Part shown: positions 1-64,000 of the stretch, in pieces
Layout: each line of letters opens with the position of its first letter
Numbering within the stretch: the first letter of the stretch is position 1
Assembly (NCBI GenBank): GCA_949987565.1
Contig: OX465110.1
Location: 9,446,556 to 9,510,555 of the forward strand
DNA from: Luidia sarsii
Lineage: Eukaryota; Echinodermata; Asteroidea; Paxillosida; Luidiidae
DNA length: 64,000 nucleotides
Reading direction: 5' to 3'
Position numbers and translations under genes: made by a program
The notes under the pieces: generated by a model
What the model was told of the DNA's origin: nothing
Seen by the model: only the letters and a program-made list of their open reading frames with translations
The model's database searches: none

Positions 1-116
1 TTAGGACACTGATTGACTTGGACCCTACAGTCACCCGAAACTCAAAATTTCAAAATTCGATAAAAAAAAGGTGACTTGTCGGGTCCAAGTTACTCGGACT
101 ATACAGTAGTAGTACT

Positions 117-1217
117 AGTTGCGGTAACCGTAACCCTCATCCTCCCGAAGGTCGGAGACCTGAGGGTTACGGGAACGTATGTACAAAATTATAGCGAGGT
201 TTTTGTTTTTACCATTTTGGAAACACCACTGTCCCGATCGCCCCCTTTTTCCACCCTTTGGAAAATCGCCACACACAATCTAAGGACATGCTCTTGATCC
301 CAAATATATACTGAATGTGATGAGATAACCCAAAACATCGTGGGTAAAATACTTTTCCGAAAAACGGGCAGAAACTCACCCAAATACTGTCTGTAAATGT
401 CCCGTCAACGTCTCCGCCAGGTTCGGAATCCGAACCTGGCACCTCGACCAATCAGCGCTTAGTCTCGTGACGTATACCCGCACGACGGCTATTTGCTGTT
501 TCGCAATAACAGTCCACACTCGTGGTGCGCGCGCAGGTCATGTACGTGTGTGTACGTAGCGTACGGGTTCATACTGTACATGTACATGTACATGTACATG
601 TGCACTGTACTGTTGTTGTACATGTGTATTACGTGTACAGTACATGTACATGTACGTGTATTATCAAAGCGTATTCTTTGGTACTCTGCTTGCACATGTA
701 CGGTACATGTACATGTACCGTACAATCACATGTACAGCGCACGTGTTGTATCCACGGTTGTATACAGTACCAGTCGGCTCTTCACAGGGCAATGACCTGC
801 GCGCGCACCACGAGTGTGGACTGTTATTGCGAAACAGCAAATAGCCGTCGTGCGGGTATACGTCACGAGACTAAGCGCTGATTGGTCGAGGCGCCAGGTT
901 CGGATTCCGAACCTGGCGGAGACGTTGACGGGACATTTACAGACAGTATTTGGGTGAGTTTCTGCCCGTTTTTCGGAAAAGTATTTTACCCACGATGTTT
1001 TGGGTTATCTGATCACATTCAGTATACATTTAGGATCAAGTGCATGTCCTTAGATTGTGTGTGCCGATTTTCCAAAGGGTGGAAAAAGGGGGCGATCGGG
1101 ACAGTGGTGTATCCAAAATGGTAAAAACAAAAACCTCGCTATAATTTTGTACATACGTTCCCGTAACCCTCAGGTCTCCGACCTTCGGGAGGATGAGGGT
1201 TACGGTTACCGCAACTA
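117..1217. repeat. Foldback element, copy 1 (long inverted repeat)
   Basis: Two arms of about 425 bp, 117-540 and 792-1217, are near-perfect reverse complements. Each arm runs from a block starting GTTGCGGTAACCGTAACC to an inner block rich in GCGCGC. Each arm also carries a 23-bp palindrome (CCAGGTTCGG then CCGAACCTGG). The loop (541-791) is about 250 bp and holds a (TGTACA)n tract at roughly 575-720. The last part of the loop, about 753-790, is the reverse complement of the short loop in copies 2 and 3. No transposase is visible; this could be a non-autonomous foldback transposon or a palindromic satellite. Confidence 0.85.
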
Positions 1218-1394
1218 TAGTACTAGTACTAGTAGTACTAGTACTACTAAAGTACTAGTAGTACTACTAGTAGTAGTACTACTAAGTACTAGTACTGAGT
1301 AGTACTAGTAGTACTAGTACTAGTACTTTTTTAGTAGTAGTACTAGTAGTAGTACTACTACTAGTACATAGTAGTAGTAGTAGTACTAGTACTA
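1218..1394. repeat. TAC/TAG-rich simple-sequence spacer
   Basis: A tract built almost only of TAC, TAG and ACTAGT words lies between foldback copies 1 and 2. It recurs nearly unchanged at 2282-2459 and in shorter form at 3347-3462. It contains many short internal palindromes. Confidence 0.85.
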
Positions 1395-2281
1395 GTTGCG
1401 GTAACCGTAACCCTCATCCTCCCGAAGGTCGGAGACCTGAGGGTTACGGGAACGTATGTACAAAATTATAGCGAGGTTTTTGTTTTTACCATTTTGGAAA
1501 CACCACTGTCCCGATCGCCCCCTTTTTCCACCCTTTTGAAAATCGCCACACACAATCTAAGGACATGCACTTGATCCCAAATGTATACTGAATGTGATCA
1601 GATAACTCAAAACATCGTGGGTAAAATACTTTTCCGAAAAACGGGCAGAAACTCACCAAAATACTGTCTGTAAATGTCCCGTCAACGTCTCCGCCAGGTT
1701 CGGAATCCGAACCTGGCGCCTCGACCAATCAGCGCTTAGTCTCGTGACGTATATCCCGCGCGATGGCTATTTGCTGTTTCGCAATAACAGTCCACACTCG
1801 TGGTGCGCGCGCAGGTCATCGTCCTGTGAAGAGCCGACTGGTACTGTATACAACCATGGATATGCGCGCGCACCACGAGTGTGGACTGTTATTGCGAAAC
1901 AGCAAATAGCCGTCGTGCGGGTATACGTCACGAGACTAAGCGCTGATTGGTCGAGGCGCCAGGTTCGGATTCCGAACCTGGCGGAGACGTTGACGGGACA
2001 TTTACAGACAGTATTTGGGTGAGTTTCTGCCTGTTTTTCGGAAAAGTATTTTACCCACGATGTTTTGGGTTATCTGATCACATTCAGTATACATTTAGGA
2101 TCAAGTGCATGTCCTTAGATTGTGTGTGCCGATTTTCCAAAGGGTGGAAAAAGGGGGCGATCGGGACAGTGGTGTATCCAAAATGGTAAAAACAAAAACC
2201 TCGCTATAATTTTGTACATACGTTCCCGTAACCCTCAGGTCTCCGACCTTCGGGAGGATGAGGGTTACGGTTACCGCAACT
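1395..2281. repeat. Foldback element, copy 2
   Basis: The arms are 1395-1819 and about 1866-2281 and are the same sequence as in copy 1. The loop is only about 46 bp and reads in the opposite orientation to the matching part of the copy 1 loop. Copies 2 and 3 together with their spacers repeat with a period of 1,065 bp and look almost identical, so this duplication is recent. Confidence 0.85.
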
Positions 2282-2459
2282 ATAGTACTAGTACTAGTAG
2301 TACTAGTACTACTAAAGTACTAGTAGTACTACTAGTAGTAGTACTACTAAGTACTAGTACTGAGTAGTACTAGTAGTACTAGTACTAGTACTTTTTTAGT
2401 AGTAGTACTAGTAGTAGTACTACTACTAGTACATAGTAGTAGTAGTAGTACTAGTACTA
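2282..2459. repeat. TAC/TAG-rich simple-sequence spacer
   Basis: Near-identical to 1218-1394, offset by 1,065 bp. Confidence 0.85.
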
Positions 2460-3346
2460 GTTGCGGTAACCGTAACCCTCATCCTCCCGAAGGTCGGAGA
2501 CCTGAGGGTTACGGGAACGTATGTACAAAATTATAGCGAGGTTTTTGTTTTTACCATTTTGGAAACACCACTGTCCCGATCGCCCCCTTTTTCCACCCTT
2601 TTGAAAATCGCCACACACAATCTAAGGACATGCACTTGATCCCAAATGTATACTGAATGTGATCAGATAACTCAAAACATCGTGGGTAAAATACTTTTCC
2701 GAAAAACGGGCAGAAACTCACCAAAATACTGTCTGTAAATGTCCCGTCAACGTCTCCGCCAGGTTCGGAATCCGAACCTGGCGCCTCGACCAATCAGCGC
2801 TTAGTCTCGTGACGTATATCCCGCGCGACGGCTATTTGCTGTTTCGCAATAACAGTCCACACTCGTGGTGCGCGCGCAGGTCATCGTCCTGTGAAGAGCC
2901 GACTGGTACTGTATACAACCATGGATATGCGCGCGCACCACGAGTTTGGACTGTTATTGCGAAACAGTAAATAACCGTCGTGCGGGATATACGTCACGAG
3001 ACTAAGCGCTGATTGGTCGAGGCGCCAGGTTCGGATTCCGAACCTGGCGGAGACGTTGACGGGACATTTACAGACAGTATTTTGGTGAGTTTCTGCCCGT
3101 TTTTCGGAAAAGTATTTTACCCACGATGTTTTGAGTTATCTGATCACATTCAGTATACCTTTGGGATCAAGTGCATGTCCTTAGATTGTGTGTGGCGATT
3201 TTCAAAAGGGTGGAAAAAGGGGGCGATCGGGACAGTGGTGTTTCCAAAATGGTAAAAACAAAAACCTCGCTATAATTTTGTACATACGTTCCCGTAACCC
3301 TCAGGTCTCCGACCTTCGGGAGGATGAGGGTTACGGTTACCGCAAC
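2460..3346. repeat. Foldback element, copy 3
   Basis: The arms are 2460-2884 and about 2931-3346, with a short loop as in copy 2. There are only scattered point differences, for example in the inner arm near 2944-2975. Confidence 0.85.
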
Positions 3347-3462
3347 TATACTACTACTAGTACTAGTAGTACAAGTAGTATGAGTAGTAGTACTACTACT
3401 TACTAGTACTACTACTACTAGTAGTAGTACTAGTACTAGTAGTACTAGTAGTAGTATAATTC
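3347..3462. repeat. TAC/TAG-rich simple-sequence tract at array end
   Basis: A shorter, rearranged version of the spacer that closes the foldback array. Unique-looking sequence begins after about 3463. Confidence 0.8.
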
Positions 3463-4340
3463 ACTCTAGATAGTAGATTCACACTCACCACCGGTGCGTG
3501 GCGCACGGATAAACCCATCAGTCCGTCCCCATCTGACAAGCGACGTCTCTCGGCTGACACACGCGCGTTGCTAGGGCTAGGCGCAGTCTCCCGAAGCCTT
3601 TTGACATCATGACGATGTTTCAGCATCCCTAGCCGGTCATGCATTCCCTCTGCACAGCCCTCTGTCAGAACGCACGGCCTGAACAAAATGTCATGACAAA
3701 GAATCGGGAATCCAAGCGTACATTGTACTTAATAAAACGTACACAAATTTAACCACTCCAGCTTCTGTCCCAGACCGTCACCGTGTTGTTGAAGGAGAAA
3801 ACACAAACAAATATATCAAACAGCGCCCTCAATAGGCGCAATAATTACCACTGACGTGTATAATAATTGTATGAACGTCCGTCACGTATCGCGTACGGTG
3901 CTTCAAAAGTTCAAACACGATCAATGGTAGCAGAACAAAGTTCTAGATTAGAATGAGGACCCCTCATTCTAGGAAGCGCAAAAAAAAAAAAAAGGGCGCT
4001 TTTTCGTGGACCCAAATACCTGACGCAAAGGTGGGCTCCCGACAATCAGCAGACGACGTTTTGGGACGTTTCAATTCGGCCACTTGTCAGTGCAGTGGAA
4101 AACTGAAATTTCGACACTTTTTTTTTATAGCCGGCCATATTCAGCCCTCTGGGGCAAAGTATATGACTGACGGTAAGTGTCGGAAATTGCAAGCCTCTTC
4201 TGGCCTCCACGAGTGGTAATAGAACAGCAAACTCTCCGAACTACAAATACAATAATAGGCACTGCATGAGCGCACAACACGAGGGTCGGTTGCAGCACGC
4301 TATTCCATCCAAGATGGCTCCGCCAAGCCGATCATCATAA
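3463..4340. other. No recognisable gene
   Basis: I see no coding exon or known repeat here. An A-run lies near 3979-3993. The stretch separates the foldback array from the 2-kb tandem repeats. Confidence 0.6.
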
Positions 4341-6018
4341 TTGTGGACCCACAACTTTATTTTGATAAGGGGTCTTTGGAGGCTAATTAAGACATTGTAG
4401 AATAAGTGAAGATTAAAGCGGAATGCAAACCAAGAAATAAAGTTTGCTTAGCTGATTGGGTGTTAAAAACAACCAATTACCGGTATCTATGAGTTACTCA
4501 CGTACGATTTTCATAATTGCAAGAGGAGACAATAAATTCATGAAATTATTGGTCGAATTTGCGTTCCCGTACGTAGCCATCTTTTCGAAGATACCGCCGC
4601 TGATTGCGGGAATGTGACGTGACGGCGGATAACTGCCGTTGAGTATAAGGTGCCCGGATGCCCCCTAGCCTACTGCGTGCACGGTGCATGCAGTTTGTGT
4701 ACACTCGCGAGCTAAACGATGGTATACTGCCAAGCTTTTTGCCAGGCAATTATGCATGTAAATTGGAACATCATGTGGCTTTAAACGTGGCCCTATTTGG
4801 CTGTAGAGGTGGAGGGGTCCATCCTAAAATCCTTGCAGAATTTCGGCTAAGGGCACAAAAATTAAAAAGAATCTGAGAGATGAAGGAACCAAACCACAAT
4901 TTTCAGTACAGCTACAAGAACGGAGAAGCTTGTGAATGCTGAATAATTGGCTTTGACATTGAGTATTTTTGTACAGTGTTCAATGGGAGCTCGATTGTTC
5001 TGCAACCCGATCAAGACTGGCCACAGATATAAAAAAGCTATAGACCGACAGCCATACACAACGCCTATAAAAAAACGACGTCAGAATACTGTAATGGTGA
5101 CGGCGCCCGACTAAAATAATGTGAAACCATGGGCGGAAGTACATGAACAATGAGCACAAACATAATGAGAAATGATGAATTCAAACTGGATTTTTGGGAT
5201 GAAACCATGCTGATTATATCAAAAGGCCTTTCAAGAGATGACTATAAGACATACATCATTACAGAGATGTGTATTTGCGTGTTTTATTATAAATAATAAT
5301 GAATCAAAATTTGGCGGTAATTTTTCTCGTCGATGGCGGGCAAGTATGCGTAATCTTGCACTGAGTTTGTGTACGTACGTCCGTCCGTGTGACGTGAAGA
5401 ACAAGTTTGCCATTATGGCTTTTCACGCGTCCTGAAATTACAGTCTAGCGCCCGCTGTTGTCCGTCTATAGGTTATTATTTTATGGCCGTTTACGAAATA
5501 AAGGCTTAGGCTCAGGCTCAGGCTTCTTCTCCGTCTGACAAAGCCTGACAATCCAGGTTAGGGTTGGTTTCCGAATTTGAAGGTTTGTTGGCTTGATAAG
5601 TAATGAGTATTAATCGGGAAATTGGGGCCAAACGCTTGTTTTTAGATGCCTGTGATATCATAACGAGGAAGATAATTAATAACCAAAGCCTAAGCCCGAG
5701 CCTAAGCCTCCATTATTTTCGTAAACGGCCTATGTATGTGGTCCGGCGCTACATGCAAAGGCTGCCCTCAACGACGAGCGTGCGTGCTGACGTCAAGAAA
5801 TAGAACAATGCGGGCGCTTATCATTAATGCAGCGCTTGCCAGTGCCGTGTTTGTAGCAACGACATAGCTCAACAGAATGCGTTGGAAACGGTGGTGCTTT
5901 CCCAACGTCTCCCTCGTGATTTCTTCCCGAATTCCTGTCGTCACCTCGGTCTGGTCATTTCTCCATCTAAAAAAACACGCATCAATAAGGTCAATGTCAC
6001 AGAATTGCCTGGTTTGTA
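4341..6018 (+). repeat. Diverged copy 0 of the ~1.97-kb tandem repeat
   Basis: Blocks matching the later copies appear in the same order: about 4350-4420, 4755-4985 and 5725-6018. About 750 bp of unrelated sequence (near 4990-5725) separates two of the blocks. Identity is clearly lower than among copies 1-3, so this is the oldest unit of the array. It breaks off at about 6018, where a LINE fragment follows. Confidence 0.7.
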
Positions 6019-6593
6019 CCACTGACCAAAGAATTGCTAAGGCTACAGCTAAATTTTATGAACTCAAGGGGGTCCTTTGTGACAGGGAAGTACATATGCC
6101 CATTCGGACTAAAATACTTGAAGCATGTGTTCGTCCTAGACTAGCATATGCTACCCAATGCTGGAGGCCAAGTGAGAAAGAAATAAAAAGGCTTGAAAGT
6201 AATTGGTATGGTTTTCTAAGGCGAATGATCAAGGATGGATTCCGCAGGAAACCATCACTAGTAGAAGGTGAAATTAATCATGCCCTTTTCTTTGCTAATA
6301 TTGATCTAGAGCGCATAACAAAAAGTCAACCACTACGGGATTATATTAATGTCCAGTATCTGAAATACATAGCTCATATATATGTCGTAGGGAAAATACA
6401 AATTTGACCAAGCTTAGTTTATTTTTTATCCCTAGAGTCCCGTACTATCGAGATCCCTGGATAGGTATCTCAGGACTACTGGGTGATCTTTCTATTGAGC
6501 AGATTAAAAGAGAAACACAGTCGAAGACTGGTTTCACCAGGCTCCCAGGAGTCCTGACTCATATGAAGCCTAAAGCTTCAAAATGAGGACCTA
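6019..6593 (+). pseudogene. Non-LTR retrotransposon (LINE) RT C-terminal fragment
   Basis: One open frame (about 6019-6407) followed by a second (6404-6586) encodes a peptide with the layout of the region just after the LINE reverse-transcriptase palm: a short FYELKGVL-like segment, RPRLAYATQCW (matching the usual LLYG-E-W motif), then RLESNWYGFLRRMI. The second frame has a DPWIGISGLLG segment. The polymerase core and endonuclease are absent and the frame is broken, so this is a dead remnant. It sits inside copy 0 of the 2-kb repeat: repeat sequence stops at about 6018 and resumes at about 6607. Confidence 0.7.
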
Positions 6594-6606
6594 AACTGTA
6601 CTGTAC

Positions 6607-8578
6607 AAAGCTATCCTTTCCACATAAAACCACCATGGTGAGCACGGAGAAGAAAATGAAATGAAAATCAACTGAGAAAAATAGAAATACCACATTTCAT
6701 AGCTAAGTATAGACTGCAACAACGAGATACATGCGCATTATTTTGAGTACGAATTTAACATTTTTCTCTCCTGTGTTTACATAGCCGTGTGGTCAGTAGA
6801 CACGTTGCTTGGCTGCGTCTATTGCGCGCACTGTCCTACACGCGCCTACCAGGACAAACGCGCGTATACTTGCGTCACGGAATGGAACAAAGCGCTCACT
6901 ACAATACAACGCGCACGCAATCACGTCGCGCGGTCTCTGAACCATGTAGCAACGGTAAACATTGCATGTCCTAAAGACTGCCTGAAGCCGCATGGGAATG
7001 GACGTGTTTTCCAAAACCTGTGGCCCTGCATTAATTTTGTTCAAGAATTCCTACCCACGCCCGTTGTGGCTTATTCATCTCATAAAAGGTACATTTTAAA
7101 GTCTTATCCAACAATATTTCGGCCCTCTTCACAAAGTTGGAAGGTCTACTGCTTTAAAATACCACAGAGATCAAATTAAAACAGAAATGCATCGCCTGCA
7201 TGCGTCGCAAGTCCCGAACTGAAAATTCGACACCTAGCCGGCCATACACAACTTTATTTTGATAAGGGATCTTTGGAGGCTAATTAAGTGATATATTGTA
7301 GAATAAGTGAAGCTTAAGACAACCTGGGGTTTATTCTTCAATTCTGGGTCTAAATTGGAACATTATGTGGCTTTAAACGTGGCCCCATTTGGCTGTAGAG
7401 GTGGAAAGGTCCATCCTAAAATCCTTGCAGAAATTCGGCTTGGATGGCAACACATTGGGGTGTTTTTTCTGTTGGTGATTAATCCCCCCCAAAATATTAA
7501 ACGGCTAAGGGCACAACAATTAAAAAGAATCTAAGAGATGAAGGAACCAAACCACAATTTTCAGTATAGCTACAAGAGCGGAGAAACTAGTGGATGCTGA
7601 ATAATTGGCTTTGACAGTGAGTATTTTTGTACAGTGTCCAATGGGAGCTCGATTGTTCTGCAACCCAATCAAGTCCGGCGCTACATGCAAATGCTGCCCT
7701 CAACGACGAGCGTGCGTGCTGACGTCAAGAAATGGAACAATGCGCGCTCTCATCATTATTTTTATTATGCAGCGCGTGTCAGTGCCGTGTTTGTAGCAAC
7801 AACATAGCTCAACAGAAGTCGTTGGAAACGGCGGTGCTTTCCCAACGTCTCCCTCTTGATTTCTTCCCGAATTCCTGTCGTCACCTCGGTCTGTTCGTTT
7901 CTCCTGCTCACAAAAAAACGCATCAATGAGGTCAATGTCAAAGAATTGCCTGGTTTGTACAACAGAGAGAATAGGTCGATGAGCAGTGATCGTTCCTACG
8001 AAAGTTTTTGTTCTCTCTGGCTCTTGAAGGTGCATTTTAGTGGTCGGAATGAGATGTAAACAAAGTGCGAGTCAAAGACACCGAAGGCAGGGGGAACTCC
8101 CGGAGGCTTGGCACTGACAGGTCAAAGGTGGCCGATGCAGGGGGCTCATTATGATAATGTGTGGACCCACAGGCACAACAACATAGGCCTAACTCTTTTG
8201 GAGGCCAATTGAGAAGTTCTTCTTTTTGGTTGAATGAATTTTTGATCCGGGGACTCAATGCTTTCATTCTTTGTGGATATGGGAAGATTCGAGGGCTTAG
8301 AATTATTTGGCGAAAGGGGTCTTGGGCCAGAGAGGCGACTACTGCTACTAGGTCAGTAATGGGACCCGGGATCGACTCATTGGGCAAGTCTGTTGTATAA
8401 AGACGCATGAGGGCGCACTGCAATTCCACCAGGACAGAGCTCTTTAATTACTTTAGCTTATTGAATTCCACGCATCCGGCATGCAATATTTAAGGGACTG
8501 CATGGCTTCTTAGTTTCCTCCAAGATCCAAAGTTTACGGAAGGCTCCATACTATGTTGGCCACAGTTTATGGGTTACC
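6607..8578 (+). repeat. ~1.97-kb tandem repeat, copy 1
   Basis: Defined from the anchor AAAGCTATCCTTTCCAC to its next occurrence (6607 to 8579, 1,972 bp). It is almost identical to the next two copies. Open frames inside differ between copies and show no protein family I recognise. Function unknown. Confidence 0.85.
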
Positions 8579-10558
8579 AAAGCTATCCTTTCCACATAAA
8601 ACCACCATGGTGAGCACGGAGAAAACAAATGAAATGAAAATCAACTGAGAAAAATAGAAATACCACATTTCATAGCTAAGTATAGACTGCAACAACGAGA
8701 TACATGCGCATTATTTTGAGTACGAATTTAACATTTTTCTCTCCTGTGTTTACATAGCCGTGTGGTCAGTAGACACGTTGCTTGGCTGCGTCTATTGCGC
8801 GCACTGTCCTACACGCGCCTACCAGGACAAACGCGCGTATACTTGCGTCACGGAATGGAACAAAGCGCTCACTACAATACAACGCGCACGCAATCACGTC
8901 GCGCGGTCTCTGAACCATGTAGCAACGGTAAACATTGCATGTCCTAAAGACTGCCTGAAGCCGCATGGGAATGAACGTGTTTTCCAAAACCTGTGGCCCT
9001 GCATTAATTTTGTTTTAGAATTCCTACCCACGCCCGTTGTGGCTTATTCATCTCATAAAAGGTACATTTTAAAGTCTTATCCAACAATATTTCGGCCCTC
9101 TTCACAAAGTTGGAAGGTCTACTGCTTTAAAATACCACAGAGATCAAATTAAAACAGAAATGCATCGCCTGCATGCGTCGCAAGTCCCGAACTGAAAATT
9201 CGACACCTAGCCGGCCATACACAACTTTATTTTGATAAGGGATCTTTGGAGGCTAATTAAGTGATATATTGTAGAATAAGTGAAGCTTAAGACAACCTGG
9301 GGTTTATTCTTCAATTCTGGGTCTAAATTGGAACATTATGTGGCTTTAAACGTGGCCCCATTTGACTGTAGAGGTGGAAAGGTCCATCCCAAAATCCTTG
9401 CAGAAATTCGGCTTGGATGGCAACACATTGGGGTGTTTTTTCTGTTGGTGATTAATCCCCCCCAAAATATTAAACGGCTAAGGGCACAACAATTAAAAAG
9501 AATCTAAGAGATGAAGGAACCAAACCACAATTTTCAGTATAGCTACAAGAGCGGAGAAACTAGTGGATGCTGAATAATTGGCTTTGACAGTGAGTATTTT
9601 TGTACAGTGTCCAATGGGAGCTCGATTGTTCTGCAACCCAATCAAGTCCGGCGCTACATGCAAATGCTGCCCTCAACGACGAGCGTGCGTGCTGACGTCA
9701 AGAAATGGAACAATGCGCGCTCTCATCATTATTTTTATTATGCAGCGCGTGTCAGTGCCGTGTTTGTAGCAACAACATAGCTCAACAGAAGACGTACGAA
9801 ACGGCGGTGCTTTCCCAACGTCTCCCTCTTGATTTCTTCCCGAATTCCTGTCGTCACCTCGGTCTGTTCGTTTCTCCTGCTCACAAAAAAACGCATCAAT
9901 GAGGTCAATGTCAAAGAATTGCCTGGTTTGTACAACAGAGAGAATCGGTCGATGAGCAGTGATCGTTCCTACGAAAGTTTTTGTTCTCTCTGGCTCTTGA
10001 AGGTGCATTTTAGTGTCGGCATGAGATGTAAACAAAGTGCGAGTCAAAGACACCGAAGGCAGGGGGAACTCCCGGAGGCTTGGCACTGACAGGTCAAAGG
10101 TGGCCGATGCAGGGGGCTCAATATCATAATGTGTGGACCTACAGTGACAGGCACAACAACATAGGCCTAACTCTTTTGGAGGCCAATTGAGAAGTTCTTC
10201 TTTTTGGTTGAATGAATTTTTGGTCCGGCGACTCAATGCTTTCATTCTTTGTGGATATGGGAAGATTCGAGGGCTTAGAATTATTTGCATAATTTGGCGA
10301 TAGGGGTGTAGGGCCAGAGAGGCGACTACTGCTACTAGGTCAGTGATGGGACCCGGGATCGACTCATTGGGCAAGTCTGTTGTATAAAGACGCATGAGGG
10401 CGCACTGCAATTCCACCAGGACAGAGCTCTTTAATTACTTTAGCTTATTGAATTCCACGCATCCGGCATGCAATATTTAAGGGACTGCATGGCTTCTTAG
10501 TTTCCTCCAAAGTTTACGGAAGGCTCCATACTAGGTTGGCCACAGTTTATGGGTTACC
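8579..10558 (+). repeat. ~1.97-kb tandem repeat, copy 2
   Basis: Period 1,980 bp. It differs from copies 1 and 3 by small indels, for example near 10010-10020 and 10285-10310. These indels join two minus-strand frames into one 247-codon frame here only, which argues against that frame being a conserved gene. Confidence 0.85.
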
Positions 10559-12534
10559 AAAGCTATCCTTTCCACATAAAACCACCATGGTGAGCACGGA
10601 GAAAAAAAAATGAAATGAAAATCAACTGGGAAAATAGAAATACCACATTTCATAGCTAAGTATAGACTGCAACAACGAGATACATGCGCATTATTTTGAG
10701 TACGAATTTAACATTTTTCTCTCCTGTGTTTACATTGCCGTATGGTCAGTAGACACGTTGCTTGGCTGCGTCTATTGCGCGCACTGTCCTACACGCGCCT
10801 ACCAGGACAAACGCGCGTATACTTGCGTCACGGAATGGAACAAAGCGCTCACTACAATACAACGCGCACGCAATCACGTCGCGCGGTCTCTGAACCATGT
10901 AGCAACGGTAAACATTGCATGTCCTAAAGACTACATGAAGCCGCATGGGAATGAACGTGTTTTCCAAAACCAGTGGCCCTGCATTAATTTTGTTCTAGAA
11001 TTCCTACCCACGCCCGTTGTGGCTTATTCATCTCATAAAAGGTACATTTTAAAGTCTTATCCAACAATATATCGGCCCTCTTCACAAAGTTGGAAGGTCT
11101 ACTGCTTTAAAATACCACAGAGATCAAATTAAAACAGAAATGCATCGCCTGCATGCGTCGCAAGTCCCGAACTGAAAATTCGACACCTAGCCGGCTGGCC
11201 ATACACAACTTTATTTTGATAAGGGATCTTTGGAGGCTAATTAAGTGATATATTGTAGAATAAGTGAAGCTTAAGACAACCTGGGTTTATTCTTCAATTC
11301 TGGGTCTAAATTGGAACATTATGTGGCTTTAAACGTGGCCCCATTTGGCTGTAGAGGTGGAAAGGTCCATCCTAAAATCCTTGCAGAAATTCGGCTTGGA
11401 TGGCAACACATTGGGGTGTTTTTTCTGTTGGTGATTAATCCCCCCCAAAATATTAAACGGCTAAGGGCACAACAATTAAAAAGAATCTAAGAGATGAAGG
11501 AACCAAACCACAATTTTCAGTATAGCTACAAGAGCGGAGAAACTAGTGGATGCTGAATAATTGGCTTTGACAGTAAGTATTTTTGTACAGTGTCCAATGG
11601 GAGCTCGATTGTTCTGCAACCCAATCAAGTCCGGCGCTACATGCAAATGCTGCCCTCAACGACGAGCGTGCGTGCTGACGTCAAGAAATGGAACAATGCT
11701 CGCTCTCATCATTATTTTTTATTATGCAGCGCGTGTCAGTGCCGTGTTTGTAGCAACAACATAGCTCAACAGAAGTCGTTGGAAACGGCGGTGCTTTCCC
11801 AACGTCTCCCTCTTGATTTCTTCCCGAATTCCTGTCGTCACCTCGGTCTGTTCGTTTCTCCTGCTCACAAAAAAACGCATCAATGAGGTCAATGTCAAAG
11901 AATTGCCTGGTTTGTACAACAGAGAGAATCGATCGATGAGCAGTGATCGTTCCTACGAAAGTTTTTGTTCTCTCTGGCTCTTGAAGGTGCATTTTAGTGG
12001 TCGGAATGAGATGTAAACAAAGTGCGAGTCAAAGACACCGAAGGCAGGGGGAACTCCCGGAGGCTTGGCACTGACAGGTCAAAGGTGGCCGATGCAGGGG
12101 GCTCATTATGATAATGTGTGGACCCACAGGCACAACAACATAGGCCTAACTCTTTTGGAGGCCAATTGAGAAGTTCTTCTTTTTGGTTGAATGAATTTTT
12201 GATCCGGGGACTCAATGCTTTCATTCTTTGTGGATATGGGAAGATTCGAGGGCTTAGAATTATTTGGCGAAAGGGGTCTTGGGCCAGAGAGGCGACTACT
12301 GCTACTAGTACTAGGTCAGTGATGGGACCCGGGATCGACTCATTGGGCAAGTCTGTTGTATAAAGACGCATGAGGGCGCACTGCAATTCCACCAGGACAG
12401 AGCTCTTTAATTACTTTAGCTTATTGAATTCCACGCATCCGGCATGCAATATTTAAGGGACTGCATGGCTTCTTAGTTTCCTCCAAAGTTTACGGAAGGC
12501 TCCATACTAGGTTGGCCACAGTTTATGGGTTACC
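10559..12534 (+). repeat. ~1.97-kb tandem repeat, copy 3
   Basis: Period 1,976 bp. Closest to copy 1 in the 11990-12400 region, with a small ACTAGT expansion near 12300-12312. Confidence 0.85.
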
Positions 12535-13035
12535 AAAGCTATCCTTTCCACATAAAACCACCATGGTGAGCACGGAGAAAAAAAATGAAATTAAAATCAA
12601 CTGCGAAAAATAGAAAAACCACATTTCATAGCTAGGTAAATAGGCTTCAACAACGAGATACATGCGCATTTCGAGTACGAACTTAACGTTTTCTCTCCTG
12701 TGTTTACATTGCCGTATGGTCAGTAGACACGTTGCTTGGCTGCGTCTATTGCGCGCACTGTCCTACACGCGCCTACCAGGACAAACGCGCGTATACTTGC
12801 GTCACGGAATGGAACAAAGCGCTCATTACAATACAACGCGCACGCAATCACGTCGCGCGGTCTCTGAGCCATGTAGCAACGGTAAACATTGCATGTCCTA
12901 AAGACTACATTAAGCCGCATGGGAATGGACGTGTTTTCCAAAACCTGTGGCCCTGCATATCATCGAAAATCCCACAGACTTCAAACTAAAACATGCATCG
13001 CTTGTACAATGTGTCGCAAGTCCCGAATTGAAATC
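12535..13035 (+). repeat. ~1.97-kb tandem repeat, partial copy 4
   Basis: Starts at the same anchor and follows the unit to about 12955. It then skips about 130 bp of the unit, matches again to about 13035, and ends. More diverged than copies 1-3. Confidence 0.75.
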
Positions 13036-13654
13036 AGTTCAAAGTAGAAATTGCGATCAGGGAAAAATAGATCTGAACACTTTGGGGTCAAGTGCAGACA
13101 GACACATCTGGTTGCATTTTATTCTAATCTGAATAACACACGCACGCTAATATCAAACAAGATTTTCACTTTAACCAGGGTCAAAACATTAATTCAAACT
13201 AAAACATAGAACACGTATAGTCGAGGGGGATGCAACCATCTATGGGCTGGGTAGCTCAGGTGGCTCATTAAGATGCTTGAGGTCTGAAGTTCAGGTACTT
13301 TAGGCACATTCAAATTTCCTTTGGCATTTTCACAAATTAATCAATAGAGCAAATAGCAAGTGAGAGCCTGATTTGAATACCCTTTATACCTCTAGGCTCT
13401 ACCACCTGAACTATCCACCCCTTAATAAATTGTAGCCCCCTCAAATAGTCAAACATAAGAAAACTCACACACATCACAATAATGTTAATTGATTTATTTC
13501 AATGTTGGCACCAATATTGAAACCAGTAATCTGTGCCTTTACCATTCATTTCATTTTTATTATTTCCGGTGAGGTTACTTTTCTTATTGTTGTTATTGTT
13601 GTATTTTTTTTGCACGTCATTTTTATCTTTCATCATTATCTTTTAACCATCAAA
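13036..13654. repeat. Intergenic stretch with two convergent tRNA-like remnants
   Basis: A plus-strand tRNA-like start (GGGCTGGGTAGCTCAGG) begins at 13244. A minus-strand one ends at about 13425. Both have an A-box-like segment but a poor B box. They resemble the tRNA-derived repeats at 13913, 23400, 29130, 31628, 42400 and 49960-50300. Nothing else is recognised here. Confidence 0.6.
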
Positions 13655-13995
13655 ATTAAGTCAAACAAACAAAGGAAAAACAGACTGGCAACTTTTGAAC
13701 AAATTGAAAAATTGGCAAAGAAAACTTTGACTGGACCGGAATTTGAACCCAATAGCAGTGGAATAACGTACCAGTACCAGAATACCAGAATAACGTACCA
13801 AATAGTCAACTATAGTCTTTGCCGGGGTTGGGGCGCCAGTCAGGTTGAATTGCTTCTAACTGGCGCCCCACCCTGGCAAAGACTAGTTGACTATTTGGGA
13901 GGCCACCATGTAAGGGCTGGATAGCTCAGATGGAAGAGCACTAGTATGTTAATTCAGATGTCTCAGGTTCAAGTGTCGGTCCAGTCAAAGATTTC
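13655..13995. repeat. Palindromic repeat with divergent tRNA-like ends
   Basis: The centre (about 13796-13905) is a hairpin: CAAATAGTCAACTATAGTC and TTTGCCGGGGTTGGGGCGCC are mirrored by GGCGCCCCACCCTGGCAAAG and TAGTTGACTATTTG. On the right a plus-strand tRNA-like sequence starts at 13913 (GGGCTGGATAGCTCAGATGG) and has a B-box-like GGTTCAAGT. On the left, about 13719-13770, the 3' part of a minus-strand tRNA-like sequence remains. The same arrangement is more complete at 49955-50305. Confidence 0.7.
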
Positions 13996-14725
13996 TTTGC
14001 CAATAATTTTCAAAAAGACCTATCAAAAGTATCAAACATTCTAGATCCGCGCATGAGTCCTCATCATGTGATTTGTTATTGATTTTTGAATATTTTTCAT
14101 TTTTCCCCACGTGTCAAGACCGTTCCTCAACATTCTCTTATTTACAAATGTAAGCCTAATCAACATGATCCGAAATATACGTATGCACACTGCTCAGGTT
14201 CACGAATCCAGTTTAGAAAATAAGTCACATTCAGACATCTTTCCAGGTGTGCATTTCAACATCTGGGTGTCTGTGCCCGTAATACCTCTTCCCGACCCCA
14301 CAAGCGCCCTACGCCATCTCCTGGACATATCACATGCTCCTCCACGCCCATTGTGGACGGTCCGTCCACTATACCTGACACTAACCAAAAGCATCCACTT
14401 GAAGAGTGATTCCGGCTTCACAATAAGACCACGGCTTTTCTGAAAATCGTTTTGCCAAGCGCAGTGTGTGAGCGCTTTGAGTAAGAGAGCATGCTGGTGT
14501 TGCGGGTGCCAGTATACTTTGGTCGTTCTTGTCAACACAGTGTTCAAACAAGACAGGGTCGTCCAGCAACCCTTGTGCACGCCATGCTATGCCGCACGAT
14601 CTTTGGTGTTCATCCATGTGTATCATATCAGGTACTATTCATAGAACACGATCTTGTCGTGCATGCATGTAGCGAGGGGTCTGGTTATTGTGGCCGATTT
14701 AATTAACTCACCCAAACACGATGGG

Positions 14726-14870
14726 ACTCACTTTTTTTCAGAACCATGCACTCACAATCGAGATTATCTGGTACCATTGCAGTCCACTCTACTTCAATTA
14801 ACATGAATAGTCTGAAATAACAACGCTGCATATTCGCCTCATTGCACTCAGCATAGCAAGGCGCAGAACA
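14726..14870 (+). repeat. ~150-bp dispersed repeat upstream of B4GALT
   Basis: This stretch, about 70-215 bp before the B4GALT start codon, matches 33345-33515 upstream of the NRF-6-like gene. Shared words include CACTCACAATC, AGATTATCTG, GGTACCATTGCAGTC and CTCATTGCACTCAG. It could be a mobile-element remnant or a shared 5' regulatory segment. Confidence 0.6.
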
Positions 14871-14906
14871 GATAGACGTGGTGTTGAAGAACTGCAGCGC
14901 TGTAAC

Positions 14907-14931
14907 AAGTGTCGACTAGACGTCGACACTT
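14907..14931 (+). promoter_or_regulatory. Perfect 10-bp hairpin just before the B4GALT start codon
   Basis: AAGTGTCGAC (14907-14916) and GTCGACACTT (14922-14931) are exact reverse complements around a 5-nt loop. The hairpin ends 8 nt before the ATG at 14940, so it would lie in the 5' UTR and could affect translation initiation. That role is inference. Confidence 0.5.
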
Positions 14932-14939
14932 GGCTCACC

Positions 14940-17285
14940 ATGCCATCTTACAGGACACCTTCCCTCCCTCGCTGGCTCACATACCTCCGTCCAAAGCGAT
15001 ACAAGGGTGCTATATCCGCCATACTGATCTTCCTAACTGTATCAGTGGCACTTCGGCAGATCGGCAGTTCTCTGACGACAGCCCAGCGGCAGGAACCTGG
15101 TAAGAACAGTTTTAGACTGCGTCTGAGCAGGCCGAGCATTATGGGAGTGTATGGAGGTATAGAAAACCCCCATAATGAGTGTATCTGGGCGGGCCAGTCC
15201 CATTGACCCTTCGTAGTTGGATGCTTATAGTATACAAGGGTCTTGAAGTAGTCCATTTCCGAAAGATTTTAGTTTATACCTACCACGCTGTTAAAATAAA
15301 AGGCTGGGGGAAAGGGTAAATCCACAATAGACAATCTATTGTTATGTAAACAGTAGACAATAGACATTGTCTGGCACAACTACTTGCCGAAAAAGATGGA
15401 CTTACACTTACAGTTTTCTCCCAATCATGATTTTGGGACGAGTTGCCAATGTCAGTATGTGTGCTTATAGCTCCATGGTACATGTACATGTTTATTGTGT
15501 GTATGCGTGGCGCATAATTATGTAGGAATAGTGCATTTTTGTATACAGCCGCGTACAGACCGACATCGGCCGGTTGACATAATAATTATTATACGCGTCA
15601 CAAAATCATGATTTTTGTGAAAACTTTAAGTGTTTGTTCGGCAAGTTGTTGTGGCAGACATTGGCTAATATCTACATAATGCAAGGTGGTGTATTATGGA
15701 TTTACGTGTTTTTTCCCCATCCATTTATCCGTGTAGGTATTAAAGTAAACTAGGGCCTATATAACTTTGTTTCCAAGTGGGCGAGACTCGGGTTGCGAGA
15801 CCATCCTTGTTCAACCATTACGCGGACTTTAGACTATTGATCTATACATTGACGGCACTCCCGTGATATAAGATAACCAGATAGGCAGCTACTATTGGGA
15901 AGGTTGCAAGTGCCTAGATACAAAGGTCAGAATAAATTAGTTTTTATTTGATATCTCCTATGCCAAAACGTTGTCACGCACAAATCCTCATCATCCATAT
16001 ACTGTATACAGAATGAAACTAAAGCATTTGACGGCATTGTCCTAATTTGAATTTGGGCATTTTCCGATAAAACTGTAATGGAAATAGGTGCTTATAAACA
16101 GAATATTGGAAAGATTTAATATCTTAGAGTAAAATACCAAAAGTTGCAAGCAGCTTATTGGTCCTGACGTTTCGATCATTCTGCCTTTGAGAAAGGTCCA
16201 GCTAGTGTCGAAACGTCAGGCCTATCTTAGTATCTAGTTATTTGGGGCCTATTATCTATAAATCGACGAATGCGACGATTATGATCGGTGGTCTTTTAAA
16301 GTAACTGGGGTTTTTTCAGTACATATTTTGTTTGTGATATTCGAAAAATACCGCAGCAACAAATTCCGACAGCCTTTTCTTTTGGAAGAGTTTAATAAAA
16401 TCGTTATTAATTTAGAAAGAAACTCTGACTGAACTGGGAGTTGAAGCTAGTATTTGACGTAGGCCTACCAGCGCTCTACCAAAATGAGCCATCCAGCACT
16501 CGGGAATGGTAGAGATACCCTCCCAAATGCTCCGTTATCGTTGCAATTTTTACAAATGGTTTCCAACTTTCCTTTCCTTGTTTGTTTGAAAACTATATGT
16601 TTAAAAGGTTTGCTTTTTCCGAGAGCGAAGCCAGCTTCAAATGTAAACAAGACTGTAACAAACGGGACCCACAACACTAGTAAGTGTATTCCTGTTATTT
16701 AGTTTATTTGTTATCCCCTGAATGCAACGAGTTCAGCAAGCGATCAGTGACCTGGTTCAAACTTGTCCCGTGAATCGGTAGATTCCGATATGATCCACAG
16801 AATGCCGGCACGTGACACTAACTAACTGGTTTATCACTTTCCGTTTGATCAAAATGATTACAGGAGGGGCGGCCATGGTCGTTTGTGATTCCCTGTGAAT
16901 TGAAACTGGCTGTGCCAATTATATGGAGGGAAGTGCAGGCGCGCTGTTGAGCCGTTCCGAATCAGAGATTGCATTATGTTATGAGACATTTCAATTATTT
17001 TAGTCAGTCAGGAACTGTTGTTGCGATCCTAACCCTTATCAAAACGAGGCCGTCTAATTCTGTGATCACATTCAATGATGAACAAAGTCACAGATCAATC
17101 ATTCCAGGCCGCTAATTCAGCTCTCATGTATAGCTCATCCACTGCAGTCCATTCGGCTGTTTTGGGGTTTTTTTTTGCAGTCGTATATTCAATTTGATTG
17201 TTGGTGTTGTTGCCTTACTTGTTCTTGCTGCTGCTGCTGATTATGTTGCTGTTGCTGATGCTGTTGCTATTGCCGCTGCTGCTGC

Positions 17286-17317
<32 letters not shown>

Positions 17318-17384
17318 TTGCTATTGCTGTTGCTGCTGCCGGTGCTGGTGCTGATTATGTTGCTGTTGCTGCTGCTGCTGCTGC

Positions 17385-17416
<32 letters not shown>

Positions 17417-20400
17417 TTGCTATTGCTGTTGCTGCTGCCGGTGCTGGTGCTGCTGGTGCTGGCACTGCTGCTGCTGGTTCTTCTGCTGGTGCTGGTACTG
17501 ATGCTGTTGCTATTGCTGCTATTGGTATTGCTACACGGATGGTTGCAATGCAGTATGACCTATTGTCGTACTGTACTATCACCAAACGCAGTCTCCGCAG
17601 CGCAGTTGCAGTGTACAAAAGATTAATAATGTCACTCAAGTGAACGTCATAGCATTAGACCTACCCATTGACCTGCTTGGTTTCTCAGTTGGTGTCAGCC
17701 GGGCTGAATATGAAGTGGAGGTGGAAAGTCTTCAGCATGAATCCAATCTCACAGCCTGTCCTAACCTGGACGCCATAGCTGCACTCGGTGAGTGATACAT
17801 CTCTACAATAGACCATTCCTTGCACCAAATATCATTAGATGTTCCAATGATGCCTGTTATATATTAGGCCCTATGGATAACTATAACGGAATGATTTGTC
17901 ATTACAAGTTTTTTGGTCATTCTAATCCTTTCACGACCGCGATCCCATTGGAAGATTTCAATCTACCGAGGCACGGGCTACCTTGACAGAAGAAACTTTT
18001 CCATTGTCAATGACGTTCGAACTCTAGACTTGATTAGTTTTGTTTTGGATTTTGTCGAAAGCCAAAGATAGGGAAATGAACTTGACGCAGGAGTTTTCTA
18101 CGGCGCAACTTGAAGGGGTCATGTGCCCGAACCAGCCGGGCAGAATGAGAGAGGTATCAGCTGAAGGAACGAGGTGGTTACTGCAGTCACGGAACTCTAG
18201 CACGAGTGGAGGCATAGCGAGCCATGGTAGCCGTGTCGAGGCTCAATGTGGGGACTATGTGTACCTCCCTGGCGGCCACTGGAGACCAGCATCCTGCCAA
18301 CCAAGGTGGAAGGTGGGTCATCGTTATCCCGGTGTAACGGTCTGATCCATGCTCAGATGAGACCGTAACCATATATGGATAACAGCATCATGCGCAGTTC
18401 ATAATGGTAGTTGTTCATTTTGAAGACCGTGCAGTGAGTCGATATATACAGCCGTTGGCAATGCAGCGCTTTCAGGCGCGTTCGTTGACCCGTAACCAAC
18501 AACGCTCACTAGGCGGAGACTAGTACCAGGCCTAGAACTTCCAGTGTTATATTGGGGAAGAAATGCGACAGTTGTTCCCCGTAATAAACGTGTATCGATT
18601 GACTTTATACAATCAAAAGCAAAATATAGTTTTACAAACTGTGTTGGTTCGCGGAAAATCATAAACAACATTCACATGAAGGGCGCCCCACGTGCTTGGT
18701 TCAATGACTCATCTGAGCACACTGAGCAGCTGAGAACGTTGCTGGAACGTGCTGAGGAGAGCCAGTGACATCTCGGCTCAACTCAGCACGGGAGCCCGTA
18801 TGAGATCATGACACCGGGTATACCTCCGATTATATTTCCCCTTTGGTCTATACTCAAGCACATGTACAAATAACATAACTATAGGACACTTTGATGCAAG
18901 TGACATAGCATTGCATCCGTTATCATCCATGCCAAAACCCAGTGACTGGAAGCTAGGACCCATAATATCATGATAATATGTTACATGCTTACTCCATGCA
19001 GGTTGCGCTAGTTGTCCCGTATCGGAACCGCACCTTTCAGCTGTCCATATTTCTTCGCTACATGATCCCTTTTCTTCAGAAGCAACGGCTGGAGTTTGCC
19101 ATCTATATTGTTAACCAGGTAGACAATTACAAATTGTGTAATCATTCATCGTAAAAATGCATAATTTAAAGAAACAACAAAAAACACGGTCATTTAAAGC
19201 AGTACTGTACATATATAGGCCTATAGGCCTATTTGTATTGGGTTTAGTTCAAAGCAAAGTTTAGAATGATTTTTTTTAAATAGCGTTCGCACGACAGACT
19301 CTGATAAAAGCAGTTTACAGAGAATAGGCTTTCATTGTTCTGATAGGCCAGGTTATACTTATCCAAATGGCTTCCACAGACCTCATGACGAGATAACAAA
19401 GGTCCATGGCTTTTTGCCGTTTAAAAATTAATAATGGTTGCACCCTATTAACCATATACTATATGAAGTGACCTTTCTGCTCGCATCGAAATGTCTTCTA
19501 TTTGATTTTTTTCAGAATATAGTTTATCTTGAAACATTCCCTAATCTACTCACGATAGATGACACAACTGTGACGATGATTTCACAGTGTTTGTGTTCTC
19601 TTTATCGGCATACAGGCAAACGATCAGCCATTTAACCGCGGCATGCTCCTGAATATTGGATTCAAGGAAGCCTTGAATTTGGCCCACTGGGATTGTTTCG
19701 TCTTCCACGATGTCGACCATCTTCCTCAAAGTGAACAGAATCCGTATGGCTGCGTAGACCTGCCTAGGCATTTCATCAGCGGTGCGGACAACCGTAATTA
19801 CAAGTAAGTTGTCGTGGGCAAACATGACGAATAACGACTTTACCATTGCACACACATCGAGTCCTGAAAGATATTAGCGTGACGGTGTATATAGGTAGTT
19901 TCAATATGGGTTTGATTTAGCTATATATCCGTCCTTGCCATCGTAGGGTACCGTACTCGACATCTTTTGGAGGAATCACGGGCTTCACCAGGGCGCAATT
20001 TCAGAATATCAACGGCTTCAGTAATGTGTATTGGGGATGGTGCTGTGAAGATGACGATCTGGAGCAACGGGTGCGTTCCAAGAAGCTGCGAAAGACCCGC
20101 TATAAAGGAAGTGTAGGCTACTACAAGGCCATCGTAACAAACCATCACAAGTCCACCGTAGATCTGTCAGACATGCAGAAACTCAAGTGAGTATCATTAA
20201 AAAATTGAATGGTCCGACGACGCTTCATCCACAGTTTCTCAGGCTCCCTACTCAGACAGACAGCTTCATTGCAATAACCAAATGACTGTATGCCCAGTAC
20301 ACTCATATCCGACATTGAACCATCAGGAAGGTTGAAGTGATTTATTAATGGATCATAATTATATCCAATCAACATCTTTTGATTGTGAACCTTTATGGCC

Positions 20401-20915
20401 GTAGGTGGAGTGGGAATGTTTTCAGTTCACCAACTTATTGAACATTATACACACACTGAAGATGAGAAAGAAAGTCTGTGATAGAAAGGATCAAACGCTA
20501 AGGTCAGCCTTTCTAAGCGTTTGGGAATGAAGTTTTGTGACTGTTTTGCTTTTTGTGACTGTTTTAATTCATGTTTTGAACAAGAAAACCAATTCTGACC
20601 CTCAATGAAAGACTGAAAAAACTAGACCCCATGGGATGAGAAAGCAAGGCAGTTAGGCAGGACCTTCAATAGAGCCCAAAATGAAGTCATTGCCTCGGTT
20701 ACCGGTGCCTTACAGAGCGCTTTAACAGTAGTAGTTAGGCCAATCGCCAATTAACCTTTAATCACGATGATTTTTTTTCTTTCAGCCGCAAGTCACTTAA
20801 AGCATCGTCGACACGCTTCAAAACGGACGGATTGAACAATCTACGCTATAAACTCCGCCATCTTGAATTGGCCACACTATACACAAACATCTCAGTTGAC
20901 ATTCAGAGAGCTTAA
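14940..20915 (+). CDS. B4GALT: Beta-1,4-galactosyltransferase family glycosyltransferase, complete, 7 exons
   Basis: Type II Golgi enzyme that moves galactose from UDP-Gal to terminal GlcNAc (GT7 family). Coding exons: 14940-15099, 17689-17787, 18062-18312, 19002-19118, 19616-19803, 19947-20186, 20786-20915. All joints are GT-AG and in frame, giving 394 residues, close to the usual 350-400. Features in order: short basic N-tail; membrane anchor at about residues 23-38; variable stem; GGHWRPASCQPR before the catalytic domain (the usual conserved cysteine); VPYRNR (175-180); FNRGMLLN (215-222); the metal-binding DVD (241-243); FGGITGFT; then WGWCCEDDD (301-309); HH in the NHHK segment; DGLNNLRYKL; and LYTNISVD near the end. 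The family normally has WGWGGEDD, so two glycines are cysteines here. Introns hold several repeats. Which paralogue or donor/acceptor preference applies cannot be told from sequence. Confidence 0.92.
16140..16230. repeat. Penelope-like 3'-end remnant in B4GALT intron 1
   Basis: Contains both CCTGACGTTTCGATC and its inverse GTGTCGAAACGTCAGG around TGCCTTTGAGAAAGGTCC. The same block ends the Penelope-like elements at about 26885-26935 and 30430-30475. Confidence 0.6.
16428..16495 (-). repeat. tRNA-like SINE remnant in B4GALT intron 1
   Basis: Read on the minus strand it gives a GGCTCATTTTGGTAGAGCGC A-box-like segment and a degraded B box ending near CAGTTCAGTCAGAG. It belongs to the tRNA-like repeat set of this window. 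Confidence 0.5.
17204..17530 (+). repeat. GCT/GTT trinucleotide microsatellite in B4GALT intron 1
   Basis: Long run of GCT mixed with GTT, GAT and GGT triplets. It holds an internal duplication (the block around 17220-17345 recurs at about 17350-17445). It ends about 160 bp before exon 2. It opens long low-complexity Ala and Leu frames that are not genes. Confidence 0.9.
20195..20375 (-). pseudogene. Penelope-like element C-terminal fragment in B4GALT intron 6
   Basis: On the minus strand it encodes HFNLPDGSMSDMSVLGIQS and a KLWMKRRRTIQ segment. These match the end of the Penelope-like coding region at about 26500-26640 and 46850-46960. Short, decayed and antisense to the host gene. Confidence 0.75.
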
Positions 20916-23900
20916 GACGCCTGAAACGCCTTGAGGCGAGCTCGTAGCCCCGATTAGCAAGTTGCTCTGTGGCTCTGTATGGAAGTGGCTCTGTTCAGGA
21001 CAACTGAAATTTGTCTTACAAGCTTGTTTTGCAAGGCACCCGTTCCTGACTGTCCGCCATATCTTAGGATGTCAATATCTTTACAAACACTGAAAGAACT
21101 TGTTTGGATCGCAATCTTATGTCATATAATGACAGTGCTGCTATAGACTGGATGCGTAATAGAGTATTGCCAAAATCAGATAAATGCCACCGTACTATTC
21201 AGTTTATTGTCTTCCTATGCTTAGCAAATTCAAACCAGAAGATATGAAGTGTCATTTGAAGCAAGACAATAATCAAATCTTCAAATGACTTATGGGAAAG
21301 GTAATATTCATGGGACGAAGGTTATTTATTGGAAGAACAAAATACTTGATCAGTTTGAAAGTACTAAAAGTAGACGTCATATAAAAAATAAGAGGTAACA
21401 TTTCAGTCATCATTTCACTTTTACTGTTTAACCCCCAAAAAGTAATACAGTATAGGCCTATCACCTGACAAAACTGTACAAGAAATAATATGTTATTGCT
21501 TTTTCTGCATTTAAATATCAATTTCTCATATTTGTCAAATTTTAGTGTGGCCAACATTCGTGCATTAACCTTTATTGTGCAATGTATTCTCGTTTATGGA
21601 AGCTGATAATTTAGGGTAATTCCATGACTATAAACCTCCGCCAGCAAGTGCCGCCATTTGGACCGAAACCGACTGTAAAATGATGCACCGCCAGTCACTG
21701 TGTTACACAAATGCATCCATCTTTGCTGGCGGAGGAAGTTATTACTTTAATATTTTGTTTACGTGTGGTACGTGTATTTCAATTTGTTTAATCTTAATAA
21801 AGGTGGTTCTATTTTTTTTTAAATAGAGGTAGTAACACTAATGCATTTTAATGGTGGTCACTGTGAAGTGTTCTTCAAACAATTGTACCTTTAAAGTACC
21901 CAGCAAGGCCCTTTACGAGGACCGTAATAATAATCTTTGACTAACTGGGGTTGCTAAAGTACATCCATAACAGAAGGATTTATGAAGCCTGTAGCAGCTG
22001 CAGCACCATTCTCACTATCTGTAACTGAGTCACTTTGTATTTTGACTTCATCTCATTATCTTCGTCCTTATCTTGTCGTCATCGTTAATCCCCCTTAAAT
22101 TATGAGAAAACCCTTATTGAGGAGTTCTGGTTTCTTGACTTTTACCCAGACTCTTTAACTTAAAACTTTACCACTTTGCCATTTTGCCTTGTCCCGATAT
22201 ATTATTTAATTATACTTTGCTTGTGACTCTACCGGTCATCTACTGGTGATCTATTCGAATTTCCTTTCACACTCAGGGATTCACCAGGTGGACCCGGGTG
22301 CACACGGTAAAAATATCGCTAGTGTGAAAGGGGTTGTGCTTTTTAACTTGTCTAAATCTGGAATCATGTTTGACGCATGCGCATTTTAGGGCCTCCCGTT
22401 ACCGGTCCAATGCTTGGCTAATGTAATGTTCTTTTGCGGGAATCCGTCACTTTCGTTTGGGGCTTTTTCCCGATTGCTATGGTAAAAGATTCCACCCTCT
22501 CACCCTGTCATGAAGGTTATGATTGGGGATATTTCCTGACGTTATTACGTTCCTGCTATACATGCATGATTGCATCTATTATGAATGGTCTCTATTATGA
22601 GACTGAAATGGCCAAATTTCTCAGCTTGAGAAAAGGTCGAGTGTGTAATTGGATTGAAACTGGAGTGGTCGGGCTGGGGTCCTGGTTGCAGCGAATAAGA
22701 TGTAACCCCTCAGTGGCAGGATGTGCAACGGTCATTTGTGCGTGCTTGTTCGTGAAGACACTGAGTGACAAAAACAGTCTCACGTGGCCGGTGCGTGGAC
22801 CTGGCCCCAGTTGGCAAGTGTTGATTGTCTTGGGTATCATGGCTGTCTGTTCCTTCGTCCCTTGTTGGTCAAGAGTGACAAGTAATAGATTGGGGTCCCT
22901 GCATGGTTAGAAAGGTACGGAGCGCTTTAAGTCCGGGCGTAGCTCGGGTATGGACATGGGGCGGAAATGGTGTTAATACCTGGTCCTATAGTTGGACTTT
23001 GGTGGGAACTAGGACGCAATCGGTCTTGAGTATTGTGACATTTATTGACCTTTGTTTGAGATTTTGTTGGTGACATCTGAGCTCTTTTACTGAAGAGACT
23101 GCCTGACTTCTAGCTGCGGGACTCTCTTCCCAAGGCTGATCGTTGCGTATCTTGTCTGGCAGTAGTGGGGCAGGATTATAACCTTGAGATCTCCTTCGGA
23201 ATAATCTTTCACGAGACCAGTAGATAAGGGCCGTTTCCGCTGTGCAAATTATTGTGATTTGAATCGCTATTCAAAAATAGGGTGTTTGGGGTTTGGGGTG
23301 TTTTTTTTGCTCGCATCCACACACGCCCAAAAATCGCTACGCAAAATATCAAACACATGAATAAACTACTTGGAACTTTTAACCAAATGTGAAAAAAAGC
23401 ACACCAAAAAAATTACTGTACCAGGACATGAACCCGAGACCTCTGGTTTTGCATTCCAGATCTCTACCCATCTGAGCTATCCAGCCCTTAGATGACGGCC
23501 TTCCCAAATAGTCAACAAGTCTTTGCCAGGGTGGGGGCGCCAGCTATAGAAGCATTCAACCCTTACCATCCGAGTAATCTCCAGGGACCTCACCCTTCCC
23601 ACACCTGTTTCCATGCAGATGCCGGACATTTTGTTAATAGTTTTTCGGGGATCACACAAAGTAATTGATGCAATTGTTCCAATAATTTAAAGGCCCAATG
23701 CAACATTGGGAAGATCGGAAAACATTGATGTCCACAGATTTCCTTCTAATTATTTTACACAGTTTGTGGATGGGCATGATGGAATCCTCATGTTGAAATC
23801 TTACGGTCTGGGATGCTGCATTTCTCGAGAAGTCTTCACTCAAACATCGACAAATAGTTTATAACTCGCGAGTATAATAATAAACTATTTCTTACACAAC

Positions 23901-24198
23901 AGAACGGTGCGAAAACCGTGACTTGTTTTTGCCTTTTTCTACTTTCTCAGTTTACCATTTGAGCTAGAACCTTCGCATGATTTCTTTTTTGGAATGTTTA
24001 ATGGTTTAACACACAGACTGTGGCAATCTTTTGACCTTTATCAATATTGTATAGGGTCTTCAAGTAAAAGAAATCAAAAAGTAGAGGAAAAACTCTTCTG
24101 AGAAACCTTCAATGTTATACCTTGATGTGACTTAAAGCAATAAACTCTTCAGGAACTACAATATTCTGTCCTTTCTCATTATTACATCATTGGAAACT
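20916..24198. other. B4GALT 3' flank and intergenic region
   Basis: A possible polyadenylation signal AATAAA lies at 21796-21801, about 880 bp after the stop. A 158-codon open frame at about 22434-22910 has no homologue I recognise, no clear splice context, and begins with a non-ATG codon; I do not call it a gene. A tRNA-like repeat is at 23395-23565. Confidence 0.5.
23395..23565 (-). repeat. tRNA-derived SINE-like repeat
   Basis: On the minus strand: GGGCTGGATAGCTCAGATGG (A box), then a T-arm-like GGTCTCGGGTTCATGTCCTG (B box). This is followed on the plus strand by CAAATAGTCAACAAGTCTTT and GCCAGGGTGGGGGCGCC, the centre of the palindromic family seen at 13796-13905. Confidence 0.75.
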
Positions 24199-26999
24199 TT
24201 TTCTCAGTCTCTCGCCTGATCCCTACTGGCTTACAGATATCTCACACCCCCCAAATTGGAAAACTCTCCCCAACCTACAGAAACAATGGAATCAAATTCT
24301 TTATAGTGCTTCCATTCAGCTCATCAAGGTCCTCTCTGAGCAATGTGAAATCGCCCTTCAGGCTGTCCACCAGGACATTGCTAATCTCGACTCCAAACTA
24401 CGCTCCAGCTGTTCTGAAAGCCAGTACAAGGATCTCAGTGATGAGATTGAGATAGGTCTCTCTAACCTCAATTCTGTTCTCACCGACAGGAGAAACAAGA
24501 AGATTGGTGGCCTTGTTGCCAAACAACGCAGACACAACCGCTTCAGACGCAGTCCCCAGTCTACACCTGTACCCCCCACTAACACTGTTGTCAACCTTTC
24601 CTCTTCTTCTCTAACTGACGCAGAGCATACGTTACTTTCCAAGGGCTTGAACTGTTGTCCAACTCCCCCCAAAGTTGACCAAGTAATGCTCAGTCAAGAT
24701 CTCACTGAGTATTACCGCAGACTTCGTCTGACTGAGTTCTTCTTCGATTCTGGCTCCCGTAAAGAAGAACCTTTCCGTGTAAAAAGCACCTGGGTCCCCC
24801 CAAGAACCGTGTTCCAGGCCTTGAAACGTATGTGCAAGCAGTTAGTTCTCAAGTTTCCAACTCCTCTCATCTTACCCGTAAGCCCCACGACAATCTCCCT
24901 AGGGAAGAACGTCTTGCTCTCAACACTATACGTTCCCGCGGTGACATCATTATCAAGCCAGCAGATAAAGGGTCAGCCGTAGTAATCATGGATCGCCAAA
25001 AATATATTGATGAAGCCAATCGCCAACTCAACAATCCCCAGCACTATAAATGTCTTGACTCTAACCCCACTGGCAAATTTTCAGAGCAAATTCAGGGAGT
25101 TTTGGATGACATGCGTCACGTGATCATTTGAGTAAAAAAGCTCACAGATTTCTATCACCGATCAATTGTAGAACTGCCAGATTGTACCTTCTCCCGAAAA
25201 TTCACAAGGCCAACAACCCAGGCAGACCCATCATCTCTGGCAATGGTTCACCTACGGAACACATATCTCTTTTCATTGACTCTTTTCTCAAACCCTTGGT
25301 TCCCCAAATCCCCTCATACGTCCATGACACTCCTGACTTTCTGCGAAAGTTGGAAAGTGTCAAGGATCAAATTCCTGCCACTGCCATAATTGGTACTATT
25401 GACGTTTCCTCTCTATACACTAACATCCCCCAGGAAGAAGGCATTCAAGCTTGCTCCTGGCCAAAGGAAAACAGTCTTCTCCACCCATCTCCGACATAAC
25501 CACCCTCATGAGGCTAGTGCTGGCCAAGAATGATTTCTCCTTTCTTGGCAAGCACTATCTTCAAGTGCATGGCACTGCCATGGGCACGCGCATGGCTCCT
25601 TCCTTTGCATGCCTCTTCATGGGTGACCTCGAGGAACGCATGCTCAGTGATCAATTCCTTCCATAGGACTATCAAATTCACATGGGAGCAGTCTCTTCAG
25701 CAGACCCACTTTCTGGACGTCACCGTCCGGAAAGACCTCAATACACTCACTACTGACTTGTATTCTAAGCCCACCGACACGCATCAATATCTCCATTCCT
25801 CCACTTGTCACCCCAGACACTGTAAGACTGGTATAGCTTACAGCCAGGCCCTCGGATTGAGGCGTATATGTTCCAATGAGTCTGACTTTCGCCGCCATAC
25901 ACGTGTATTGGCCAGTAACTTGGTTGCTAGAGGCTATAGTTCTCGCCAAGTGAAGAACTCCATTGCTAAAGTCTATTCCATTCCTAGAAGTTCGGCACTA
26001 AAACAAAAGCCACCAGGTCCAAAGGACAAGCCCAAGGTCCCTTAGTTACTTCCTACCACCCTTCTCTTCCTCCTCTCAGGAAGATAACTAAGGAAAACCA
26101 CCATATTCTCCACACTTCAGATCGTATGGCTGAAGCCATTCCTAATTCGCCTGTTTTGGCTTTCAGGCGCCCCCGTAACCTGCGTGACTTAATTGTCCGA
26201 GCAGAGGTTCCCCCTTTGGACTCTTCACCTCCAACCAAATTTGGTACATTTAAGTGTACCTCGAAATGCATTGTTTGCAAGACACATGTCAAGGAAATAG
26301 ACTCTTTCAATGGACATTCTTCTGGAACTACCCACACGACCTATGGCTCTATCACGTGCACTACCTCAAACATCACATACCTCATCTCTTGTAGAGTTTG
26401 TAATATTCAGTATGATGGCGAGACCAAAAACACCCTCAAAAAACGGATCTATGGCCATATATAGGTCTACTATCAAAACCGGTAAAATGGACACCCCTGT
26501 TGGGTATCACTTCAATCTCCCTGATCATTCGATATCAGATATGAGTGTACTGGGCATATAATCACTTGGTCACCGTAGTAATGCTGTCCGTCTTAGCCGT
26601 GAGAAAATGTGGATGAAGCGTCTTCGGACTATTCAACCACATGGTCTCAACATCCAGGAGGGTAATGACTAACACCATGCAGCTTTCTGATAATCCTTCT
26701 TTTGTGTTCAGTCCTTCACACTTCTCTCTTTGATCTTTCTCCCTCTTGTCACTAATCCCTACCCCACTCCTTGCCCTTCTCTTTGATCTCTCCCTACCAG
26801 CTTCACTCTTTGTCCTCTGTTTCTCATCCGTGTCCTATTCACTCCCCCCCCCTTCCTTCGTGTACATGTATCTGTTTTGTCCTTGTCACTCTGCCTTTGA
26901 GAAAGGTCCTGCTAGGATCGAAACGTCAGGCCCACTAAATTTTAGATTTACATTTTCGTAATTTTAGTCAGTAAGCAGTTTGCAACATTTTTGTATATC
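24199..26999 (+). mobile_element. Penelope-like retroelement, copy A (13-bp target duplication, defective)
   Basis: Flanked by an exact 13-bp direct repeat ATCATTGGAAACT at 24186-24198 and 27000-27012, so this is one insertion event. Fragments of a Penelope-like protein occur in order in shifting frames: coiled N-terminal region (24210-24850); a KPADKGSAVVIMDR segment (24955-24995); LLPKIHKANNPGRPIISGNG (25190-25250); IGTIDVSSLYTNIP (25390-25430); GTAMGTRMAPSFACLFMGDL (25570-25630); a thumb region (25660-26045); and a GIY-YIG-type endonuclease with YLISCRVCNIQY and GETKNTLKKRI (26370-26450). The RT catalytic YIDD is missing: relative to copy B about 100 bp are deleted at about 25648. Frameshifts also occur near 24820, 25128, 25460 and 26460. 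The 3' end carries the block around GGTCCTGCTAGGATCGAAAC. Confidence 0.9.
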
Positions 27000-27012
27000 A
27001 TCATTGGAAACT

Positions 27013-29125
27013 GTTAATTCATCGTTGATAGCGTCGTATATGGTTTCAATACTGAAATATTTCCAGAATCGATATGATGTGATTTAGGCCAACCACTTTA
27101 CTTTGGATATTTTTCTAGACCTCAATCAATACTAACTCCTCTTTTGTCTACTTCTGTAACACTTCGAATGGAACACAATAACACATACAATATATACTAG
27201 ACTTAATATAGACTCGATATTTTACAAAAAACAGTATCTTCTGAATCAATAGGTATAGTCTTGACAATGCTTGTGCTTCTTTGTTTTCGTTGCCTCTTGA
27301 ATTGAAATACATAGGCCTAATCATATTATTTCACAGTCTCGCAGGCCAACGAGCAATTCGCATTGGTTGACGATTGGATCCTTTTTTAAGTAAGGTTATC
27401 AACGCTTGATGGTCAGTGCATGAGGCGAACCTACATGTACATGTACATGTACTAAGAATCGCACCTAGCCATACGCCGATGCGTCTGTTGTCCAGTGTGA
27501 ATTGGACATTTGGAGTGTGGGGCTTCGCTTCAATGCGTTCTTCAATGCCACAATGCTTCGCTGTACGTCTTTGGTCTATTCAAACTTTTGGTCATTACGT
27601 AATAGTTTCCTTGGAGGGTCTACAGCAGTGGCAAACTGAGATATAGCGTCATATAGGCATTTTTGCGATCGTTTTTTTGTCATCAACCTAAGGACAGAGT
27701 ACGTGTTGCATCATGGATCTCATTCAATAGCTAACCAGCAGAGACTTGCACATGCTTCTTCACTGAAAACCTTCTGCATGTACAGAGGAACCGGACCAGT
27801 GGGCTTTGTACTGAGCTGAAGAGATGCAATACCAGTGGGCTTTGTACTGAGCTGAAGAGATGCAATACCACTGGGCTTTGTACTGAGCTGAAGAGATGCA
27901 ATACCACTGGGCTTTCCTGGTCAATCCAAATTACAAGTTGAATGAGCTGCCCGGGTCCAGTATATATAGTATACTAACAAGAATGAATTTGAATAGCTGT
28001 TGCTGGACAGCGATTTGAAAGAAAAAAAGTTGAGCGAAGTGGAGGAAAACTTTTAATAAAAGAAGTGAATGCGAAGAGAGGGGTACTTGGCTGTAAGAAA
28101 ACAAAGTGTGATCAGGAACCCATCTTCAGTGTTGTTGCTGCAACCTGCCACAATACATGTCAGTGGTCTTCTATAGCAAACCTATATAGTCATATTGGCC
28201 TACATCAATTTCTATACGGTGACAAACTCAAGGAACTTCTAAACGTCTGTGTGAGGCGTACGACGTCACACACACGGCCGATCGGGCAGCCACGTAGAAA
28301 CGGGATGTGAGCTGATCACCGGAGTCTACGTCACGAATTGTTATGTTAATAAGGGGATGGGCGGAGTATACTGGGCACCCCTAAAATACGATTTATTCAA
28401 TTGATTACATAAACGCGGTAAAGTCAAAATGGCAATATCCGTTTGAATGGAATCACTTTATGACCCGAACTAATACAAAAAAACACATTGCATTATAGGC
28501 CCTTAAATCTCGGCTGTATAATCTTACAAGACCTGCTTGTCAATATTGGAGTCGTGTTCGGTTTATTTTTTACAATAATTAATGAAATCATCATCCACTG
28601 ATAATCACGTCCACTCAAAAAAGTACTCATCATTTTCGGAAATGCTAAGTGTGAACGATTATTCGAAACAGCTTTTTGTACTGCTTGTACTGAAACCGCT
28701 CGTCTTGCGTATAACTGCAGTCCATCTTCCATGTTCTTTATGCCAAAGAAGCTGATGATATGCTGATTGCAAGTCTAATAGACTGAATATACGGACTCGT
28801 TTCTCAACTCACTGAATATATCGTCAACATTTGGAAGTGGATATGTAGGCCTATCCGGTGCTATATTGCCTCATTAATTTGCCTTAGATCAACACAAAGT
28901 CTCAGCTTTCCGGTTTCCTGCAATAGGTGATACATATTTATCATTCAGCAGAATCTATATTTAATTATAATAACCTAATCTCTCAATCCTGTTCAGTTCC
29001 TATGGAACATTATTCTCTGACACTCAATGACAGTCGACGTAATTTCTGACTTGGTGGATGTACTTTCTCATTAACAATAAACCCTTGAAACGATAGGTTG
29101 ACTAGTATTATATAAAAGCCTCCAT
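27013..29125. other. Intergenic region
   Basis: No coding exon recognised. It contains the 36-bp minisatellite at 27795-27916 and a short (ACATGT)n at about 27432-27450. Confidence 0.5.
27795..27916 (+). repeat. 36-bp minisatellite, 3.4 copies
   Basis: Units begin at 27795, 27831, 27867 and 27903 (partial). Each starts ACCAGTGGGC or ACCACTGGGC and includes GAGCTGAAGAGATGCAAT. Copies differ at one base. Confidence 0.9.
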
Positions 29126-29215
29126 CTATGGACTGGATAGCTCAGACAATATGAGCACTGGTACTCAAAGCAAGTTGTCTCGGGTTCCAGATTTACTTAG
29201 TCATCTTTCAAAATT
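29126..29215 (+). repeat. tRNA-like SINE remnant
   Basis: Starts near ATGGACTGGATAGCTCAGAC, with a B-box-like TCTCGGGTTCCAG about 40 bp on. It directly precedes Penelope-like copy B. Confidence 0.6.
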
Positions 29216-29221
29216 ACAAAT

Positions 29222-30539
29222 TCAGGAATTTTGGATGACATGCAATCACGTGATCAACTGAGCAAGAAAGCTCACAAATTTCTATCACCAATCAATTGTA
29301 GAACTGCCAGATTCTACCTTCTCCCGAAAATTCACAAGGCCAACAACCCAGGCAGACCCATCATCTCTGGCAATGGTTCACCTACGGAACACATATCTCT
29401 TTTCATTGACTCTTTTCTCAAACCCTTGGTTCCCCAAATCCCCTCATACGTCCATGACACACCCGACTTTCTGCGAAAGTTGGAAAGTGTCAAGGATCAA
29501 ATTCCGACTACTGCCATAATTGGCACCATTGACGTTTCCTCTCTATACACTAACATCCCCCAGGAAGAAGGCATTCAAGCTTGCTCCTCGGCTCAGGCCA
29601 AAGGAAAACAGTCTTCTCCCCCCATATCTGACCTAACCACCCTCATCAGGCTAGTGCTGGCCAAGAACAATTTCTCCTTTCTTGGCAAGCACTATCTTCA
29701 GGTGCATGGCACTGCCATGGGCACGCGCATGGCTCCTTCCTTTGCATGCCTCTTCATGGGTGACCTTGAGGAACGCATGCTCAGTGAGGCTCCATGCCGT
29801 CCTTGGATTTGGTGGAGATACATAGATGACGTTTTCTTCATTTGGACTTTAGGGACGATAGCAGCTTGAATGTCTTCTTTGACCACATCAATTATTCCTT
29901 CCACAGCACTATCAAATTCACATGGGAACACTCTCTCCAGCAGACCCACTTTCTGGATGTCACCGTCCGGAAAGACCTCGACACACTTACTACTGACTTG
30001 TATTCTAAGCCCACCGACACTCATCAATAACTCCATGCCTCCAGTTGTCACCCCAGACACTGTAAGACTGGTATAGTTTACAGCCAGGCCCTCAGATTGA
30101 GGCGCATATGTTCAAGTCTGACTTTCGCCGCCATACATTGGCCAGTAACTTGGTTGCTAGAGGCTATAGTTCTCGCCAAGTGAAGAACTCCATTCCTAAA
30201 GTCTATTCCATTCCATGAAGTTCGGCACTCAAACAAAAGCCACCAGGTCCCAAGGACAATCCCGAGGTTCCCTTAGTTACTTCCTACCACCTTTCTCTTC
30301 CTCCTCTCAGGAAGATAACTTAGGAAAACCACTCATATTCTCCACACTTCAGATCGTCTGGCTGATGCTATTCCAAATTCGCCCGTTTTGGCTTTCTTCG
30401 TGTACATGTATCTGTGTTGTCCTTGTCACTCTGCCTTTGAGAAAGGTCCTGCTAGGATCGAAACGTCAGGCCCACAATATTTTACGATTTACATTTTTGT
30501 AATTTTAGTCAGTAAGCAGTTTGCAACATTTTTGTATAC
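29222..30539 (+). mobile_element. Penelope-like retroelement, copy B (5'-truncated, endonuclease deleted)
   Basis: Begins inside the RT region and keeps one open frame (29231-29869) through LLPKIHKANNPGRPIISGNG, IGTIDVSSLYTNIP and GTAMGTRMAPSFACLFMGDL to the catalytic RYIDDVFFIW at about 29815-29845. A frameshift follows at about 29850, then the thumb region in another frame with a stop near 30028. At about 30398 the sequence jumps from the VLAF segment straight to the 3' UTR, so the GIY-YIG endonuclease is gone. The 3' end is shared with copy A. It supplies the part copy A lacks and lacks the part copy A has. Confidence 0.88.
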
Positions 30540-32185
30540 CACTTACATTATTTTTGTGAACAAATCCCGATATTAATTTTAGTCAACATATTTTCCAACG
30601 TTTGCACAATATCATGTAGGCCTATAATTATACGGTAAGACTACGTTGTTTTCTTTCTCGTGGTCATAATTGTTACCTGTCAAGGTTGCCCCTTTAATAT
30701 CGATATGCAATGAGTGAATAAGTTATTTACCCAAAGGAGTATTTTTGTTTATATGCGGTACATTCAAAATATCCGACAAAAGTTAGATTCTATGTTGCAT
30801 AAAAGACAACCTTTTCTGTCCAGGGGGAGGTTTACTTCTGTCGCCTCTGAGAGAATGTAGTATTTTGTTGAATGTACTCTGTCTGAGAATACGAACTTCA
30901 GAGCCTAGTGGACCATTTGCACGAGAAGTATACCGTTGGACGCTGGCGATGTATCTGCGTCGCCATCCGTGAATGTCGCCATCGTTTCGTCTTTGGTTAG
31001 CAACCCATTGCCTCCAAAGAACGGTCAGATATCCCGTTTCTTGTTAGAAAGGTGAAAAGGTGTTTAGTTATAAAGGAGCTTGCTGTCGTCATGGATGTGA
31101 CGGTGGTCGTTGAACTATACTTCGCAAAATATTGCAGTGTCATTTTACGTAACAGCTAGTGTATGGATACCGGACTGGGCCTATATATACTTTACAGTTG
31201 GTATTTATATACTAATCCCTGTTGTTAAATAATCTTAGATGTTTGGATGTTGTCCCGTTGTTATCCAATGTGTTTATACAACACGCTTGTTTTCATTTCA
31301 CTCCTTTAGTTGTTTTAGTAGTTTATTATATTAACAATTCACGCAATTATTATAACCTCCCATCTGACGAAGCGCTAAATCACTCCCGGTTAGTCAAAAT
31401 AATGTTGTCCGTAAACGGAACGAAATCAGATTCTTCTTTTTTTTCTTCAAAACCTACTTCCGATTTGTCTTCCAGGCTGTTGTAGTTGGGGTTGAAAACA
31501 AACTTTGGTTTGCATGTGATCTGGAATAGGGTATGATTTCTTTGAGATAATATAGAAATTATTGCTTCAGACTGGCGCCCCCAACCCAGCAAAGATAATG
31601 GGATAATTATTGTGAGGCTCGCATATATAAGGGTGGATAGCTCAGCTGGTAGAGCGCTGCTACGTTCAACCAAAGGCCCGGATTTCAATTTATCTTCAAT
31701 AAATCGGTAAAACTTTTCTTTAGAAATAAAGATAATCTGCGTACTCTTTCCAAATGGAGCAGTGACTAATGTATATTTTTTTTAAATTCTTTCAGAATGG
31801 TCTACCCTAAAAAACAATTTGATGCTAAGTAATTTCCCCATCCTTACGGGAAAAAACCACCATGATGACTATTCATATATTTAATACAATAGCGTGTCGG
31901 TGAGAATGTAATCCATGGGGATGAAGGGTGAATATCTCGGTCTAATCGCAGCACTGTGTCTCTTGGCTGAAGAGGACACTTAGAATCTAAACCAGTCTTT
32001 ATCTTGCCAGGAAAAAACAACAACATTTTTTTCAAAAAGGAATCTCAGGGTTCTCTTTCAGTCAAAACCCCATGCCTTTGTGCCAAAAATTGTGTAAGAA
32101 GATGACAGGTAGGTCCTCTAGGATCTAGAACACCCGGAGTAATTATGAATATGAAAACCCCTGAAACAGGATTCGATAGGAATAT
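30540..32185. other. Intergenic region with one tRNA-like repeat
   Basis: No gene recognised. At 31570-31695 there is a fragment of the palindromic tRNA family: CTGGCGCCCCCAACCCAGC followed by GGGTGGATAGCTCAGCTGG at about 31630, a well-kept A box. The B box is poor. Confidence 0.5.
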
Positions 32186-32405
32186 TCTAAGATGGATATA
32201 ACATGATGTTTGCGACAAGGAGAATGTAATTCTTTGAGGTTTGCCCTGGTCGACATGATCAGCACAAAGCAGGAGTCACGGTTTCGAATCCCGCCGAGTT
32301 GGCTGAATTATTTTCCTCAGGCATCGGGCAAAGCACTGAGCACTCAGTGTTGATCATGTCGAGCAGGGCAAACCTCAACTATAATTACATTCTAAGATGA
32401 TTGAT
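32186..32405. mobile_element. MITE-like element with inverted ends
   Basis: Inverted arms: GAGAATGTAATT and GAGGTTTGCCCTGGTCGACA (about 32221-32256) face TGTCGAGCAGGGCAAACCTC and AATTACATTCT (about 32357-32395). The middle holds a T-arm-like GGTTTCGAATCCCGCC at about 32281-32296. A second copy of the same sequence in inverse orientation lies at 47604-47758. No coding capacity. Confidence 0.7.
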
Positions 32406-34256
32406 TTTTAGAATTACCATTGAGCGCCGAATTTACACAGCTTAAACAACATTGATAAGATCGAAAAATAGAAGTGTTCACATATTTACGTGAAACTAAT
32501 ATAATTAAACAGTTTGAAGATTGTTATAGTAGAAACCTCGCCCTGAAATATTTCTGCCTAAAATGTTGTATTTTGGGAGAAAAGAGTAAAAGAAATCGTT
32601 TATGTCTCACCGAGATCTAAACTATTTTTCGGAACAGTACGGCGTTGAATGCTGCATTTTCGCGAAACAAATGAAGCGGTTTTCATGATTTTCTCGAGAC
32701 TCGGTTGGCGGATTGAGCAGAAAATTTTCACAGGTGTGCTATTTCATGCATAATGTTGGATCAAACAACGTATGGATGCCATTCTTTGACCTCAACCAAT
32801 GTCGTGTGGGGGCTTGAGTAGCCTTTTGGGTGACTGCGCATATAGGCCTACTTGATGAAGAATCTGCAATCGATAATTCCCAAGGTCATAAGGAGCCCAC
32901 CACCAGCAATAGAAAATAGTATTTACAATGATGTCGTGGCATCTTATCTTATCTCCGGAGACCCCCCCCCCTACACTTATCCTCAAAATCGCCTGTCAAC
33001 AACGTTGACGATCTAAAGCAAACATTAGCCCTTGGTCTGGTTGCATTGCCGCTATACCAAGGTTTGCATGTGACAGATAACTCATATAGCTCTTATTTAA
33101 GTAAAAGGTCAGGGGACGCCTGTCATATACTGGGTGGATGTTGGCTGTCACAAACAAGAATTGGTTCGCCTATTTCTGTTTGGCTGAGAAAATATACTTC
33201 CCTATACAGTGTTACTGTAACCTCACATAAATTGCCATGGAAAATGTTCGGAAGAATAAAAGTCGAAGAAGTTGCGCCATGACCATAGGTCTATATAAAA
33301 GTGTAAAGACACTCGGACCAACTACCACATTTAACCATGCATGTGACTCATTTCTTTTTTAGAACCAACCACACACTCACAATCTAGATTATCTGTACAT
33401 CATGGTACCATTGCAGTCTACCCTCGACTTCACCATGAACAGTCTGAAATTACACAGAAGCATCTTGTTCTCATTGCACTCAGTATAGCATTAGCAAGGT
33501 GCGCAACAAACATGGCCATATAAAAGTATAATGACACTCATACGGTACGAACTACCAGTGCCACGACACTATCAGAGGTGAACTTATTGACATTTACCCG
33601 AGGTCCTATTTGTACATTAGATAACGTTGGATAATAATCGTCTTCAGATAACTTAAGATTGCACGCAATATTTCCACGTGATTGGATGAGTAAAACATGA
33701 TCGGGTCGCATTGCAGTCACTGTTGGTACATCACCTCAGCTGTGTATGCAGGGGCTAATTCAGGTAAATCAGTTGTGTTTGTAAGCTGTGTATTTCCGAA
33801 TGTCTTTGTCAGTACGATCCGAGGAAAACGGTGGTGAGTTTGAAATCATACAAAAGCAGAATTTGCAGACTTACTTGTAAATCATGGTTATTCATTAGTT
33901 GCGTCACGTCAGCATAGAGGTACACGTGTAGCTTAAACTTCCAAGCATACTGCATAACGTCGCATGCACTTTCATTCTATTGATCAGGATTAATGTTGCA
34001 AATTGGATTTTTCCTTTGATCATGCATTTCCCGTCCTGGTTTATATTTGAGTGTTATGATAGTGGTTACAATAATTGAAGAACTTGACTGTCTTTTTAAA
34101 AATATAGTAGTTGATAATATTTAAGTCAATCAAAGTCAGAATTCAAGTCAATTACGCATTCTCTTTTCTTTGGTTTTTCCATATCAGGAAGCAGGAAGGG
34201 ATAACATTTAATATCGTCATAGGTCCAATTAGCACCCAAACTGTGCGCATTTGATC
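32406..34256. other. Intergenic region upstream of the NRF-6-like gene
   Basis: No coding exon recognised. It contains the repeat at 33345-33515. I see no convincing TATA box near the first coding exon. Confidence 0.5.
33345..33515 (+). repeat. Second copy of the ~150-bp repeat found upstream of B4GALT
   Basis: Matches 14726-14870 over most of its length with small indels. It lies about 750 bp before the NRF-6-like start codon. Confidence 0.6.
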
Positions 34257-37200
34257 ATGGCAATGTGTGCAGTACTACTTCTAATCGTTGTGATGGGAAC
34301 CATCAATATAGCTGTGTGTGGTTCGGATGTATCTTACACCAACTGGTTAGACCCACTCAAGAATCCCATGTACCCACTACATGCACCAGCACGCCAAGCT
34401 CAAGCACACCTCAACTGGAATGTCTCCTCTCAGTGTAAGACTGAGGTACAGACACTTCTTGGAGATATAAAATTACTGGAAGCTGATGCTGTAATGGGTA
34501 GGTAGATTGTGACGGCCAATATCTGACTTTGAAGGCATTAGTTTCATATTTTGTTCTCATTTCAGTGGAATACAAGTTGTTCAGTGGCTTTTCCGCTGCT
34601 ATAAAGCGTCACAGAAAAGTCTTACTGTTTGTTCTAATTTCTTCTCCTCCTCCTCCTCCTCCTCCTCTTCTTCCTCCTCCTCCTCCTCCTCCTCTTCTTC
34701 CTCCTCCTCCCCTCCTCCCCCTCCTCCTCCCCTCCTCCCCCTCTCCTCTCACTCCTCCATCTCCTCCCTTTCCTTCTTTCCCTCCTTCTCCTCCTCCCCT
34801 CCCCTCCCCTCCTCCATATCCTCCCCTTCTCCCCTTCTCCCCTTCTCCCCTTCTCCCCTTCTCCCCTTCTCCTCCTCTTCCCCTCCCCCTCGATCCCCCT
34901 CCTCCTCCTCCTCCCCCTCCTCCATATCCTTCCCTTCTCCCCTTCTCCCCTTCTTCCCTTCTTCCCTTCTCCCCTTCTCCTCCTCTTCCCCTCCCCCTCC
35001 CCCTCCTCCTCCTCCTCCCCCTCCTCCTCCTTCATCTCCCCCTCCTCCCCCTTCTCCTCTCCCTTCTCCTCCTCCCCTCTACTCCTCCTCCTCCTCTTCA
35101 TCTAGCTGCCTCCTCCTCCACCTCCTCCCCCTCCTCCCCTTCTCCTCCTCCTTCCCCTCCTCCTCCCCCACTCCTCTTCCTCTTCCTCTTCCTCTTCCGC
35201 TTCCTCTTCCTCTTCCTCTTCCTCTTCCTCCCCCTCCTCCCCCTTGTCCTCCATCTCCTCTCCCTCCCCTCCCCCTCCCCTTCTCCTCCTGCTCCCCTCA
35301 ACTCCTCCCCCCTCCTCCTGCTCTTCCTCTTTCTCCTCCCCCTCCTCAGCCCCTGGCCCTCCTCCTCCCCTCCCCCTCCTCCTCTTCCTCTTCCCCCTCC
35401 TCCTCCCCCTCCTCAGCCCCTGGCCATCTCTTCCCTCTCATCCTCCCCTCGCCCCCATCATCTTCCTCCCCCTCCTTTTCTTCTTATTCTTCCATTCTGT
35501 TTTCAACATTGAGAATTAAACCACTCGTTTTGCAATTTGTCAAACAGGTTGCAAATAGTAATTATATTCTATCATATTTCTGTTTCCCACACTCCTGTTT
35601 AGCTCTAGATGCCTTTGGTAAACCCCCAGCTGGTATTCTGCAACTGAACATGGCCTGGTTAGGTCACTATGATGAATGTAAAGCCATAGATGGATTCAAT
35701 TTTTGCTTGGCTAATATGTTACTGAATTCAACACATTTAACCTCAAATCAGGTATGGAAAGAAAAAACACTTTTTCAGCTTTTTGAAATAGGGCACCATT
35801 AGGAATTGAAATGAAGCCCAGGTAACTGATGTTTTATAAATACTGCATGATAATTTATCAGACAGATGATACACACCTTTTATCGTCAAATGTGTAACAT
35901 ATTACCCTAAAACATTTGTACAAATTGCAGACAAAAAAATGTCCATTGCATTATGGTGAAACAATTTCTCTGATTTGAGCAGATTTGTATACTTAGAGCT
36001 TGTGGAAACTGTCTCTAAGTATGAACATCTTCCTCCATTAAATAGGAATCACCTTTATACTTTATGTTGACTTTTTTTTAACTACATGTATTCACAACTG
36101 AATGCTACTAATAGAAGTGGATTGTTTGCTGGGATCATTGTATAAGGCAATGTTTTGAGCATTAGTAAGATTTTGTGTTCAAACAGCGCTATGAAATTGG
36201 CTGCTTGTCTTTTTCTTTTGGCTCAGCATTCCTCGGTGTCAGGTTTGCAGGAAGTCGGCATCACATGGGGTATCTGTCCACCAGCCAGCTGCAATGACCA
36301 GGATGTTAACATAGTCCTTAAAGATCTCCTAGGTACAAAGAAAAACAGTGCCCTTAAGCTCATTATGCAACCAATATTTGAGTATGATAACCTCCAGCAT
36401 TATCCTTCAGGATCTCTGTGAAACAAAATATAACGTCAAACAAGTTCGAAAAAGAATCTCAGTCGCTCTTGTTGAACATTTCCATATCTGTCACTGAAAT
36501 CGTGTAGCACTTTTAGTTTTGAACGAAGTGGTTTAGATTCAGATTATACACTTTGCGATTAAACATGAAATATTTGTCAGCCATCTTTATCACATACAGT
36601 GACAGATCCTAATGAGTGACCTCAGCACCCCAACATTGAGTAGACTAGACAATAATGACCTTTGTATAACTGTGCTGTGTAACTCCCCTTATGTTTTTTC
36701 CCCAAGTCATGTATTTGATTTTATTCTACCACAGGTGCCTTGAAGATCTTGGAAAAAATTAATGTAACAGCTGATGCTTTGTCAGCCTCTAGTGTTGTCT
36801 GTGCCAAGAATCCTCCCATTCCATATAGCGCAGGCTTTATCTTCACTGTGTAAGTTGCATACCCACTTATAGAACTTGTTTTCCCTTGGCTAGGCACCAT
36901 TTATTTGCTGTGAACTGGCTTAATCTTTGTCAAAACATGACCTTTGGTTTTGGGTAGAAACTGACAAAGCGTAGACATGTGACTGCCTGATGTGGACATG
37001 AGTGGCTTATCTGGTTGTTTGGCATATACAGCAAATACTTAACAATGTATCAAACATTAAAATGGCCTCATAATTATGTTCACCTTAGCAGGACCTTTCA
37101 CAAGCAAAATGAAAGGTCCTGCAAGGGTTGATGCATCACACCAGTGAATTGGTTTTAGATTTTTATATTAGGCCAATTGCTAATCGAAATCAGCAAAAGC

Positions 37201-40200
37201 AATCATGTCGTTCAATGACAATCCCATTCACAATGACTGATGACTTGTTCACTGGTTAAACTGGACCTAACTGTGGAACACAGAAATGTGTGATGTGATT
37301 GTTGTCACAAAGTAGGTTTGATTCCATATAGTAATGATTTAGTCAATATTGTAATGGTGTATAATAATCAGATGTTTGCCACATAATTGTACATATCATG
37401 TTGCATGGTTATAATTAGTCATTTATAATCAGATGGTTAGATGCAGTAAAGCTGTGGTGGCATGGTGATGTTCAGATGATTGTGTGAAGTTACTGTTTTA
37501 ATTTAGTGCAGTGATGGTTAGGCACAGTGAGATCATTTTAAAGAATTGGGTTGACATGGACATTTTAAGTGGTTATATTGCAGTCAATGGTTGTAATACC
37601 ATTAAACTGAAACTGGACTCAGTCAGTCAGCTCATACCCACAGTCCAGTTGGATTTCACAGTTTCTACAAAAGCAAAAGAGCAAAGAATTGCATAAATTA
37701 AGATATTTCATAATCTGTTCCAAATAAAAAGGCTGGTGCCTAAAATCATCTAACTTTAACACAGCACTTTGAAGCTACTTTGATAGTAGGGCACATTAAC
37801 CTGTTCCTATTAAGTGTGGTAGTAAGCTTCCTAACATTAGTTGTCTGGGTTTTTGTTTACATCAGAACTTTGTGTTGTATCATCCTTGCCCTGATGGTGT
37901 TTGGCGCCCTCTATGATGAGTATCTCAAGCTCAGAGCCAAGAAAGTGGTCAAGCTACAGCGCCTCAATCGAGTCTCTTCACATGCCTGGAGTATATGCAG
38001 TCTCTCAGCGCATGAATCAGATGAGGATGATGATGAACTGTTGATTAATGATGCAGGGGCTGAATCTGCGCACAATGACACAAAACCAGGTCAGTGGTGT
38101 TTGCTTGGTTTTGTATGGTATGTGGGAGAACATGTAACAACTCAATGATATGATAGCACTTTATGTACAATTACCAATTGATTGGAAAGAGTGCATGACC
38201 TACAGTAGTCACAACTGCATGCTCCATCAGATGCAATGAGGAAGTTGTTGTTGCTATCGGAAAGCTGATGCACTTTTCTCTCACTGGTGAATCGTTTAGC
38301 AGCCCATTTTCAGTACCCCTTTTTTTTTTTATTCAAGTGCTATTTTAAAACTCAGCAATAAGGAGGGCCTGATGTTTTTATCCTAGCAGCACCTTTCTCA
38401 TCAAAGGCCTTTGAGAGAGCTCCTGCTAGGATCAAAACGACAGCCTTTCTAATTTCTTTCTGATATTTGCTTTTTGATCATTTTTGGAGTATATTACTAT
38501 TTTCAAATTTGCTAAGCAATCAGGAATAATAAATACCTGGGTGACTGAAAGGGGGGCATTTCTTAATCAAGTACTTTGTAATATCTGCTTTATTTTACCT
38601 TTCACTGATAACACACCTCATTTGTTTTGCATGTCGCTGTCTTGATCTGCCTGTCTGTCAATGCATGGCCTTATTGGCAATGCACATGATGGCACACCAG
38701 GCCTGGCAGTGCGTCTACTCCTATGCTTTGCTGTCAATCGCAATCTTGCCAAATTGCTGGATGTGGGGCAAGGTGACATGAGCATAAGTGCCCTCAATGG
38801 TATCCGTGTCATCAGCATGTTCTGGGTTATCCTGGGTCACACAGTCTTCTTTGGATTCCAAACCAATATCACAGGTAAGTGACAGCATGGTAGCAATATT
38901 GAATATAGAGGTATCTATGGAGCGCCAAAAATGAAGAAGTCAAATTTCTCAATTTCTTCCAGTACTGTAGATTTTCAGGGTTTTTTCTTCTGAATTCGCA
39001 TCAAGTATATGTAGTTTCTAAAAAATAAACGTTGTGCTAGCCAAAAAAAAAAGATGTTACTAATGAGACTGCTGTGATGCTGCAAATGTGTGCAACTCAA
39101 AAATACTAGTAAAAACAGAGTGACACTCCAAAAGTGGTCAACGGCTCTTATTTTTATTTGGCTGCTTGTAGATTTTCAGGTTTTCCGATTTCACATCAAG
39201 CATTTCCCAAAACTTAATTCCCTGCTTGCAGAAAACAAGAAATTTGGGTTGTCCACTTATGGCTTTCCATAGGCATCTTACAAGATGGTTTCTGATCTTG
39301 AAAGATATCTCTATCAGTCCCCCACTCACAAGAGCGAGAAAAAGATTTGGGACAAATAAGCAAGTGATCAGATGTGTCCTGAAACGTTCCGTCCAATGGA
39401 TGAATGGTATAAATGTTGAATCAATATTTTCATAATTGTAATACAGTGTACAAAAGTTCTGCAAACTTCAAAAATGTAAAGGGCCTGACATTTCTATCCT
39501 CACAGGTTCTTTTTCTCACTCTGCCTTTGGTCTTGCAAGTATCCAAAAGTCAGGCTTATTAAATCCTCAAAAGACATGACCTACACGGTGCCACCACACA
39601 CTTTCAACATCGCCCTCTATTGTTTTCTTAATTTTTTTTACCAGAATTGTTTGTTTCTAAGAAATAAGGAAAGGAGAATTGAGTGGCAAATTTCAAACTA
39701 TTCATTTAAATATAAAGGAAAAATAATTAAAGTGTACTGGGACATGATTAAATCTGTGTATTTGAACATCAAACTGTGCTTGTCATTACTCAGTGCAGTT
39801 TCTGGGATTGGTAAATTAGCAGCTTGCAAAACTGCAAATGAAATCAACGTAATGTTTTCATTCATTAAACATCTTTCAGGAGTGTGTCAGTGTAATACAA
39901 TTAAGTCATTCAATTCTGGATCATGTAACTTTCAATTGTGTTGCAGTGTGTTTATAATTCACTTATTTCTTTTATAACCTATAAGTCCTGTATATTAAGT
40001 TTATTATATTCATTATATTTTCATCATTTCTATTATTTATAGAATGGTCTTTCCTTTTCTTTTCATCTGAGCAGATAATTCACCCACTCTGCTCAATTGG
40101 GCCCAGACACATGCTGGATTCCAAGCAGTAGCCAATGCTTTCTTCTCTGTAGATACCTTCTTTTTCTTAAGGTGAGAATTAAATGAAAGCCATTGATAGA

Positions 40201-43200
40201 AGTGATAACTGGTAATGATATCCATGTCATTTCCGAGGATAACCATTAATACTAGAATCATCTTTATTTGCTTCTTTGTCAGTTTGTAAATTTTAAAATG
40301 AATTCTAGTTTATATGTAGTTTTTTATATCTTGTGTAAGACTGCTGTCAATTAAAAGCAAGCCTTGTTAACATCATTTGGCATAATTTTGTACATGTATT
40401 TGCCACATTGCTAAACTCTTGTGAAGTTACATTTGGTCAAATGCAATTTAAAGACAGTACACTGCTGAAAGGTTTTTTAAATTATTTTTTATTATTATTC
40501 TGTGTTAACCAGCTTTATATATCAGAGTTTAAGAACTTATGGCATATTTTATTTTGTGTTGATTGCAAACTGTGCCAACTATCAAAGTGTAATCATACCA
40601 ATGCAGAATGCCATCATTAATATTTACTGCCATTACAACTGGTTTTGTTTGCAGTGGGTTTTTGTTGGCTTATCTTACTTTTGTTCGATTCCGTGAACTG
40701 AAGACTGCTAAAGCATGGGGCTTTTTCTACTTCCATCGTTACTGGAGGTGAGTATCAACAAACATTCATATGGGAACAGGCACCGTGGCAACAGGGATGC
40801 AGTGGTCAATGTTGAACTTGCTTTCTAAAGCAATTGAGATGGTTATCCCGTTAAACCAAACAAATATTTGCACAATTCATTACTTACCAGCAGAGCAGAC
40901 ATCTTCAGTTTTATTGTAACTTTGATACAAAATTAATCTGAAATAAAGATTTCTCATAGCTGCAATTGTGAGAATGTTGTAGCTATTCATCCTCTCCCGT
41001 CTCTAGGCTGACACCTCTCTATGCCTTCACAATACTCATCTGGATGTACCTCATTCAGTTTTTTGGCGAGGGCCCAATATGGCAGAGGAGCACTGAGAGA
41101 CAAAATTGTCCTAACTACTGGTGGAGTGGTCTCCTCTACATCAGCAATTTCTGGCCCAAGGAATTTGGAACGGAGGTATGGGTGAACACAAAGTATAATC
41201 AATACTAATTAAAGATACCCTTAGCACTTGTTTTATACTGTACTGTTTGCATTCAATAAGCACAAATAAGTATCATTAAACTGAACAGATATGAATGCCG
41301 TCACTTGATCCATTGATTGTTTTTACTGCAGTGCATTGGATGGACCTGGTACTTGGCCAACGACATGCAGTTTTTCATCATCAGTCCTCTGCTCATGGCA
41401 CCCCTTTTCTAGTAAGCACATTGAATGCTTGATGACACACTCCTGTATTACATATACTCATGATATCTCAATCTTCTTATTGTCCCTCGTTTTACTTGAC
41501 CTCAAAAAGTGCTTCTATAACTAATTTTACCAACTCTTACCAATGTAACATTGTTGTGTTTCAGTAAAGTAGTGTTGAAATTAGAATGCATTACGTGTGA
41601 TTTAGATTTAGAGACTCCAGTCCAATTGGTTGCCGTGTATGTAGGTCTTTTTTATTGTCATGTCTAGTTCATGTCTTTTTCCTTTACTGTGGCAACAGTT
41701 TTCCAGTTTTGGGTTGGCTGGCTCTGATAGCTACACTGCTTGCTTCCTTCCTCGCAACTGGACTGATAATTGGCCTGTATGATTTGGATGTCTCCTTCCT
41801 AAGTGCTGTTGCGTAAGTCGATCAGAGGATGTCAGGTTATAAAACGACATCTTATATTAGTTTGGACAGTTCTTGGTATTGATGTAAACCCTAGAATTCT
41901 ATATTTCATGCAGGAAGTATGCAGGAAAAATCAGTCCTAAATATGACCTTAAGAAAAGATTTTGGTTTTTACTTTTTATTTCAGTTTGTAACAAACATTT
42001 CCTGTGAGCAGGAGCTTCCTGTAAAGGTCTACTGTATGCTGCCTTGGTCTGACCCCAAATCCTGCAAACTTCTTGTGCAGACTCACACTTGGCTTTGCTC
42101 TTCTTGTCGTATTCATTGCAGAAGTATGGCCACTGTACCAGCTGGTGAGGATTACTTTTCACTGGTATATGGTAAGCCCTATTGTCGCATCGCTCCCTAC
42201 CTGGTTGGCATAGGCCTTGGATTCATCATGTACAGGATTGGCAAACGTAGGGTCATCATGTCACCGGTAAGTTACATACGTTTACCTTGCTGATTGGGCA
42301 AGTACCAACAAAACTGTCCCTGTAGAAATAATGACCCCAATGTATAGTACAACATTCTTTAGAGAATCAAATCAAACAACATCATTGAAAAAATGGCAAA
42401 GAAAACTTTGACTGGACTGGGATTTGAACCTGAAACCACTGTTTTTGCCCACCAGTGCTCTTTCCATCTGAGCTATCCAGCCCTTAATTAGATGGTGGCC
42501 TCGCAAATACATGTAATCAACTAGTCTTTGCCAGGGTGAGGGTCCCAGTCAGAAGCAATTCAATCATTAACTGTCGTATATCTCCAGGGATCACACCCCC
42601 ATTTTCATTCAGATGCATGCAAACAACCAATTGTTGTAAATCTGGCTACAGATTTTTAAAATTTAAGTCAAACAAATAAAGGAAAAACTGACTGGGAACC
42701 TTTTGAACAAATTGAGAAATTGTGTGATCCCCGAGCTGCTACAACCAGGTTTACAAGATTTGGCTGTTTGGCTGTCTGAATTAAAATGAAATAAAATGGG
42801 GCGTGATCCCTGGAGATATACAGCAATAAAATGAACCTCCAAAATTGATATTTTTCAAAATTACAGCAAATTTTTTAAAAAGGAAATATAAAAGATTCGG
42901 AGGGCTAGATGTTTCGATCCTAGCAGGACCTTTCTCAAAGGCAGATTTTATCAAAACATTTCAAAACTTCCCAGTCTGTCTTTCCTTTCATTTGTTTGAT
43001 TGGATTATCAACAGATACATACTGCCCTGCAGGAGGAAAGGAAACTAGAAATCGGAAGTGATGGTTCAAAGAACTTGTTCCTGTATCCTGAGTCTTCGTG
43101 AAATCAAAAAACTGCAGTGCAATAGCCTTAATACCACCTGACCACTGTACTTAAAATAGATCTTTCAATTGCCCGAGTAAGATATGCAGCACTGAATGGT

Positions 43201-44978
43201 GAAGGGTTGTATTATTCAAGTGGTTTGTGGTTACAGCATTTCGAAATATTTCCTAAGTGAGAGGCTATGTAGTTCTGAAAAGCAACAATGAGTGTAAACT
43301 CCTCTGAAGATATCCAAAATGATCAAAATATTCAGTATAGGTTGTTTTCAGAATCAAACCACCAGAATGCTCAGGGAAGACATTTCTACAGTGTGGCTGC
43401 TGACCTCTTTCATAAAGCATGAAGGGCATCATTGTACACAATGATTGAGAATGAGGAGTCTGTCCAGCATTTGTGAAGTTTGTCATTTCTTTGTAGGCAC
43501 TTGCTCTTATTGGTTGGATGTCAGCAGCTGCCATGGCATCGAGTGTTGTCTATGGGCTGTATCCTAGCAGCCATCCTGATTCACCCATGTCACAAGCTGC
43601 TAACATTGTGTATGGTTCCATCAGTCGCTTTGTGTGGGCCTTGTCCCTTGCCTGGGCAGTCTTTGCATGCAAGTATGGCTATGGAGGTATGTAGCATGGG
43701 AGTATGACCACAATACTACACATTCCTATCTGCCTTATTACACAATAATTATTACCGTAATAGTTATACTGAATATTAGTTTTCTAGTATCATTGTGATC
43801 TATTAAAAGGTCCCAGCCTTACTCATTCAGATAAGAAGTAAGTCATTTAATGAGACGCTCATGTATTGCTGTGATTTTTCTCAGGTTGGATAAACAGCTT
43901 TTTGTCATGGAACGGATGGGTACCTCTGGGCCGTATCACATTTTCTGCCTACATGATTCATCCTATCGTCATCAATATTTTCTACAACAATTTTGCAAAT
44001 ACCTGGCATTTCTCCGTCTATTTAATGGTAAGTTCCATGTTGTCCAGGAGCAATCAATATATTTTCTGTTTTATGGCTGACTCTGTGTCTGATGCAGATC
44101 AAGATATTTCCACATTGAATTTGTCCCTATTCCTTCAATCCTGTTTCCTCCACAATCCATCATTCTCTTCTTCATCATGGCTCCCATCACTAAGTGATGA
44201 TCAGATTCTCTGCACGTTTACTTTACGTTACTTGACGTCTTTTACCCTACTGTTCCTCCCTATAATTATGTACATTTACATGGATATTAATATTGACAAT
44301 TGAAAAGGAAGCATTCCAAGCATCCCAAGTGCTCTCGCATTTTCATAAAGCTCATTTATGATTAAGTAGAACTAGTATAGGGTAACTCAAATCTAGTATG
44401 TAAAGCCAGACGTCCCAATCTAGTCCCCAACAAATTCAAATTCAATTTTGTTTTTTAATCTATTCTGTCAATCCTTAGTATTTGAAGATAACATATTAGC
44501 TTTTCTGAATTATCCATGCATATGTAGATATTATTTGGAGCGATCAACCTGAGTCGCACCACAGTGTTATGGGCACTGACTTCAATTTCCACTGCTCTTT
44601 GAATAATTCTTAAGTTTCCTGTCACAGCTGATTGGTTAACATTAACCATCACCTGAGGTGGCTTGTGATGATGACCTTCCCCTGTAACCTTCCCTCTCTA
44701 TGACTGGATCTGATCTACACATGTAGGCTTTCTACTTTGCGGCAATAGTGAGCATCTCTTACTTCGTTGCTGTATTCTTGTCCCTGGCTGTGGAGTATCC
44801 CTGTGTCAACCTTGAGAGACTCCTTCTGCGCTCCCCATCCAAGGCCAAGATTGCCAAGAAAAACAGTCTGGCCACTGGAATCAATGGAGACATCAAGGAC
44901 ACTAATCATGAGATCAAAACAAATGGCTTCACCCCTGGACAAGGATTCACTGACTCCAACAAGGAGGTCCATGCTTAA
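34257..44978 (+). CDS. nrf-6: NRF-6-like acyltransferase-3 membrane protein, complete, 15 exons
   Basis: Nose-resistant-to-fluoxetine family: secreted-type cysteine-rich NRF domain followed by a multi-pass acyltransferase-3 domain. Coding exons: 34257-34497, 35603-35751, 36251-36332, 36735-36849, 37866-38089, 38701-38874 (or from 38710), 40075-40171, 40655-40747, 41007-41175, 41332-41411, 41699-41812, 42122-42266, 43497-43686, 43885-44027, 44727-44978. All joints are in frame; 755 residues. Signal peptide at about 1-22. The NRF domain has LDAFGKPPAGIL, GHYDECKAIDGFNFC and GITWGICPPASC. A first membrane helix opens exon 5, followed by an acidic ESDEDDDE loop. The acyltransferase part starts near ALNGIRVISMFWVILGH (the conserved histidine), then SVDTFFFLSGFLLAYL, RLTPLYAF, WYLANDMQFF, GKPYCRIAPYLVG and YMIHPIV. 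The polar C-tail is cytosolic by inference. Likely acyl or lipid-handling role; substrate unknown. The initiator is ATG 34257, since an upstream in-frame TTG is not a metazoan start. Confidence 0.92.
34638..35500 (+). repeat. Polypyrimidine CCT/CTT tract in NRF-6-like intron 1
   Basis: About 860 bp of almost pure C/T on the plus strand, with CCTCCT, CTTCCT and CCCCTTCT sub-patterns. It opens long Pro/Leu/Ser and Glu/Arg/Gly frames that are not genes. Strand asymmetry is extreme and it is transcribed within intron 1; mirror-repeat triplex structure is possible. Confidence 0.9.
38361..38450. repeat. Penelope-like end remnant in NRF-6-like intron 5
   Basis: Inverted pair: GGGCCTGATGTTTTTATCC, TAGCAGCACC and, further on, GCTCCTGCTAGGATC then AAAACGACAGCC. 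It is the block that ends the Penelope-like elements, in both orientations. Confidence 0.55.
39479..39560. repeat. Penelope-like end remnant in NRF-6-like intron 6
   Basis: GGGCCTGACATTTCTATCC, then CACTCTGCCTTTGG, then CAAAAGTCAGGC. Decayed version of the same inverted block. Confidence 0.5.
42393..42760 (-). repeat. tRNA-derived palindromic repeat in NRF-6-like intron 12
   Basis: On the minus strand GGGCTGGATAGCTCAGATGG and a B-box-like GGTTTCAGGTTCAAATCCC. The family centre (CAACTAGTCTTTGCCAGGG) and the outer segment (AAGTCAAACAAATAAAGG) follow on the plus strand. The outer segment also occurs next to the copy at 13655. Confidence 0.7.
42898..42950 (-). repeat. Penelope-like 3'-end remnant in NRF-6-like intron 12
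   Basis: AGGGCTAGATGTTTCGATCC then TAGCAGGACCTTTCTCAAAG: the Penelope 3' block in reverse orientation. Confidence 0.6.
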
Positions 44979-45326
44979 TGTCACATTTTCTGTTTAATTC
45001 TATATCTTTACATCTTCAAATTGATACTGTAAATTTGAAGCTAACAGTGACATCGCCTGGTTCTACACAGTCTAAGTAATAGTAGTGCGATACTTAGCCA
45101 CATGCTCATACCATAGAGTTCATACAGAGGGTAAGCAATGACAATTATAAGAATGGGAGTATTCCCATAAGTTGCTTAAAATGCCACTTTGAAGCAATCA
45201 GAACAGGGTTATCTAACCCCTTTTTCAAGATTAGAAGTGTTGACTTTAAGAGTATTTGAAGCTTCTGAAAAGTGGACCTGATGTCTCTGAAAGATTTACT
45301 CAAAATATGCACCTAAACACATCCTG

Positions 45327-45332
45327 AATAAA
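45327..45332 (+). terminator. Candidate polyadenylation signal of the NRF-6-like gene
   Basis: AATAAA about 350 bp after the stop codon. A second AATAAA is at 45375-45380. Either would give a plausible 3' UTR. Confidence 0.45.
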
Positions 45333-46468
45333 ATATGCTTGATTATTGTTGAAAGGTATCTTCTCTAATTTAGAAATAAAATTCTACAAAATATTGCCAA
45401 CTGCTTAGTTATTTTTTTAAATGACCAATATGAGTATTATACAGTAGAGGGCCTGACATTGGGGTTCTTGAGGGACCTTACCCTGAGACAATTCAATCTT
45501 TGAGAAAGGTCCTGCTTGGATCAAATCATCATACTCTCTAAATGGTTTCTAAATTATTTGCTCCACCTGATGAATCCATAGTGTCTGTAATGTGGACTTT
45601 CATCCATTGTTTGACATCACTAGCCTTGTACATGTATGATCTACCATTCTATCACACCATCTGATAATGGTTTTTGACTATTGACACTTTCTGGTTGTTA
45701 AATTAAGCCTTCAATCAACGTAACCATGTTACAAAAGACATTGCTGATAGCTATCTTAGCTGAAGAGCCTGCATTGTCTCAATATCTACCCGAAAAAAAC
45801 ATGTTGGGTATTTTTTTTCTCCATGACAATTGTGTGGAATCAGTTGCTCTAAATAGCCTTGTGTGAAATTGCCAAAAAACAGATAGGGAAGGGTTAGAAC
45901 CCCCACCCCCCATAAAAAATAAATAAAATTAAATCATGTCGAATGTACTTACAAATGACTGGAATGTAAATACAGTGTACGAGATATTTGTTGAGATACT
46001 AAGTCGTACATGTGAGATAATAAGTCGTACAAATGAGATAAACCCACACATGCTTTGTCCTATGAACAGGAATAACATGTTTCAATAAGAGTCCAATTCA
46101 AGACTTCATTTAACCATAATTATAATATAAACCGTCATCTGCATAGGGTGTTATTATTTCAGGGTACTTTCTTGATTGCGATTATTTTGTATATACGTGA
46201 AATATTTGTATGAAAATCTCCTTTTAATCCCATCAGTTTTATTCCTTACACACATGTATGATTTAGTATCTTGTTCGTACCAGACAGCTCAGCTGTAATT
46301 TCTTTTTTCACACTTTTTGCAGTTCTACTCTTCCGCAGAAATGAAACATTTCATGAGTTTTATTTGTAAATTTTGATGACTTACACAAATTCAAGTTGTT
46401 TTTTGTATTCAAATGCCAATAACTTTTTGTTGAAATGAGGTGCACTATTAAACAGTATTTTAGGTGAT
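45333..46468. other. Intergenic region
   Basis: Non-coding. At 45446-45540 there is another inverted Penelope-end remnant (GGGCCTGACATTGGGG then TTTGAGAAAGGTCCTGCTTG). Nothing else recognised. Confidence 0.5.
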
Positions 46469-47605
46469 ATACAAAAATGTTGCAAACTGCTTACTGACTA
46501 AAAATACCAAAATGCAAATCTTAAAAGTTAGTGGGCCTGACGTTTTGATCCTAGCAGGACCTTTCTCAAAGGCAGAGTGACAAGGACAAAACAGATACAT
46601 GTACACGGAGGAAGGGGGGGATAGAGTGAATAGGACACGGATGAGAAACAAAGGACAAAGAGTGAAGCTGGTAGGGAGAGATCAAAGGGAAGGGCAAGGA
46701 GTAGGGTAGGGATTAGTGAGAAGAGGGGGAAAGATCAAAGAGAAAAGTGTGAAGGACTGAACACAAAAGAAGGATTTTCAGAAAGCTGCATGGTGTTAGT
46801 CATTACCCTCCTGGATGTTGAGACCATGTGGTTGAATAGTCCAAAGACGCTTCATCCACATTTTCTCACGGCTAAGACAGACAGCATTACTAAGGTGACC
46901 AAGTGATTCTATGCCCAGTACACTCATATCTGATATCGAATGATCAGGGAGATTGAAGTGATACAGGGGTGTCCATTTTACCGGTTTTGATAGTAGACCT
47001 ATGGCCATAGATTCGTTTTTGGAGGGTGTTTTTGGTCTCGCCAACATACTGAATATTACAAACTCTACAAGAGATGAGGTATATGATGTTTGAGGTAGTG
47101 CACGTGATAGAGCCATAGGTCGTGTGGGTAGTTCCAGAAGAATGTCCATTGAAAGAGTCTATTTCCTTGACATGTGTCTTGCAAACAATGCATTTCGAGG
47201 TACACTTAAATGTACCAAATTTAGTAGGAGGTGAAGAGTCCAAAGGGGGAACCTCTGCTCGGACAATTAAGTAACGCAGGTTACGGGGGCACCTGAAAGC
47301 CAAAACAGGCGAATTTGGAATGGCATCAGCCAGACGATCTGAAGTGTGGAGAATATGGTGGTTTTCCTTAGTTATCTTCCTGAGAGGAGGAAGAGAAGGG
47401 TGGTAGGAAGTAACTAAGGGAACCTTGGGCTTGTCCTTGGGACCTGGTGGCTTTTGTTTTAGTGCCGAACTTCTGGGAATGGAATAGACTTTAGCAATGG
47501 AGTTCTTCACTTGGCGAGAACTATAGCCTCTAGCAACCAAGTTACTGGCCAATACACGTGTATGGCGGCGAAAGTCAGACTCATTGGAACATAGTCTGAC
47601 TTTCG
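46469..47605 (-). mobile_element. Penelope-like retroelement, copy C (5'-truncated; thumb and GIY-YIG endonuclease)
   Basis: Reads on the minus strand. The 3' end is at about 46469-46560 with the usual block. The coding part keeps a long open frame from about 47600 down to 46944: SDFRRHTRVLASNLVARGYS, then VLAFRCPRNLRYLIVRAEVP, then FKCTSKCIVCKTHV, and the endonuclease YLISCRVCNIQYVGETKNTL. A frameshift near 46975-46985 precedes the HFNLPDHSISDMSVLGI segment. The RT core is absent. The truncated 5' end carries a 13-bp inverted repeat (47569-47581 with 47593-47605). A MITE-like sequence abuts it. Confidence 0.88.
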
Positions 47606-47758
47606 CCCTTGCCCTTGCTCGACTTGGCCTTAAGCTGCCTGAAAATGTTTGATCAGGCACCGGGCAAGCACTGAGCACTCAGTGTTTATCACGTCGAGCA
47701 AGGGCAAAACCTCATTGAATTTCATTCTCCTCGATGCAAACATCATGTTATATCTATA
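47604..47758. mobile_element. MITE-like element, second copy
   Basis: Shares GAGCACTCAGTGTTTATCA, CGTCGAGCAAGGGCAAAACC and GATGCAAACATCATG with the inverse of 32186-32380. It joins the truncated 5' end of Penelope copy C directly. Confidence 0.65.
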
Positions 47759-48305
47759 ATGTTAGGAGTGTTGAGAGTCAATTAATTCTCAATATTCATG
47801 GCTGCTGATGCACACAATATTTTAACAGATTGTTCAAAATTTAAGTCGAATGTTTCACTGAAATTGAGGTGATATAACCTTCAACAACAAATGACCAGCA
47901 TTAATTTGCTCAAGAATATAATACATTGATATATATTTATCAACTAGGAAAGTACATTATAAAAGTACAGTATTATTACAAAATTAAAAATTACAGAGCA
48001 GAGTGAGTGAAAGACATTTAAAAGAAGATAATAAAATATATCATCTACATATGTATGTATAAAAAAATAAATACTAATGTGTTTATATCTCTTGGAGTGT
48101 GGTGAACAGTAAGTACATGTATGCTATTTTACAGAATAAAAAACTTAATCCTGTTTAGTATTATTTGCCCACTTCAGAACAATACAGAACAAGTAAAATC
48201 CAAGGCAGTCCAAAGCCTTGTTTATGTACAATAACACATTGGTACATTTTGTAAATGTATGTCTTGATGAAAGGAGTGGGTGTCAACATTATAATTTAGC
48301 TATAC
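47759..48305. other. Intergenic AT-rich stretch
   Basis: No gene or recognised repeat. Confidence 0.5.
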
Positions 48306-48945
48306 CCTCATCCATGCACCCCAGCCTATCCCGTTAACCCATGCACCCTAGCCCCAATCCCTTTAACCCATGCACCCCTGCCCATTCCTTTAGCCCATGC
48401 ACCCTAGCCCCAATCCCTTTAACTCATGCACCCCTGCCCATTCCTTTAGCCCATGCACCCTAGCCCCAATCCCTTTTACCCAAGCACACTAGCCCATCCC
48501 TGTAACCATGCACCCCTGCCCATCCCTTTAGCCCATACACCCTAGCCCATCCCTGTAACCATGCACCCCTGCCCATCCCTTTAGCCCATACACCCTAGCC
48601 CATCCCTGTAACCATGCACCCCTGCCCATCCCTTTAGCCCATACACTCTAGCCCATCCCTGTAACCATGCACCCCTGCCCATCCCTTTAGCCCATACACC
48701 CTAGCCCATCCCTGTAACACATGCACAACTCCCCATCCCATTAACCCATGCACGCAGCCCATCCTTTTAGTCCATATAAACCAGCCCATCCCTTTAACCA
48801 ATGCACCCCAGTCTATCTCTGTAACCCATGCACCCGAGCCCCATCCCTTTAATCCAAGCATCCTAGCCCATCCCTTTAACCATACAACCCAGACCATCCC
48901 ATTATTCTATGCACCCCAGCCCATCCCTTTAACCCATACACTGTT
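48306..48945 (+). repeat. Minisatellite, ~27-bp units with a 53-bp higher-order unit
   Basis: Units alternate CCCATCCCTTTAACCC-like and ATGCACCCTAGC-like segments. Between 48491 and about 48715 a 53-bp double unit is repeated exactly or nearly so, starting at 48491, 48544, 48597, 48650 and 48703. The flanking units are more diverged. Confidence 0.88.
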
Positions 48946-49684
48946 CCCCAGTATGTTGTATGGAACAGTGTAGATGTGCGAGGGTGGTGAGTGGTGACCC
49001 ATACATCCTCATCAAAACACTATCCCATAACCTGCATTTGTGGCACAAAATGCAACTTACAGCAAATTTAAACGTAAACTTGCAGCAACATCTTCATATA
49101 TACCTCATACAAAGGTTTAACACATGAACAGAACAGAAAGCAGGAAGGCAACAAAAAATCCTCAAAAAAGCATCTAATATCTAAAACAGAGCAGGTTTGC
49201 GGCAACACCATGTATGAGAACCAGAGGGTTCCTTCCAGTACTACACTCAAGAACTACACAAAAGAGATTCTAGTACATGGTGTCACTGCAAACTTACCGG
49301 TACTCTGTTTTAATACCACCACCATGCATAGCCTTAAGTCTTATTCATCTAGAAATATTCATTCCACAAAACAATGATGTTATTCAAGGTACAAGGAGCA
49401 ATGGAGCAACCTATGATCTTAACAAGGACCGGAAATTCAAAACAAAATATTGAGATCTACTATAGAAGCTATCTTTAAAAATATTTCTTAAAAAATAATT
49501 ATGCTTCTGTCAGATACATGTAAGTATATTTTGTTTTTAGAGGCACAAAGGATTCATTGAGACATCATCACTGGTTACATGACAATAGGTCAAGAAGCCA
49601 GAAAGCTGTTTGGTATCCTTACACCTATTTACACAGCCTCCACGGATAATTAGTTAGTCCCCTATTTGACACCTTGCTTGTGTC
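48946..49684. other. 3' flank of the second NRF-6-like gene
   Basis: Non-coding; it probably includes the 3' UTR of the minus-strand gene. No clear polyadenylation signal was picked out. Confidence 0.45.
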
Positions 49685-50981
49685 TTACAGTCTTGGATGA
49701 CTGGCATCTGTATGAGACTTGGACATCTCCTTAGGGTTTTGGGGCATTAAGAACTTCTCCAAGTGAGCCACTGGATATTCTACAGCAAGGGTGACAACAA
49801 CTGCAACTGCGTACGTTACCAGTAGATTCCCTGCATAGAAAAACACCTGTACACACAAAACACAACATCATTGCAAAGCCAAAGTCACAAAGAATAGTTC
49901 CACTATCTTTTCCTAACTCAGAAATTTGAGCAGCTATAATTTAGAAAAAAAATGAAAAATTTGACCCAAAACCTCTGGTTTTGCATACACCATTCTTCCC
50001 ATCTGAGCTATCCAGCCCTTAGATGGTAGCCTCCCTAATAGTCAACTAGTCTTTGCCGGAGTTGGGGCGCCAATCGGAAGCATCCAACCATTAACTGCTG
50101 TATAACTCCAGGGATCATCATTTTCAATCAAATGCAAAGAATCAATTGTTGTAAACCTGACTGGTGCCCCCACCCCGGCAAAGACTGTTTGGGAAGGTTG
50201 CGAAGTTGACTATTTAGAAATCCACCATCTAAAGGATGGTTAGCTCAGATGGTAAGACTGCTGAAACGCAAGTATCAAGTCCCATTCCAGTCCAATTTTC
50301 TTTGCCATTTTTCAAAGTTCCCAGTCAGTTAATTTCATTAATATTCAAGTAATTCCAGTAATTCTAATTAATGAAGTTTGAGTTCATTTTTAACTTTTAC
50401 ATACAGTTGTTTTACCATGAATATTTGAAAGTGGTGTATTGAGCTGGGTACAATTGTACAGAGGTTCTTACCATGAGGTAGCGGGACAAATAAATGGGTG
50501 TCCCAAAGTTTCCAAAGAAGATGGTATAGACAATGGGATGGAACATGTAGGTGGCATAGGTGAGCCTACTTAGAGGGATCCAGGCAGACCAAGACAAGAA
50601 TCTGTTAATCCAGCCTGAGATGCAAAGAGGAGAAAAATGGAACGACAATCTGACTTCAAAATAACCAGGTGATTATGTACAGAAGGCCAGTGTTTTGCAT
50701 GTGATAGCGGTACAATGAATTGGTCTAAAAAGTTGTATTCTGTAGACTAGTTCTTTCAGAGTGATGATGCTCTATAACATAAATAACTTACCACCATAAC
50801 CATACTTGCAGGCAAACACAACCCAGCCCACAGCTAAAGCCCACCCGAAGCGACCAACCATTCCATAGACAACTTGACCAGCTAAGACAAGCTGCTTGCT
50901 GGCATGATAGGATGGGTAGAACGCATACAGGATGCTGACAGCTACTGCAGTGGCCATCATCCAACCAAGGATGGCACTTAT
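49685..50981 (-). CDS. NRF-6-like protein, 3'-terminal three exons (partial)
   Basis: Minus-strand exons, in transcript order: 50792-50981 (190 bp), 50472-50614 (143 bp), 49685-49846 (162 bp, with stop). The 190- and 143-bp lengths and phases equal those of exons 13 and 14 of the gene at 34257-44978. Residues also match: ILGWMMAT, GRFGWALAVGWVVFACKYG, WINRFLSWSAWIPLSRLTYA, YMFHPIVY, VTLAVEYPVAHLEKFL. The C-tail is shorter than in the first gene. No upstream exon is found in 51000-64000, where the next upstream sequence is a minisatellite split by a transposon. Either the preceding intron exceeds 13 kb and the gene continues beyond the window, or this is a truncated duplicate. The retained open frame, splice sites and stop favour a working gene. 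Confidence 0.85.
49955..50305. repeat. Palindromic element with two outward-facing tRNA-like ends
   Basis: Left end: minus-strand tRNA-like sequence (start near 50022, GGGCTGGATAGCTCAGATGG, reading left). Right end: plus-strand tRNA-like sequence (start near 50235, GGTTAGCTCAGATGG, reading right to TCCAGTCCAATTTTCTTTGC). Between them lie CAACTAGTCTTTGCCGGAG with GGGGCGCC and, inverted, GGTGCCCCCACCCCGGCAAA. This is the most complete member of the family also seen at 13655, 23395, 31570 and 42393. It lies in the last intron of the partial NRF-6-like gene. Confidence 0.72.
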
Positions 50982-51052
50982 CTTGAAAGACACAAGTAGA
51001 ATAAATATCAGTTTCAAAAAAATTGCCAGGGTCTAAAAATCACAAACATAAT

Positions 51053-51162
51053 TTGCCTTTGAGAAAGATCCTGCTAGGATTGAAACGTCAGGCCCTCTAA
51101 CTTTTGAGATTTATGTATTGCAGGTCATTTTATTCAGAGAGCAGTTTGCAACAGTTTTTGTA
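51053..51162 (+). repeat. Penelope-like 3'-end fragment
   Basis: Matches the last ~110 bp of copies A and B (GAGAAAGATCCTGCTAGG, GAAACGTCAGGCCCTCTAAC, then AGCAGTTTGCAAC). No coding part. Confidence 0.75.
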
Positions 51163-51223
51163 TTAACTTCATAATAATAAATAAGTAGTTTCAATGAAAA
51201 ACTGCTACTCTGACTGCAGCCTT

Positions 51224-54200
51224 GGTGGCAGGCATGGGGGAGTGGCAGAAGGTAGAGGAGTGATTGGTGGTTGGCATGGGGGAGTGGCAGAAGGTAGAGG
51301 AGTGATTGGTGGTTGGTATGGGGGAGTGGCAGAAGGTAGAGGAGTGATTGGTGGTTGGTATGGGGAAGTGGCAGAAGGTAGAGGAGTGATTGGTGGTTGG
51401 TATGGGGGAGTGGCAGAAGGTAGAGGAGTGATTGGTGGTTGGCATGGGGGAGTGGCAGAAGGTAGAGGAGTGATTGGTGGTTGGCATGGGGGAGTGGCAG
51501 AAGGTAGAGGAGTGATTGGTGGTTGGCATGGGGGAGTGGCAGAAGGTAGAGGAGTGATTGGTGGTTGGTATGGGGGAGTGACAGAAGGTAGAGGAGTGAT
51601 TGGTGGTTGGCATGGGGGAGTGGCAGAAGGTAGAGGAGTGATTGGTGGTTGGCATGGGGAAGTGGCAGAAAGTAGAGGAGTGATTGGTGGTTGGCATGGG
51701 GGAGTGGCAGAAGATAGAGGAGTGATTGGTGGTTGGTATGGGGGAGTGGCAGAAGGTAGAGGAGTGATTGGTGGTTGGTATGGGGGAGTGGCAGAAGGTA
51801 GAGGAGTGATTGGTGGTTGGTATGGGGGAGTGGCAGAAAGTAGAGGAGTGATTGGTGGTTGGTATGGGGGAGTGGCAGAAGGAAGAGGAGTGATTGGTGG
51901 TTGGCATGGGGAAGTGGCAGAAGGTAGAGGAGTGATTGGTGGTTGGTATGGGGAAGTGACAGAAGGTAGAGGAGTGATTGCTGGTTGGCATGGGGGAGTG
52001 GCAGAAGGTAGAGGAGTGATTGGTGGTTGGTATGGGGGAGTGGCAGAAGGTAGAGGAGTGATTGGTGGTTGGCATGGGGGAGTGGCAGAAAGTAGAGGAG
52101 TGATTGGTGGTTGGCATGGGGGAGTGGCAGAAGGTAGAGGAGTGATTGGTGGTTGGCATGGGGGAGTGGCAGAAGGTAAAGGAGTGATTGGTGGTTGGTA
52201 TGGGGGAGTGGCAGAAGGTAGAGGAGTGATTGGTGGTTGGCATGGGGAAGTGGCAGAAGGTAGAGGAGTGATTGGTGGTTGGTATGGGGGAGTGGCAGAA
52301 GGAAGAGGAGTGATTGGTGGTTGGTATGGGGGAGTGGCAGAAGGTAGAGGAGTGATTGGTGGTTGGTATGGGGAAGTGGCAGAATGTAGAGGAGTGATTG
52401 GTGGTTGGTATGGGGAAGTGGCAGAATGTAGAGGAGTGATTGGTGGTTGGTATGGGGAAGTGGCAGAAGGTAGAGGAGTGATTGGTGGTTGGTATGGGGA
52501 AGTGGCAGAAAGTAGAGGAGTGATTGGTGGTTGGTATGGGGGAGTGGCAGAAGATAGAGGAGTGATTGGTGGATGGTATGGGGGAGTGGCAGAAGGTAGA
52601 GGAGTGATTGGTGGTTGGTATGGGGGAGTGACAGAAAGTAGAGGAGTGATTGGTGGTTGGTATGGGGGAGTGGCAGAAGGTAGAGGAGTGATTGGTGGTT
52701 GGTATGGGGGAGTGACAGAAAGTAGAGGAGTGATTGGTGGTTGGTATGGGGGAGTGGCAGAAGGTAGAGGAGTGATTGGTGGTTGGTATGGGGGAGTGAC
52801 AGAAAGTAGAGGAGTGATTGGTGGTTGGTATGGGGGAGTGGCAGAAGATAGAGGAGTGATTGGTGGTTGGTATGGGGGAGTGACAGAAGGTAGAGGAGTG
52901 ATTGGTGGTTGGTATGGGGGAGTGGCAGAAGGTAGAGGAGTGATTGGTGGTTGGTATGGGGGAGTGGCAGAAGATAGAGGAGTGATTGGTGGTTGGTATG
53001 GGGGAGTGACAGAAGGTAGAGGAGTGATTGGTGGTTGGTATGGGGGAGTGGCAGAAAGTAGAGGAGTGATTGGTGGTTGGTATGGGGGAGTGGCAGAAGG
53101 AAGAGGAGTGATTGGTGGTTGGCATGGGGAAGTGGCAGAAGGTAGAGGAGTGATTGGTGGTTGGCATGGGGGAGTGGCAGAAGGTAGAGGAGTGATTGGT
53201 GGTTGGCATGGGGAAGTGGCAGAAGGTAGAGGAGTGATTGGTGGTTGGTATGGGGGAGTGGCAGAAGGAAGAGGAGTGATTGGTGGTTGGTATGGGGGAG
53301 TGGCAGAAGGTAGAGGAGTGATTGGTGGTTGGTATGGGGAAGTGGCAGAATGTAGAGGAGTGATTGGTGGTTGGCATGGGGGAGTGGCAGAAGGTAGAGG
53401 AGTGATTGGTGGTTGGCATGGGGAAGTGGCAGAAGGTAGAGGAGTGATTGGTGGTTGGCATGGGGGAGTGGCAGAAGGTAGAGGAGTGATTGGTGGTTGG
53501 TATGGGGGAGTGGCAGAAGGTAGAGGAGTGATTGGTGGTTGGTATGGGGGAGTGGCAGAAGGTAGAGGAGTGATTGGTGGTTGGTATGGGGGAGTGGCAG
53601 AAGGTAGAGGAGTGATTGGTGGTTGGTATGGGGAAGTGACAGAAGGTAGAGGAGTGATTGGTGGTTGGCATGGGGGAGTGACAGAAGGTAGAGGAGTGAT
53701 TGGTGGTTGGCATGGGGGAGTGGCAGAAGGTAGAGGAGTGATTGGTGGTTGGTATGGGGGAGTGGCAGAAGGTAGAGGAGTGATTGGTGGTTGGTATGGG
53801 GGAGTGGCAGAAAGTAGAGGAGTGATTGGTGGTTGGTATGGGGGAGTGGCAGAAGGTAGAGGAGTGATTGCTGGTTGGTATGGGGGAGTGGCAGAAAGTA
53901 GAGGAGTGATTGGTGGTTGGTATGGGGGAGTGGCAGAAGGTAGAGGAGTGATTGCTGGTTGGTATGGGGGAGTGGCAGAAGGTAGAGGAGTGATTGGTGG
54001 TTGGTATGGGGGAGTGGCAGAAAGTAGAGGAGTGATTGGTGGTTGGCATGGGGGAGTGGCAGAAGGTAGAGGAGTGATTGCTGGTTGGTATGGGGGAGTG
54101 GCAGAAAGTAGAGGAGTGATTGGTGGTTGGCATGGGGGAGTGGCAGAAGGTAGAGGAGTGATTGGTGGTTGGTATGGGGGAGTGGCAGAAAGTAGAGGAG

Positions 54201-56567
54201 TGATTGGTGGTTGGTATGGGGGAGTGGCAGAAGGTAGAGGAGTGATTGGTGGTTGGCATGGGGGAGTGGCAGAAGGTAGAGGAGTGATTGGTGGTTGGTA
54301 TGGGGAAGTGGCAGAAGGAAGAGGAGTGATTGGTGGTTGGTATGGGGGAGTGGCAGAAAGTAGAGGAGTGATTGGTGGTTGGCATGGGGGAGTGGCAGAA
54401 GGTAGAGGAGTGATTGGTGGTTGGCATGGGGGAGTGGCAGAAGGTAGAGGAGTGATTGGTGGTTGGCATGGGGGAGTGGCAGAAAGTAGAGGAGTGATTG
54501 GTGGTTGGCATGGGGGAGTGACAGAAGGTAGAGGAGTGATTGGTGGTTGGCAGTGGGGAGTGGCAGAAAGTAGAGGAGTGATTGGTGGTTGGCATGGGGG
54601 AGTGGCAGAAGGTAGAGGAGTGATTGGTGGTTGGTATGGGGAAGTGGCAGAAGGAAGAGGAGTGATTGGTGGTTGGTATGGGGGAGTGGCAGAAAGTAGA
54701 GGAGTGATTGGTGGTTGGCATGGGGGAGTGGCAGAAGGTAGAGGAGTGATTGGTGGTTGGTATGGGGGAGTGGCAGAAGGTAGAGGAGTGATTGGTGGTT
54801 GGTATGGGGGAGTGGCAGAAAGTAGAGGAGTGATTGGTGGTTGGTATGGGGAAGTGACAGAAGGTAGAGGAGTGATTGGTGGTTGGCATGGGGGAGTGAC
54901 AGAAGGTAGAGGAGTGATTGGTGGTTGGCATGGGGGAGTGGCAGAAGGTAGAGGAGTGATTGGTGGTTGGTATGGGGGAGTGGCAGAAGGTAGAGGAGTG
55001 ATTGGTGGTTGGTATGGGGGAGTGGCAGAAAGTAGAGGAGTGATTGGTGGTTGGTATGGGGGAGTGGCAGAAGGTAGAGGAGTGATTGGTGGTTGGCATG
55101 GGGGAGTGGCAGAAAGTAGAGGAGTGATTGGTGGTTGGTATGGGGGAGTGGCAGAAAGTAGAGGAGTGATTGGTGGTTGGTATGGGGAAGTGACAGAAGG
55201 TAGAGGAGTGATTGGTGGTTGGCATGGGGGAGTGACAGAAGGTAGAGGAGTGATTGGTGGTTGGCATGGGGGAGTGGCAGAAGGTAGAGGAGTGATTGGT
55301 GGTTGGTATGGGGGAGTGGCAGAAGGTAGAGGAGTGATTGGTGGTTGGTATGGGGGAGTGGCAGAAAGTAGAGGAGTGATTGGTGGTTGGCATGGGGGAG
55401 TGACAGAAGGTAGAGGAGTGATTGGTGGTTGGCATGGGGGAGTGGCAGAAGGTAGAGGAGTGATTGGTGGTTGGTATGGGGGAGTGGCAGAAGGTAGAGG
55501 AGTGATTGGTGGTTGGTATGGGGGAGTGGCAGAAGGTAGAGGAGTGATTGGTGGTTGGTATGGGGGAGTGGCAGAAAGTAGAGGAGTGATTGGTGGTTGG
55601 CATGGGGGAGTGGCAGAAGGTAGAGGAGTGATTGCTGGTTGGTATGGGGGAGTGGCAGAAGGTAGAGGAGTGATTGGTGGTTGGTATGGGGGAGTGGCAG
55701 AAAGTAGAGGAGTGATTGGTGGTTGGCATGGGGGAGTGGCAGAAGGTAGAGGAGTGATTGGTGGTTGGTATGGGGGAGTGGCAGAAGGTAGAGGAGTGAT
55801 TGGTGGTTGGCATGGGGGAGTGGCAGAAGGTAGAGGAGTGATTGCTGGTTGGTATGGGGGAGTGGCAGAAGGTAGAGGAGTGATTGCTGGTTGGTATGGG
55901 GGAGTGGCAGAAAGTAGAGGAGTGATTGGTGGTTGGTATGGGGGAGTGGCAGAAGGTAGAGGAGTGATTGGTGGTTGGCATGGGGGAGTGGCAGAAGGTA
56001 GAGGAGTGATTGGTGGTTGGCATGGGGGAGTGACAGAAGGTAGAGGAGTGATTGGTGGTTGGCAGTGGGGAGTGGCAGAAAGTAGAGGAGTGATTGGTGG
56101 TTGGCATGGGGGAGTGGCAGAAGGTAGAGGAGTGATTGGTGGTTGGTATGGGGAAGTGGCAGAAGGAAGAGGAGTGATTGGTGGTTGGCATGGGGGAGTG
56201 GCAGAAAGTAGAGGAGTGATTGGTGGTTGGCATGGGGGAGTGGCAGAAGGTAGAGGAGTGATTGGTGGTTGGCATGGGGGAGTGGCAGAAGGTAGAGGAG
56301 TGATTGGTGGTTGGCATGGGGGAGTGGCAGAAAGTAGAGGAGTGATTGGTGGTTGGCATGGGGGAGTGGCAGAAGGTAGAGGAGTGATTGGTGGTTGGCA
56401 TGGGGGAGTGGCAGAAGGTAGAGGAGTGATTGGTGGTTGGCATGGGGGAGTGGCAGAAGGTAGAGGAGTGATTGGTGGTTGGCATGGGGGAGTGGCAGAA
56501 GATAGAGAAGTGATTGGTGGTTGGCATGGGGGAGTGGCAGAAGGTAGAGGAGTGATTGGTGGTTGGC
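51224..56567 (+). repeat. 42-bp minisatellite array, ~127 units, left of the transposon
   Basis: Head-to-tail 42-bp unit: GGCATGGGGGAGTGGCAG, then AAGGTAGAGGAGTGATTGG and TGGTT. Variants are limited to a few positions: GGCAT/GGTAT, GGGGG/GGGGA, GTGGC/GTGAC, AAGG/AAAG/AAGA/AATG, GGTAG/GGAAG, GGTGG/GCTGG. The unit is 14 codons long, so several frames stay open for about 1,800 codons; these are not genes. Higher-order repeats exist: the rare CAGTGGGG variant at 54551 recurs at 56063, exactly 36 units (1,512 bp) later, with matching neighbours. Confidence 0.97.
56564..56567. repeat. Target site duplication, left copy (TGGC)
   Basis: TGGC directly precedes the left transposon end and is repeated at 63658-63661. 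Removing the element and one TGGC restores a regular 42-bp unit (GGTTGGCATGGGGG). Confidence 0.93.
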
Positions 56568-56610
56568 CACGGCTGTTTCGCATACATTACGCGTGCAATA
56601 ACAAAGTACG
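56568..56610 (+). repeat. Left terminal inverted repeat, two-block
   Basis: Outer block CACGGCTGTTTC (56568-56579). After 21 bp comes the inner block ACAAAGTACG (56601-56610). A weaker match to the right end continues inward (GGGCTGTG). Confidence 0.85.
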
Positions 56611-57150
56611 GGCTGTGCGCGCGTTGGCTACATGTTTACTCCAGTAATGTTTGTGACGTCGCGCAATAACATGGCGCTCGCCGCGGGCGAAAGTTACGTT
56701 GTTTTCGCGACAAACAAACACAATTTCCGAGGCGTGTTGACCTTGGATGTCCATTCTTATAAAGAATTTAGATTAAGAAATTGATTTTCTTTCAGAAAAC
56801 CTGAATAAAACTGATGCCCTTTCGTTAAATGTTTAGCTTTAGTGATTTTTAAGGTGTTATTTTTGTCGAACGTCTGTTCGAAAAGTGAACGAATTATTTC
56901 TGCCCGTTCGTCGAAGATACGGTGGTTACAAATCCGCTCATAAATGGAAACGGTGGTTTGGTTCACTCTTTAATTGATTTCCAGATTATTTAGTCTGGGA
57001 CAGGTACCGAATAAAAAATATTTCAAGAGAAATATCCCCCAAATTCAATGTTTATCTTCGTAATTTCGCGAACTTTCCGCTGGTTCACGTCACATTCCAT
57101 AGCATTACTACGTGCTTTATGACGCAAGGGACCAGCGCATCAAAGCGCGC

Positions 57151-57160
57151 TATATATAAA
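57151..57160 (+). promoter_or_regulatory. TATA box of the transposase gene
   Basis: TATATATAAA lies 113 bp before the start codon. Transcription would start near 57180-57190, giving a 5' UTR of about 80 nt. Confidence 0.65.
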
Positions 57161-57214
57161 CTTATTAGCTAAAACAACATCGACACATACACGCACATTC
57201 ATCGTCAACGCAAG

Positions 57215-57262
57215 ATGTTTGCTTTCAAGTCAACATACATGTATCTTCTCTTTATTGGATAA
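57215..57262 (+). promoter_or_regulatory. Upstream ORF ending one base before the transposase ATG
   Basis: An ATG at 57215 opens a 15-codon frame that stops at TAA 57260-57262. The transposase ATG follows at 57264 (TAAAATG). This layout could make translation depend on reinitiation. Inference only. Confidence 0.45.
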
Positions 57263-57263
57263 A

Positions 57264-60200
57264 ATGAGCTTTAAATTTCATCAAACTTCATTGGAAAAGA
57301 TTTGTAGGATTTGTACAAATAGAATTAATCCTGGAGTAAAACAACCTACAAGGAAACCAGTACTTTGCAGCAATCTTAGAAAGGAGATTGATAGCGTATT
57401 TAGAGTGAGTACATGGAATGACACACCAGATCAGCACCCCATTGCTCTCTGTGAGAAGTGTTCTAGACAAGTTCGACATCATATTGCAGGTACGAGATAC
57501 ATTGATCCTGAAAAATTAGTCCAGAATCAGACAATTCAGTATGATTGGCCAAAGCACTCCAGAACAGGCCCCTGTTTTGTATGTGATACAGTGAGTCAGC
57601 AGTCCAAGGGGGGAGGTTGCTACAAGAGGAAGTCATCTGTGACACAAGAACTTAAGCTTCAGCCAACTTGCTCCTTTGATTTGACAGAGCACAACATTTT
57701 TGAACATTTGGGAACAACGTCGTCTACTGTTTCAGTGAACCTGGACATTATCAGTCACAAAGGGGAGGAAAGTATTTTCATCTGCTGTTTGTGTCAATGC
57801 ATCTTGAGCAGACCTGCTGTACAGACAGCTTGTGAACACAATTTCTGTGCTGTGTGTCTTACTGCTTACTTTCAACACTCTCGAAGAGATAACATAAAAT
57901 GCCCATTGTGCAGTTCAATAGTTAATTACAATGAAATCACCAAGAGTCCAAGGGTGTTAACAGTTCAACTTGACAATTTGATAGTGGTGTGCTGTAAATG
58001 TAACAGGATAGGGAGACTGGAGCAACAAGTTGAGCATTCATGCTCCCCAATTAAGCCCCCCCTCCCCAAAGTGACCATAGTCAAAGCACAAGATTCACTA
58101 CCCCACCACACTGAATCATCAGATACGAAGAATGTGACAAACGCAGTTCAAGTTCTTAAAAATCTAGCAGCATGCCACCATCCTGGAACTCCAATACCCA
58201 TTGAGGTAGAAGAAGTCACAGATAGATGGACGTGGCTGAAATTAAAACGTGATGGACGCATTTCTTCTCTCAAAACAGGAGGCCGGGTAAGTCTCGTATA
58301 ATGCAATTCTTGAAAGAGTAAATTTCAATGCCTATTCAAATACATTTTAAACTCTTATTACATTTTACAATTTTAAAACAGTTTTCAGTCAAATTAGTAA
58401 AATGTAAACACACAAATAAAACAATTGTCTTATTGACATCCTTGCACGTTAGCACTAAAACCATTGTATAAATCAAGACTACTCCAGATCCAGAAAGCTG
58501 AACTGAATTTGTGTGGTACACATGCATCCCATACATTGTATTACAAGTATTCACAAAAATGAACATGACTATTATCATCCCTTTTTTCAGCCGGCATACA
58601 TTGAGCGAACGGTGAAGTCATCTAAACCAGATGAACCTCCACCTAGTAAGCGACATTGTGGCAGCTCAATAACGAGTCCAACCTCCATCAATGCTCCTTT
58701 GACCACAGAGAAATCCATGGCTATGATGCGTGATTGTCACTTAGCATGGGATCAACTCAGGAAACTTCGAAGGTGCATACAAGATCATAAATAATTCAAT
58801 AAATGAATAAATACTACTTTAATGTACTGTACATGTAGGCATATTTGTCTAGCATCTTTACTTACTCTCAGGCATTCCTACCCCCAGTTACAACTGGGAT
58901 ACTCTCTATACACACTCAAATCTTGTAAGCAGCTGTAAATGACAAATGTTAAGGTGAATATTTTTAAATGTTTCCAGGTATCTTAGCAGCAGCTGCATTC
59001 CCTCCGAGCGCGCTATCCGGAAGCAACAAAAACTCCTGCTGAAAGATAACTTGAGTGGCCAGAGAATCAAGCTGCTATTCAACAGTAGTAAAGCTGATGG
59101 GATGAATGGATATGAGATCCGAGAGGTGCCATTCATCTTTGTGAAAGATTTGCCCGCCATGATACTCGACTACTTGGACCGATTGGAACAGTAAGTTTTT
59201 TTTTGAGGAACTTGAGTGAAAGCGATACATTTTGTTTGAAATAATTATATACATTTTTTCCTGAAATAATCTCCACTTATCTTTTCCTACAGTCATGGAA
59301 CCCTAACATGGCACAATGGCATTATCCCCAAGGAAGAAGTCTGGATAAAAATAGGTGGAGACCATGGAGGGAATTCTTTCAAAATGGACTTCCAAGTCGT
59401 CAACGTGGCACACCCAAACTCACTCCAGAACACAGTTGTCTTTGCATGCTTTGAAGCGAAAGATTCCATGGCAAACATTGAGCGTACCCTCCCTCCGGTT
59501 CTTGAGCAAATATCTGCACTTGCCTCTGCTACATGGTGGTAAGCTATCCCCAGGGTCATCAAGGCTCAGATTTGGTTCTTCCTATGATAAAAAAGCAGAT
59601 TTGTTTATTTAAAGGGGAGGAGACAAGGTATTTTAATAAGTTGTATAAAACCTTGGAGAGATCATTCAATGACACAACACATTCATATTTGAGTGGGTGA
59701 GGGGCCTGAGATGAACAAAAGTCGGGTTTTCTTTCTGAAGTAGCAAACCCGATAAAAACTGGAAAAGGCAAAGATGCCTGTGACATTAGTTTACTAGACT
59801 ATCTCAACGTCACTAACATAATGAACCCTTCCTCAATTACACTTCCTCATGCAGTGGAAAGTCTATACGTGTTTTCTGTTTTGGAGACTACGAACTCCTT
59901 AATAAGATGTACGGATTATGCGGCTGCAATGGTAAGTAGAATTAACTACCAATATTTACACAAATGGTAACTTAACCTATGTGTGATGAAATTTTAAGAT
60001 TCTGTCTCTAAGAATGGATTCGCTATGACAGGCAAGCAAAAAAACGAGATTCTAATATAACTTACCTGGTCTTTGTTCTCTTCCTCAGCTCGTTACTGTT
60101 GCATCTATTGCCTGGCGAGCAAAGCTGAGATGCAACAGCCTCTTCATCAGAGGAGTAAGTATCAGCCTCGCACACTGGACACAATCCGAGAACACCATCA

Positions 60201-61968
60201 GCAGTTCGTAGAAGATGGTGCCAGGCGCCAACGAGCGAAAGACATATCCTTCAGTGTTGTCAACAGGCCGTTGATACCTATTGAAAATGATCACGTAAGT
60301 ATTTTTCCTAAATATCAAGGAATATTCTTTGTGGATCAAAAAAGCTAAAAACATTGTCAATAATTAAAAACATTAAATAATCAAAATTCCAAATGCTTTG
60401 ATCATACCGCTATGAATCACTTTTGTGTTGTGCTATTAAACATCAAAAAGCCGGTGTTTTTTTTCCTTCCTACAGCTGGGAAGGAGGGGGGGGGTGGTGG
60501 GGGCCCCTCATGTACATGTACAGTGGGTACATATGCATTAATGCGCACTATGTATCAGCAACCCTGTATCTGCGAATCTTGCAAAAAAATAAACACTTGA
60601 CCCCTTTCTGATGTTTTAGGTCATATTACCTACCTTGCACATCTCCCTTGGAGTCTACAAGAAGCTTTACGACCTCTTTGAGAGAGATTGCCATGATGTG
60701 GATCTCCAGCTATTCCATCTTCGTGTCCAGGCTCAAGACAACTTTAACTTGACCAACTTTGATCATCAAGTTTCTGATGAAATAGAGAGGCTTGGTAGGA
60801 TCCAGGAGCAACTGCATGAGAAGAGGGCTGCGCTGGAGAGTGCTGAAGAAGACCTTCCACTCTATGTCCTAATGAATGACATGGAAGAAATAGATGCGAA
60901 CTTCCGTGATACTGCCTCTCTAGCATTCAAGCTCAGGACTGACATTCAAGCCTTGGTAAAATTTCAATATAATTCTTCAAAGTAGCAAAAATAAAAAAAT
61001 AAATTTTTGAAAGGGTCAGGGAGCAGCTTTTGTAAAAGGTGCTACAGCTAGTTGAATTAAATGGTTGTCAATTCATTTTCATTTTGGTGGCCCAGGAAAA
61101 AGAAGCTGAAACATCGCAGCTCTCATATGGGACTGGACCTGTGGCTAGCTCTCTTGACGAGGTGCTTAGCAAATTCAAGGTTCAACGGCAGGCATATCAT
61201 GGCAAAGCATTTGTGGGCAATCATGTCCACAAATGCTGTGAGGTAACGAAAAATTAAGAAATGAACATGTATACAAATCTTTCTGAGCACTAACTCTAAC
61301 TCATTCTGAACTCTTGTCAAATGTAATTTGCTTCTATTTTCTCACAGCCCAAAGTGATAGAGGCCCTCACAAAGGCACCCCTCCATACAGCAGAAAAACA
61401 TCTGTCAGACGACATGCCTTTGGCAGCAATACAGAAAATCAGAAGACAAGCTGCAATGATGAGGGCCAAATATCAGGAAATTTTCCTGAAATTTGCCGAT
61501 GTGCATAAGGGCATCAACCACACCCGTGCTGTCACAGATGGTGACATCCACCTCATAGGTAAATAAATGCACTCACAGTGAATGTTTACATTTTATACAT
61601 AAAGTTCTCAAAGTTACAAGAGCAAATTATATACCCACTCACTGATGTGTATTTCATTTTATCACGGTGCAGAAGTGAGCATCCAGGAGCTGTTGAGCGC
61701 ATATCGGCGACTCTTCCCCGGCCAAAATGTCACACCAAAGCTCCATCTACTTGAAGATCATGCCGTTGATCAGTTGCGCCACTTCAAAGCTGGTTTTGGG
61801 CTGCTCAATGAGCAAGGTGGAGAACTTATCCACTGTGAGTTCAACCGAATCCGCCGGGTAGTTCATGGGATGAGCAATGATCTTGAGAGGTTGATGGCCA
61901 TCATGAGGCGTCATCATATAAGCACCACACCTGAGGTCAATAGCAAGATGAGCAGAAATGAACAGTAA
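57264..61968 (+). CDS. RAG1L: RAG1-like transposase, RING/zinc-finger N-terminus plus DDE core, 10 exons, intact
   Basis: Exons: 57264-58286, 58591-58772, 58978-59190, 59293-59538, 59855-59931, 60089-60294, 60620-60955, 61096-61242, 61348-61558, 61673-61968. All joints are GT-AG and in frame; 978 residues. N-terminus: KICRIC (C14, C17), LCEKC (C63, C66) and CFVC (C104, C107), the spacing of the RAG1 zinc-binding N-region. Then a C3HC4-type RING (about 174-217, CCLCQC to CPLC) followed by VVCCKC and a later His/Cys pair, as in RAG1. Core: GGDHGG (D496), FGDYELL (D566) followed by a CCIYC zinc-type pair, LPTLHISLGVYKKLYD (like the LHCDIG segment of RAG1), PKLHLLEDH, and NEQGGEL (E927; E931 is an alternative). 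I infer a DDE nuclease that cuts and joins element ends. The D-D and D-E spacings (70 and 361) differ from RAG1 (108 and 254), so the core may be a distinct branch. No stop or frameshift seen. Confidence 0.9.
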
Positions 61969-61985
61969 TTTTATTTATTGTCAAC

Positions 61986-61991
61986 AATAAA
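61986..61991 (+). terminator. Polyadenylation signal of the transposase gene
   Basis: AATAAA starts 18 nt after the TAA stop, implying a very short 3' UTR. Confidence 0.65.
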
Positions 61992-63627
61992 GTTGCATTT
62001 ACAAATGGTGTTAGTATACATGAATGGATGCTGCAATAGCTATTTCTTAAATTCTTTGAAATGTATAACTATAAATATACATATTCATGGCAAGTAAAAC
62101 CGTCAAAATCTATGTACGTATACTAGCTAAGGTATTGATAGTACATGTATGACACTATGATGTGTCACACGCCATGATCACACAAAGTTTTGTAGTGTAC
62201 GATAACGTGTGTACTACTACTAGTACTACGTAGTACTAGTACAGTAGTAGCAGTAGTAGTATGGTAGTACATGTGCATTTTTTTAACTTCATATTTGCCC
62301 TGCAAACTTGCCTTAAATTCTTGAGCGCTAACTTCCAGAACATTCACGACATTTAAATATTATTGAGCCAGACATTGACATTGGTCTTCTTGTAGTTGTA
62401 GATATTTATGATGAATAGTGTTTCTTTAGCATTCATCTGTATCCTGTGTAACCCTTGTTCCTAAGCTAATGAGTATTACTAATACTATTAGTCAATTACT
62501 GAATTAGAGTAATGTCACCACTAGCACTACAAAACAATTGCGTCTCGGAACATGACAAATATATCATAAAATAATATCAATACCTTATTAATATTATGAA
62601 TAATGCCTAATGCCTAATGAATGTTCAGATCCACTGTAATTATTCCCTTTTTCTTTTTCTACCCATTCATTCCAGTCCATACCCACTCCATTCAGGCCAG
62701 GAGTCGGCTAGCTTAGCAATCAATTATTATTGTAATATTAATAATGTCGTTTTTTCAGCATTTGAGCGATTTGGCCTTTGAGTTTGACCATAGCCCCTAC
62801 CACTATTCACTAAGAGTAAGACTCATCGCCAGGCCTTTGATGTTAAGCATGTACATGCAACAGTCGTTGAGCCGTTTCGTTTTGCACGCTTTGCGAATAC
62901 AAAATGCAAGTACACCACGACCGCTTCGTGTATGTAATTATTATTTGACGTTCGCGCTTTAGAATGTTTAGAGGGAGAAAGAAGCATTGTTAGTAAACAA
63001 AAACGGGCTACATCTGATGCAACCATACAATCATACAAGCCTAAGTACTATTTGTTTACATACCTTCGAGATGTCCGTTGTAATCTCTCGAAATCGTGTC
63101 GATACTCATCGGAGTTTCTGACCGTGCTCTGCATGCAACACGTAACGTTACATGGCCGCGTGGCGTGCCCCCGAAAATGTTGCTCAAAACTAACAAAATG
63201 ATGTGTCCCAGAACTATCATTTGTGTTGCACAAACAATGATAACCAATCTGTCGATGTATTAATGACTGAAACTTCAGACCACCGTCATTCTCCTCATAT
63301 GAGATGTGTTTTGGGGCGTAGAGACGACAGCCCTCACGTGCAAACATACCTCAACACATGTGACAACCCACACGATCAAACTGTACGTATTATTTATTTT
63401 GTGCACGAAAGATAGCCGACAATCAATTGAACAACTTCATCCGGGGGTTTTCTAGCCTTATTTGGTGGTATAATGCATATTCAAGATTTAAACCAATAGT
63501 GACGTACCATTTTCGCGGGGTATTTAAATCCCAACGACTGAAATAAAAGAATTACAGAGCGCGACGCGCATAGCCCGGCTTCGCGATCACGTGATTTTGG
63601 CACTAACTACAAACGACCAACAGAGGG
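61992..63627. other. Non-coding right third of the transposon
   Basis: About 1.6 kb without a credible gene on either strand. Short minus-strand frames near 62823-63347 show no Kelch or PHD features, so no RAG2-like partner is present. A TAC/TAG simple-sequence tract at 62209-62270 resembles the spacers at 1218-1394. Confidence 0.65.
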
Positions 63628-63657
63628 CGTACTTTTGTAAGCAATGAAACAGCCGTG
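63628..63657 (-). repeat. Right terminal inverted repeat, two-block
   Basis: Read inward on the minus strand: CACGGCTGTTTC (63657-63646), then after only 7 bp ACAAAAGTACG (63638-63628). The outer block is identical to the left end; the inner block has one extra A. Confidence 0.85.
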
Positions 63658-64000
63658 TGGCATGGGGGAGTGGCAGAAGGTAGAGGAGTGATTGGTGGTT
63701 GGCATGGGGGAGTGGCAGAAGGTAGAGGAGTGATTGGTGGTTGGCATGGGGGAGTGGCAGAAGGTAAAGGAGTGATTGCTGGTTGGCATGGGGGAGTGGC
63801 AGAAGGTAGAGGAGTGATTGGTGGTTGGTATGGGGAAGTGGCAGAAGGTAGAGGAGTGATTGGTGGTTGGTATGGGGGAGTGGCAGAAGGTAGAGGAGTG
63901 ATTGGTGGTTGGTATGGGGGAGTGGCAGAAAGTAGAGGAGTGATTGGTGGTTGGCATGGGGGAGTGGCAGAAGGTAGAGGAGTGATTGCTGGTTGGTATG
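63658..64000 (+). repeat. 42-bp minisatellite array, right of the transposon, continues past the window
   Basis: About eight units of the same 42-bp repeat. The first begins with the duplicated TGGC (63658-63661). Same variant set as the left array. Confidence 0.97.

Follow-up and report, generated by a model that had tools for sequence, protein, structure and literature searches.

A probable Chapaev transposon with a RAG1-type zinc/RING region in the sea star Luidia sarsii

Structure of the locus

The window is a stretch of 64,000 nucleotides from Luidia sarsii (contig OX465110.1, assembly GCA_949987565.1, positions 9,446,556 to 9,510,555). It contains an element with a ten-exon gene, and the insertion of this element splits a 42-bp minisatellite. 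The features, in window coordinates, are as follows.

51222..56566, no strand: 42-bp minisatellite, 5' flank of the insertion, 127 units
56564..56567, no strand: TGGC target duplication, left copy, 4 bp
56568..56579, plus strand: left terminal inverted repeat CACGGCTGTTTC, 12 bp, exact pair with the right end
57151..57156, plus strand: TATA-like box, candidate promoter by pattern match, 113 bp 5' of the ATG
57264..58286, plus strand: exon 1, aa 1-341; zinc region aa 1-115, RING and zinc finger aa ~165-262, GGRP motif aa 339-342
58591..58772, plus strand: exon 2
58978..59190, plus strand: exon 3, early core
59293..59538, plus strand: exon 4, with D496, counterpart of RAG1 D600
59855..59931, plus strand: exon 5, with D566, counterpart of RAG1 D708
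60089..60294, plus strand: exon 6, C585-x2-C588
60620..60955, plus strand: exon 7, L655-H656 followed by a long coiled-coil-like insert
61096..61242, plus strand: exon 8
61348..61558, plus strand: exon 9
61673..61968, plus strand: exon 10 including the stop TAA; H905-x4-H910; E931, counterpart of RAG1 E962
61986..61991, plus strand: AATAAA hexamer resembling a polyadenylation signal
63646..63657, minus strand: right terminal inverted repeat, exact reverse complement of CACGGCTGTTTC
63658..63661, no strand: TGGC target duplication, right copy, 4 bp
63658..64000, no strand, extending past the window: 42-bp minisatellite, 3' flank, 167 units, 8 of them within the window

The 12-bp identical inverted ends and the exact TGGC duplication described in the first-pass annotation are both present at these positions, and a 5-bp reading of the duplication fails (TTGGC against TGGCA). 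Exact matches to the CACGGCTGTTTC-type end number two in the window, which are the element ends themselves; with up to two mismatches there are seven, including both ends, against 3.66 expected. The same annotation proposed a search for an empty site. Joining the flanks through one TGGC gives a 28-mer of which the array contains 84 exact copies (39 + 3 + 42), or 211 when up to one mismatch is allowed. This exact empty site, together with the other copies described below, rules out ends that arose by chance.

Gene and protein

The nine introns are all GT..AG, and the computed joints give 978 codons without internal stops, closed by the TAA at 61966-61968. This agrees with the earlier description of ten exons joining in frame into 978 residues. 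A Pfam scan places a RING at 174-216, under Pfam cut-offs, and DUF1280 at 373-550. A zinc region (recognised by profile), a RING and the core follow one another within this single protein, which is the layout of the Chapa + RING subgroup. The DDE-like core comprises D496, D566, C585/C588, L655-H656, H905/H910 and E931, assigned by position, with D496, D566 and E931 as the putative catalytic residues. The last 40 residues have no cysteine, and the C-terminal Cx2Cx3GHx4C tail of RAG1L/ProtoRAG is absent. No gene of RAG2 size was seen in the element, as the first-pass annotation had stated: the longest listed stop-to-stop frame clear of the exons has 100 codons (63048-63350, minus strand), and a gene of many exons could escape such a list. 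Two proteins of Asterias amurensis, P0001 and P0002, are full-length homologues with 52% and 50% identity at 100% query coverage; both are annotated as uncharacterised.

Copies and relatives in the genome

A genome search with the right end of the window element found one occurrence, and the left end found one extra copy of 565 bp at 99.1%; the mobility of the window family thus rests on a single full insertion. Relatives of the same layout are dispersed through the genome and recently copied, and a sister family has two identical 7.5-kb copies (7,531 bp). All five complete copies have CACGG ends (CACGGCTGTTTC/GAAACAGCCGTG in the window element) and 4-bp duplications (TGGC, GAAA, ACTC, TCCT, and AATA), none of which stretches to 5 bp. 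Other copies with different ends and a different duplication length had been named as grounds against the first-pass reading, and the complete copies found share the same kind of ends and 4 bp. The window element was probably mobile recently.

A 3,241-bp sequence at C2:6435639-6438879 has both CACGG ends and N-terminal sequence only, without flank duplication. No credible terminal pair was found at C2:6684000-6693999 (512 bases N) or at three stretches in C2:8.643-8.694 Mb. The terminal pairs at L038 16-8273 and L041 1387-9836 were rejected as chance-like, with 3-bp repeats. Transib-type copies occur in the same genome at C1:8795756 and C23:4099016.

N-terminal zinc/RING region

The zinc region and RING of the window protein are homologous to those of vertebrate RAG1. 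Pairwise BLASTP against mouse RAG1 102-375 gives E 2e-7, and a profile of 21 sequences matches RAG1 101-452 in the PDB at E 5e-32, which supports the RAG1-type N-terminus proposed earlier. In a single-sequence PDB search, RAG1 is barely ahead of a TRIM RING (1.2e-5 versus 1.6e-5). The specificity of the RAG1 signal comes from the profiles and from the stretch preceding the RING. With an E limit of 0.1, PF12560 is found in 6 of the 21 aligned sequences. A genome search with Latimeria RAG1 at E up to 0.001 gave nine matches, five to Transib-type loci through the core and four to other loci through RING-region residues 268-377. None is a Chapaev locus, which speaks against easy recognition of the N-terminus from a single sequence.

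Core region

The core fold was computed for a homologue in place of the window protein. Its best structural alignments are to RAG1, BbRAGL, and Transib (HzTransib), with 15-16% identity to RAG1, and the predicted fold falls in the RAG1/Transib/CMC group. The DDE-like core of the first-pass annotation is upheld by motif positions in the window protein and by the RAG1-type fold of the homologue; since the RAG1, BbRAGL and Transib structures align best, the core does not align only with an unrelated transposase family. The D708-C727 spacing of RAG1 (19 residues) is equal in the window protein, and the context of E962 is similar. RAG1 differs in being a domesticated host gene that acts with RAG2 on RSS DNA.

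With E 1 as the limit, the window protein shows no match to PF12940 (RAG1 core), whereas a Transib-type protein from the same genome passes this limit. PF12940 is also absent from the 25 of 31 families listed for the 21 aligned sequences. A PF12940 search of the genome gave zero matches, but all 14 controls were likewise silent. A core-centred profile of nine homologues against the PDB, at E up to 10, found no RAG1 chain; its matches were limited to coiled coils, which correspond to the insert. Alignments of five RAG1s with the local Transib have E values of 1e-10 to 2e-14, and those with nine Chapaev cores yield a single match at E up to 0.01, although 3 of 24 whole homologues used as queries match the mouse RAG1 core (E 4e-5 to 3e-4). 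HHalign of the core against mouse RAG1 alone is weak (probability 18.7%), and against six RAG1s it reaches 51.5% with E 0.00015 in one comparison, which is still weak; despite these scores the register is correct near D708, H795, and E962.

Classification

The window element is assigned, with a probability of about 0.93, to the Chapaev superfamily (CMC group) as a Chapa + RING cut-and-paste transposon that is intact and autonomous, a name that follows published hallmarks and not a tree with named Chapaevs. The sequence itself shows the ends with their duplication and empty site, the open gene with its domains, and the related copies elsewhere in the genome. Chapaevs are described as having CAC..GTG ends and 3-4-bp duplications (PMC4079192). 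The window element has such CAC..GTG termini and a duplication in this range, and its DDE core includes the C(2)C, LH, and H(4)H motifs. Chapaevs with a zinc region then a RING were described in Kapitonov and Koonin 2015 (PMC4411706), after the original Repbase reports of 2007-2008, and the Chapa + RING members described there share the ends, the 3-4-bp duplication, the zinc, RING and DDE core in one protein, and the C(2)C/LH/H(4)H motifs. The group is already described, and the window element is a further family, intact and with its empty site fixed by the minisatellite. The first-pass annotation was right about the one-gene structure of zinc/RING and core with a 4-bp duplication, but such Chapaevs had been described by 2015 and 4 bp is normal among them.

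That annotation also called the element a RAG1-like transposon; the CACGG ends and 4-bp duplications point to Chapaev instead of the RAG1L/ProtoRAG/Transib type. RAG1L/ProtoRAG elements make 5-bp target duplications. A member of this line, the source of RAG1, that lost RAG2L and altered its duplication length is very improbable: the RAG1-type N-terminus with its RING and the core fold common to RAG1, BbRAGL and HzTransib agree with it, but the 4-bp duplications in every complete copy, the unmatched PF12940, the core-centred profile, the far better alignment of RAG1s with the local Transib, and the cysteine-free C-terminus speak against it. RAG1L/ProtoRAG (e.g., BbRAGL) has a RAG2L partner and the C-terminal tail, neither seen in the window element, and membership is rejected on the duplications, PF12940, the tail, and core similarity. 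Zinc motifs and a RING are present in BbeRAG1L and mollusc RAG1L, as described in PMC7204232. Transib (HzTransib and the same-genome copies) shares the core fold, DDE, C(2)C, and H(4)H, but has no zinc/RING N-terminus and is nearer to the RAG1 core; its duplication is given as 5-bp in PMC8355894. The N-terminus and the 4-bp duplication speak against Transib membership. A domesticated host gene lying between chance repeats, which the single full copy, the intact frame, and known genes descended from RAG-like elements might suggest, is the least probable reading and is contradicted by the exact empty site in the interrupted minisatellite and the dispersed, recently copied relatives.

Proposed mechanism

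As a Chapaev transposase, the spliced 978-aa protein would bind the CACGG ends as a dimer, and its putative D496/D566/E931 site would cut there, probably by nick and hairpin as in RAG1 and Transib. The cut ends would be joined to the target with a 4-bp stagger, the repair of which would yield TGGC..TGGC. The RING region of the protein is likely to form dimers and may be a ubiquitin ligase that sets the enzyme level.

Implications for the origin of RAG1

Two origins of the RAG1 N-terminus are in dispute: a fusion that took place once, long ago (PMC4411706, Kapitonov and Koonin 2015), and recombination with an N-RAG-TP-type element (PMC8355894). Aplysia N-RAG-TP (Panchin and Moroz 2008) is wholly RAG1 N-terminal-like sequence according to PMC8355894; the window element shares this part and has the core as well.

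The N-terminal (NTD) and core regions were compared in the 8 of 24 homologues complete in both, with five RAG1s plus mouse from 77 RAG1 matches (four plus mouse for the excess ratios) and four analyst-defined deep Chapaev groups. With cysteine/histidine and invariant columns taken out, RAG1 and Chapaev are as similar in the NTD as the members of deep Chapaev pairs are to each other, with an excess ratio of 1.03 (bootstrap 95% CI 0.86-1.23), versus 0.40 (CI 0.26-0.52) for the core. The anchored Chapaev-RAG1 core blocks stand at 19.7%. The NTD tree places RAG1 among Chapaev NTDs with support of 70-78.

One fusion of zinc/RING and core in the ancestor of Chapaev, Transib and RAG1, co-inherited since, has about an even chance. 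It agrees with the domain survey in PMC4411706, and an NTD tree with RAG1 outside bilaterian Chapaevs is not rejected (AU p 0.187). The similarity of the NTDs may also have levelled off, but the disparity between the two ratios weighs against co-inheritance. A mosaic RAG1 is tentatively proposed, with a core from the Transib line and a zinc/RING region from Chapaev, or exchanged with it, long after the cores diverged; the donor type would then have a living relative in the window element, and N-RAG-TP-like elements would be Chapaevs with internal deletions. The suggestion that the element bears on RAG1 assembly gains some support from these distances. As sequence evidence, the element indicates that two types of transposon may have contributed parts to RAG1.

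The intact and apparently recent element with both parts, along with the identical 7.5-kb sister copies, could serve to express a Chapa-RING-DDE transposase and to study the role of the RING in transposition. The mismatch between N-terminal and core distances makes the RAG1 dispute answerable by a broader tree.

Insertion and gene of the element

The element occupies 56568-63657 of the window (7,090 bp), and both ends carry a perfect 12-bp inverted repeat, CACGGCTGTTTC. It splits a 42-bp minisatellite, and the known repeat register makes the pre-insertion site directly readable.

Features of the insertion and gene
51222-56566, 42-bp minisatellite, 5' flank, 127 units
57151, TATA-like box upstream of the gene
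61986, AATAAA 3' of the gene
Past the element, 42-bp minisatellite, 3' flank, 167 units, 8 still inside the window

TGGC occurs once per minisatellite unit and twice around the element, and the 28-base empty site made by joining the flanks has 84 exact occurrences in the array (211 at ≤1 mismatch). This fixes the target duplication at 4 bp, the length that the first-pass annotation had claimed, rather than 5 bp, and the site holds one clean insertion. One plus-strand frame and all three minus-strand frames run through the 5' minisatellite (51222-56566) for ~1,790-1,840 codons without a stop.

The gene is intact. Computed splicing joins ten exons across nine GT..AG introns, from ATG at 57264 to TAA at 61966-61968, into 978 residues with zero stops, in agreement with the ten-exon reading frame annotated earlier. 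As to the accompanying claim that RAG2 is missing, no RAG2-like partner was seen among the listed frames, the longest of which clear of the exons has 100 codons; a gene split into many small exons could escape such a listing. Judging from its fold and residues, the transposase would bind the paired ends, make DDE cuts that probably pass through a nick and a hairpin, the route taken by RAG1 and Transib, and transfer strands at a 4-bp stagger before gap repair. By homology, the RING may be a dimerisation module and ubiquitin ligase.

Other features of the window
6703-12410, near-identical frames in three copies at ~1.98 kb spacing, which suggests a tandem triplication
24131-26464, 29201-29869, 46944-47678 (-), frames resembling reverse transcriptase and GIY-YIG, taken on visual inspection for Penelope-like retroelements
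42409-42482 (-), tRNA-Cys gene

Relatives in the same genome

In the 471-Mb assembly (window at G000:C12:9446556-9510555), the right end of the element occurs once, and the left end is also present on C3 at 99.1% identity over 565 bp only. The window protein has at least 60 matches, which bring in other families. Ten places, the window and nine fetched stretches, were checked for ends. Five are complete, and in all five the CACGG ends are flanked by an exact duplication of 4 bp; copies with other ends and another duplication length, the case that the first-pass annotation had raised against itself, did not turn up among them. A sixth is a shortened derivative with both ends, and the remaining four have no credible terminal pair.

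Copies and derivative with CACGG ends
Window copy, 56568-63657, duplication TGGC
C3 and C12 copies, 7,531 bp, duplications GAAA and ACTC, 100% identical, flanks differ
C14 copy, 7,746 bp, duplication TCCT, 2 of 10 terminal bases differ
C2 copy, 7,334 bp, duplication AATA, 1 of 10 terminal bases differs
C2:6435639-6438879 (L048 2640-5880), 3,241-bp derivative, both ends, N-terminal (Chapa/RING) sequence only

Identical copies of a sister family sit at two sites, on C3 and C12, and are probably very recent, being 100% identical within different flanks. The 3,241-bp derivative has flanks without a duplication and may be a picture of what N-RAG-TP is.

RAG1-type N-terminal region

The RAG1-type N-terminus proposed from the sequence is backed by pairwise, profile and HHalign comparisons. 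A pairwise BLASTP run aligns the window protein with residues 102-375 of mouse RAG1 at E 2e-7, and the Diadema homologue P0005 matches mouse RAG1 at E 6e-16. A profile built from the window protein and 20 of 24 homologues (21 sequences) has RAG1 101-452 as its top PDB match (E 5e-32), with the best non-RAG1 RING protein at E 3.5e-14 and the isolated RAG1 zinc region 21wb_A at E 3.7e-14. By HHalign, the pre-RING part aligns with mouse RAG1 at 98.2% probability (E 4e-14, reckoned for a single comparison); this and the zinc-region match indicate that the RAG1 likeness does not depend on the RING alone. Pfam RAG1_imp_bd matches 6 of the 21 aligned sequences at E ≤0.1 (best 5e-10), and passes its curated cut-off at two places in the same genome, one being the C14 copy, and in none of 14 control genomes.

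Three results count against the likeness. A single-sequence PDB search places RAG1 (1.2e-5) barely ahead of a TRIM RING (1.6e-5), the window protein falls below the Pfam cut-offs of both RAG1_imp_bd and RING, and Latimeria RAG1 finds four other RING loci and no Chapaev loci in the same genome at E ≤0.001. The GGRP motif at residues 339-342 is only a resemblance to GGRPR of mouse RAG1, a motif of the nonamer-binding region.

Assignment to Chapaev

According to PMC4079192, Chapaev elements make 3-4-bp duplications, end in CAC..GTG and carry the motifs C(2)C, LH and H(4)H. Chapaevs whose zinc region is followed by a RING were described by Kapitonov and Koonin in 2015 (PMC4411706), and PMC12730594 links Chapaev-type superfamilies to Transib and RAG1 through the motifs C(2)C and H(3-4)H. 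The window element has every hallmark of PMC4079192, and by these published features it is a further member of an already known Chapaev kind. An identity as RAG1L or Transib is rejected, as the RAG1-core likeness belongs to local Transib-type copies (C1:8795756 and C23:4099016, stretches L052 and L053; 99.9% identity over 3.2 kb), which are without the N-terminal region. The protein of these copies scores above the Pfam cut-off for the RAG1 core, and its matches to five RAG1s have E values between 1e-10 and 2e-14, whereas one of nine Chapaev cores matches at E ≤0.01 in the same type of run. The RAG1 core therefore resembles the local Transib, and the RAG1 N-terminus, by profile, the local Chapaev. 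The local Transib-type protein ends in a Cx2Cx3Hx4C tail, which recalls the reported Cx2Cx3GHx4C tail of RAG1L.

Pfam PF06918 (DUF1280), a family of unknown function, appears to be a transposase domain: of the 21 aligned sequences, 20 match it over the first half of their Chapaev-type core. The same DUF1280 core occurs in two copies of another transposase (C12:10518529-10519827 and C23:9837395-9838693, stretches L045 and L046; 99% identity over 5.8 kb), in one open frame of 983 codons at C23 and 776 at C12. Its N-terminal finger matches Pfam FAM60A over the cut-off (E 4e-9), so this finger may be common to a CMC-type transposon and the FAM60A family of host genes.

Mismatch between N-terminus and core

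Nine Chapaev proteins with both regions, the window protein and eight homologues out of 24, were sorted into four author-defined deep groups and compared with RAG1 of mouse and five other vertebrates.

Identity (%), RAG1-Chapaev; between deep Chapaev groups
N-terminus, 248 columns: mean 24.0 (18.8-28.2, 54 pairs); mean 23.5 (17.4-28.7, 29 pairs)
Zinc part: 25.3; 25.3
RING part: 27.4; 24.8
Core, six anchored blocks, 135 columns, picked where RAG1 is alignable (bias favours RAG1): 19.7; 40.1

With cysteine/histidine and invariant columns dropped and a shuffled baseline subtracted (five RAG1s, 150 bootstraps), the N-terminus has a ratio of RAG1-Chapaev to deep Chapaev similarity of 1.03 (95% CI 0.86-1.23), against 0.40 (95% CI 0.26-0.52) in the core. 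Such a mismatch is what an N-terminal transfer between the Transib/RAG1 and Chapaev lines would predict, a reading with a probability of roughly 0.4. Recombination with an N-RAG-TP element is already proposed in PMC8355894.

One ancient fusion of N-terminus and core, inherited jointly, has about even odds. It does not predict the mismatch, and the two ratios are unexpected under it, but the N-terminal tree (14 Chapaev, five RAG1) places RAG1 inside Chapaev with support of only 70-78, a position outside is not rejected (AU p 0.187), and N-terminal similarity may have levelled off. Rapid evolution of the RAG1 core is unlikely to be the cause, because the BbRAGL and HzTransib cores are just as distant from the Chapaev model, a fold computed on one homologue. 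A limited search of the open-licence literature found no published precedent for the quantitative contrast. The mismatch between N-terminus and core offers a new lead on the origin of the RAG1 N-terminus.
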